Origin: Acetobacter sp. AN02
Lineage (GTDB): Bacteria > Pseudomonadota > Alphaproteobacteria > Acetobacterales > Acetobacteraceae
Length of the DNA: 40,324 nucleotides
Reading direction: 5' to 3'
Assembly (NCBI RefSeq): GCF_029759835.1
Contig: NZ_JAJJND010000005.1
Coordinates: forward strand, 1 to 40,324
Below the pieces are notes generated by a model. The model searched no databases and was not told the origin of the DNA. It saw only the letters and a program-made list of their open reading frames with translations. Numbering within the stretch: the stretch's first letter is position 1; each line of letters starts with the position of its first letter. Below are positions 1 through 40,324 of this stretch, piece after piece. Position numbers and translations under genes: made by a program.

Positions 1-83
1 AGTCTCAGTCTCAGTCTCAGTCTCAGTCTCAGTCTCAGTCTCAGTCTCAGTCTCAGTCTCAGTCTCAGTCTCAGTCTCAGTCT
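1..83. repeat. Perfect hexanucleotide tandem repeat (AGTCTC)n
   Basis: About 13.8 uninterrupted copies of AGTCTC run from the first base of the window to position 83, with no substitution, so the array may continue to the left. In the frame of the downstream ORF each unit is TCT-CAG, which encodes Ser-Gln. A six-base unit changes length without changing frame, so expansion or contraction would only alter the length of an SQ linker. The perfection of the copies suggests recent slippage. Confidence 0.95.
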
Positions 84-311
84 GAAATGGCGTTCGAGGA
101 TCTGTTGAGTTGCAGAATTCCGGATGCGCTAGATGCATGGGGTGCGGTTCAGACGGAGAGCATCACATCTCGGTTGATTGTGGAAAACTTGCTTGGGCGG
201 ACATGGCCGTTGCCCGTGGCACAGCTACGGTCTTTAACCCGAACCATGCGTGATGCTGGATGGACGCAAGCACGAAATTCAACGGTTAGATTCTGGATCA
301 AGGGCTCTTAA
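3..311 (+). CDS. C-terminal part of a protein with a Ser-Gln repeat linker (5' end outside window)
   Basis: The frame is open from the window edge: thirteen Ser-Gln dipeptides (codons TCT CAG), then Ser-Glu, then a globular stretch from the Met codon at 87 to the TAA after 308. The first in-window ATG (87) has no Shine-Dalgarno sequence because the repeat lies directly upstream, so 87 is probably internal and the real start lies to the left. The C-terminal 70 residues look like a small winged-helix tail with the pattern LLGRTWPLPVAQL, then an Arg/Trp-rich end (AGWTQARNSTVRFWIKG). This kind of tail occurs in phage or island primase/VapE-like proteins. That assignment is an impression from the sequence, not a firm match. 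The SQ tract would be a flexible, low-complexity linker. Confidence 0.5.
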   Translation, partial: SQSQSQSQSQSQSQSQSQSQSQSQSQSEMAFEDLLSCRIPDALDAWGAVQTESITSRLIVENLLGRTWPLPVAQLRSLTRTMRDAGWTQARNSTVRFWIKGS

Positions 312-960
312 ACCGACACTAACTTGCTGCCTTTCCCTCCTTAAAATTTTGTCGGAAGGGCAGTAATAGGGCAACTGTGATGATCATGTGATCTGCCAAG
401 GCTGACTTTTCTGGATCATGGCATTGAGGATGACGAGGAGCTGGCGTGCGATGGCGATAAGGATGGTCTTGGGTAGTCCCTGCGGCTCGCTAAACAATGT
501 CGCCTTTCGGGTAACTATAAATGTCTGACATCTAGGCGACTGCCGCTTGTCTGGTTCCATATTACTGGGCAAATAGGCGGCCTTGGGGGGGAAAGCCGCC
601 TGTCCGGTCTCGGCGGGAAAATGTCCATAGCGGGCTTTCGATCCAAGTGTTCTTCACTGACGGCTTGCGGTCGAACCCATTCGTAGATTCAGTCCTAGCC
701 GGTGAACACTTCCTCCGTATCTAACCCGAGAAGGCCGGAGAGTGAATAACGGCTGCCGATCATGGGCATCATGCTGGTGCGCTCGACGGCGATTACCAGG
801 TCGTCCAAAACTCGACGGTGAGTGATATGTGGCGTTTTACGAGTCCAATTCGGTCATTCGAAACGTCATACAGATATTGGAACCCGCAGTTCGTGCCGAT
901 GCCACGTTGCACAAAGTCATTAGATGGCATCATAGTCGCCTCAGTTGCAGGGGAAGAGGC
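312..960. other. Gene-poor stretch with IS debris
   Basis: No convincing complete gene lies between the SQ-repeat ORF and the FRG gene. It contains the end of an IS110-type transposase (separate entry) and a segment around 575-640 with a G7 run and TGTCC words that recurs in similar form near 9400-9510. Short ORFs on both strands (for example minus-strand 793-1116) overlap the 5' part of the FRG gene and have no ribosome-binding site or recognisable family. Confidence 0.5.
387..476 (-). pseudogene. C-terminal remnant of an IS110-family transposase
   Basis: Minus-strand codons in this stretch give a pattern (IAIARQLLVILNAMI, then QKSQPWQ) that closely resembles the conserved C-terminal end of IS110/IS116/IS902-type transposases, where the family usually reads KLLVILNAMIRxxxPWQ. 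Only about 30 residues are left. The codons upstream of them, up to 572, do not continue the family, so nearly the whole transposase has been lost. No terminal repeats were seen (IS110 elements usually lack clear ones). It marks a past insertion at the edge of the defence cargo. Confidence 0.6.
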
Positions 961-1854
961 ATGAATTCTATCAAATCGGTCACAGATTTCGTTAGGATTA
1001 TCCTTGGTTGGTCGGTCGCGAAAAATGCGGTCGTAACCTATCGCGGCCATGGCAGCACTGATTTCAAACTGATCCCGTCCATTTTCCGCAAGGAGGCGAC
1101 GCGCGAAAATGAGCATATCCTATTGCGCGAACTCATCGCTGCTCATCCCGAAGATTTCGACCGAGATACGAGCGCACTGGAGATGTTGGTCAGAATGCAG
1201 CATTTCTCACTTCCTACGCGGCTACTCGACGTGACGATGAATCCAATGGTAGCGCTCTATTTTGCGTGCGAGACGGTTAAGAAGCGCGTACCTGCCTCAA
1301 ATGGCAAGACTAGAATAAAGGATATGGACGGGCACGTCGTCATGCTCCGCGCCTTCAAACGAAGAGTGCGATACTTCGACAGTGATACCGTAAGCTGCCT
1401 TACAAATCTCGCACGGCTCTCTTGGACCTATAAGAACAAGATCGATACCGGGTTAGAGCTAGAAGAGTTCAATCAAAGCACGCCCATCAAAAGGCTGCTT
1501 CATTTTGTGAGGCAGGAAAAGAACGGCTTTCTCGATGAGATCGAGCCTAGCGATCTGGATTCGATCGTCCTAGTGAAGCCTAAGCAGAACAATAAGCGCA
1601 TTCTCGCACAGGCGGGGGCGTTTTTTGCCTTCGGCTTGGACGAAGAAATCAAGTCAAATTCTTTAGACAAAATTAAAGTTGAGCATATCGTCATTCCTGC
1701 GGGTGCCAAAGGGGACCTTCTCAAGGAACTTGACAAACTTGGTATCAATGAAAAGACCATGTTCCCGGACATTGAACGCGCCGCGCGCTACATCACGGGG
1801 ACATTGTCCTCTGGTGATGCGGCAACGAAGGTGTTACGGCATCCTACCAAATAG
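961..1854 (+). CDS. FRG-domain protein
   Basis: This 297-residue protein carries an FRG domain near its N-terminus. Residues about 20-120 include the signature YRGHG, followed by PSIFR, then LVRMQHFSLPTRLLDVT and NPMVALYFA, which is the classic order of conserved blocks in this family. FRG domains have no firmly established enzymatic activity and are common in genomic islands. I chose the ATG at 961 because AGGGGAAGAGG lies just upstream and the conserved domain begins soon after. An in-frame upstream start at 829 would add 44 residues without family character and has no ribosome-binding site. The C-terminal half (about 150 residues) has no motif I recognise. The gene is 213 bp upstream of an MBL-fold gene on the same strand, from which it differs clearly in base composition. 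A defence role is inferred from context. Confidence 0.8.
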   Translation: MNSIKSVTDFVRIILGWSVAKNAVVTYRGHGSTDFKLIPSIFRKEATRENEHILLRELIAAHPEDFDRDTSALEMLVRMQHFSLPTRLLDVTMNPMVALYFACETVKKRVPASNGKTRIKDMDGHVVMLRAFKRRVRYFDSDTVSCLTNLARLSWTYKNKIDTGLELEEFNQSTPIKRLLHFVRQEKNGFLDEIEPSDLDSIVLVKPKQNNKRILAQAGAFFAFGLDEEIKSNSLDKIKVEHIVIPAGAKGDLLKELDKLGINEKTMFPDIERAARYITGTLSSGDAATKVLRHPTK

Positions 1855-2067
1855 GCGTATTTCGCGCATGGTTAATCATGAGCCAATTGGGGGCTACGGA
1901 ATGTCCGGAAGACCGACTTTTTCAACGCCCCAGAACGGGAATGATTAAATAGCAATCAACAAACTGTAGTTTCTCCTGTTTTTTTGCGCAATAGAGTCCA
2001 TTGTGATAAAAATCCATACTCGCAATTTTATTAAATAAATACCAAATTTCAATAAGGAGAAAAATTA

Positions 2068-3318
2068 GTGTCTAAATTTTATTTTGATCAATACCAGAAT
2101 CCTGTAGGTCAAGGTGGTTTCCAAAAAAATTATATATATGAAAATAAAAATAAAGTTTTATTTTCTTGGATTTTTGATTGCGGATCAAATCAAGCGCTGT
2201 CCTTGCATAGAGAAATTAAAGCCTTACCTCACTCTAACTTTAATGCTTTATTTCTCTCTCACCTCGACAATGATCACGTGAATGGTGTTGATTTACTTCT
2301 AAAGACATGTCACGTGGACGAAGTTGTATTGCCTTATTTGAGCGACGACAACTGGCTATTCCACTTGGCTGCTGCTATAGCAGGCGGCAATATAGCAGAC
2401 ACGTTTATTGACTTAGTTGAAGAGCCTGAAGTGTGGTTTGGAACTCGTGGAGTCCGCAAATTAACATATGTGGAGTGTGAGAATGAAGATGATGATACCA
2501 TTTTAAAGCCCGATCCAGTGACACCTTCTCCCCATGAAACGGGGGACGAAGATATTGGCTCACAAATGGAACTGGTATGGACTCGTAGTGAAGATATTTC
2601 TTCCAAACCTATTTCGGATAAAGATTTAGATCGCGCCAATGTCTATTTAGTCCCCAAAGGGGCCATAGCTACTATTATTCGGGGAACGCACACTATAAAT
2701 TGGATTTTATCGCCCTTTTCTTTTCAAGTATCGTCAAAAAATCTGAAACGTTTCCGCTCCGAACTCATTAAAGCATTCGGTTCCGGCCTCACTCTTCCTG
2801 ATTACGCTGCTAAGGCAAGAACGCATACTGGACGTATGCAACTTCGCGCATGTTATGACTCCATCATAAAAGCGCATAATAAGACCTCACTAGTTTTATA
2901 CTCTGGGCCATTTACATATAGAAGTAAAAAAATTCATAATACCGCATGGGTTGGACATTTTATTCGTAGAGCCGTTCAACCAGGCTGGATTTCAATGGGG
3001 GATTATGATTGTTCGAAATCTAAAAATGCAAAGACAATATCGAAGCGCTGTAAAAAGATGGTGGAGTTTTACTCATTATATTCTGATATTGTCGGACAAA
3101 TCAGCTTACCACACCATGGATCTGATCTTAGCTTTGACCCAACTATTCTTTCGTCATTTCCAAACTGCCATGCAGCAATTGCGGCTGTTGGTCCGAATAT
3201 CCATGGCCACCCTGGAATTGAAGTTCAACACCAAGTTGGGTTAATTAAAGCACTTCAGTTCGTGCGCGTGGATGAAAATCCTTCCAGCATATATCGAGTA
3301 TTCGGGTTTATTGGATAG
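2068..3318 (+). CDS. MBL-fold metallo-hydrolase, AT-rich, HxDxDH variant
   Basis: This 416-residue protein belongs to the metallo-beta-lactamase superfamily, with a ComEC/Rec2-like overall look. The metal-binding motif is SHLDNDHVNG at residues 64-73, where the usual HxHxDH reads H65-x-D67-x-D69-H70. A second ligand block, LPHHGSD, lies near residue 350, and HGHPG follows near 380. There is no signal peptide or membrane segment. The start is GTG at 2068, with AAGGAG nine bases upstream. The gene is much richer in A/T than its neighbours and uses AAA, ATT and TTT codons freely, a strong sign of separate acquisition. The 100 bases before it are also AT-rich and probably hold its promoter. Its stop lies 27 bp before the end of the IS element. 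The substrate cannot be told from sequence; nucleic acid or a nucleotide is typical of this branch. Confidence 0.8.
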   Translation: MSKFYFDQYQNPVGQGGFQKNYIYENKNKVLFSWIFDCGSNQALSLHREIKALPHSNFNALFLSHLDNDHVNGVDLLLKTCHVDEVVLPYLSDDNWLFHLAAAIAGGNIADTFIDLVEEPEVWFGTRGVRKLTYVECENEDDDTILKPDPVTPSPHETGDEDIGSQMELVWTRSEDISSKPISDKDLDRANVYLVPKGAIATIIRGTHTINWILSPFSFQVSSKNLKRFRSELIKAFGSGLTLPDYAAKARTHTGRMQLRACYDSIIKAHNKTSLVLYSGPFTYRSKKIHNTAWVGHFIRRAVQPGWISMGDYDCSKSKNAKTISKRCKKMVEFYSLYSDIVGQISLPHHGSDLSFDPTILSSFPNCHAAIAAVGPNIHGHPGIEVQHQVGLIKALQFVRVDENPSSIYRVFGFIG

Positions 3319-3371
3319 AAGTTTTTCATTTTGGTTGATTAAAAGTGACGTGCCCCCCTTTTTGTATCCAC

Positions 3372-4262
3372 TCAAAAGGAGAGTTCCCGTTTTTTATGGC
3401 TTGGGGTTGATGGGATGACAAGGGTCTCGGGGGCATGCCCCCGAGACCCTTGTCTGGCGATCTGATCCGGTGTCCTGCCATCCAGTTGGGAATGGGGACG
3501 CACCGTATTGTAGTCTTCCCGCCAGTCAGCCAGAACCTGTCGGGCATGGCTGAGGGAGGTGAACAGCGTTTCGTTGAGGCATTCATCCCTCAATCGGCCG
3601 TTGAAACTTTCGACAAACCCGTTCTGCTGCGGTTTCCCCGGGGCGATATAATGCCATTCGATCTTCATCTCATCCGCCCATTTCAGGATGGCATGGGATG
3701 TGAACTCCGTACCGTTGTCGCTGACAATCATGAGGGGCTTGCCATATCGCTCCACCAGGGCCGTCAGTTCCCGCGCCACACGTCCACCTGATAATGACGT
3801 GTCGGCAACCAATGCCAGGTTCTTGCGACTGAAATCGTCGATAACAGCCAGAATGCGGAACCGGCGGCCACAGATCAGGGCATCCGAGACAAAATCCAGG
3901 CTCCGGCGCTGCCCGGGTTCCTGAGGGATGGTCATGGGAGAACGCGTCCCCAGTGCCCTCTTGCGGCCACCCCGGTGGCGGACTTTCAGCCCCTCTTCCT
4001 GGTAAAGGCGGAACAGCTTCTTGTGATTGAGGCTGAACCCTTCCCGCGCCAGAAGACAGCCCAGGCGGCGGTATCCAAAGCGGCGTCGCTGGGCCGCCAG
4101 ATCCCGCAGGCGCTGGCGCAGGGCAGCATCATCTGCCCGGGAGGAAACATACCGCACAACACGCCTGGCGACACCAACAAGCGCACAGGCACGGCGTTCA
4201 CTCAATTCCAGAGCTTCCTGAATATGTCGGACCGCCTGCCGTTTCGCGACAGGCGTCACCAC
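3372..4262 (-). CDS. IS3-family transposase OrfB (DDE integrase core)
   Basis: This 296-residue catalytic subunit has the rve integrase fold. An N-terminal HTH_21-type region ([12 protein letters not shown], about residues 60-72) precedes the DDE core: D123 in SLDFVSD, D182 in VSDNGTEFT and E218 in [14 protein letters not shown]. The 35-residue D-E spacing is classic for IS3. The listed start is a GTG at 4262, but OrfB is normally made as an OrfAB fusion by -1 frameshifting at AAAAAAG (4268 down to 4262), just before the orfA stop. The ORF is intact and the element may still be active. Confidence 0.92.
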
Positions 4263-4522
4263 TTTTTTCCAACAATTTCCTTCAGTGCCGCATTATCCGG
4301 CATCGCATCCGCCAGAAGACGTTTCAGGCGGCTGTTTTCATCTTCCAACGCCTTCAGCCGTTTGGCCTCAGATACCTCAAGGCCACCATAGCGGGTCTTC
4401 CATTTGTAAAACGTCGCATCACTGATCCCGTGTTTGCGGCAAAGATCAGTGACCTTGAGCCCAGCCTCCTGTTCCTTCAGCACCCCTATGATCTGCTCTT
4501 CCGTAAAACGACTGCGTTTCAT
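4256..4522 (-). CDS. IS3-family transposase OrfA (HTH_8)
   Basis: This 88-residue DNA-binding subunit begins [18 protein letters not shown], has the helix-turn-helix [17 protein letters not shown], a leucine-zipper-like helix ([19 protein letters not shown]), and ends in GKKW, as is typical of the IS407 group. It recognises the IS ends. The last codons contain the A6G slippery heptamer that lets some ribosomes enter the orfB frame and make the active OrfAB transposase. It starts about 60 bp inside the right terminal repeat. Confidence 0.92.
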
Positions 4523-4679
4523 CCGTCCGTATCCTTCTCGATCGGACTCTACTTTTAAATGGTTACATTTTCGGGGGGCACGTCAGCACGTCAATTTCCA
4601 TAAACAGATTTGGGAAAAAAGTAGACACTCCACTTATCAATTGAGCTGTTCAGGAAATGACTTACCCGTCGAAACCGAT

Positions 4680-5807
4680 TTAATTCGCTTTCGGAAGATT
4701 GTAGCGCTTCAATATTACCTCACACACTTCCGCACCATGGCGCGAAATGAGGTCGAAATTATCCTCTGATATGCGAGTTAGATTAGTCGGGTAGTTCAGC
4801 GAAGATGCACATTGAATATCCGAAAGCCTACCCTTAATAGTTTTAACATCTAGCCCGAGTTGTCGCATTGACGTACCCATTCGGAGCAATACCGCCTTTA
4901 CCTCTCCACGAGCGATGGATCTGACCAACATCCGTGAGCGAAGTGCTCGTATCTGATCGCTAGCAATATCGAAAAGACGCGGGGAGTTCAGTTTTCCAAA
5001 GAAAGTTCCAAGTGCCGAAACAGGCTGCGGTGCATTCAAAGGACCAGAAGCATCACTACAAATGAGAAAATCGCAGCCTTCAAGGCCTATGCTAGGCTTG
5101 TAGAGGGCTTCCAAGCCCATATTTTCATATACCCCACCGTCCCACAGCCGAACGCGAGGATTTGGTAGGCAGACCTTCTCCAACGGCTCTTTCGTCGCCG
5201 GATCAGTTCTCCACCAACCGTATTCTGGTAAGTCGAGCCGGAGAGCGCCGATCACGTATGGAACGGCTGCTGATGCCGCAATGGCCTTCGCCACTGGTAT
5301 ATCTGGAGTAAAGTGCCGTCCGAACTTCCAATCGCCCATCATTGTTTTGGAGAAACGCCAATTCTTACCTGTCTCATAACAGGTCGTGTTAATATGCCAT
5401 TTTGGTACTTCGGGTAAATCCTTAACGGACCCCTTCACTCCCCATCGAGTTTCGAGAAGCCTTGCAAGGATCTCAGCTCTTCGGAACAATATCTGAAAGT
5501 TTTCTCGGATAACTCCGCGCCACCCCAAAGCTGCCAGACTAAACAAATCGCCTGCCGTAAGCTTATCACGAAGCGCTGGATATACCTCATCTAGGAATTG
5601 CATCGAGGTTGGCCACGTGGCATTTGCGTGAGAGAAAATGGCTCCTATGATTAGGCTACCGCCAGAAACTGTTGAAATTTGGGTCACTTCTTCTAGCCGG
5701 TCTTGTTGTGCTAGATGATAAAGGACACCGAGATGGAACACAGCCGCGCGCACTCCACCTCCTGATAGGGCCAATCCCAGTCTTTGCCCATCTAGAACAT
5801 TATCCAC
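4680..5807 (-). CDS. Patatin-like phospholipase, candidate CapV-like effector
   Basis: This patatin/cPLA2-type acyl hydrolase is about 375 residues from the GTG at 5807. It shows the oxyanion-hole loop SGGGVRA near residues 15-21, the nucleophile in TVSGGS (S48; the first Gly of GxSxG is Thr, a common variant), and the catalytic Asp in WDGGVYENMG (D223). There is no signal peptide. I prefer GTG 5807 because AGGA lies about nine bases upstream and the codon overlaps the end of the upstream E1-JAB gene (GTGGATAA). A TTG at 5834 is the alternative, giving 384 residues. In CBASS, CapV-type patatins degrade membrane phospholipids when bound by cyclic dinucleotide. Here the gene is last in an operon with an E2-E1-JAB protein and an MBL hydrolase, so an effector role is the natural inference. 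No cyclase gene is present. Confidence 0.85.
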   Translation of the reverse strand: MDNVLDGQRLGLALSGGGVRAAVFHLGVLYHLAQQDRLEEVTQISTVSGGSLIIGAIFSHANATWPTSMQFLDEVYPALRDKLTAGDLFSLAALGWRGVIRENFQILFRRAEILARLLETRWGVKGSVKDLPEVPKWHINTTCYETGKNWRFSKTMMGDWKFGRHFTPDIPVAKAIAASAAVPYVIGALRLDLPEYGWWRTDPATKEPLEKVCLPNPRVRLWDGGVYENMGLEALYKPSIGLEGCDFLICSDASGPLNAPQPVSALGTFFGKLNSPRLFDIASDQIRALRSRMLVRSIARGEVKAVLLRMGTSMRQLGLDVKTIKGRLSDIQCASSLNYPTNLTRISEDNFDLISRHGAEVCEVILKRYNLPKAN

Positions 5808-8040
5808 CCGCCGATTTTCCTGTTCCGCGCACAAGAATCGACATATCGTTCTCTGCGAGAATCAATGACACAGCCGGCAGACCATCGAGTGACATCGCAT
5901 TTTGTAATTGTTTGATTTGTGCAATATCTGTACTACTCGGATGCGAGGATCGGCCGACCGGGTGAGAGTGCCACTCACCGATATATCGGATCTGGTTTCC
6001 TGTTCGGGCAGCCGCTGCCTCAATATCAGCTTTCAGTCGGAACACGCCACGTGTAAATGTTATCTGCGTACCGACGCTGTCGCTAGGGGGAGGCAACGTA
6101 CCAACGACATCAATACGGCGAAGGTCGCAGTCGAACATACCCATTAGCACTCCACCAGTCTCCGATGGTAACGCTGTTGATCGACGTTGTTGAAGTTCTT
6201 TCTTCAACGAGGTGGATATAACGACCGTCCATCCCGCCACCTTCGTCGTAGTCGTGGTATCCGACACTACGGTCGTCCTAATTTCGTCTTCGGTCATTGT
6301 CCAAATTTTGACAGTTGCCTCAGGAGACCTAACACCGGATGCAATTCCATTGGCAATCAGTCCTGAAAGTATTTGGATTGACGCCATCGGGATCCGGTTC
6401 GTAAGCGCTCTACACGCTCCAGAATATTGCATCCTGTCGACCGGACCGAGATGATTGGCAAAGGACGGATTTTGGAGAATTTCTCGCAGGTATATGGCCT
6501 CAAGATCACGAAGCTTCGAAGTCCGCGCTTCATCTTCGATCATGAGAATTGCAGATTTTCCATTAGGCGTAAAAAATGCGCAAAGACGACGCGCTGTATT
6601 GGGTAAGTCGGAGGCCCAACGGGAGACGGGTACCGATGCAGAAACGTCAAAGATGAGATCAGCATCATCGATCTGCTGATTCAGCGCAGTCCGATCTGTT
6701 GGCGTGAGAACATTGTCCACAATTATACGGGCATCAATATCTGCTCGCACTTCCGCGAGGTTACTTGATAACTCAATTGCCTTGCTTCTACCCACTGACT
6801 GGTTATTGAGCGTGTGTCTTACCACGTTGTGGGGAAGTAGCATATCATCATCTACGATCGTCCACTTGAAGAGACCCTGCCGAACAAGTATTTCTGAAAT
6901 TGCCGATCCAGCTGAGCCGGCCCCAATCATCAATATTCGACGTTCGTCCGCCTCTGGCTCTCCAGACAGATAAGCCGCGCCGATGGCATCGAATTCTTTA
7001 TGGACAAACGACATGGATACCGGAATGTCATTCACTCCGTCCATCGACAGATTAGCACCTATGCTGCCGACGAATTTAAATTCTTTCGCCTCACCAGAAG
7101 TATTCCGATGCAGCAAACCCATCTTTTCTCCAATATCACCCATACTCGACGACGTTACAAACGCGACCGTTTCAGTCGCTCCGATCCCATTAGTTGCTGG
7201 ATCAATCTGCGGAACGGTCACTAGGAAGCAAATGATTGACTTCCTATCTATGACACCTTGCCGCTCCCTTACCCAATTATTGATGCTTTCTTGAAGCGAT
7301 TGGGAGAAATCGACACCTCCTTGCAGAAGGAAGTCGGATAATTGCCTAAGGTCACGCGGAGCACGCTTCATCCGCTTCATTTGTTGTGGCTGGACCGCGT
7401 AATGCAGGACTGTTAGTTCGACATCATTGCCTTTAACAGTGGACGGCCTTGATCCTCCAATAAAAATGTAACGGCAATCCTGATCAATGCTCCAGATAAA
7501 CAGGCTATTATTCTGGCGGGCAGCCTCGCAGAAGTCATTTTTCAGGATGATCTGCGTCGAGTTTTCCGGCATAAAAAGCGGGTCGAAGGTCTGTCCAACT
7601 CCATGGAGTTCACCTTGGCAAGCTTTTTCAAACCATGCGCTCAGACGTCCCAGCAACTCTGCAGCAGTGTAGAAGCCTCGAACGTCCTGCCAAGGTCGAT
7701 CATCGATACAAATACATGCGGGCAATCCCTCAGGCATTAAATTCTGATGCGGAGTATCAGGAAAATCTGGACGAGCGATTAGCACCGCGAACGGCATAGA
7801 TTGGGAACGCGAGAAACATACCGTCAGCGATTCAACTGAGCGGATATCATAAACCGGTCGTTGGGGTCTCTCCACCACGAGATCGAAAGAAACAATATCT
7901 AACTCTTTGAACCGCCGACACTCACCAAGAGTGGTATAATCTTCTCCTGGTCCCACGATATAGTCGCAAAGCGCTTTCGCCAAAGGATTAGCGAGCTCCC
8001 GCACAGCTATGGTTTCCGACCCCTTTGGCTGCCAATACAT
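5800..8040 (-). CDS. E2-E1-JAB triple-fusion ubiquitin-like conjugation protein (Cap2/Cap3-like)
   Basis: This single chain of about 746 residues has three modules. (1) An E2-like domain (about 1-150) contains LPACICIDDRPW, then a helix typical of prokaryotic E2s; candidate catalytic cysteines are C109 and C111. (2) An E1/ThiF domain (about 360-590) has the ATP-binding IGAGSAGS at 372-379, a DDD motif soon after, and a candidate catalytic Cys543 in YSGACRA. (3) A JAB/JAMM metalloprotease (about 605-746) has Glu627 in SETGGVLMG and the canonical zinc motif HSHP-x6-PSSTD (H691, H693, D705). A linker of about 200 residues joins E2 and E1. E2/E1 would form an isopeptide or thioester on a target and JAB would remove it, as Cap2 and Cap3 do in type II CBASS. 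The ATG at 8040 is preferred: it lies 4 bp after the MBL stop with AAGG before it. An ATG at 8085 is possible but lacks a Shine-Dalgarno sequence. Confidence 0.88.
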   Translation of the reverse strand: MYWQPKGSETIAVRELANPLAKALCDYIVGPGEDYTTLGECRRFKELDIVSFDLVVERPQRPVYDIRSVESLTVCFSRSQSMPFAVLIARPDFPDTPHQNLMPEGLPACICIDDRPWQDVRGFYTAAELLGRLSAWFEKACQGELHGVGQTFDPLFMPENSTQIILKNDFCEAARQNNSLFIWSIDQDCRYIFIGGSRPSTVKGNDVELTVLHYAVQPQQMKRMKRAPRDLRQLSDFLLQGGVDFSQSLQESINNWVRERQGVIDRKSIICFLVTVPQIDPATNGIGATETVAFVTSSSMGDIGEKMGLLHRNTSGEAKEFKFVGSIGANLSMDGVNDIPVSMSFVHKEFDAIGAAYLSGEPEADERRILMIGAGSAGSAISEILVRQGLFKWTIVDDDMLLPHNVVRHTLNNQSVGRSKAIELSSNLAEVRADIDARIIVDNVLTPTDRTALNQQIDDADLIFDVSASVPVSRWASDLPNTARRLCAFFTPNGKSAILMIEDEARTSKLRDLEAIYLREILQNPSFANHLGPVDRMQYSGACRALTNRIPMASIQILSGLIANGIASGVRSPEATVKIWTMTEDEIRTTVVSDTTTTTKVAGWTVVISTSLKKELQQRRSTALPSETGGVLMGMFDCDLRRIDVVGTLPPPSDSVGTQITFTRGVFRLKADIEAAAARTGNQIRYIGEWHSHPVGRSSHPSSTDIAQIKQLQNAMSLDGLPAVSLILAENDMSILVRGTGKSAGG

Positions 8041-8044
8041 GCCT

Positions 8045-9184
8045 TCATCCGTTCCTACCGGCTCTTGTTGGCGTCGATGCCGCAATACTGGTGGCTGTCG
8101 CTACAGATGCAAGCATGACAGCGACACCTTGTGCGGTAATCTTTAGATGTAGCAGTTTCGGTCGAAATTCGCTCGGTGTTTCCATAGTGACAAGGAACTT
8201 GCCATTCGAATCTTTGATAATCTTCCGGTAATAGTTTGCAGCCTGTCGATGTGGTGGCTGCTTATCCTTATCGGCTTCAGTCCCCTTCACCGGGATTGGC
8301 TTACTTGGCGAGACGATGATTTCATTCTGCCGAGCCAATTTTTCAAAAAGCCATTTAACATCCTCAACAGGCTCGGTAATGTCCTCGCCCTTCTCTGGTG
8401 ACAAAGAAAGGTATGAGCAGTGGTGGAAAAGTTTCAGAACATCCCAATGAAGCCGGTCCTCATTACCATGTCTTCGGCTGGTACGCACGATCTGTGATAG
8501 GCATTCATGATCGATATCAGCACCGAGGAGGACATATGATTCCTGGCCTCCTTCGCGCAACGTCATTTGCACAACGATCGACCCTTGATTCCGATCGCTG
8601 AGGCCTTCATCGGTCCGCCATGCAAATGGACTGTGGACAAAAAATTCGACAGCCTCTTCGCCCCATTTATTAAATCCTGGAACTAATCCACCTGCATCAA
8701 CAATGCAGTGTGCACGCGCATCGAGTGTAAGACCGTTTTCTTCCAGGTAGGATCTGAGAGCTTCCGGACGGGAGAACACCTTTATTCCCTTACCTTGCTT
8801 CAGGCGGTGTCGTGCTTCCTGTCTGATTATACGCGCATCATTGTCAAGAGATTCCTCGGTCAGAACTCCGGCAGGAACCCAGAGTTCATCAATCTTAATA
8901 CGATCAGATCCTTGATATTTTTCGGCATGTTCTAACCAAAAAAACTCACTGGCACGATGGACATGGTCCTTGTCAAGATGCGTAAAAGCCACGACGCGGA
9001 AAGACTCTTGACCGGCTTCGTCCAATGCTTCCCGAATGGCTGTCGGGAGATCAATTCGCTTGTCGGTCGAATCGTTTTCGTTGCGCATATGCGCATAATC
9101 CATGAGGATTACATGATTATTTGCGAGCTGAATGAAAGTCGTGTCCGCATTTCCTGTTGGGAAGAACTTCATATGTGCCGTCAT
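8045..9184 (-). CDS. MBL-fold hydrolase of the E2-E1-JAB/patatin operon
   Basis: This protein of about 379 residues is the first gene of the operon. The metallo-beta-lactamase fold is shown by an N-terminal beta strand block (MKFFPTGNADTTFIQL), the motif THLDKDHVH with H69-x-D71-x-D73-H74 (again the HxDxDH variant), a later LGADIDHE block and a FHHCSY block. The ATG at 9184 is chosen because AGGA lies nine bases upstream and the domain starts at once; TTG 9268 and ATG 9223 have no Shine-Dalgarno sequence. The C-terminus is unusual for an MBL enzyme: after the fold comes a small-residue tail (AVMLASVATATSIAAS) ending TRAGRNG, with Gly as last residue. The stop is 4 bp from the start of the E2-E1-JAB gene, so the two are probably translated together. 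Substrate unknown; a role in cutting or sensing a nucleotide signal is speculation. Confidence 0.83.
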   Translation of the reverse strand: MTAHMKFFPTGNADTTFIQLANNHVILMDYAHMRNENDSTDKRIDLPTAIREALDEAGQESFRVVAFTHLDKDHVHRASEFFWLEHAEKYQGSDRIKIDELWVPAGVLTEESLDNDARIIRQEARHRLKQGKGIKVFSRPEALRSYLEENGLTLDARAHCIVDAGGLVPGFNKWGEEAVEFFVHSPFAWRTDEGLSDRNQGSIVVQMTLREGGQESYVLLGADIDHECLSQIVRTSRRHGNEDRLHWDVLKLFHHCSYLSLSPEKGEDITEPVEDVKWLFEKLARQNEIIVSPSKPIPVKGTEADKDKQPPHRQAANYYRKIIKDSNGKFLVTMETPSEFRPKLLHLKITAQGVAVMLASVATATSIAASTPTRAGRNG

Positions 9185-9567
9185 ATACTGTAATCCTCGC
9201 CGCTGCTCTAAAAGAGCCCCCATTACATTTCGTGCAGTAAAAATGGGCGTGGACTTAAAGATATTCAAGTCGGATAATAATTTTTATGTATTTTTTTATG
9301 CACGTAATTAATGGCATAATTTAATGGAAAAATTATACATAATATAAGTATATAATTTTTCAAAACTGTGAAATTGGATATTAATATTATGTTGGCAGTC
9401 GCCTGTTTGGGGGGGCAGAATGTCCGCTTCTGGAAAGCAAGTCTTGATTACCTGATGTCGCTTATGAGGCGATTGCAGCCTGTCCGGTTAGGGGGGGGGG
9501 AGCCGGACTGTCCGCATTTAAGCTCACAGACTTGTGCAGCGGACACCCCCGTCAATTCGGAAACGGG
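9185..9567. promoter_or_regulatory. AT-rich intergenic region, probable promoter of the MBL operon
   Basis: From 9270 to 9370 the sequence is almost pure A/T. Read on the minus strand it holds TATAAT (9337-9332) and TTGAAA (9363-9358), but the spacing of 20 bp is long, so only the region, not exact boxes, can be supported. From 9380 to 9560 the base composition changes abruptly, with G7 and G9 runs and TGTCCG words and no ORF worth calling. This second half resembles other non-coding debris in the window (near 580-640, 1890-1920 and 10120-10210). Confidence 0.4.
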
Positions 9568-9981
9568 TCACGCACCGATTGAATTTTTAACAAAAACGAT
9601 ATCCTGTTTAAAATCGTAATCAGGGTTGTAATGTGGACTTGTTAAAACAACTTCCACGTTTTCATAGCCTGCCGCTATTAAAGCAGCCACTCTATTTCTT
9701 CCATCGCAAAGTATTATTTTCCCGTCTTCTACTTTTAAAGTTGGGCAATGCGTTCGTTTTTCTTCTCTTAATTGCTTAGATACTCTGAGAAATCTGGTCT
9801 CCGCCACCCTCCTTGCGTGGTCTGGGTCACAAAGTTTTCCTTCATCGGCAAAAACCACTTTTCCATTTGTATCGGTATAATAATCAAATCCTGACTTTAT
9901 AACATCAAACAGTTTTTTTAGGTCGACAGTAATGACTGGATTACTCATCAACTCGGGGGAAAGATCAAACGAAATGGTCAT
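9568..9981 (-). CDS. Small ParB/sulfiredoxin-like domain protein
   Basis: This 137-residue protein is of low GC. Residues about 90-120 read LKVEDGKIILCDGRNRVAALIAAGYENVEV. This matches the core of ParB N-terminal/Srx-like domains, where a D/E-G-x-x-R motif (here DGRNR) binds nucleotide and helps cleave it. The other ParB parts (HTH and dimerisation domains) are missing, so this is not a partition protein. Stand-alone ParB-like domains occur in islands, phage and defence contexts. The start ATG at 9981 is preceded by AAGG seven bases upstream. It lies between the two defence operons on the same strand as the patatin operon but about 380 bp upstream of it, so it probably has its own promoter. 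Function unknown. Confidence 0.6.
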   Translation of the reverse strand: MTISFDLSPELMSNPVITVDLKKLFDVIKSGFDYYTDTNGKVVFADEGKLCDPDHARRVAETRFLRVSKQLREEKRTHCPTLKVEDGKIILCDGRNRVAALIAAGYENVEVVLTSPHYNPDYDFKQDIVFVKNSIGA

Positions 9982-10371
9982 TATACATCCTTGTGTTTTT
10001 CAGAACGTTACAGGACATATCGATTGGTGTTAAGTGGTATTCGAAGGTATTTCCGGGCTGAGAGTTGCCGCTATGCTACCGATTGGGCAAGGTAGCTGCT
10101 TGCCCTTGGGGCAGCGTGTCAAGGAACCCTTTGTCGAATGTCCATTATACGGAGTGCGGTTTGAAACTTCCTATGTCCGAGAAGAGGCGAAACCGGAATG
10201 TCGGCTGTTAATAATTTAATCATCAGAAAGCTGACGCTCGCATAAAAAACTCTTACCTGACAGTTTATGGCGTGTCGTCAGTTAAGGTCTTTCAGAACAG
10301 GTAAAAAAGACTGCGCCGATATCTATCGGCTGTGCGATCCCGTAGCTATTGATTTCTCGAAGATGGTTAGT
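9982..10371. other. Non-coding region with several hairpins upstream of the WYL operon
   Basis: No supported gene. Two inverted repeats are visible: CTTACCTGAC at 10252-10261 against GTCAGTTAAG at 10277-10286 (one mismatch), and a perfect 7-bp stem with a 2-base loop, GCCGATA-TC-TATCGGC, at 10315-10330. The part around 10030-10215 has the AATGTCC/TGTCCG words found in other gene-free stretches of this window. The hairpins could be terminators or regulator sites for the operon that follows. Confidence 0.45.
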
Positions 10372-10415
10372 GTATAAACTATACGTATCATTGTAAGAGC
10401 CCATATAGTTTGTAT
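10372..10415. promoter_or_regulatory. Inverted repeat, likely operator of the WYL regulator
   Basis: GTATAAACTATA (10372-10383) faces TATAGTTTGTAT (10404-10415) across a 20-bp spacer. The inner eight bases (AAACTATA and TATAGTTT) match perfectly and 10 of 12 match overall. It ends 16 bp before the start codon of the WYL gene, where an autorepressor would be expected to bind. WYL/BrxR/CapW-type regulators are known to bind inverted repeats upstream of their own defence operons. That this one does so here is inferred. Confidence 0.6.
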
Positions 10416-10431
10416 TCGAAAGAGATTGTTT

Positions 10432-11295
10432 GTGCGCTGGGGTGTCGAGCAGAGGCTTGAGTTTATTGAGTTCCGCCTCTTCTGGGAGGGCTCCATCAAC
10501 CGTGCCGATATTGTCGAATTTTTCAGCGTATCAGTTCCTCAGGCGTCAAAGGATCTGACGCTCTACCAGGAGCGAGCGCCGGGCAATATGGAGTATGATA
10601 CGCGCGGTAAACGCTATGTCGCTGTTGAAAAATTCGTCCTGCGTTTTCTCGACCCTGATCCTTATGTCTACCTCCGACAGCTTCGCTCTGTGGCCGAAGA
10701 TGCTACCCCCTTCCATGATTCCTGGATCGCGGCGTTTCCAGGCGCCGACGTGGCCCTAACGCCTAAACGGGACATCGACATCGAGGTCTTCCGCAAGATT
10801 CTCAACGCAGTCCGCAAAGATATGTCCGTCGAGGTTTTCTACCAGTCGATGAACAAGATGCGTCCTGACCCGATCTGGCGCAGGATCACACCGCACGCCT
10901 TTGGCTATGATGGTTTTCGCTGGCATGTCCGGGCCTATTGCCACCTTGAGCATAAGTTCAAAGACTTCCTTCTGCCGCGTATTCTGAAGGTCGGCGCGAC
11001 CGGCACGCCTGGCGCGACCGGTGAGCAGGACTGGTTTTGGAACAATTATTTCGATGTGATCATCGGCCCGCATCCTGCTCTGACTGAAAGTCAGAAAAAG
11101 GTTGTTGCCAAGGATTACGGCTTGGATCAGGGCAATGGCGTCATGTCGGTTCGCTACGCGATGCTGTTCTACGTTTTGAAGAGACTTGGCCTACTCGGTG
11201 ATGCAGCCAAGCAGAATGCTTACACACAGCATATCGTGACATTAAATCGCAAGGAAACAGAGGCCGCTTTAGACAAGGCGGGTTTTCAACTGTGA
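10432..11295 (+). CDS. WYL-domain transcriptional regulator (BrxR/CapW-like)
   Basis: This protein of about 287 residues has an N-terminal winged helix (EFRLFWEGSINRADIVEFF, then VSVPQASKDLTLYQE) and a central WYL domain with the block RRITPHAFGYDGFRWHVRAYC, about residues 145-170. The C-terminal part (about 210-287) is of the WCX type. Such regulators repress defence operons and are thought to release DNA when a nucleic-acid or nucleotide ligand binds the WYL domain. GTG 10432 is preferred as start, with AAAGAGA five to six bases upstream; a TTG two codons earlier is the alternative. The gene precedes the helicase gene by 25 bp on the same strand and follows a strong inverted repeat, so autoregulation of the whole operon is likely. 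Confidence 0.85.
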   Translation: MRWGVEQRLEFIEFRLFWEGSINRADIVEFFSVSVPQASKDLTLYQERAPGNMEYDTRGKRYVAVEKFVLRFLDPDPYVYLRQLRSVAEDATPFHDSWIAAFPGADVALTPKRDIDIEVFRKILNAVRKDMSVEVFYQSMNKMRPDPIWRRITPHAFGYDGFRWHVRAYCHLEHKFKDFLLPRILKVGATGTPGATGEQDWFWNNYFDVIIGPHPALTESQKKVVAKDYGLDQGNGVMSVRYAMLFYVLKRLGLLGDAAKQNAYTQHIVTLNRKETEAALDKAGFQL

Positions 11296-11320
11296 ATGGG
11301 CGGAAAGGAAATGTCGGCGG

Positions 11321-14300
11321 ATGGCGGCAAGGCTCGAAGACGTCAAGAATGGCGCATCAGTGCGGGGTATTGCTTCGTCGCAGGCCGTGCAGATCTTGTC
11401 TGTGGATTGGATCGGCGATCAGGCTATCAATGTCGTTTATCGCGATCATCATGGGACAGTGGCTGATGCTGTTCTTTATCGGGATGACGAACATCGTCTT
11501 GAGATCGAAAAGAACGGTCGGCCTTGGTCGTTCGATGCGGATGGTGCCCTGCTGCGCTTGGTAACGGAAGCCAATCGTATCAAACTGGCGTACTATTTCG
11601 ATCCGTATCTGGCGATCCATACCAGTCTGATCGATCCTTTACCGCACCAGATATCAGCGGTCTACGGTGAGATGCTGCCTCGCCAGCCTCTTCGCTTTCT
11701 CCTCGCCGACGATCCCGGGGCAGGTAAGACGATTATGGCCGGACTGCTGATGAAGGAATTGATCGCCCGTAGCGATCTGGAGCGTTGTCTCATTGTTGCA
11801 CCGGGCAGCCTAGTTGAGCAGTGGCAAGACGAACTCGGTCAGAAGTTCAATCTTGAGTTCGATATCCTTTCCCGCGAGATGATCGAGAATGCGCGATCGG
11901 GCAATCCCTTTAGTGACCGAGATCGGCTGATAGTCCGTCTCGACATGTTGGCGCGCAATGAGGAGCTTCAAGACAAGCTCATGAGTGCGCCCGAATGGGA
12001 TCTGATTATCTGCGACGAAGCTCATCGCATGTCGGCTACTTATTTTGGCGGAGAGGTCAAATATACGCGGCGTTATCAGGTCGGCCAAAAGCTCGGCCAA
12101 GTCTGCCGCCACCTGCTGTTGATGTCGGCGACACCGCATAATGGCAAGGAAGAGGATTTTCAGCTCTTCATGGCTCTTCTCGACAGCGATCGGTTCGAGG
12201 GGCGGTTCCGTGATGGTGTTCACTATGCCGATACCGAAGACATGATGCGGCGGCTGACCAAGGAGGAACTGCTCAAGTTCGATGGCCGCCCGCTCTTCCC
12301 AGAGCGGCGGGCACGTACGGTCAAGTATCAGCTATCGGAAGGAGAAGCCGCGCTTTACACCGCCGTCACCGAATATGTTCGCACCGAGATGAACCGTGTG
12401 CAGCGCTTTGCTGAGGGTGACGGGAAAAAGCGCAACAATATCGGCTTTGCCTTGCAAATTCTTCAACGACGTCTCGCTTCATCGCCGGCCGCCATCTACC
12501 AATCACTCAAGCGCCGTCGGGAACGACTGGAAAACGAACTTGGCGAAGCACGCCTTGCTGCAAAGTATCGCCGGAGCGGAACCGAGGTGGCCATTAACTC
12601 TGACATGCTGCGGAACATAGAGGAGTATGGCCAGGAAGAGATCGACGAGCTTGAAGATCTGATTTCGACAGGCGCGACGACGGCAGAGACAGTCGAGCAA
12701 CTTGCCTTGGAAGTCGAGACACTGAAAGGGCTTGAGACGATGGCGCTCGGCGTGCTGCGCTCTGGCGTGGACACGAAATGGAGCCAGCTCAATCGTATTC
12801 TTGACGACGATTTGATGATGGACGCGGCAGGTAATCGCCGCAAGCTGATCATTTTCACAGAACCCAAGGACACGTTGCATTATTTACTCGACAAGGTGCG
12901 GGCACGGCTTGGTACCTCCGAAGCCGTGGATGTGATCCACGGTGGCGTATCGCGTGAAGAGCGTCGAAAGGTCGTTGAGCGCTTCATGCAGGACAAGAAC
13001 ATGCTGGTCCTCATCGCCAATGATGCGGCAGGTGAAGGTGTGAACCTCCAGCGCGGTCATCTCATGGTTAACTACGATCTGCCATGGAATCCTAACAAGA
13101 TTGAGCAGCGCTTCGGCCGTATCCATCGCATCGGTCAGACCGAGGTCTGTCATCTCTGGAATCTCGTCGCGGCTGATACCCGTGAGGGTGAGGTTTATGC
13201 GCGATTGCTGGAGAAACTGGAAGCTGCGCGCGAGGCGCTGGGCGGCCGTGTTTACGATGTGCTTGGCGAATTGTTTGAAGGGGTAGCACTGAAGGATTTG
13301 CTGTTCGAGGCGATCCAGTATGGCGAGCAGGAGGACGTGAAAGCGCGTCTTTTCCAACAGGTTGATGGTGCGGTCGATCAAGGGCACCTACTCGAACTGC
13401 TGCGGCGCCGCGCTCTTACCAACGACGCGATGCCGGAGGCGAAGGTCGAGGAGCTGAGGCTCGAAATGGAACGCGCCGAGGCGCTGCGCCTACAACCGCA
13501 TCACATCCAGAGCTTTTTCGTCGAGGCGTTTCAGAATCTGGGTGGCCGGATCAAGCGTCGCGAGGATGGACGTTGGGAAATCACTCATGTTCCGGTGCGT
13601 ATCCGCGAGCGGGATCGCCAGATCGGAACAGGTGCGCCGCTTCAAACTCAGTATGAGCGGATATGCTTCGAGAAGGATAAGATCAACCAGCAGCCCGTCG
13701 CAGCCTTCGTCTGTCCCGGCCATCCGTTGCTCGAAGCGGTAATCAGTCTAATCCGCGAGCAGTATGAGCAGATCATGCGGCAAGGGGCGATCCTGGTAGA
13801 CGACACCGACGCAGGCGACGCGCTATCGGCAATTTTTCTGCTTGAGCATACGGTCCAGGACGGACGTGTCACCAGTGCAGGCAAGCCGCATGTTATTTCG
13901 CAGCGGCTTCAGTTCGTAGCCATCGACAAGGCAGGAGACACTGTTAATGCTGGAATCGCGCCTCATTTGAATCTGCGACCAGCTCAGCCGGAAGAGGTCG
14001 CCTGTGTGCGTGATCTTCTTGACGAGAGTTGGCTGACCACCGATCTTGAAAAGGCAGCTATCCGGTTTGCGACGGTCGAACTGGCCCAGCGCCATGTCGC
14101 CGAAGTTAAGGCTCGGCGTTTGCCGGAGATCGAGAAGGTCGAGCAGGAGGTTCGCGCACGGCTCAAGAAAGAGATCAACTACTGGGACTCACGCGCCTTC
14201 GAGCTAAAGGAAGAGGAACGTGCCGGCAAGAAAACGCGCGTGAACTGGCAGAACGCGCAGCGCCGGGCCGAAGAACTGGCGGATCGGCAGAAGCGTCGTA

Positions 14301-14821
14301 TGGACCAGCTTGAGCGGGAGCGATTCATCTCATCGCAACCGCCGCGGGTACGGGGCGGTATGGTCGTTATCCCGCGTGGGCTGCTTGAAGCACGGCAGGC
14401 ACCAAGCATACCGGACCATTTCGCGGTAGATCCAGCTGCGCGTCGGGCAATTGAGCTTGCGGCAATGGACGCAGTCATGGCGGCCGAACGATCGTTGGGC
14501 AACGAACCGGCTGACGTCTCCGCCCAGAAGATCGGTTATGACATCGCTTCCCACGATCCGAAATCAGGCCACCTGCGTTTCATCGAGGTCAAGGGTCGGA
14601 TTGACGGGGCAGATTCCCTGATGGTCACACGGCAAGAGATCATCACCTCCCTAAACGAACCAGAAAAATTTATTCTAGCGATTGTTTCCGTGACGAATGG
14701 CATTGCGCAAGCCCCGCGCTATGTGCGTGGTCCACTCGTCGAACGAGAGCCGTCATTTCTCGAAACCGCTATTCAGTTTGACTTGAAACGCCTGTTGGAA
14801 CGTGCGGGAAGCCCAATATGA
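11321..14821 (+). CDS. SNF2-family helicase with C-terminal DUF3883 domain (DrmD-like)
   Basis: This 1166-residue superfamily 2 translocase has Walker A in ADDPGAGKT (about residues 129-137), the DEAH box in ICDEAHRMS (about 231), motif III in LLMSATPHNG (about 267), and the second RecA domain with VNYDLPWNPNKIEQRFGRIHRIGQ ending near residue 605. After a long helical region comes a DUF3883 domain (about 1070-1130) with FIEVKGR, the E-x-K of a PD-(D/E)XK-like fold. This domain order matches helicases of DISARM class 1 (DrmD) and related restriction-like systems. They are thought to translocate on or recognise invading DNA together with the methylase. The gene overlaps the next by four bases (ATGA at 14818). 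The ATG at 11321 has only a weak ribosome site (GGAAATGTCGGCGG). Confidence 0.9.
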   Translation: MAARLEDVKNGASVRGIASSQAVQILSVDWIGDQAINVVYRDHHGTVADAVLYRDDEHRLEIEKNGRPWSFDADGALLRLVTEANRIKLAYYFDPYLAIHTSLIDPLPHQISAVYGEMLPRQPLRFLLADDPGAGKTIMAGLLMKELIARSDLERCLIVAPGSLVEQWQDELGQKFNLEFDILSREMIENARSGNPFSDRDRLIVRLDMLARNEELQDKLMSAPEWDLIICDEAHRMSATYFGGEVKYTRRYQVGQKLGQVCRHLLLMSATPHNGKEEDFQLFMALLDSDRFEGRFRDGVHYADTEDMMRRLTKEELLKFDGRPLFPERRARTVKYQLSEGEAALYTAVTEYVRTEMNRVQRFAEGDGKKRNNIGFALQILQRRLASSPAAIYQSLKRRRERLENELGEARLAAKYRRSGTEVAINSDMLRNIEEYGQEEIDELEDLISTGATTAETVEQLALEVETLKGLETMALGVLRSGVDTKWSQLNRILDDDLMMDAAGNRRKLIIFTEPKDTLHYLLDKVRARLGTSEAVDVIHGGVSREERRKVVERFMQDKNMLVLIANDAAGEGVNLQRGHLMVNYDLPWNPNKIEQRFGRIHRIGQTEVCHLWNLVAADTREGEVYARLLEKLEAAREALGGRVYDVLGELFEGVALKDLLFEAIQYGEQEDVKARLFQQVDGAVDQGHLLELLRRRALTNDAMPEAKVEELRLEMERAEALRLQPHHIQSFFVEAFQNLGGRIKRREDGRWEITHVPVRIRERDRQIGTGAPLQTQYERICFEKDKINQQPVAAFVCPGHPLLEAVISLIREQYEQIMRQGAILVDDTDAGDALSAIFLLEHTVQDGRVTSAGKPHVISQRLQFVAIDKAGDTVNAGIAPHLNLRPAQPEEVACVRDLLDESWLTTDLEKAAIRFATVELAQRHVAEVKARRLPEIEKVEQEVRARLKKEINYWDSRAFELKEEERAGKKTRVNWQNAQRRAEELADRQKRRMDQLERERFISSQPPRVRGGMVVIPRGLLEARQAPSIPDHFAVDPAARRAIELAAMDAVMAAERSLGNEPADVSAQKIGYDIASHDPKSGHLRFIEVKGRIDGADSLMVTRQEIITSLNEPEKFILAIVSVTNGIAQAPRYVRGPLVEREPSFLETAIQFDLKRLLERAGSPI

Positions 14822-15366
14822 CGACCATTTGGAATACCCACTCGGAAGGGTTGTTCTGGCATGTCTGTGAAGAGCGTTTAGGCTATGACATCCAGAAAAT
14901 CTCTGAATCACAAGCTCCTAGTCCTGATTACGAAATCCACGCAGACGGAATACGTATTGTTGCCGAAGTGAAGGAGTTATCGGACAATGCAAAGAGCTGT
15001 GAAATCCAAAACGCTCTCGAAGAGCCAGGTCATATACATATTGATACCGTTGATTTCGAGTTTACTGGCGCTCTGGATCGTGTTCTCCGCAAGCAAGAGC
15101 GGCAACTTGCGGCTGAGTCTCGGAGTGGGACCCCAACGCTTGGCGTAATCTATGTGGGTAGGTTTCTTGGTCCAACAGAATACCAGATCCGCCATCAGTT
15201 ACGCCGGGGAGCTGTGAGTATTCCCTCAGCTATTAGTGCAATTATGCTTATGAAGCATTCTGGAATAATGGCTGAAGAAACTCCCACGCCACTTTATCTG
15301 ATATTTTGTAACCCGAATGCCACCGTAATTTGGCCAGTCGACATTTTCCCCGAGATATTCGCATGA
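14818..15366 (+). CDS. Small PD-(D/E)XK-type protein in the DISARM-like operon
   Basis: This 182-residue protein of no named family has a nuclease-like signature near the N-terminus: SPDYEI, then after about a dozen residues IVAEVKEL, which is PD-x(n)-E-x-K as in restriction-endonuclease folds. Both ends overlap their neighbours by ATGA (14818 with the helicase, 15363 with the methyltransferase), so it is translated as part of the operon. By eye it is clearly richer in A/T than the helicase gene before it. A strand-cutting or DNA-end-sensing subunit is the simplest inference. If the fold call is wrong it is simply an unrecognised operon member. The remainder of the protein shows no membrane segment. 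Confidence 0.6.
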   Translation: MTTIWNTHSEGLFWHVCEERLGYDIQKISESQAPSPDYEIHADGIRIVAEVKELSDNAKSCEIQNALEEPGHIHIDTVDFEFTGALDRVLRKQERQLAAESRSGTPTLGVIYVGRFLGPTEYQIRHQLRRGAVSIPSAISAIMLMKHSGIMAEETPTPLYLIFCNPNATVIWPVDIFPEIFA

Positions 15367-18107
15367 CACACCCCTATAAAAAGAAACTCATCGAAGTCGC
15401 CATCCCGCTGGAAGCGATCAATGCAGCGTCGGTACGAGAGAAGTCGATCCGGCATGGGCATCCGTCCACGCTGCATCTGTGGTGGGCGCGGCGGCCGTTA
15501 GCGGCTTGCCGGGCGGTGTTGTTCGCCCAGCTTGTCGATGATCCGTCGAGCGACCTTGAAAAGTTCCCGACGCTTGAGGCACAGGAGACCGAACGCAAGC
15601 GGTTGTTCGCCGTCATTGAGGACTTGGTGAAGTGGGAGAACTCAACCAACGAGGAAGTGCTGGAGCGCGCCCGTGCCGAAATCCGCAAGAGCTGCGGCGG
15701 CGAAATGCCGCCGGTCTATGATCCGTTCTCGGGCGGCGGGTCGATCCCGTTGGAGGCACAGCGCCTCGGTCTACCCGCTTATGGGTCTGACCTGAACCCG
15801 GTCGCGGTGATGATTGGTAAGGCGATGATCGAGATACCGCCGAAATTCAAAGACATGAAGCCGATCCATCCCGGCGCCAAAGACAGGCAGTTTTATCGCA
15901 ACGCCGAGGGCCTCGCCGAAGATGTCAAATACTATGGCGAATGGATGCGCGAGACGGCCTGGAAGCGCATCGGTCATCTCTACCCGCAGGTCGATCTGCC
16001 GAAGGAGATTGGCGGTGGCAGAGGAACCGTTGTTGCATGGATTTGGGCACGCACTGTTCCAAGTCCGGACCCGGCCTTTGCAGGTGTTGAAGTTCCGCTG
16101 GTTCGGTCGTTTCAACTGAGCGACAGCGCTTGGGTTGAGCCGGTTGTGAGCGGCAAACAATACACTTTTCAAGTGCGGACTGGTGGTTTACCCGACGCTA
16201 CCAAGCTTGCGGGCACTGTCAGCAGGCAGGGCGGCCGGTGTCTTGTCTCAAACACTGCAATGCCGCTCAATTATATCAGAGAAATGGCCCGAAAGAGTGG
16301 CTTGGGTCAGCGGCTCATGGCGGTCGTGGTGGAAGGCACGCGAGGACGTGTGTTCATTTCGCCAACAGCTGATATGGAAAAAACGGCGTTCCTTGAGAAG
16401 CCAAAATGGCTGCCAGAGGAGTTAGTTACGACACCTTCTCATGAGGTTGATCGATTGCCGATGTATGGCATGACAACCTGGGGAGATGCCTTTACGGATC
16501 GTCAAGCAATCGCTCTGACCACATTTGTGGATGTTGCGAAGGAGCTGAAAGAAAAAATTCTTGAAGACTTGATTACAGGCAACACCATCGATGCGATTGA
16601 TCCGGAGAATTACGCTAATGCCGTTCGCGTTTATCTTGCTTGCGCAATTGATAGATGTGCAGACGCCTGGAGTACGATTGCTACTTGGGCAACGAGTGGC
16701 TTCATAAGGTTTACTTTCGCCCGCCAAGCAATCGCAATGACATGGGATTTTGCCGAATGCAATGTGTTCAGTTCATCTACAGGGAATTTTGGAGGAGCTG
16801 TTGATTGGGTGGTCAAAGCCCTATCCGAACTTCCTGCAATCGGCACCGGCAGCGTGAATCAAGCGGATGCCCGTTTTACAGTATTACCATCTGCAAGCAG
16901 CCTTTCGACCGACCCGCCATACTATGACAACATCGGATATGCGGATCTATCCGACTATTTTTATGTATGGTTGAAGAAGTCGGTCGGTGACATTTTTCCG
17001 GAAATATTTTCGACTATAGCGGTTCCTAAATCGGATGAGTTGGTCGCAATGCCGCATCGGCATAAAAACCGCCGAGCCGCGGAAGATTATTTTCTAAATG
17101 GAATGTCGGAGGCATTTTCAAATATCGTTACTCAAGTAAACAGCGATCTTCCTGCTACTATTTATTATGCATTCAAACAAAGTGAGGTATCTGAAGAGGG
17201 CCTGACGTCATCGGGTTGGGCAACCTTCCTTGAAGCCGTAATTTTTTCGGGTCTCTCCGTTGTAGGAACCTGGCCTGTCCGCACTGAACGCGCGGGGCGA
17301 ACGATCAGTGTGGGCGCTAACGCACTTGCGACCTCGGTGGTTCTCGTATGTCGCAAAAAGGCTTCCACGGCAGAGGTCATCACGCGGGCAGAATTCATCC
17401 GTGCCCTTAAGCGAGAACTGCCGCCTGCCATTGCCGAACTTCAGGCTGCCAACATTGCCCCGGCCGACATGCCGCAATCAGCCATCGGGCCCGGTATGGG
17501 CGTCTTTTCGCGCTACAAGGCGGTACTGGAATCCGATGACAGTCCTATGAGCGTGAAGACTGCGCTTCAACTCATCAATAGAGAACTCGACGAATATCTT
17601 GGCGGCATTCAGGGAGAATTCGATCCCGACACGCGCTTTGCGATTACCTGGTTCGAGCAAAACGGAAACGGCAAAGGGGACTATGGCGTGGCCGACAACC
17701 TTGCCCGTGCCCGTGGCATCTCGGTCGAAAGCATCAAGCACGCAGGGATTGTCGAAAGCGCAGCCGGCAAGGTTCGTATCCTGACACGCGACGAACTCGA
17801 TGAAAATTGGGACCCGGAAAGGGATGACCACTTGACGGTGTGGGAGTGCCTCCAGCACCTCGTCAAGTCACATGAGAAGGATGGCATTTCGCATGATACG
17901 GCCGTGTTACTGAAGAAGATCGGGAGCCAGGCCGAGGCTGTGAAGGATCTGGCCTATTGTCTTTATGACATCAGCGCCAACAAGCGAAAGGATGCGAAGG
18001 AGGCGACCGCCTATAACGCTCTGATCGCCGACTGGGCCGAACTGACGAATGCGGCTGCGGCTATCCACGATACCAGCGGCGATCGTCAGATCCGGCTGGA
18101 CATTTGA
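15363..18107 (+). CDS. DUF1156 adenine-specific DNA methyltransferase (DrmMI-like)
   Basis: This 914-residue protein opens with a DUF1156 block (KKKLIEVAIPLEAINAASVREKSIRHGHPSTLHLWWARRPLAA). The SAM-binding motif I is DPFSGGGSIPLEA (about residue 118) and the catalytic motif IV is DPPYYDN (about 516), i.e. DPPY of N6-adenine methylases. It belongs to the COG1743 type used as the methyltransferase of class 1 DISARM and of other multi-gene defence systems. There it is thought to mark host DNA as self. The ATG at 15363 overlaps the stop of the previous gene (ATGA) and fits the family N-terminus. An earlier in-frame ATG at 15330 would add eleven residues. The part from about 16030 to 17270 is visibly poorer in G/C than the ends, suggesting a mosaic gene. 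Confidence 0.92.
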   Translation: MTHPYKKKLIEVAIPLEAINAASVREKSIRHGHPSTLHLWWARRPLAACRAVLFAQLVDDPSSDLEKFPTLEAQETERKRLFAVIEDLVKWENSTNEEVLERARAEIRKSCGGEMPPVYDPFSGGGSIPLEAQRLGLPAYGSDLNPVAVMIGKAMIEIPPKFKDMKPIHPGAKDRQFYRNAEGLAEDVKYYGEWMRETAWKRIGHLYPQVDLPKEIGGGRGTVVAWIWARTVPSPDPAFAGVEVPLVRSFQLSDSAWVEPVVSGKQYTFQVRTGGLPDATKLAGTVSRQGGRCLVSNTAMPLNYIREMARKSGLGQRLMAVVVEGTRGRVFISPTADMEKTAFLEKPKWLPEELVTTPSHEVDRLPMYGMTTWGDAFTDRQAIALTTFVDVAKELKEKILEDLITGNTIDAIDPENYANAVRVYLACAIDRCADAWSTIATWATSGFIRFTFARQAIAMTWDFAECNVFSSSTGNFGGAVDWVVKALSELPAIGTGSVNQADARFTVLPSASSLSTDPPYYDNIGYADLSDYFYVWLKKSVGDIFPEIFSTIAVPKSDELVAMPHRHKNRRAAEDYFLNGMSEAFSNIVTQVNSDLPATIYYAFKQSEVSEEGLTSSGWATFLEAVIFSGLSVVGTWPVRTERAGRTISVGANALATSVVLVCRKKASTAEVITRAEFIRALKRELPPAIAELQAANIAPADMPQSAIGPGMGVFSRYKAVLESDDSPMSVKTALQLINRELDEYLGGIQGEFDPDTRFAITWFEQNGNGKGDYGVADNLARARGISVESIKHAGIVESAAGKVRILTRDELDENWDPERDDHLTVWECLQHLVKSHEKDGISHDTAVLLKKIGSQAEAVKDLAYCLYDISANKRKDAKEATAYNALIADWAELTNAAAAIHDTSGDRQIRLDI

Positions 18108-18120
18108 GGGGGAACGGAAC

Positions 18121-21100
18121 GTGGCAAAAAGCACGCGTCAATCTGTATTTGAAGGGATGGAGTTGCTCCCGGCAGCATTAATCCCCTTCGTCGAAAAGAG
18201 GTTAGAAACCTCCCTCAAAGGATACTGGCAGGTCCAGGTTCTTGAAAAACTGCCGAACCTGCGCCCCAGCAGCAATGGTGAGATTGGTTGGGATCAGGCC
18301 GCGCTGTTCAATGCGATGGACCGGTTTTGGAGCGAAGCATTCAAGGCGGTCCTTGGCCGCGCCGAACGCTCGTTGGTCAACGAGCTGGGTGATGTCCGCA
18401 ACAAGCTCTCGCATAACGAGACCTTCACGTACGATGATGCCGAACGTGCGCTCGATTCCATGCGCCGCCTGATGGAGGCGATCAGCGCTGGGGAGGCGGC
18501 GGAGCAACTCGGTAAGATGCGTGACACGATCCTGCGCACAAAGTTCACCGAGCTTCAGCGCAATGAGGAACGACGGAAAACCCAGCGCCTCGACATTTCG
18601 GTTGAGACTGTGGCAGGGCTTTTGCCATGGCGTGAGGTGGTCGAGCCACATCAGGATGTCGCTACTGGCGAGTTCCAGCAAGCCGAGTTCGCCGCCGACC
18701 TTGCCAAAGTATATTCAGGCAGCGCACCGGCTGAGTATCGCGATCCGAAGCAGTTTTTCAGCCGGACCTATCTGACCGAAGGTCTTAGCGCGCTTCTAAT
18801 TGGAGCGGCTCGGCGGCTCTCAGGTACCGGCGGCGATCCGGTCGTCGAACTGCAGACGAATTTCGGCGGCGGTAAGACGCACTCAATGCTAGCGCTCTAC
18901 CACATGGCCGGCCCGATCCCGGCCCATGATTTGTCTGGGCTCGACCAGTTGCTGGACAAGCAGGGGTTGAGCGTTCCGAAAGACATCAAACGCGCTGTGT
19001 TAGTCGGCACATCGCGCGGGCCGCAGGATGTTCTCAATGCCGAAGGTGGTCGTAAGATCCGTACAACCTGGGGTGAACTGGCATGGCAGCTTGGCGGGCC
19101 GGACGGTTTCGACATGGTCGCCGAGAACGATGCGAGCGGTATCGCGCCGGGATCGAACCTGCTTGAGGCGCTATTCAAAACATATGCACCTTGCCTGATC
19201 CTGATTGACGAATGGGTCGCCTATCTGCGCCAAATTTACAAAGTTGACGGATTGCCGGCTGGCTCGTTCGACGCCAACCTTTCATTTGTCCAGTCGCTGA
19301 CCGAGGCAGTCAAAGCCAGCCCCGGTACGCTGCTGGTTGCTTCGTTGCCAGCCTCGCAGATTGAGGTGGGTGGTGAAGGCGGTCAGGAAGCACTGGCGCG
19401 CCTCAAGCAAACCTTTAGTCGAGTGGAATCCTCATGGCGGCCGGCAAGTCAGGAAGAGAGCTACGAGATCGTCCGGCGGCGGCTGTTTAAGGAAATACCT
19501 GGCGATAAGTTTCATCACCGCGACAACACATTGAAGCAATTTTCCAAACTATATCGCGAAAATACCAACGATTTCCCGCAAGGCTGTGCGGATGAGGACT
19601 ACCGGCGTAAGCTTATAAAAGCCTATCCCATCCATCCCGAATTGTTTGATCAACTCTATACGAGTTGGGGATCTCTGGAAAAATTCCAGCGCACACGCGG
19701 TGTCCTGCGTCTGATGGCGCAAACCATTCACGAGCTTTGGATGAGCAACGATCCTTCGGTGATGATCATGCCCGGCAGCGTTACGGTTAGTTCGCCGCGC
19801 GTGGAACCGGAGTTGCTGCACTATCTTGATGTGACCTGGCAGTCGATCATCGCTGGCGATGTTGATGGCACAGCATCCACACCATACAAGATTGACCAGT
19901 CGGCACCAAACCTAAACCGTTATTCGGCGACAAGGCGCGTTGCGCGCGCGATCTTCATGGGAACGGCGCCGACGCACCAGCAACAAAATACCGGCCTTGA
20001 TGACAAGCAGATCAATTTGGGGGTCGTGCAGCCAGGCGAGCGTCCGGCGATCTTCGGTGATGCGCTGAGACGACTGACCAACCAGGCCAAGTTTATGCAC
20101 GCCGATCTCGGACGCTATTGGTATTCTATGTCTGCCAGCCTCAATCGTATCGCAGCGGACAAAGCGGCGCAGATCGAAACAGCGCTCGTCGACGTGACCA
20201 TCGATGCGCAACTTGGCAAATATGTGAACGGGCTTACCGATCGGGGGCATTTCGATGCCGTGCAGGTCGCGCCTGCCTCATCGTCAGAAGTTCCTGATGA
20301 ATCGGGCGGAGTGCGTGCCGTCGTGCTGGGCGTCAAGTATCCGCATAATGGACGTGACGGTTCCGAAGCACTCGTCGAGGCAAAGGACATACTTACACAG
20401 CGCGGCAGCATGCCTCGCGTTTATCGCAACATGCTGGTATTCATCGCTGCGGAAAATCGTCAGCTTGAGCATTTGAAAGATGCCGTACGCGCCTTCCTTG
20501 CCTGGGGCGAGATTGTCCGCGATACAGAGCGGCTAAACCTCACTCAAAGCGACAGTGCACTCGCCAAAACAAAGCTTGCCGAAGCCAACGAGACAATGAA
20601 GACGCGTCTAAAAGAAGCGTGGTGCTATTTACACTATCCTGCTCAGGAGAGTGCACAGGCAGATTGGGAGTGGGTATCCGGAAAAATTCCAGCGCAAGAC
20701 GGATTGCTGACTCGCGCGAGCAAAAAGCTGGTGGCTGAAGAGGGCCTGCTCGTCGAGCTGGGACCATCGCGTCTTGATCGCGATCTCCAGAAATATATAT
20801 GGAACGGAAAGCCGCACCTTTCACTAAAGGATCTGCGGGAATACATTAATCGCTACATCTACCTGCCGCGGCTGAAGAACCAAGAGGTTCTGATTAAAGC
20901 CGTGCAAGCATCCATCAGTGGTATGTTACCCGGCCCATTCGCTTATGCTGAGCGATGGGATGAGAAGACGGATACATATGTGGGCCTGGCGATCGAGCGG
21001 GCTAGTAATGCTATTGTGGTCATTGATGGTGATAGCGTCATCGTGAATCCCGACATTGCCGAAGCACACAGACCGACTTCTGCGCAACCTGAATCGACTA

Positions 21101-21417
21101 CTGATGGCCCAAAAAAGCCCAGAGGAACACCACTGGAGGCAGAAGGTGAACCAGAAGGAACGCAGGGCTCACCTACTTCAGAGAAAAAGCCAACCCGATT
21201 CATAGGGGCAGTCATGATCTCGCCCGAACGACCGGCTAGGGACATCCATCAGGTTGTCGAAGCGATTGTCGAGCAACTCACGACACTTCCAGATAGTCAG
21301 GTGAAGCTTAGGTTTGAAATCGAAGCTGAGGTGCCGGGCGGCCTCGATCGTGCCAAGGTGAGGACGCTAGTCGAAAACGCCAATACGCTTGGCTTCGTGG
21401 AAAAATCGATCGAATGA
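18121..21417 (+). CDS. DUF499 ATPase with N-terminal Swt1-like HEPN domain
   Basis: This protein is about 1098 residues long. Residues about 15-130 look like a Swt1-type HEPN domain, with the RNase-type motif RNKLSH (R93-x4-H98). The DUF499 P-loop ATPase follows, with Walker A TNFGGGKTHS (K252, T253) and Walker B LILIDEW (D363, E364). The C-terminal tail has a Pro/Glu/Gly-rich linker (about 1000-1030) and a final small domain. DUF499 and DUF1156 proteins are regularly encoded together in anti-phage loci. HEPN domains often cut RNA, so this subunit could carry an RNase effector activity in addition to DNA-dependent ATPase work. GTG 18121 is the start, with GAGGGGGAACGGA just upstream; the gene lies 13 bp after the methyltransferase stop and ends the operon. 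Confidence 0.88.
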   Translation: MAKSTRQSVFEGMELLPAALIPFVEKRLETSLKGYWQVQVLEKLPNLRPSSNGEIGWDQAALFNAMDRFWSEAFKAVLGRAERSLVNELGDVRNKLSHNETFTYDDAERALDSMRRLMEAISAGEAAEQLGKMRDTILRTKFTELQRNEERRKTQRLDISVETVAGLLPWREVVEPHQDVATGEFQQAEFAADLAKVYSGSAPAEYRDPKQFFSRTYLTEGLSALLIGAARRLSGTGGDPVVELQTNFGGGKTHSMLALYHMAGPIPAHDLSGLDQLLDKQGLSVPKDIKRAVLVGTSRGPQDVLNAEGGRKIRTTWGELAWQLGGPDGFDMVAENDASGIAPGSNLLEALFKTYAPCLILIDEWVAYLRQIYKVDGLPAGSFDANLSFVQSLTEAVKASPGTLLVASLPASQIEVGGEGGQEALARLKQTFSRVESSWRPASQEESYEIVRRRLFKEIPGDKFHHRDNTLKQFSKLYRENTNDFPQGCADEDYRRKLIKAYPIHPELFDQLYTSWGSLEKFQRTRGVLRLMAQTIHELWMSNDPSVMIMPGSVTVSSPRVEPELLHYLDVTWQSIIAGDVDGTASTPYKIDQSAPNLNRYSATRRVARAIFMGTAPTHQQQNTGLDDKQINLGVVQPGERPAIFGDALRRLTNQAKFMHADLGRYWYSMSASLNRIAADKAAQIETALVDVTIDAQLGKYVNGLTDRGHFDAVQVAPASSSEVPDESGGVRAVVLGVKYPHNGRDGSEALVEAKDILTQRGSMPRVYRNMLVFIAAENRQLEHLKDAVRAFLAWGEIVRDTERLNLTQSDSALAKTKLAEANETMKTRLKEAWCYLHYPAQESAQADWEWVSGKIPAQDGLLTRASKKLVAEEGLLVELGPSRLDRDLQKYIWNGKPHLSLKDLREYINRYIYLPRLKNQEVLIKAVQASISGMLPGPFAYAERWDEKTDTYVGLAIERASNAIVVIDGDSVIVNPDIAEAHRPTSAQPESTTDGPKKPRGTPLEAEGEPEGTQGSPTSEKKPTRFIGAVMISPERPARDIHQVVEAIVEQLTTLPDSQVKLRFEIEAEVPGGLDRAKVRTLVENANTLGFVEKSIE

Positions 21418-21612
21418 TAGCACGGTCGTTCCGTCAGTCATCAACCAGAAAAAATGAGCTTTTATCAATCAAAGAGGGACCAGAATATCAAGTTTGGAAG
21501 CAGTCATCATTGCAAACGAAGGATGGTTCGGCATCTTCGTCGTCCGGTGAGAGGGGGGGCTGGTGCAACTAGCGCTTTTCGTAAAACTGTGTTTTGACGG
21601 TTAAATGAGGTG

Positions 21613-21636
21613 GTGACACCGTCATGACGGTGTCAC
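21613..21636. repeat. Perfect 24-bp palindrome centred on CATG
   Basis: The sequence from 21613 to 21636 equals its own reverse complement (arms GTGACACCGT and ACGGTGTCAC around CATG). It is the strongest of several TGACA/TGTCA inverted repeats here. Another runs from CATGACACCA (21694-21703) across a 7-base loop to TGGTGTCATG (21711-21720). These look like dyad binding sites for a dimeric regulator or iteron-binding protein. Confidence 0.7.
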
Positions 21637-21876
21637 GTGGGTGTCATTTCTATCGCACCTTTGGTGCTCCCTGAGAGGCCGGGATGACGGCGTCATGACA
21701 CCACCTCAAATGGTGTCATGGGGCCAGTGACACTGTCAGTACCTGTCATCTGTGGCGTCATGACAGGCGTCACGCAAAGCGTCATTGACGTCATGAATCC
21801 TAGAAAACGTCAGAAAACAGCCATTTTTCCTTTTTCTGGCGTGTTTTGGTTTTTGGGCGTGTGAAGGCACGCTACC

Positions 21877-21915
21877 GCAAATTCATACGCATCCTCTGGA
21901 TGCATATGAATTTGC
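21877..21915. repeat. 18-bp inverted repeat with 3-base loop, followed by T-tract
   Basis: GCAAATTCATACGCATCC (21877-21894) and its complement (21898-21915) match at 17 of 18 positions around the loop TCT. A run of eight T follows at 21920-21927, so on the plus strand it could act as an intrinsic terminator. However, no gene ends just upstream (the DUF499 stop is 460 bp away). In front of a relaxase gene it could equally be the oriT hairpin. Confidence 0.6.
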
Positions 21916-22134
21916 TGGATTTTTTTTGAATTTTTTCTTGTTCTATCGCCGAACAGGTTCGGCTCCCTTTGCTTCTGGCTCATGACACTTCAGGAATGGC
22001 GTCATTGACCCTGCCTGCGCTGTGCTGACGTCATTTTTCCGATTTGCGGGGCATGCGGACGGCGTTGCTCAAAAATGTATCTTTTCATCTGGGAGAGTGC
22101 GTTTACGCTTCTGAGAGGAAGGGAATCACGGCGT

Positions 22135-24177
22135 ATGGCGTACTACCCGAAATCTGAGTTGAGTCTCATACGAGCAGCGAGCGCGGCAGTGGTCACGCGT
22201 ATCATCGAACGCGCCGACCGTTTGGCGAGACAAAAGGCGAATGCCCAAAGGGGTGACTTTCAGGCCGTCCTGCAGACCCCAACGAAATCAGTCCTTCGTA
22301 GCATTGTTAAGAAGGCGCTGTGCACAACCAGTCGCCAGCTTCGCAATGTGCCCTCACTCCGCCTTTCGGCTCCGGACACCGGAGGGATACCATTCCATCT
22401 CGGTCTGACCTGGATCTCAAAGGCAAGTGTTAGTTCGTCGGGCACCAAGGGAAAAGCTGGTAACTCAAGAAAGGCGCATCGGCGCGCTACGACGACGGAA
22501 GGGGCGCACCAGCTTTATGTCGAGCGTGAAGGGGTGGTCGCGGAGCCGGGGCCATTGCCAGTGTCTCGTGCGCAGGACAGTTCCTATGGATCGGCGCCAA
22601 TGGCGCAACGGTATATTGAAAATCCGATTAAGACGATGTCGGATGAGGGGCTGGCATCGTTCGGGACCATCGGCAGCACGATGGCCGAACGGCAATCCTT
22701 CTGGGAACAGGTTCACGCCACCGAAGCGAAAAATGGCCGCACCCAACACCGGCTCGTTCTGGAGTTGCCACATGAGGCCAATGACGCCATTCGAGCCGAA
22801 ATTGTGAGGCGGTTTACCCGGGACGCTTTCGAGCAAAATGGAATTCCCTACTGGGCTGCTATTCATCGGCCTACGGGCAAGAATGATGATCGGAACTATC
22901 ATGCTCACATCGTTTTCACCGACCGCCCGGCCCGAAAAATGACCAATCCCGAGACGGGAGAACAGGTCTGGGATTTTACGATCACGACCCGTGAGCGGGA
23001 TTCCTCGCGGCATTACGTCACAAAGCGCCCTTTCAAGCAGAACAAGGATCGCACGATGAGTGGCCGGAAGTATCCCGAGCGACTGCGGGAATTATATGCG
23101 CAGACGGCCAATATCGTCCTGTCCTCCCATGGCGTTCCGGTGCGCTACGATCCCAGATCTTATAAAGATATGGGGTTGGATATTGAGCCCATGCCGCATA
23201 CACGTCGGATCATTGCGGACAAGCAGGCGGCGAAGGGCTATGTGGTCCGTGACGAGCACGCAACCCGACAGCGTATCAATCGTGAAAGTGAACAGACGGC
23301 CAATCAGCGCTTTATGGCCTGGAAAGCGTTGGTAAAAAGCCAACGCAGAGTTGGCTTTCGGCGGACAGGGCCGTTAGGGCCACACGTCTTCCACAAAGAC
23401 ATTTTTTCGGGCCGGATCAAACCGGAGGATATTCTCAAAAGTGCCGGCCTGGCGACATCACGTCAGCTTTTTGGAACAGTACAGCAGCGGATGACAGCTA
23501 ATGTTGCTGATCAAGCAGCTCTGAAAATGCTTGCGCTTTTTCTGGAGGCGACGCGGGAGCCCGAAAATGAGGCACCAGATGTCCGGGAGTTCGCCCGTCG
23601 CCTGCTCCGTCAGGCTGCGCAGGAGGAAGTCGCTGCAATTGGTGGGATTGCGCATAAACGAAATGCCGTATTCGCGCGCAAAATAACCGGCACGGTGTGG
23701 GTAGAGCGAACAGCAGCGGAAAACTGGTCTTTGTTCGATGAAGCAGACAGATCATGGAACGAACTGCCGCCGACGTTTGTAACCGAATGCCCACAACAGC
23801 AAGAGGTTCTCCAGAAGATGGAAACGTCACTGCCGCAGCCGGGAGCCGGGAAAGAGCTTCCAGAGACCCCTTCATCGAAGGTCACGCCACGCGTGAAAGC
23901 TGATTCATCCGTGCCCCTAAGTATTGTTGACCGTCTCCGTGAGAGAATGAATGAGCTGACCGATATGGTCATTGAAGAGAGTGGCGGCGACCTGGAGATC
24001 ATGCACAAAATAATAGCGGCTCTGGCGGAACAGACGCGCGTTGCACAGCGTGCATTCCGGAACGCCACAGAAGCGAAGGAACAGGACGGTGAGGAGGAGA
24101 AACAATTAAAAAAGAGGAAGAAGAAAGAACAGGTCCAATCGCGTAAAAAAGACCGGAGCGGGGGATTTGAACGATAG
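22135..24177 (+). CDS. MobA/MobL-family relaxase
   Basis: This protein is about 680 residues long. The metal-binding block is NDDRNYHAHIVFTDRP (H256 and H258), preceded by RLVLELPHEANDAIRAEIVRRF, the usual MobA/MobL (MOBQ-type) order. An upstream block, AHRRATTTEGAHQLYVERE, may hold the catalytic Tyr. The C-terminus is strongly charged and lysine-rich (EEEKQLKKRKKKEQ). The relaxase nicks one strand at oriT and pilots it through a helper conjugation channel. ATG 22135 is chosen since AGGAAGGGA lies about ten bases upstream; an in-frame ATG at 22075 has no ribosome site. No primase or helicase domain was recognised, so it looks like a mobilization rather than a self-transfer relaxase. No mobC-like accessory gene was recognised beside it. 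Confidence 0.85.
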   Translation: MAYYPKSELSLIRAASAAVVTRIIERADRLARQKANAQRGDFQAVLQTPTKSVLRSIVKKALCTTSRQLRNVPSLRLSAPDTGGIPFHLGLTWISKASVSSSGTKGKAGNSRKAHRRATTTEGAHQLYVEREGVVAEPGPLPVSRAQDSSYGSAPMAQRYIENPIKTMSDEGLASFGTIGSTMAERQSFWEQVHATEAKNGRTQHRLVLELPHEANDAIRAEIVRRFTRDAFEQNGIPYWAAIHRPTGKNDDRNYHAHIVFTDRPARKMTNPETGEQVWDFTITTRERDSSRHYVTKRPFKQNKDRTMSGRKYPERLRELYAQTANIVLSSHGVPVRYDPRSYKDMGLDIEPMPHTRRIIADKQAAKGYVVRDEHATRQRINRESEQTANQRFMAWKALVKSQRRVGFRRTGPLGPHVFHKDIFSGRIKPEDILKSAGLATSRQLFGTVQQRMTANVADQAALKMLALFLEATREPENEAPDVREFARRLLRQAAQEEVAAIGGIAHKRNAVFARKITGTVWVERTAAENWSLFDEADRSWNELPPTFVTECPQQQEVLQKMETSLPQPGAGKELPETPSSKVTPRVKADSSVPLSIVDRLRERMNELTDMVIEESGGDLEIMHKIIAALAEQTRVAQRAFRNATEAKEQDGEEEKQLKKRKKKEQVQSRKKDRSGGFER

Positions 24178-25072
24178 GCGTAGATTCATTCCTTCCCAGT
24201 AAAAGGATGAGCGAATGCTCTGACATGCATCCTCACTGATTCTGGGCGCGACCCGACCAGCACCATCTGACGCGAATTATCTAAAGGTCCAGAAGTTTAG
24301 TCGACTTTGACGACTGTTATATCCCCTTTTCAGGGGAACCGACAAAAACCCGTTCCCTGACATCAGGATACAGGTTTTTGTTATTTTGGATTGTAGTAGC
24401 TTCCGATTATCCACACTTTCGTATGTCTGTCTGACCTGCGGCGACTGGTTTCAGAGCCTCTGCCACAACAGCCTGATCATGTCGCCCTCGAATAAAGCGT
24501 CGTCCAGCCCGGACCATTCCGGCATGTGTCGTCGCGTCGTCATGGAAGCTGACAATCAGAGCTGCGAGATCTTCGCCGCTCTGTCCGGCGAGGCTTGCAA
24601 GAGCAGTGGGCAGCTGCATCCCCTCGGTCGCAACTGGTCTCATCACGCACGGTACGCGAGCGGCCAGACTGTCTAGGACCTTGAGGGTGCCAGTGTAAGA
24701 AGCCGTGTGATCGCCGCCCTGATGTCTGAAGCCCAGCGGACGGACGTTGCAAAGAACACCCAGGTCGCGGCCGCGCGGAAGCGGGCACGCCAGCGCTCCA
24801 AAAAACAGTAACGCTTTTCAGGTCGGCAGGATCAGTTCGAATCTATAACGGATTAAGTTGGTGTTTTTCAGAAACGAGTCTTGCGAGCTCTGGTGCGGTT
24901 GACGGTGCAGTATTTCTTGGTCTGTTTTTATTGTGTGATCTGATCCTGATTTTTCCCGGGCTTTGAGGTCTCACACCCTAAATTCCCCAAAGGATTTTGT
25001 TCTTATCCGATCTGGTATCGGTTTTTTGCGTGTGGGTTCCTCGTCCCGCAATACTTGTAAACGAGAAAATCA
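24178..25072. other. Gene-poor region downstream of the relaxase
   Basis: Apart from the glycosyltransferase fragment (separate entry) I see no supported gene in these 895 bases. A short inverted pair, CCCCTTTTCAGGGG (near 24325-24338), may help end relaxase transcription. A short plus-strand ORF at about 24722-24811 would encode a 29-residue Arg/Lys-rich peptide (MSEAQRTDVAKNTQ, then basic), but it lies antisense to the fragment and I would not call it. Confidence 0.4.
24407..24715 (-). pseudogene. C-terminal fragment of a GT4-type glycosyltransferase
   Basis: On the minus strand an open frame contains TLKVLDSLAARVPCVMRPVATEGM, then LASLAGQSGEDLAALIVSFHDD, then a helix ending at the stop codon. 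This is the pattern of the C-terminal Rossmann domain of group 1 glycosyltransferases (KVLeALAxGvPvVxTpxaaEGl, then dAalaaai..L..D). The donor-binding Glu of the EG motif is present, but the N-terminal domain and most of the C-terminal domain are missing. The frame reaches a stop near 24821 without a start that would give a complete enzyme. It is therefore a leftover of a gene cut by rearrangement, perhaps from an exopolysaccharide locus. Confidence 0.5.
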
Positions 25073-25291
25073 ATGTCTGATCATACAACTACTTCTTCTG
25101 TAGTGGAGGCGGATCTTATGCAGCTCGTGGCCCTGCACCGGCTGCTTGACTTTGCCATAAGCCAATCGCTCGAAGGCAATACGGACGACCGTATCCTGGA
25201 GGGCGTCGTCATTCTGACGCGCATGATCGGTCGCAAAGTCCGGTGCGTGACCAGCAAAATCCTGGATGGCGAAGGCTCAGGCTGCGATTAA
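25073..25291 (+). CDS. Small hypothetical protein
   Basis: This 72-residue acidic, largely helical protein (for example LMQLVALHRLLDFAISQSLEG, then ILEGVVILTRMIGRKVRCV) has no family I recognise. The start ATG at 25073 has only a weak GAGAAAA upstream. It lies 93 bp before the next gene on the same strand and the two may be cotranscribed. The helix pattern suggests a small oligomeric or regulatory protein, but nothing in it shows a function. Confidence 0.5.
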   Translation: MSDHTTTSSVVEADLMQLVALHRLLDFAISQSLEGNTDDRILEGVVILTRMIGRKVRCVTSKILDGEGSGCD

Positions 25292-25384
25292 CGCTCTCCA
25301 TCCTCGCCCACATTCACACCCATTTCTTCCCTCAACAGGCGCGCTCATGTCGCGTCTGATTTCGTTTCATAAGGACAATAAACA

Positions 25385-26005
25385 ATGTTTCTCTCTTCAG
25401 GCGATGCCACGCCGTCCCGTTTTCATCCCACCGAGGCCGATCTCATCACCTATCGGGACCTGGCCCGTGCCCTCGGCGCCCCACCGAGCGAGGTCATCTG
25501 CCGGTATCTCGGCCCGGCCGGCCAACATCTGGTGTTCATCGGTGAGTCCGGTCAGCGGGACTGGGCGCGCGTCGATACCCAGGCAAGGGCTCGCTGGCCA
25601 GATCTGCCGTCCACGGGAACCACAGCGTCGGATGGCAAGATACTGGAATCCCTGCCTGAACGTATCGTGTATCAGATACTGGATTCTCTCAAACATGAGG
25701 ATATGGAGATCGATCTTCACCAGCCGATCATGCCTGATATGGGGCCCGAGAAAGCAGATCTGACGCTGCGACGTCGGGATGCCGCCTGCTTCATCGAGGT
25801 GATCGGCTGCTGCGGTGTGAACCGCATCACCCGCAACGATCATGAGCGCCGGGGGCTGGAGCGCTTCGAGCGGCGCGAAGCCTTCTACCGCCGTGTTGGC
25901 ATCACCCCAGTCTGCATCTTTCTCGACCTGCTGGCGCGTCCAGAAGACCTGAAGGCACTGTGCCAGTCTCTGGTGGACCGGATCGCTGACGACGGGAGTG
26001 ACTGA
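25385..26005 (+). CDS. Hypothetical protein, possible degenerate restriction-endonuclease-like fold
   Basis: This 206-residue protein is not a family I can name. The C-terminal half has KADLTLRRRDAACFIEVIG, then a helix rich in Arg/Glu and the strand VGITPVCIFLD. A D followed about ten residues later by IEV and further strands is reminiscent of PD-(D/E)XK folds, but the Lys expected after the Glu is absent (EVIG), so activity is doubtful. The start ATG at 25385 has AAGGA nine bases upstream, a good site. It belongs to the mobilization module between relaxase and integrase. A 7-bp stem (GCGTGGG and CCCACGC, 26039-26070) lies after its stop. Confidence 0.6.
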   Translation: MFLSSGDATPSRFHPTEADLITYRDLARALGAPPSEVICRYLGPAGQHLVFIGESGQRDWARVDTQARARWPDLPSTGTTASDGKILESLPERIVYQILDSLKHEDMEIDLHQPIMPDMGPEKADLTLRRRDAACFIEVIGCCGVNRITRNDHERRGLERFERREAFYRRVGITPVCIFLDLLARPEDLKALCQSLVDRIADDGSD

Positions 26006-26353
26006 GAGATGTCGCTCTAAGAAGGACCGATGTCTGAGGCGTGGGGTGACCGGAACCGGAGCTCCCACGCCAGGAATGGTAGCGCATGACATCAGTTTTG
26101 GTATCCGGAGCGCAATCGAACGATGTCAAAAATTGCGAAAAAACCGTCTTGCCGTTTCAGGAATGTCTCATACCCTGAATAGACAGGGAAACAGGCGCAT
26201 GATTCGAGGCTCAAGTCCCGAGCATCGAGTGAAGTCAGCTTCCCTTCATGGAGGTTGTGACAATGTCCAGAACAACAGCGGATGACGGAGATCTGAAAGC
26301 ACTGCCTTGCCGGATCCGACGTTCGATCGGTTTCCCAAAACCGGAGCATCATC
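26006..26353. other. Intergenic region before the HTH gene
   Basis: These 348 bases hold no supported gene. A hairpin at 26039-26070 (GCGTGGG arms) could end transcription of the upstream gene, although no T-run follows. The remainder shows no repeats I can point to. Confidence 0.4.
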
Positions 26354-26695
26354 ATGTCAGCGGCTAAAAGAAAAACTGTCGCAATAGAGCCTCGTGGATC
26401 GTTACGTTACGCTGCGGCGGCGTTGCATCTTGGAATCGCTGAAGGAACGTTGCGGAACCAGCATGAGGCGTTGGGAATTCGGTCGTTGAAAATTGGCCGG
26501 GTCCGGTGTTTTCGTGTTGAGGATCTGGATGATTTCCTTGAGCGGAAGCTCCTTGAGACCGAGAGAAAGCAGCTTCGGAAAAAGCGGCGGGGGCGAGGGG
26601 AGAGTTTGCTCTTCAGTCCGGATTTCAGTTTCTGGATTGTGATCGCAGCACTATTGCTTGTAGCTCTGATCAGGCTGTCATTCGTGACAGCCTGA
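26354..26695 (+). CDS. HTH (excisionase/MerR-like) protein with C-terminal membrane segment
   Basis: This 113-residue protein has a helix-turn-helix of the HTH_17/excisionase type at residues about 15-65 (YAAAALHLGIAEGTLRNQHEALG, then KIGRVRCFRVEDLDDFL). A highly basic stretch follows (KQLRKKRRGRGE), then a hydrophobic segment at about 91-109 (FWIVIAALLLVALIRLSFV) that reads as one transmembrane helix. GGAG seven bases before ATG 26354 supports the start. Converging with the integrase gene and only 8 bp from its end, it is a candidate recombination directionality factor or repressor of the element. The membrane anchor is odd for an excisionase. Confidence 0.65.
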   Translation: MSAAKRKTVAIEPRGSLRYAAAALHLGIAEGTLRNQHEALGIRSLKIGRVRCFRVEDLDDFLERKLLETERKQLRKKRRGRGESLLFSPDFSFWIVIAALLLVALIRLSFVTA

Positions 26696-26703
26696 CGGAA
26701 ACG

Positions 26704-27813
26704 CTATTCTTTATCGACAAAGTTACGCTTTTCATATGCGATGGCTTTGGCGGCTAGATCTTCCGTGTGGGGTTGATAGTACCTGTCAAGGGACTTGATA
26801 TCCTTGTGTCCCGTCACGCGGCGAAGTTCCAGGGGGTTCGTGTAAATCCTTGCGAGACGGCTCGTCGCTTCGTGGCGAAGGTCATGAAACGTGAGATCCC
26901 TGAGACCTGCTTTCTTCGTCATCCGCCCGAACCGGACGGAGAAAGCGTCCTTGCTGCCAATGTCAAAGACGAGATCGCCCGGTCGGGCGGATTTGCGTTG
27001 TGCCTGAAGGGTCCGCAGCAGGCGGGCCGCACCGGGTGTCAGGGGACGGATTTCCGGGCCACGTTCGATGGCGCGATGCATGGTTTTCGTTTTTCCCAAG
27101 GACAAGGCGTGACGATCAAAGTCAATGTCACGCCAGCGGAGTGTCAGGGCTTCCTCCCGTCGGGTGCCTTGTTCAATGGCGAATTGGACGAATACGACAT
27201 CATCGGGCCAGGGCGATGTTGCCATGGCTTCCAGAAGGCGGTTGTATTCATCGCCGATGAGACGACGGTTGCGCTTCTTGTCTGCGCCAGCGGGACGTTT
27301 GACCGCCGTTGCGGCAGCCGGGTTTTTTGAAAAGGGCAGGTCCCACTCTGCGATCGCATGCTGGCAGATCGCGGCCAGCAGGTTGAGCCGTTTGACGACC
27401 GTTGCGGCGCTATATTTCTCAGCCAGCCGATCCCGGAAGCCGCGAACTGCCGTCGGGGTCAGATCGACCAGCGCAAGCTGTGCGATCTCGTCCTGGAGAA
27501 TGGAGGGGATGTGACCTTTGCGATCATTCTCCCGGGTCTGCATCTCCTCGCGCACGTAACGGTCGACCAGTTCGCGGACGGTCTGGCGTTCCAGTGGGCG
27601 CGTGTCCTCAAACTGTCCGAGTTCCAGTTTGGCGGACGTCGTGTCCAGCCAGCGTCGGGCCAGTTTGGCCGAGGTGAAGGTTTGATGGATCCGCTCTCCG
27701 CCAGCGATACGCTTGCGGGCTCGATACTGGCCCTTACCGCGATACTCCACGCCTGCGGGAAGAGCGCGGCCTGTTGCGGGATCGATTTTGGCAGAAGTGA
27801 TTCGGTCTTTCAT
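26704..27813 (-). CDS. Tyrosine recombinase (integrase) of the island
   Basis: This protein is about 369 residues long. The N-terminal part (about 20-75) is an arm-type DNA-binding region, a SAM-like core-binding domain follows (about 80-165), then the catalytic domain. Its Arg is in EQGTRREEAL, the Lys in LGKTKT, the HxxR in HDLRHEATS, the second His in TGHKD, and the nucleophile Tyr in LDRYYQP. All six expected positions look intact. ATG 27813 is chosen because GAGG lies six bases upstream; an upstream in-frame start at 27849 has no such site. The gene ends 8 bp from the converging HTH gene and lies next to the 3' end of tRNA-Glu, the classical arrangement for an integrase acting at a tRNA attB. 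Confidence 0.93.
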   Translation of the reverse strand: MKDRITSAKIDPATGRALPAGVEYRGKGQYRARKRIAGGERIHQTFTSAKLARRWLDTTSAKLELGQFEDTRPLERQTVRELVDRYVREEMQTRENDRKGHIPSILQDEIAQLALVDLTPTAVRGFRDRLAEKYSAATVVKRLNLLAAICQHAIAEWDLPFSKNPAAATAVKRPAGADKKRNRRLIGDEYNRLLEAMATSPWPDDVVFVQFAIEQGTRREEALTLRWRDIDFDRHALSLGKTKTMHRAIERGPEIRPLTPGAARLLRTLQAQRKSARPGDLVFDIGSKDAFSVRFGRMTKKAGLRDLTFHDLRHEATSRLARIYTNPLELRRVTGHKDIKSLDRYYQPHTEDLAAKAIAYEKRNFVDKE

Positions 27814-27825
27814 GGTGAGCCTCGC

Positions 27826-27908
27826 CTGGGCCCAGCATAGCCTTTTCATGGGCCCATTGGGACCATGTGCTTATCGTCTTTTTTGGCGATGGGCCCAAGG
27901 CGGGCCCA
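27826..27908. repeat. Cluster of four GGGCCC palindromes upstream of the integrase
   Basis: GGGCCC occurs at 27828-27833, 27850-27855, 27891-27896 and 27902-27907. Two copies are extended to TGGGCCCA (27849-27856 and 27890-27897) and one to CTGGGCCCAG (27826-27835). All lie between the integrase start and the tRNA, where arm-type integrase sites or excisionase/repressor sites would be. They could therefore control integrase expression or help build the recombination complex. Confidence 0.55.
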
Positions 27909-27956
27909 AAAGCAGTCAATCATTCCGTGACCGAAACTCTAAGTCATTGGAAAGAT

Positions 27957-28032
27957 TGGCGTCCCGTACGGGATTCGAACCCGTGTTGCCGCCGTGAAAG
28001 GGCGGTGTCCTAGGCCTCTAGACGAACGGGAC
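27957..28032 (-). tRNA. tRNA-Glu (anticodon TTC), island integration site
   Basis: On the minus strand the sequence begins GTCCCGTTCGTCTAGAGG (28032 downwards), has the anticodon loop CTTTCAC with anticodon TTC, the T-arm ACGGGTTCGAATCCCGT, the acceptor partner GGGAC, discriminator G (27960) and an encoded CCA (27959-27957). The acceptor stem pairs fully. The 3' end faces the integrase gene, so the gene was kept intact by the element that integrated at its 3' end. Confidence 0.95.
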
Positions 28033-28101
28033 AGCGTGGACAGGTGGAGTTGTATGTGAGAGCGGAGGTGCCGTCAAGCGGTCGGATGTATGATTCTGAA
28101 T

Positions 28102-28130
28102 AAAAAAAGCCGGGAAAAAATTCCCGGCTT
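28102..28130 (-). terminator. Intrinsic terminator of the TonB receptor gene
   Basis: Read on the minus strand: AAGCCGGGAA, a four-base loop, TTCCCGGCTT, then a run of T (28108-28102). It lies 28 bp after the stop of the TonB-dependent receptor gene and is a textbook rho-independent terminator. Confidence 0.9.
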
Positions 28131-28157
28131 CTGAGGAACGGTAATGAGCGTGATGTA

Positions 28158-30752
28158 TCAGAAATTTGCGTTGATCCGCCCGTAGTAATACGCGCCGGTC
28201 ATTGAGATCTGGGATGATGAAATATCGTAGGGTTTTGCTCCGAGGTAGTTGACGATATTCGGAACCCTGCGGGGGCGGATATTGAAGATGTTGTTGGCAC
28301 CGACGGCAAGATGCCACTGTTTATTGACACGATATCCGACTTCAAGATCCGTCAGCCAGCGGGGCGTATTCTTGAACTGATAGAAGTCGGTGGTGGAGTA
28401 CTGGAGCGCGGCCGGAGCCCAGTCCTGATAGGACAGCATGTTGGTTGTCTGACCCCAGCGTGTCTGACGGATGTTCACATCCCATTTTCCGACGTTGTAG
28501 TAGGCGTTCAGGATGATCTTGCTGCGTGGGTAGGCGGTTGTCAGATAACCGATCGTCTGTGCGTTCAGTGTATTGCCGCCAGGGGTGTGGTGCATTCTTG
28601 TCCGGTTGAGATCCAGCGACATGGACAGATTCAGATTACCATACCGGCGCATGCGGAACGTATAATCGGCAGTGATATCCAGGCCCTGTGTGCGGGTGCT
28701 GCCAGCGTTGACCATGCTGTACGCTGACACGCCCTGATCGGAAACACCTGCGGGACGTTCAAAGCCGAGATTTGAAAGAGCATTGATCGCTGAAGGACCG
28801 CTGATGACATTTCCCATGCCGATACGGTCACGGATATCGGTCTGATAGACGTTGACCTCGACATTGAAGTCCTTGAGCGGCTCTACAACGATACCACCTG
28901 AAACGTTTGTGGAACGCTCGGCCTTGAGTTTGCCGCCGCCGATTGCTCTGGCTGCATCGGAGTCCGCTGCCAGGAGGCCTTCGGCGCTGGTCGGTCCGAC
29001 ATTCATGGAGCTGTAATGCTGCTCCGCAAGGGTCGGAGCGCGGAAGCCGTTATTGATCGTGCCACGCAGGGCAAGCCATTTTGTCACGTCATAACGCGTG
29101 GAGACCTTGCCGATCTCTGCGTTGCCCGCATCGGTATAATGCTCAAAGCGGCCTGCAAAATCCACTACCCAGTTTTTGGTGAAGTGGAACGTGCCATCAA
29201 GATACCAGGACCAGACGTTACGGTACCATTTACCTGCGTTGGCAGGCATCAGACCGGCAAAACCCTGTGTTCCGCCCAGGATATAGGAAGGCGCGTTACC
29301 CGCCCACATCTGATAGGAATCAAGCCGGTGCTCCATGCCGAAGGACACGTCGACAGGGATGCTTTTCGTCATCCTGAACCTGCGGCTGAAATCGAGATCG
29401 TTGGTCCACTGGGCCATATTGAATTTCTGGGCCAGAGCTGTTGTCGGGGACCATCCGCAGCCTGCAGATGAGTAGAAGCTGCTGGAAGGATCGAGCGAAC
29501 AGGTGGAGGCCAGCATGTTCGGGTTGGCGGTGTGTTTGTTGCCGATTTTATTGTAATCGGCACCGTAGGTTGAGGTCGCGCTCCATTTGAAGCCTAGGAA
29601 GTTATTCCCGCGTGCGCCGACTGTTGCCGCGTAGTCGTTCTCCTCGATTGTCTCCAGCGGTGAGAAACCATAGGGCCACAGGGAGGGGGCAATGGTCGGC
29701 AGGCGGAAGTTCTCATAGGCTTCCGAATGCCGGTGAGCATAGGTGATGCTGCCGAAGAACGTGACGTTCTCGTTCAGGGGCTTTTCCCAGTCCAGTCCGA
29801 AATTCTCGCGGGTCTCTTCCGGTGTGCTTGTGATTTTGTTTGATGAATCCGGAAGATTTACCGGTCCGGTATACAGACCCGAATCTGCGTAGGAAGGACG
29901 GGCCAGCAGAGCGTCTCCGGTCAGCAGCCGGTGGTCGTGGGCATTTTTCGCGACGAAATGGTCCGCGTGGTACATCTGTCCGAACAGATGAAGGAAACCG
30001 TCATTTCCGAGCTTGAAGCCGCCATCTGCATTCAGCTGATAGTTCCAGCCGTCACCGTTATAGGCATTGGCACCGGTCTGCCCGCTGATGCTCAGTCCGT
30101 GATTGGTTTTCTTGGTAATGATGTTGATGACGCCGGCAAGTGCGTCTCCGCCGTAGCGTGGTGCGGCACCATCTTCCATGATTTCCATATGGTCAATCAT
30201 GTTAGACGGAATCATGTTGAGATCGACGCCGGTCGTTCCGAAATTCGGCCCGCCTACTGCAGTCATATTGCCGGTCGTATGGCGGCGATGGCCGTCAAGC
30301 AGAACAACGACGTGGTTCGAACTCAGACCGCGCATATGGATCGAGGAGACGAGTGCCGCTGCGTCACTTCCCATGGCTTCCACGTTGACGGAGGCATAGG
30401 TTTTCGTCAGGGCATCAGCAAGATTGATCTGACCGGCACGCTGCAGGGTTTCTGACGTGACGATGGAGACCGATGACGTGCTTTCACGCGCTTTTCTTTT
30501 GACGGAAGCATGACGGTTCGTGCGAACGGCCACCTCTTCATTGGCTGACGAGTGATAGGGCTGAAGAGGGGCTTTGTTCTTTACTGCTGCAGTGGCGGGG
30601 GCGCCTGCAGGGGCAGCGGTTTTCGCTGCAGAGTGGCCATGAGCCTTCGTGTGATGACGGGAGGCAGCTGCTTCAGCGTCTGTATCCGGGATCATGCTGA
30701 CCATCGGAACGGCGAGAATTGTGGCGGCGAACAGCCGGCGGCGGGACGTCAT
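28158..30752 (-). CDS. TonB-dependent outer-membrane receptor
   Basis: This protein of about 864 residues has an N-terminal export signal (MTSRRRLFAATILAVPMV), with SRRRLF close to a Tat twin-arginine motif. A His/Ala-rich linker follows, then the plug domain (SVSIVTSETLQRAGQINLADALT, then SIHMRGLSSNHVVVLLDG and IEIMEDGAAPRYGGDALAGVINIITKK-type blocks). The rest is a 22-strand type barrel with aromatic strands, ending GRINANF with the C-terminal Phe needed for outer-membrane insertion. It imports a substrate that cannot be told from sequence, such as a siderophore, cofactor or sugar, using TonB energy. ATG 30752 is chosen because the signal peptide starts there; an in-frame codon at 30824 would add 24 residues. 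It is the first core gene beyond tRNA-Glu and has its own terminator. Confidence 0.92.
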   Translation of the reverse strand: MTSRRRLFAATILAVPMVSMIPDTDAEAAASRHHTKAHGHSAAKTAAPAGAPATAAVKNKAPLQPYHSSANEEVAVRTNRHASVKRKARESTSSVSIVTSETLQRAGQINLADALTKTYASVNVEAMGSDAAALVSSIHMRGLSSNHVVVLLDGHRRHTTGNMTAVGGPNFGTTGVDLNMIPSNMIDHMEIMEDGAAPRYGGDALAGVINIITKKTNHGLSISGQTGANAYNGDGWNYQLNADGGFKLGNDGFLHLFGQMYHADHFVAKNAHDHRLLTGDALLARPSYADSGLYTGPVNLPDSSNKITSTPEETRENFGLDWEKPLNENVTFFGSITYAHRHSEAYENFRLPTIAPSLWPYGFSPLETIEENDYAATVGARGNNFLGFKWSATSTYGADYNKIGNKHTANPNMLASTCSLDPSSSFYSSAGCGWSPTTALAQKFNMAQWTNDLDFSRRFRMTKSIPVDVSFGMEHRLDSYQMWAGNAPSYILGGTQGFAGLMPANAGKWYRNVWSWYLDGTFHFTKNWVVDFAGRFEHYTDAGNAEIGKVSTRYDVTKWLALRGTINNGFRAPTLAEQHYSSMNVGPTSAEGLLAADSDAARAIGGGKLKAERSTNVSGGIVVEPLKDFNVEVNVYQTDIRDRIGMGNVISGPSAINALSNLGFERPAGVSDQGVSAYSMVNAGSTRTQGLDITADYTFRMRRYGNLNLSMSLDLNRTRMHHTPGGNTLNAQTIGYLTTAYPRSKIILNAYYNVGKWDVNIRQTRWGQTTNMLSYQDWAPAALQYSTTDFYQFKNTPRWLTDLEVGYRVNKQWHLAVGANNIFNIRPRRVPNIVNYLGAKPYDISSSQISMTGAYYYGRINANF

Positions 30753-30858
30753 GATCAGGAAAATTCTCCATGCACACGAAACGGGTTTCGTTTCGGTATG
30801 GTTATGGAGTCCTGCGCTTTTCACAAGGGAGAAATGTGACCATATATTTATGTCGGAC

Positions 30859-30888
30859 CCGTAATGTTGCCAAAAAGCAACATTACGG
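30859..30888 (-). terminator. Hairpin after the ABC1-kinase gene
   Basis: A perfect 12-bp stem, CCGTAATGTTGC against GCAACATTACGG, with loop CAAAAA, lies 8 bp after the stop at 30897 on the minus strand. No clear T-run follows, so it may be a terminator of the weaker type or an mRNA-stabilising hairpin at the end of the operon. Confidence 0.6.
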
Positions 30889-30896
30889 CCTGTGGT

Positions 30897-32252
30897 TCAG
30901 GAGGTCAGGTGTGGAATTCCGGCTTTTTCCAGGGCTTCCGTCTGTCTTGACGCGAGAGCGGTGACATCGAAACCGTCTGTCAGTTCCCGGAACATCTGGC
31001 ACCAGTTCAGCCTGGCGCCGATCCGCATGAATACGGATCCGAGACCGATGGCGGAGCGGTCCACGAGAACGAAGGCTCTCGGAGGCTTTACGCCGCCGGT
31101 ACGCTGAAGTCCTGCATGAACACGCGTCATGATTTCCCGGCCGAATGTTCCGCCAGGACCTTCCTGAATTTCCCTCACACGATCATCAAGCGCCGGTGCG
31201 TAAAGAAACTCCGCCCATTCGTTGAGGACATCCATCGTCTCGTAAGACAGATTTTCAAAGCCCCATGCCCGATAGGCCTCGGCGGCCATATCGCGGTCCT
31301 TGCGGCGCAGGGCCTCACACAGATCGATAATGGCCTTGATGAAGGTGGGTTCAAAAATCCGGATACTGCCGAAATCCAGCAGGTTAATGCCGTTATCCGC
31401 CCGGACGGTATAGTTTCCCATATGCGGATCGCCGTGGATCACGCCATAGTGGTAGAGCGGAATATACCAGGCATAGAAAAGTGCCTTTGCGATCTCGTTG
31501 CGAATCTCCTGGGAGGGATTTTCGGCAAGGACCGATTTGAGGGATCGCCCGTCTGCCCATGTCATGGTCAGCAGACGACGGGTGCTGAGCGCTGCGATCG
31601 GCTGCGGCACGGTGACGTCTGTCCGGCCTGACAGCATGTCGTCGTAAAGACGCATGTTTGCGGCTTCACGCGTGTAGTCCAGTTCCTCACGGAGGCGCTC
31701 TGTCAGTTCCTCGACCACGTCTTCCTGCCGGATAGCGTTGTCCATGCGCTGATAGACACCCATCGCCATACGAAACTGCTTCAGATCAGCCTCAACCGAA
31801 GTGGTCATATCGGGATACTGCAGTTTGCAGGCGACGGTCTCTCCCGTGGTCAGAACGGCCTTATGGACCTGGCCCAGGCTGGCGGCGGAGGCTGCCTCGC
31901 GGCTGAATTGCCGGAATTTTGTCTGCCAGTCCGCGCCCAGTTCGCCGCTCATGCGGCGGCGTATGAAATTCCAGCCCATCGGCGGAGCATTGGCCTGAAG
32001 CTGTGAAAGCTCTTCGGCATATTCTTCCGGCAGCGCGCCCGGGATCGTTGCAAGCAGCTGCGCGGCCTTCATCAGCGGGCCTTTCAGTCCGCCGAGGATC
32101 AGTTTCAGACCCTCTGCATGGGCACTTCCACCGCTGCGGATGCCAAGTCTGTTTCCGGCCAGGCGTGCGGCAATTCCGCCAACCGTACCTGTTGTCCGCA
32201 CCATGCGGCGGAATTCGCCGAAGAGGCCACTGTCGTCCAGGTCACGCTCTGC
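30897..32252 (-). CDS. ABC1/AarF/UbiB-family atypical kinase
   Basis: This protein of about 451 residues shows the family hallmarks in order: a variant of the KxGQ region (KGPLMKAAQLLATIPGALPEEYAEELSQLQ), the Ala-rich loop AASAASLGQVHKA in place of a Gly-rich loop, the nucleotide-binding Lys in VACKLQYPDM, the catalytic loop HGDPHMGNY, and the metal-binding LLDFGSIR. Such proteins support ubiquinone synthesis or lipid-related processes by ATP hydrolysis. Here the KxGQ Gln is kept (AAQ). ATG 32252 is preferred: it lies 7 bp after the stop of the peptidase gene, with AGG upstream, and the alternative TTG at 32273 overlaps that gene. It is the last gene of an apparent minus-strand operon. Confidence 0.88.
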   Translation of the reverse strand, partial: AERDLDDSGLFGEFRRMVRTTGTVGGIAARLAGNRLGIRSGGSAHAEGLKLILGGLKGPLMKAAQLLATIPGALPEEYAEELSQLQANAPPMGWNFIRRRMSGELGADWQTKFRQFSREAASAASLGQVHKAVLTTGETVACKLQYPDMTTSVEADLKQFRMAMGVYQRMDNAIRQEDVVEELTERLREELDYTREAANMRLYDDMLSGRTDVTVPQPIAALSTRRLLTMTWADGRSLKSVLAENPSQEIRNEIAKALFYAWYIPLYHYGVIHGDPHMGNYTVRADNGINLLDFGSIRIFEPTFIKAIIDLCEALRRKDRDMAAEAYRAWGFENLSYETMDVLNEWAEFLYAPALDDRVREIQEGPGGTFGREIMTRVHAGLQRTGGVKPPRAFVLVDRSAIGLGSVFMRIGARLNWCQMFRELTDGFDVTALASRQTEALEKAGIPHLTS

Positions 32253-32259
32253 CATTGTC

Positions 32260-34107
32260 TCACACCTGCTCAAGCTGATCGATGAAGCCTGAGATCACGT
32301 CCAGGCCACGACGCCAGAACTCCGGATCGGACGCATCAAGGCCGAACGGAGCAAGCAGTTCCCTGTGCCGCAGGGTGCCTCCGGCTTCGAGCATCTCCAT
32401 GTATTTATCGCGGAAATCCGGGAGACCGTCCTGAAACACCCCGTAAAGGGCATTCACCAGGCAGTCTCCGAATGCGTAGGCATACACATAGAAGGGTGTA
32501 TGGAAGAAGTGCGGTACATAGGCCCAGAACACATCGTATTCAGGAGTGAAATTAAAGACAGGGCCGAGGCTTTCGGTCTGGACCTGCCGCCAGAGTTCCC
32601 CAAAGCGCTCTGGAAGCAGTTCGCCCTTGCGGCGTTCCTCGTGCAGCAGGGTCTCGAAACGGTAGAACGCGATCTGGCGGACGACGGTGTTGAGCATATC
32701 CTCCACCTTGCCCGCGAGAAGACGGCGCCTGCGCTCCGGGTCCGTCTCGCTGTCCAGAAGTGACTGGAAGGTCAGCATCTCGCCGAAGACGCTGGCGGTT
32801 TCCGCAAGGGTCAGCGGAGTAGCGGACTGGATATATCCCTGGCGAGCTGCAAGAACCTGATGAATCCCGTGGCCCATCTCGTGGGCCAGCGTCATTACAT
32901 CCCGCGTTTTCCCGTGATAATTCATGAGAATATAGGGATGAGCCGACGGCACGCAGGGGTGCGCGAAGGCACCGGCAGATTTCCCCGGAACCGGGGCTGC
33001 GTCAATCCACGGATGATCGAGGAATCGTGACGCAATCTCACCCATACGAGGATCAAAAGCGGTGTAGGCTGTCCGGACACGCTCCTTTGCCTCTTCCCAG
33101 GGAATGAGACGGTCATCGTCTCCGGGCAGCGGAGCATTCCGGTCCCAGTGCTCCAGTTTCTCCAGCCCGAGCCATTTTGCTTTCAGTGCGTAATACCGGT
33201 GCGCAAGGCGGGGATAGTCCGCGACGACTGCCGAGACGAGGGCGTCCACAACCTCATCTTCCACCCGGTTCGACAGATTGCGGAAAGAGCCGGGGCGCGG
33301 GTATTTGCGCAGGGAATCCTCAATGGCCTTGTCTTTGGCAAGGGTGTTCATGACCAGAGAGAACAGGCGGATATTCTCGCCAAAGGTTTTGCCGACCGCG
33401 CGTCCGGCTTCCTCACGCTCTTTGCGATCCGCAGATGACAGCCGGTTGAGGGCTTCCCCGACCGTGAGCACTCCGGAGCCGATCGATACGCGCAGCCCGG
33501 TTATGGTCTCGTCGAACAGGCGATGCCAGGCCTGACTTCCCGCGGGGGATTTTTCCAGAAGAACGCGCTCCACCTCATCGGAAAGCTGGTGAGGGCGGTA
33601 CATCCGGGAGTCCCGCAGAAACGGGAGCCATGTCTGCAGGGCTTTGTCCTGCAGTTTCTCCTCAAGGGCAGTCTCTTCAATCACATTGATTTCGAGAGTG
33701 AAGAACAGAAGATGGGCGTAGATTTCCGTCAGGCGCTCATTGATCGACTGGCTGAAGCGGGCCGTTTCCGCATCATCGGTCCTGGCCGCGAACATAAGCG
33801 AGGCATACGAACCCGCCCGCCCGAGCGTTTCCTCTGTCTTCTGGTAAAGTTCTATGGCATCGGCCAGTTCCGTTCCGGACAGCCCGGCAATTTTCGTGCT
33901 GTAACGCGCTTCAAAGTCTTTTGCTGCCACCCGGGCGGCTTCGAGATCGGCCTCGATTGCCGGATCGTCAATGCCTGCATAGAGATCGGAGAGATCCCAG
34001 CGGGGAAGGGATTCACGGGCAGGAACCGGAGCCGCGCCGGAGCTGCCATCCGCGGCCCGGAGATGCAGGGGATACTGAGAGCGGGGTGTAAAAGGCGTGC
34101 TGTTCAT
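32260..34107 (-). CDS. pepF: M3-family oligoendopeptidase F
   Basis: This 615-residue cytoplasmic zinc peptidase has the catalytic motif HEMGHGIHQ within LAHEMGHGIHQVLAARQ and an M3 fold with long helical N-terminal part (PepF N domain, about 110-190). It degrades short peptides and helps peptide turnover. Length and motif order match the alpha-proteobacterial oligoendopeptidase F type. The ATG at 34107 has a GGATGGGGGG site directly upstream. The next gene follows after 7 bp, and the PPK2 gene before it ends 37 bp away, so it is probably one transcript with both. Confidence 0.92.
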   Translation of the reverse strand: MNSTPFTPRSQYPLHLRAADGSSGAAPVPARESLPRWDLSDLYAGIDDPAIEADLEAARVAAKDFEARYSTKIAGLSGTELADAIELYQKTEETLGRAGSYASLMFAARTDDAETARFSQSINERLTEIYAHLLFFTLEINVIEETALEEKLQDKALQTWLPFLRDSRMYRPHQLSDEVERVLLEKSPAGSQAWHRLFDETITGLRVSIGSGVLTVGEALNRLSSADRKEREEAGRAVGKTFGENIRLFSLVMNTLAKDKAIEDSLRKYPRPGSFRNLSNRVEDEVVDALVSAVVADYPRLAHRYYALKAKWLGLEKLEHWDRNAPLPGDDDRLIPWEEAKERVRTAYTAFDPRMGEIASRFLDHPWIDAAPVPGKSAGAFAHPCVPSAHPYILMNYHGKTRDVMTLAHEMGHGIHQVLAARQGYIQSATPLTLAETASVFGEMLTFQSLLDSETDPERRRRLLAGKVEDMLNTVVRQIAFYRFETLLHEERRKGELLPERFGELWRQVQTESLGPVFNFTPEYDVFWAYVPHFFHTPFYVYAYAFGDCLVNALYGVFQDGLPDFRDKYMEMLEAGGTLRHRELLAPFGLDASDPEFWRRGLDVISGFIDQLEQV

Positions 34108-34144
34108 CCCCCCATCCTGGCACGATCCGCGCTGCGGTGCGAGA

Positions 34145-35074
34145 TCAGTTCGTTTCCTGCATCAGTGCGGTCCGATACTGGTCCAGCGCGCCGCGCATGT
34201 CCGGAGAGATATCCGGTGCGGTCTGCCCGAGCTGCTCCAGCGCGTCGATCACGCAGGCAATGACCACCAGGCGGGCAAACCATTTCCGGTCAGCCGGAAC
34301 AACGATCCAGGGTGCGAAATCTTTTGAGGTATGCCGGACGGCTTCCTGATAGGCGTCTTGGTAACTGTTCCAGTAATTGCGGCCTTCAAGGTCGCTGGGG
34401 GAGAACTTCCACTGTTTCTCTGGTGTATTCAGGCGGGAAAGCAGACGCTTTCTCTGTTCTTTTTTTGAAATATTGAGAAAAAACTTGAGGACAACGGTTC
34501 CCTGGCGGCTCAGATAGTGTTCGAAATTGCTGATATCCGCATAACGGCCCAGCCAGAAGTCTTCCGTATTGATTTTGCCGGGAAGATGTTCATGCTGCAG
34601 CTGTTCCGGATGCACTCTTGTAACGAGCACATCCTCATACTGGCTGCGGTTGAAGATACCGATACGTCCGGCTGCGGGAGCGGCCTGGTGTATTCTCCAC
34701 AAAAATCCGTGCAGCAGCGCCTGCGGGCCGGGCTGTTTGAAGGATGTGACAGAGACGCCCTGCGGGTTGACGCCCGACATGACGTGCCTGATCGTGCCGT
34801 CCTTGCCCGCCGCATCCATGCCCTGGAAGACGATGAGCATGGAGGAGGTGGCATTGGCGCTGAGCAGATCCTGAAGATCCGAAAGGTAGGATTTTGCCCG
34901 CCGCAGCAGGGCTTTTCCTTCTTTCTTGCTGATCTCCAGACCGGCCTTGTCGCGCGGGTCGTATGAGCTGAGGCGGAACGAATCTCCATCCGTCACACGG
35001 TAGCGTTTTGTCAGACGTGCAGCCATTTCCCGCAGTTCCGCGGGCTTATATTCGCTGCTCTTCAGGCGTTTCAT
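34145..35074 (-). CDS. ppk2: PPK2-family polyphosphate kinase
   Basis: This 309-residue protein has Walker A in FQGMDAAGKDGTIRH (residues about 83-97), the Walker B-like FNRSQYEDVLV, and a lid module rich in Arg/Lys (FFLNISKKEQRKRLLSRL), all typical of single-domain PPK2. It transfers phosphate between polyphosphate and nucleotides; class and direction (NMP or NDP) cannot be settled by eye. Its ATG overlaps the stop of the SDR gene by four bases (ATGA), which shows translational coupling. Confidence 0.93.
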   Translation of the reverse strand: MKRLKSSEYKPAELREMAARLTKRYRVTDGDSFRLSSYDPRDKAGLEISKKEGKALLRRAKSYLSDLQDLLSANATSSMLIVFQGMDAAGKDGTIRHVMSGVNPQGVSVTSFKQPGPQALLHGFLWRIHQAAPAAGRIGIFNRSQYEDVLVTRVHPEQLQHEHLPGKINTEDFWLGRYADISNFEHYLSRQGTVVLKFFLNISKKEQRKRLLSRLNTPEKQWKFSPSDLEGRNYWNSYQDAYQEAVRHTSKDFAPWIVVPADRKWFARLVVIACVIDALEQLGQTAPDISPDMRGALDQYRTALMQETN

Positions 35075-35829
35075 GCAATATTCCTCTTTACGGCGAGACC
35101 GGCGGATGCCTGGCAGACGGGCATCATTTCCATATGATTGATGTTCACATGGGCCGGGAGCGACAGCACCCAGGAAACGGCTTCAGCAATATCTTCCGGA
35201 ACGATGGGCTGCGTTCCGGCATAGACCTCGGCTGCCTTTGAGTCGTCGCCCAGCCGGACGCTGCTGAACTCGCTGCCGCCGCACAGGCCGGGTTCCAGGC
35301 AGGTTGCGCGGATGCGTGTGCCCAGAAGATCGGCGCGGAGGTTGTCCATAAACTGTGCGACGAAGGCCTTTGAGGCGCCGTAGACATTCGCTCCGGGATA
35401 GGGGTAGCGCCCTGCGGTGCTGCCGAGAGAGACGATATGACCGCGGTTGCGTGCGACCATGCCGGGCAGAAGGGCGCGGGTGATCAGGGCAAGGCCGGTC
35501 ACGTTGGTTGCGATCATCGTCTCCCAGTCCTGGAAGGATGCGGTCTGGGCCGGATCCAGGCCGAGAGCCAGCCCGGCATTATTCACCAGTACATCAACCT
35601 CCTGCCAGCCTGATGGCAGGCTGTCGGGCAGGGCCTTGAGGGCTGCCGTGTCCGTCATGTCGAGTGTGAAAGGAAGAACCGCTTCTCCGAATGTGTCCCG
35701 CAGAGCCTCCAGCCGCCCGGTGCGGCGGCCGGTAACGATCACGCGGTATCCGTCACGGATGAGACGCTCTGCTACGGCGTGTCCGAAACCGGCAGTGGCA
35801 CCGGTGACGAGAGCGGTTATGGATGTCAT
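35071..35829 (-). CDS. Short-chain dehydrogenase, YdfG-like
   Basis: This classical SDR is about 252 residues long. The NAD(P)-binding motif is TGATAGFGHA near the N-terminus, with TGRRTGRLE after beta-2 pointing to NADP. NNAG, the catalytic Ser in LGSTAG and YGASK (Tyr and Lys) follow. The end, LPAHVNINHMEMMPVCQASAGLAV, is very close to the YdfG family (3-hydroxy acid / malonic semialdehyde reductases). ATG 35829 starts directly before the Rossmann strand; ATG 35859 is possible. It is the first gene of the SDR-PPK2-PepF-ABC1 run on the minus strand. Confidence 0.9.
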   Translation of the reverse strand: MTSITALVTGATAGFGHAVAERLIRDGYRVIVTGRRTGRLEALRDTFGEAVLPFTLDMTDTAALKALPDSLPSGWQEVDVLVNNAGLALGLDPAQTASFQDWETMIATNVTGLALITRALLPGMVARNRGHIVSLGSTAGRYPYPGANVYGASKAFVAQFMDNLRADLLGTRIRATCLEPGLCGGSEFSSVRLGDDSKAAEVYAGTQPIVPEDIAEAVSWVLSLPAHVNINHMEMMPVCQASAGLAVKRNIA

Positions 35830-35931
35830 GTCCTGGTCAGCCTCTGTATAAATGTTCATCGTCGCGGGTCCGGCTGCTGCTGGCACGCCTCAGGGAACCC
35901 GGTCTCCGTTTTCAAAAATATCGGCCTGATA

Positions 35932-35953
35932 CGGCAGGGACCATTTCCTGCCG
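35932..35953 (-). terminator. Hairpin after the transglutaminase-like gene
   Basis: A 7-bp stem, CGGCAGG against CCTGCCG, lies just after the stop at 35960 on the minus strand and 100 bp before the SDR gene. There is no immediate T-run. It is a candidate terminator separating the transglutaminase-like gene from the SDR operon. Confidence 0.45.
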
Positions 35954-35959
35954 CTGCGG

Positions 35960-36763
35960 TTATTCCTCCCAGGTTATGACATCAAACCGGGTCAGGGCAT
36001 GGGGGCCGAAAGACGTCGTGATCGCGACATCCGCCGCATCCCTGCCACGGGCTATAACGATGCGCCCGATGCGGGGTTCATTATGGCGGGCATCCATTGT
36101 GTACCAGCTGCCATCCATCCGCACCTCAAACCAGGCGGAGAAATCCATCGGATCGGGCAGGGCAGGGACACCGATATCGCCGAGATATCCGGTGCAGTAG
36201 CGTGCGGGGATATTCATGGCCCGGCACAGCGTGACGGCAAGATGTGCGAAATCGCGGCAGACGCCGGTCCGCTCCTGCCATGCCTCATACGCCGTGCGGG
36301 TGACGCGGGCATTGCCGTAGCTGAACAGAAGATGGTTGTGTACGTAGTCAGTGATGGCCTGGACCCGGTCCCATCCGGCTGCGGTATGTCCGAACAGGGA
36401 CCATGCCGTTGCGGACAGAAGATCGGTCTCGCAGTAGCGGCTTCCCATGAGGAACACGAGGACGTCTGACGGCAGTTCCTCCACCGGGGTCTGATACGTT
36501 CCCCATCCCTGGCGTTCGTGATGTCCGCTGTCATAAACGGTGAATTCCGCATATGTCCGGAAATGACCCGCGGGAGCCAGCATTCGTGTGCAGCGGTTTC
36601 CGAAACCGTCAATATAGCGCTGCACCGGAACCCACGGTTCGAAAACCGGCCTCTGCGGTGTGATCAGGTCATTTTCCCGCTCGGGCCTGATGTCGAGCAT
36701 CAGCACCAGAGGTGTCGGCGCGGGAAATTCAAACGCAATGTCATAGCCGGCCCGTATCTGCAT
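35960..36763 (-). CDS. Transglutaminase-like (COG1305) protein
   Basis: This 267-residue protein has an N-terminal beta domain (about 1-115, Bact_transglu_N type) followed by a transglutaminase core. The Cys is C169 in RTGVCRDFAHLAVTLCRAMNIPARY, and the Asp is in WYTMDARHN (D224). Where many family members have HAW, this one reads DFSAWFEV, so the usual catalytic His position is Ser209. Activity as a cysteine protease or transglutaminase is therefore uncertain. Its end (RIGRIVIARGRDAADVAI) is typical of the proteobacterial subgroup. ATG 36763 has GAGAGGAAA upstream. It is divergent from the amidohydrolase gene with 81 bp between them. Confidence 0.88.
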   Translation of the reverse strand: MQIRAGYDIAFEFPAPTPLVLMLDIRPERENDLITPQRPVFEPWVPVQRYIDGFGNRCTRMLAPAGHFRTYAEFTVYDSGHHERQGWGTYQTPVEELPSDVLVFLMGSRYCETDLLSATAWSLFGHTAAGWDRVQAITDYVHNHLLFSYGNARVTRTAYEAWQERTGVCRDFAHLAVTLCRAMNIPARYCTGYLGDIGVPALPDPMDFSAWFEVRMDGSWYTMDARHNEPRIGRIVIARGRDAADVAITTSFGPHALTRFDVITWEE

Positions 36764-36844
36764 CGTTTCCTCTCCGCCGTTTCCACGCTAAACACTCAGG
36801 CTCCAGACGTATCAGCCTCTGTGCTCTGTTTCCGGGAACCCGTT

Positions 36845-37621
36845 ATGCCGCTTCTGATGTCTGATGATCCGAACCCCGTCCATATCTTCGGCAGGGATCG
36901 CGGATCACCGTTCCTTCTGGTCTCGGATCATGCCGGCCGCGCCATCCCGGAGGCGCTGGCTGATCTTGGTGTTTCTGCCGCCGAACGTTCCCGCCACATC
37001 GGCTGGGACATAGGAATTGACGGCACAGGACGTCGTCTGGCGGACAGGCTCGGGACCCTGCTGATCGAGCAGAGCTACTCCCGTCTTGTTATTGACTGTA
37101 ATCGGGCTCCCGGCAACCCGACTTCTGTCGTTGAGGTCAGTGACGGGACCGTCATTCCCGCCAACCGCTCGATCACGCCGGAGGCAAGAGCGGCGAGAGA
37201 GGATGAGATCCACGCTCCCTATCATGACCGTATCCGTGAGGAGCTGGACCGGAGACTGGCTGCCGGTCGGGAAACGTTTCTTGTGGCGCTTCACAGTTTC
37301 ACGCCCGTGATGGGCGGACATCGCCGTCCGTGGCTGGCGGGAGTGCTGCATAATTATGATCCGCGCTTCGGGCGGATCGTGCTTAATCTGCTTTCGGAGA
37401 AAGGCATTCTTACGGGCGATAATGAGCCCTATGCCCTGACCGGAGCCACGGATTATACGATTCCGACGCATGGGGAGCAGAGAGAAATTCCTCATCTTGA
37501 ACTCGAGATTCGTCAGGATCTGATTGAGAGCGAGGCCGGACAGGAAAAATGGTCCGCGCTCCTGGAGGACGTGCTCCTCAGATCCCGTGATATTTACATC
37601 GAACGTTATGAAAGCCCCTGA
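36845..37621 (+). CDS. N-formylglutamate amidohydrolase family protein
   Basis: This 258-residue protein shows the family order: LLVSDHAGRAIPEAL (metal and substrate loop), HIGWDIGIDGTGRRLADRLG, YSRLVIDCNR, FLVALHSFTPVMGG, and the C-terminal HGEQREIPHLELEIRQDLI. The reaction in characterised members is hydrolysis of N-formyl-L-glutamate to formate and glutamate, the last step of one histidine-degradation route. No hut genes are in view, so the substrate is left open. ATG 36845 gives the family-length protein; the longer open frame upstream is antisense to the transglutaminase-like gene. It ends two bases before aroE and is likely cotranscribed with it. Confidence 0.9.
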   Translation: MPLLMSDDPNPVHIFGRDRGSPFLLVSDHAGRAIPEALADLGVSAAERSRHIGWDIGIDGTGRRLADRLGTLLIEQSYSRLVIDCNRAPGNPTSVVEVSDGTVIPANRSITPEARAAREDEIHAPYHDRIREELDRRLAAGRETFLVALHSFTPVMGGHRRPWLAGVLHNYDPRFGRIVLNLLSEKGILTGDNEPYALTGATDYTIPTHGEQREIPHLELEIRQDLIESEAGQEKWSALLEDVLLRSRDIYIERYESP

Positions 37622-37623
37622 GC

Positions 37624-38457
37624 ATGATTGACGGAGGCACTCTTCTGGCGGGTGTTGCCGGATGGCCGGTTTCTCATTCCCGCTCGCCGGGACTGCATAA
37701 TTACTGGCTGGCCCGGCATGGCATTAACGGAGCCTATGTTCCGCTGCCCGTGCAGCCCGGAAAGTTTGAGGAGGCCGTTCGCGGATTGCAGGCAGCCGGA
37801 TTTCGCGGGCTGAACGTGACGATCCCGCATAAGGAGACGGCATTCCGGCTGGCCACACGACTCGATCCGGTCGCGAAACGCAGCGGGTCCGTCAATACGC
37901 TTGTATTTCGTGAGGACGGGGTGATCGATGGCTATTCCACGGATGGCCCCGGTCTGCTTGCCAGCCTGAAGCAGGAAACCGGCTACCAGCCCTCGGGCCA
38001 TGCGTTCATTCTCGGAGCGGGCGGCGCGGCGCGTTCCGTTGCGGCTGCACTGCTTGAGCAGGGTGTGACACTGACGGTCAGCAACCGGACCCGCGCGCGG
38101 GCGGAGGAGCTGGCACAGGCACTGGATCCGGCAATCAGGGTTGCAGACTGGACTGGCTGGGAAGCTCTTCTCGGAGACGCTGACCTGCTGATCAATACGA
38201 CCTCTCTGGGAATGAGCGGCGGGCCGGATCCGGCGTTCTGCCCGGATCTTTCTGCGGCGCGTCCTGATCTGATCGTGTCCGATATCGTCTATGTGCCTCT
38301 GGAAACCCCACTTCTGCGAGAAGCCGCACGCTGCGGACTGAAGGCGGCCGGTGGTCTGGGGATGCTGCTGCATCAGGCGCGTCTGGGATTCCGGGAATGG
38401 TTCGGCGCGGACCCGGAGGTTGATGCCGCAACCTTCTCGCACGTGCTCGGGAAATGA
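37624..38457 (+). CDS. aroE: Shikimate dehydrogenase
   Basis: This 277-residue protein catalyses the NADPH-dependent reduction of 3-dehydroshikimate to shikimate in aromatic amino-acid synthesis. The substrate-binding SHSRSPGLHN, NVTIPHKE with the catalytic Lys, GYSTDGPG, the NADP-binding GAGGAARSVAAAL with SNRTRARAEEL, and the C-terminal GLGMLLHQ are all present. The start at 37624 lies 2 bp after the upstream stop, with GAAAGCCCCTGAGC as a poor ribosome site, so coupling with the previous gene is likely. It overlaps coaE by four bases (ATGA). Confidence 0.97.
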   Translation: MIDGGTLLAGVAGWPVSHSRSPGLHNYWLARHGINGAYVPLPVQPGKFEEAVRGLQAAGFRGLNVTIPHKETAFRLATRLDPVAKRSGSVNTLVFREDGVIDGYSTDGPGLLASLKQETGYQPSGHAFILGAGGAARSVAAALLEQGVTLTVSNRTRARAEELAQALDPAIRVADWTGWEALLGDADLLINTTSLGMSGGPDPAFCPDLSAARPDLIVSDIVYVPLETPLLREAARCGLKAAGGLGMLLHQARLGFREWFGADPEVDAATFSHVLGK

Positions 38458-39089
38458 AAATTCTCGGACTGACGGGCGGTATGGCGATGGGAAAATCGAC
38501 CGTGGCAAAGCAGCTGATGCAGGCGGGACTTCCCGTCTGTGATGCCGATGCCATCGTTCACGCGCTGCAGGCTCCGGGCGGTGCAGCGGTTGAACGGATC
38601 CGTGCACTGGTTCCGGATGCCGTGAGCGGTGAGGGAAAAGACGCCGCTATAGATCGCGCCCGGCTGCGAGCGGCGGCACTGGCCGATCCGGCCGTCATAA
38701 AGGGGCTTGAACGCATCATTCATCCTCTTATCCGGCAGAAACGCAGGCGCTTTCTGCGACATCATCGGCGTATCGGGACACCGTGGGTTGTTCTGGATAT
38801 TCCGCTCCTGTTTGAGACCGGTGCGGATCGGGAGTGTGATCTTACGGTGACGGTTTCCGCGCCGCGGCCGGTACAGATCAGGCGTGTGACAGCGAGAAAG
38901 AACGCATCCGGACAGTGTCTGTCGCGACGGGATGCGGAACGTCTGATTGCACGTCAGAAACCGGATCAGATCAGGCGGCATAAAGCTGATATCGTCCTGC
39001 CGACAGGTCTGTCTCTGGCATGGACGCGCAGACAGGTGCGTGAACTTCTGCATCACCTGCGATCTGAAACGCATCGGGAAAGAACCTGA
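38454..39089 (+). CDS. coaE: Dephospho-CoA kinase
   Basis: This 211-residue protein carries out the last step of coenzyme A synthesis, phosphorylation of the ribose 3'-OH of dephospho-CoA. The P-loop is GLTGGMAMGKST (K14), DADAIVH follows, and the CoaE block HPLIRQKRR, then DIPLLFETG and SRRDAERLIARQ, matches the family. The P-loop reads GGMAMGKS rather than the common GGIGSGKS. The start overlaps the aroE stop by four bases, so the two are coupled. The stop is one base before the dnaQ start. Confidence 0.96.
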   Translation: MKILGLTGGMAMGKSTVAKQLMQAGLPVCDADAIVHALQAPGGAAVERIRALVPDAVSGEGKDAAIDRARLRAAALADPAVIKGLERIIHPLIRQKRRRFLRHHRRIGTPWVVLDIPLLFETGADRECDLTVTVSAPRPVQIRRVTARKNASGQCLSRRDAERLIARQKPDQIRRHKADIVLPTGLSLAWTRRQVRELLHHLRSETHRERT

Positions 39090-39090
39090 T

Positions 39091-39783
39091 ATGGAACGCA
39101 AGATTCTCTTTGATACCGAGACAACCGGATTTGATCCTGACACCGGAGACCGGATTATCGAGATTGCCGCTCTGGAACTGATCGGCGATCTGCCGACGGG
39201 AGAGACATTTCATGTCCTGATCAATCCTGAGCGTGACATTCCGGCCGAGGCCACGAAGGTGCATGGTTTCACGCTTGCCGATCTGGAAGGAAAGCCGAAA
39301 TTCTCTGATGTGGCAAAAGGATTTCTTGATTTTATCGGAGATGATCCTCTTGTTGCCCATAATGCGCAGTTCGATTTCAAATTCATCAATGCAGAACTGA
39401 AGAAAGCAGGTTTTCCTGAAGTCGGTATGGAGCGGATGATCGATACGCTCGAGATTGCCCGCAACACGTTTCCGGGTATGCCGAACAGTCTTGATGCGCT
39501 CTGCCGTCGCTACAGTGTGGATCTTTCGGAACGCACGACACATAACGCGCTTCTCGACTGCAGGCTGCTTGCGGAGGTCTATATTGAGCTTCTTGGCGGA
39601 AGGCAGCACGGGCTCGGGCTTGCGGCAGAAACCGTCACGGCACAGCTTGTCACCTATACAGGACCGGCCAGCAGAACCATCAGGAAAGTGCGTCCTTCAG
39701 AAGAGGAGAAGGCCCTGCACAAGGCGTTCTGCGATAAAATTCCCGGAAGCCTGTGGGAATCCGGGAAGCCCCCTCAGGCCTGA
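39091..39783 (+). CDS. dnaQ: DNA polymerase III epsilon subunit (3'-5' proofreading exonuclease)
   Basis: This 230-residue DEDDh exonuclease has motif ExoI in LFDTETTGFD (D8, E10), ExoII in VAHNAQFDFKFI, and ExoIII with THNALLDCRLLAEVY. It proofreads as part of the replicative polymerase core. The ATG at 39091 begins just before the conserved start and follows coaE by one base; a longer open frame to 38947 is antisense-free but overlaps coaE and lacks family character. It converges with the aminotransferase gene, with only 5 bp between the stops. Confidence 0.96.
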   Translation: MERKILFDTETTGFDPDTGDRIIEIAALELIGDLPTGETFHVLINPERDIPAEATKVHGFTLADLEGKPKFSDVAKGFLDFIGDDPLVAHNAQFDFKFINAELKKAGFPEVGMERMIDTLEIARNTFPGMPNSLDALCRRYSVDLSERTTHNALLDCRLLAEVYIELLGGRQHGLGLAAETVTAQLVTYTGPASRTIRKVRPSEEEKALHKAFCDKIPGSLWESGKPPQA

Positions 39784-39788
39784 GAAGA

Positions 39789-40324
39789 TTATTTTTTATC
39801 CGCGCTTTTCTGCCTGAACCAGGGGATCATCCGCCGGATGGCCTCTTCGATCCGGTCGGTTGAGACCGCGAAGCTGAAGCGCATGAAGCGATGACCGCGT
39901 ACCGGATCGAAATCGACGCCGGGTGCCGTTGTCACGCCCGTGGCAAGGAGCAGTTCCTTACAGAATCCGAGGCTGTCATCGGTCAGATGACCGATATCTG
40001 CATAGATATAAAATGCGCCGTCGGGCGGGGCGATATGGTTCAGGCCGAGGGCGGGCAGGGCATTCAGCAGCAGATCCCGGTTCCTGCGATAGGTTGCGAT
40101 GTGTCCCTCCAGTTCATCGCAGCAGTCAAATGCGGCAAGGCCCGCATGCTGGCTGAGGGAAGGGGGGGTGAGGAACAGATTACCGATGCGTGCCCGGGCG
40201 GCCCGGATCAGATTTTCCGGCACGACCAGCCAGCCGAGCCTCCAGGGTGAATTGCCCCGGGTTTTGTGGAGACAGAACGACCCGAGAGGTAAGAAGAATT
40301 CATGAGCAACAAATCGAAGCGTTT
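39789..40324 (-). CDS. Class I/II pyridoxal-phosphate aminotransferase (5' end outside window)
   Basis: The C-terminal part is visible. The frame is open from the right edge of the window: SFCLHKTRGNSPWRLGWLVVPENL, where the Lys before the Arg-Gly is the likely PLP Schiff-base residue, then SLSQHAGLAAF, PPDGAFYIYADIG, and the C-terminal HRFMRFSFAVSTDRIEEAIRRM, with the substrate-carboxylate Arg in the MRFSFA strand. A GTG at 40223 could be read as a start but lies in the middle of the conserved fold, so the gene clearly begins beyond 40324. Substrate specificity cannot be decided. Confidence 0.9.
   Translation of the reverse strand, partial: TLRFVAHEFFLPLGSFCLHKTRGNSPWRLGWLVVPENLIRAARARIGNLFLTPPSLSQHAGLAAFDCCDELEGHIATYRRNRDLLLNALPALGLNHIAPPDGAFYIYADIGHLTDDSLGFCKELLLATGVTTAPGVDFDPVRGHRFMRFSFAVSTDRIEEAIRRMIPWFRQKSADKK

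Follow-up and report, generated by a model that had tools for sequence, protein, structure and literature searches.

A conserved TGAC/GTCA array adjoins a candidate oriT-like strand-exchange site in putative integrative islands of Acetobacter

Several described systems come close to the locus analysed here. In F-like plasmids the TraM protein binds several sbm sites beside nic as a multimer, with its gene adjacent in F, and site-specific recombination between copies of oriT by relaxases is known. MOBQ origins of transfer (RSF1010/IncQ type) place a hairpin and then the nic stretch on one strand. According to excerpts of PMC8136818, relaxase-less elements of the pWBG749 family carry oriT mimics together with specificity sites for the RHH accessory protein SmpO and can thereby be mobilized in trans. 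Integrated elements that carry an oriT, with or without a relaxase gene, are described in excerpts of PMC11389934 as iOriT or IME hitchers.

We analysed a stretch of 40,324 nucleotides from Acetobacter sp. AN02 (contig NZ_JAJJND010000005.1, positions 1 to 40,324), referred to here as the window, which contains a dense array of TGAC/GTCA tetramers. Our preferred reading, to which we give slightly less than an even chance, is that a site to the right of this array (site B) is an oriT-like strand-exchange site, that the array on its leading side serves an accessory protein, and that both belong to integrative, probably mobilizable islands. The features on which the argument draws are as follows.

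21595–21812, no strand: main TGAC/GTCA array (module A), with 20 tetramers; homology to relatives starts at about 21605
21613–21636, no strand: perfect 24-bp palindrome GTGACACCGTCATGACGGTGTCAC, with four half-sites spaced 7, 4 and 7
21648–21667, minus: first TTCTATCGC copy, overlapping the hairpin GCACCTTTGGTGC; the minus strand reads hairpin, then GATAGAA
21866–21876, minus: 11-bp core of site B, GGCACGCTACC (minus strand GGTAGCGTGCC), the proposed nic or strand-exchange site; flanks change here between loci
21877–21915, minus: hairpin of site B, 39 bases with 18-nt arms, covarying
21920–21927, plus: T-run after the hairpin, terminator-like in the main group
21941–21963, minus: second TTCTATCGC box, overlapping the hairpin GCCGAACAGGTTCGGC
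21983–22033, no strand: minor cluster (5 TGAC/GTCA tetramers) to the right of the hairpin
22075–24177, plus: MobA/MobL-domain protein, relaxase-like, with HAHI present; absent at this place in array-bearing relatives
25073–25291, plus: conserved 72-aa open reading frame (ORF); in relatives, located between site B and the gene for the 206-aa protein
25385–26005, plus: 206-aa protein with a C-terminal part that is nuclease-like (PD-(D/E)XK-type) in a structural model; the family often lies right of B
26354–26695, plus: HTH_17/excisionase-like protein
26704–27849, minus: tyrosine integrase of the island
27957–28032, minus: tRNA-Glu, the likely integration target of the island

The sequence-only reading of this region had reported about 24 TGAC/GTCA tetramers in 440 bases, six to seven times the chance rate, and a perfect 24-bp palindrome; both claims hold up. 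We count 25 tetramers in the 439 bases of 21595–22033, which is 6.4-fold above the window mean (3.9 per 439 bases) and 4.4-fold above dinucleotide-preserving shuffles of the same stretch (n = 5,000; mean 5.7, s.d. 2.1, maximum 14). It is the densest stretch of the window, the next separate best holding 14. The tetramers are unevenly spread, with 20 of the 25 in the main array, 5 in the minor cluster and the hairpin of site B between them. The 300 bp left of the site B core hold 20 tetramers, compared with a mean of 2.7 in 4,563 overlapping 300-bp control windows from the examined loci, taken outside the surroundings of B, at least 9 in 30 of them and at least 14 in none. The TTCTATCGC box with its overlapping hairpin occurs twice in the window; at 21941–21963 the hairpin varies among loci and the box is kept in many. 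An Rfam search returned nothing at gathering score except tRNA, and the sub-threshold match with the best E-value (BTnc005, 25.1 bits, gathering score 174.8) was taken as chance.

Homologues of the array, 75–95% identical over the matched part, occur in 14 loci besides the window (the 11 loci L065–L075 plus L187, L188 and L249), four of which hold a partial array only (95–110 bp in L066–L068 and 40 bp in L075). The array is conserved, and conserved as sites. Across nine homologues, the alignment columns occupied by tetramers in the window are 91% identical among the other eight, compared with 72% outside them in the same span, and this difference was reached by none of 178 circular shifts of the tetramer mask with either the window or L073 as reference, and by one of 178 with L188. 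The tetramers also keep preferred adjacent spacings, namely 4 for GTCA followed by TGAC, 7, 8, 18 or 19 for TGAC followed by GTCA, and 11 or 12 for like-oriented pairs; the forms are GTCATGAC, TGAC-N3/4-GTCA and the same with 11 bp added. These spacings account for 12 of the 19 adjacent pairs in the window (2.4 expected; none of 5,000 random placements reached this number), 9 of 13 in L188 (0 of 5,000), 5 of 9 in L085a (2 of 5,000) and 7 of 9 in L085b (0 of 5,000), in a test that is partly circular because this family of loci also served to choose the spacings. In conservation and spacing, the array is thus as expected of a multi-site protein-binding region. No protein that binds TGAC was found; a conserved ORF of 72–79 aa and HTH genes are present, and nothing ties them to TGAC.

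A second, unrelated left flank (family 5; L132, L133 and L144) carries 11–12 tetramers per 300 bp beside a distant type of site B. The spacing rule is not followed in the array of L132, where 1 of 10 pairs conforms and 2,998 of 5,000 random placements do as well. Only two array families are independent, since groups 1–3 form one distantly homologous family by BLAST. The motif TGACN{3,4}GTCATGAC is found in 38 of 49 genomes, in many cases as a singleton. Among the loci checked, arrays of at least 14 tetramers per 250 bp are all linked to B, and weaker ones (9–10) also exist away from B, so that the arrays of groups 2–4 (9–12 per 300 bp) are recognized by position and density.

The folding of the array could suggest that it acts as single-stranded DNA, for example as a leading-region promoter or a priming site. 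For each strand, folding is better than in any of 200 shuffles (z = −5.0 for the minus and −5.3 for the plus strand), and the array lies on the leading side of the proposed nic. However, folding shows no strand preference, palindromic sites fold anyway, and the preferred spacings differ by 11 bp, which points to double-stranded binding; we consider a single-stranded role very unlikely. A suggestion in the sequence-only reading was that the pattern resembles a multi-site regulator or an iteron region rather than a simple promoter, and perhaps includes a replication origin of the excised element. The regulator-like part of this description agrees with the conserved tetramers and preferred spacings. 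Dense repeated sites with an A/T-rich stretch nearby are also what iterons would provide, but here the sites are 4-bp half-sites in both orientations, not direct iterons, and none of the 18 window ORFs scanned gave a Rep-like Pfam match, the left end of the island lying outside the window. Nor is there a replication gene in the annotated stretches around the array in four plasmids of 178–252 kb. An origin of replication for the excised island is therefore highly improbable.

The sequence-only reading had also suggested that the region may include an operator for the relaxase gene, which our comparisons contradict. The gene is absent to the right of the array in all 13 of the relatives in which this side is visible (L074, the contig of which ends 92 bp past the array match, was not judged). 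On the left, type I restriction genes adjoin the array, as annotated in four plasmids, by a Pfam HsdM match in L069 and, in the remaining array loci, as judged by similar protein starts alone. Because the array recurs beside type I restriction genes without this relaxase, we reject the operator. A homologue of window positions 24964–25980 begins no more than about 140 bp after the hairpin in L069 and L072, so that the relaxase stretch is either an insertion in the window or a loss in these two loci. We also inspected the upstream regions of the two closest relatives of the relaxase, L087 and L036, which share 33% identity with the window protein over 506 residues, as the sequence-only reading had proposed. 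In the available upstream DNA of these distant relatives there is no dense TGAC array (17 in 1,580 bases and 7 in 536), the outcome that the sequence-only reading had named as refuting, and both have a B-like core (AAGGCACGATAACA) with a hairpin (2/2), which in L087 has 9-bp arms and lies 338 bp ahead of the gene. About five repeats of about 119 bp (11530–12100), on the left side of this core in L087, form a different kind of array in a similar place.

The relaxase itself is rare. A first search of genome contigs with it found no relative; at E < 1e-50 it is present in three of 195 relatives (G000, G008 and G015), and in a family-wide sample at E 1e-20 in one of 299 genomes, which is the window's own. 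Strong array loci occur in five genomes of the genus (G000, G008, G015, G024 and G028), among them all three relaxase genomes. This co-occurrence, in small numbers, fits with help in trans.

Site B is the steady partner of the array, 53 bp to its right, and has the general core form RRGGCACG(C/A)TACC, then the hairpin. A 14-base pattern for it (GGCACGMTACCKCA) matched 42 places in 17 of 49 Acetobacter genomes, compared with 8 for the reversed control; four of the 42 (L190–L193) have no hairpin, look like chance and were rejected as B sites. A longer B pattern matched 8 places in 5 genomes among 200 of the family. The hairpin covaries: across 27 aligned sites, 25 of them distinct, seven pairs changed on both sides, a number reached in 0 of 500 shuffles, with at most three when slid. 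One of five covariation measures, that of further pair types, was unexceptional (157 of 500 shuffles). The array lies on the left of 20 of 37 chosen B sites, 17 in left-flank family 1 and 3 in the unrelated family 5, and the other 17 sites are array-less, so that the array is dispensable for whatever B does. Partial B sites of about 25 bp, lacking the second hairpin arm and inverted relative to B, occur at L071:4989, L073:9527, L187:11276 and L069:16153. They lie about 1,545 bp from B in L071 and L073 and 1,553 bp in L187, and serine recombinase genes stand on the far side in L071 and L073. Viewing B and the inverted partial B as the ends of a simple transposon in L071, L073 and L187, we saw no target-site duplication by eye in L071.

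A hairpin followed by a T-run, as found in most of the main group, may also indicate transcription control, in which the TGAC sites would be operators for the type I restriction operon and the hairpin would terminate or attenuate. In the restriction loci the operon indeed begins no more than about 450 bp to the left of the array and is directed away from it. However, the Hma operon on the left side in the window runs toward the array, as does the closest long ORF on that side in L085a, L085b and L086. The distant B group, which reads GGCACGATACCGCATTTTGGTGCGCAGGGCGCACGCAAAACGC, has no T-run in the 61 bases shown, which counts against a plain terminator, and the swapping of flanks at the core, described below, is unexpected for one. 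We judge transcription control to be distinctly unlikely.

The flanks of site B have been exchanged at its core. The 37 chosen B sites combine 9 left-flank with 8 right-flank families in 13 combinations, and left family 1, which has the array, is joined to five right families. This set leaves out L190–L193, sites at contig ends (L194, L196 and L197), the inverted partial sites, B-like sites in L087, L036, L130 and L131, and some copies whose contigs were already represented or not retrieved. Break points were compared in 13 hand-chosen pairs. Between L132 and L134 the hairpin is identical (41/41) and the right flank 94% identical, and the left flank is at baseline immediately; between L085b and L138 the left flank matches at 149 of 150 positions, the core is identical, the hairpin is 74% identical and the right flank is at baseline. 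Left-type and right-type breaks coincide at the 11-bp core. Units bounded by B in direct orientation are present in L085 (1,474 bp) and L137 (1,477 bp); in L086 the outer flanks are those of L085, with one B between them. As far as alignments can establish it, left and right modules have been swapped at the core of B. In the window, left family 1 is combined with right family 4 (L077, L079, L081, L083, L084 and L195): its right side matches family 4 at 33–38 of 45–48 positions directly after the hairpin, to about 21970, compared with 20–25 of 47–57 in five restriction-type loci, and is at baseline against L077 further right. On this short match, the copy in the window is probably a hybrid of left and right modules.

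Exchange of flanks at a core is also the behaviour of an attachment or cassette-exchange site. B could be such a site for a dedicated recombinase (serine, tyrosine or based on the 206-aa protein), with the array binding an accessory protein in the manner of arm sites. The direct units of L085 and L137 would suit this explanation, as would the inverted partial B near B in L071, L073 and L187, a CcrB-like serine recombinase gene that adjoins in L071 (and in L073 and L194, as judged from similar protein starts alone), and the nuclease-like fold predicted for the 206-aa protein. Tyrosine and serine recombinase sites usually have an inverted-repeat core, however, and the core with its one-sided hairpin is unlike that. 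Moreover, tyrosine integrases are found at some B loci and serine recombinases at others, and a B-like core also stands upstream of two MobA/MobL genes. We regard a dedicated recombinase site as unlikely.

The preferred reading of B as an oriT-like site draws on its resemblance to MOBQ origins. On the minus strand site B reads hairpin-GG-TAGCGTGCCTT and so has the MOBQ layout of a hairpin then a nic stretch, here putative, on one strand. Shared with MOBQ origins are the hairpin, a nic-like stretch TA...GTGC..C.TT that follows it within 1–2 nt and, in the window, a MobA/MobL-domain gene downstream. In L041–L043, the sites next to MobQ-type genes of this genus read hairpin-A-TAAGTGCGCCCTTAAT and agree with the published MOBQ consensus (PMC3832669). 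By contrast, the consensus NWACCNNTAAGTGCGCCCTYNN given there does not fit B, in which GGTA(G/T)CGTGCC forms a separate conserved block, and a TGAC array adjoins many B copies. Around the array (21401–22200) there is no copy of the MOBQ string TAAGTGCGCCCT; the best match has 3 mismatches and lies at another place. Upstream of three more distant MobA/MobL plasmid genes B is absent, and the cores there have two mismatches and no hairpin of 9 bp. Of the sequence-only suggestion that the region may combine an oriT, an operator and a replication origin, what survives is the oriT, in the form of an oriT-like hairpin and core that adjoin the array. A MOBF-type oriT was considered and rejected: its nic stretch CTTGGTCTGTAG was found 0 times within 1 kb of the 37 B sites, also with one mismatch allowed, and once each in L145, L146 and L147, which are plasmids with MobF relaxases. 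Left of array-less B sites in L078 (3192–5521) and its relatives lies a divergent K-L-M operon with a weakly TraL/ParA-like ATPase, and relatives of this ATPase stand opposite MobF relaxases on the three Acetobacteraceae plasmids viewed. As to a XerCD/dif-type site, a 28-bp dif-like pattern gave a single two-mismatch site in 7 genomes.

The protein encoded at 22075–24177 scores well above the Pfam MobA_MobL cut-off (74.8 against 26.7) and far below that of NCBIfam MobQ (69.9 against 200 bits). The HxH metal motif is present as RNYHAHIVF and aligns with MobQ proteins. The catalytic tyrosine of motif I (AYR) does not show in the alignment, the window having AHR and the two relatives ANR and ADR at the best-matching stretch, in a part where the alignment is loose. 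With motif-I Tyr apparently replaced in all three, we describe the protein as relaxase-like. MobA/MobL-like proteins that have HAHI, lack the usual motif-I Tyr in the alignment and carry a long N-terminal extension (22075–24177; L087:8338–10842; L036:537–3041) are rare.

In the mechanism that we propose, the minus strand of site B would be the oriT, consisting of the hairpin and then a nic within or at the edge of GGTAGCGTGCC. B would be nicked by a MOBQ-like HUH relaxase, acting in cis in the window and in trans on relaxase-less islands. The array, 53 bp from B, would lead in the transferred strand and enter the recipient first, and several copies of a putative dimeric protein would bind to it and shape or license the nicking complex. 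Strand exchange between the B sites of co-resident islands, with the relaxase as the presumed agent, would swap the array together with its cargo, here defence genes. A broader version of this scheme, doubtful but possible, is that the core with its hairpin is a general join of Acetobacteraceae islands at which left modules (array plus cargo) are swapped with an integron-like outcome. The nicking enzyme could then be of HUH or nuclease type, and the array would be the handling region of the incoming module.

Compared with TraM and its sbm sites, the proposed arrangement shares several sites for a multimeric protein beside a nic (here putative), but the F motif is another one and its sites are fewer than those of the TGAC array. 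The pWBG749 family likewise has, in relaxase-less elements, copies of an oriT together with sites for an accessory protein. It differs in that SmpO has two sites per oriT (excerpts of PMC8136818), as against 9–20 half-sites per 300 bp here, and in that modules are exchanged at the core here. The excerpts of PMC11389934 on iOriT and IME hitchers mention neither Acetobacteraceae nor an exchange of cargo at the oriT core. In the titles and abstract openings of open papers, we found no description of the TGAC array, including of GTCATGAC as a string. The parts (oriT, accessory arrays and iOriT islands) are of known kinds; in the literature searched we found no account of the core, of the large TGAC array or of an exchange of cargo at this core. 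If the proposed mechanism is correct, site B is where the defence-gene islands of vinegar bacteria (Acetobacter) move and exchange cargo, relaxase-less islands being mobilized in trans by the few relaxase carriers. The islands would then also show, in nature, the shuffling of modules at an oriT, and the 11-bp core would serve as a target for searches and direct tests.

We read the region around the array as an integrative island with defence cargo. Repeats of the tRNA-Glu end longer than 15 bp, which would mark the left end of the island, were not found in the window. On the right, the 72-aa ORF and the 206-aa protein form a pair that is conserved in many Acetobacter islands. Of 48 loci with a gene of the 206-aa family, a strict scan detected an upstream B in 20, in every case on the strand of the gene; the scan missed the window, where B lies 3,519 bp upstream, and the distant group, and contig ends cut some of the upstream stretches. 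The model of the 206-aa protein is weak in its N-terminal part (mean pLDDT 62), and no PDB entry reached E ≤ 0.001 in a Foldseek search with it. In a second structure comparison, with residues 72–206, the best rows included I-Bth0305I (Z = 8.2), Vsr (6.9), TnsA (6.0) and Hjc (6.0), which we take to be PD-(D/E)XK-type nucleases. Two mitoribosomal chains were also among them, one at the top with Z = 8.7, and values of Z below 8 may reflect a common arrangement only. E92, D125 and E138 are invariant in ten diverse members of the family and would fit a PD-(D/E)XK fold, in which the usual lysine is missing here. The 206-aa protein may be an accessory nuclease at B, a lead suggested by the model.

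Left of the array lie a WYL-domain protein gene and the Hma genes, which end in the converging HmaC, and farther left the genes for an E1-E2/JAB protein and a patatin. PADLOC assigns 11321–21417 to an Hma defence system (HmaA, HmaB and HmaC), with the WYL-domain gene upstream at 10426–11295. On the minus strand at 4680–9268, the patatin, the Prok-E2/ThiF/JAB protein and a third gene form a CBASS-like or E1-E2-JAB defence cluster.
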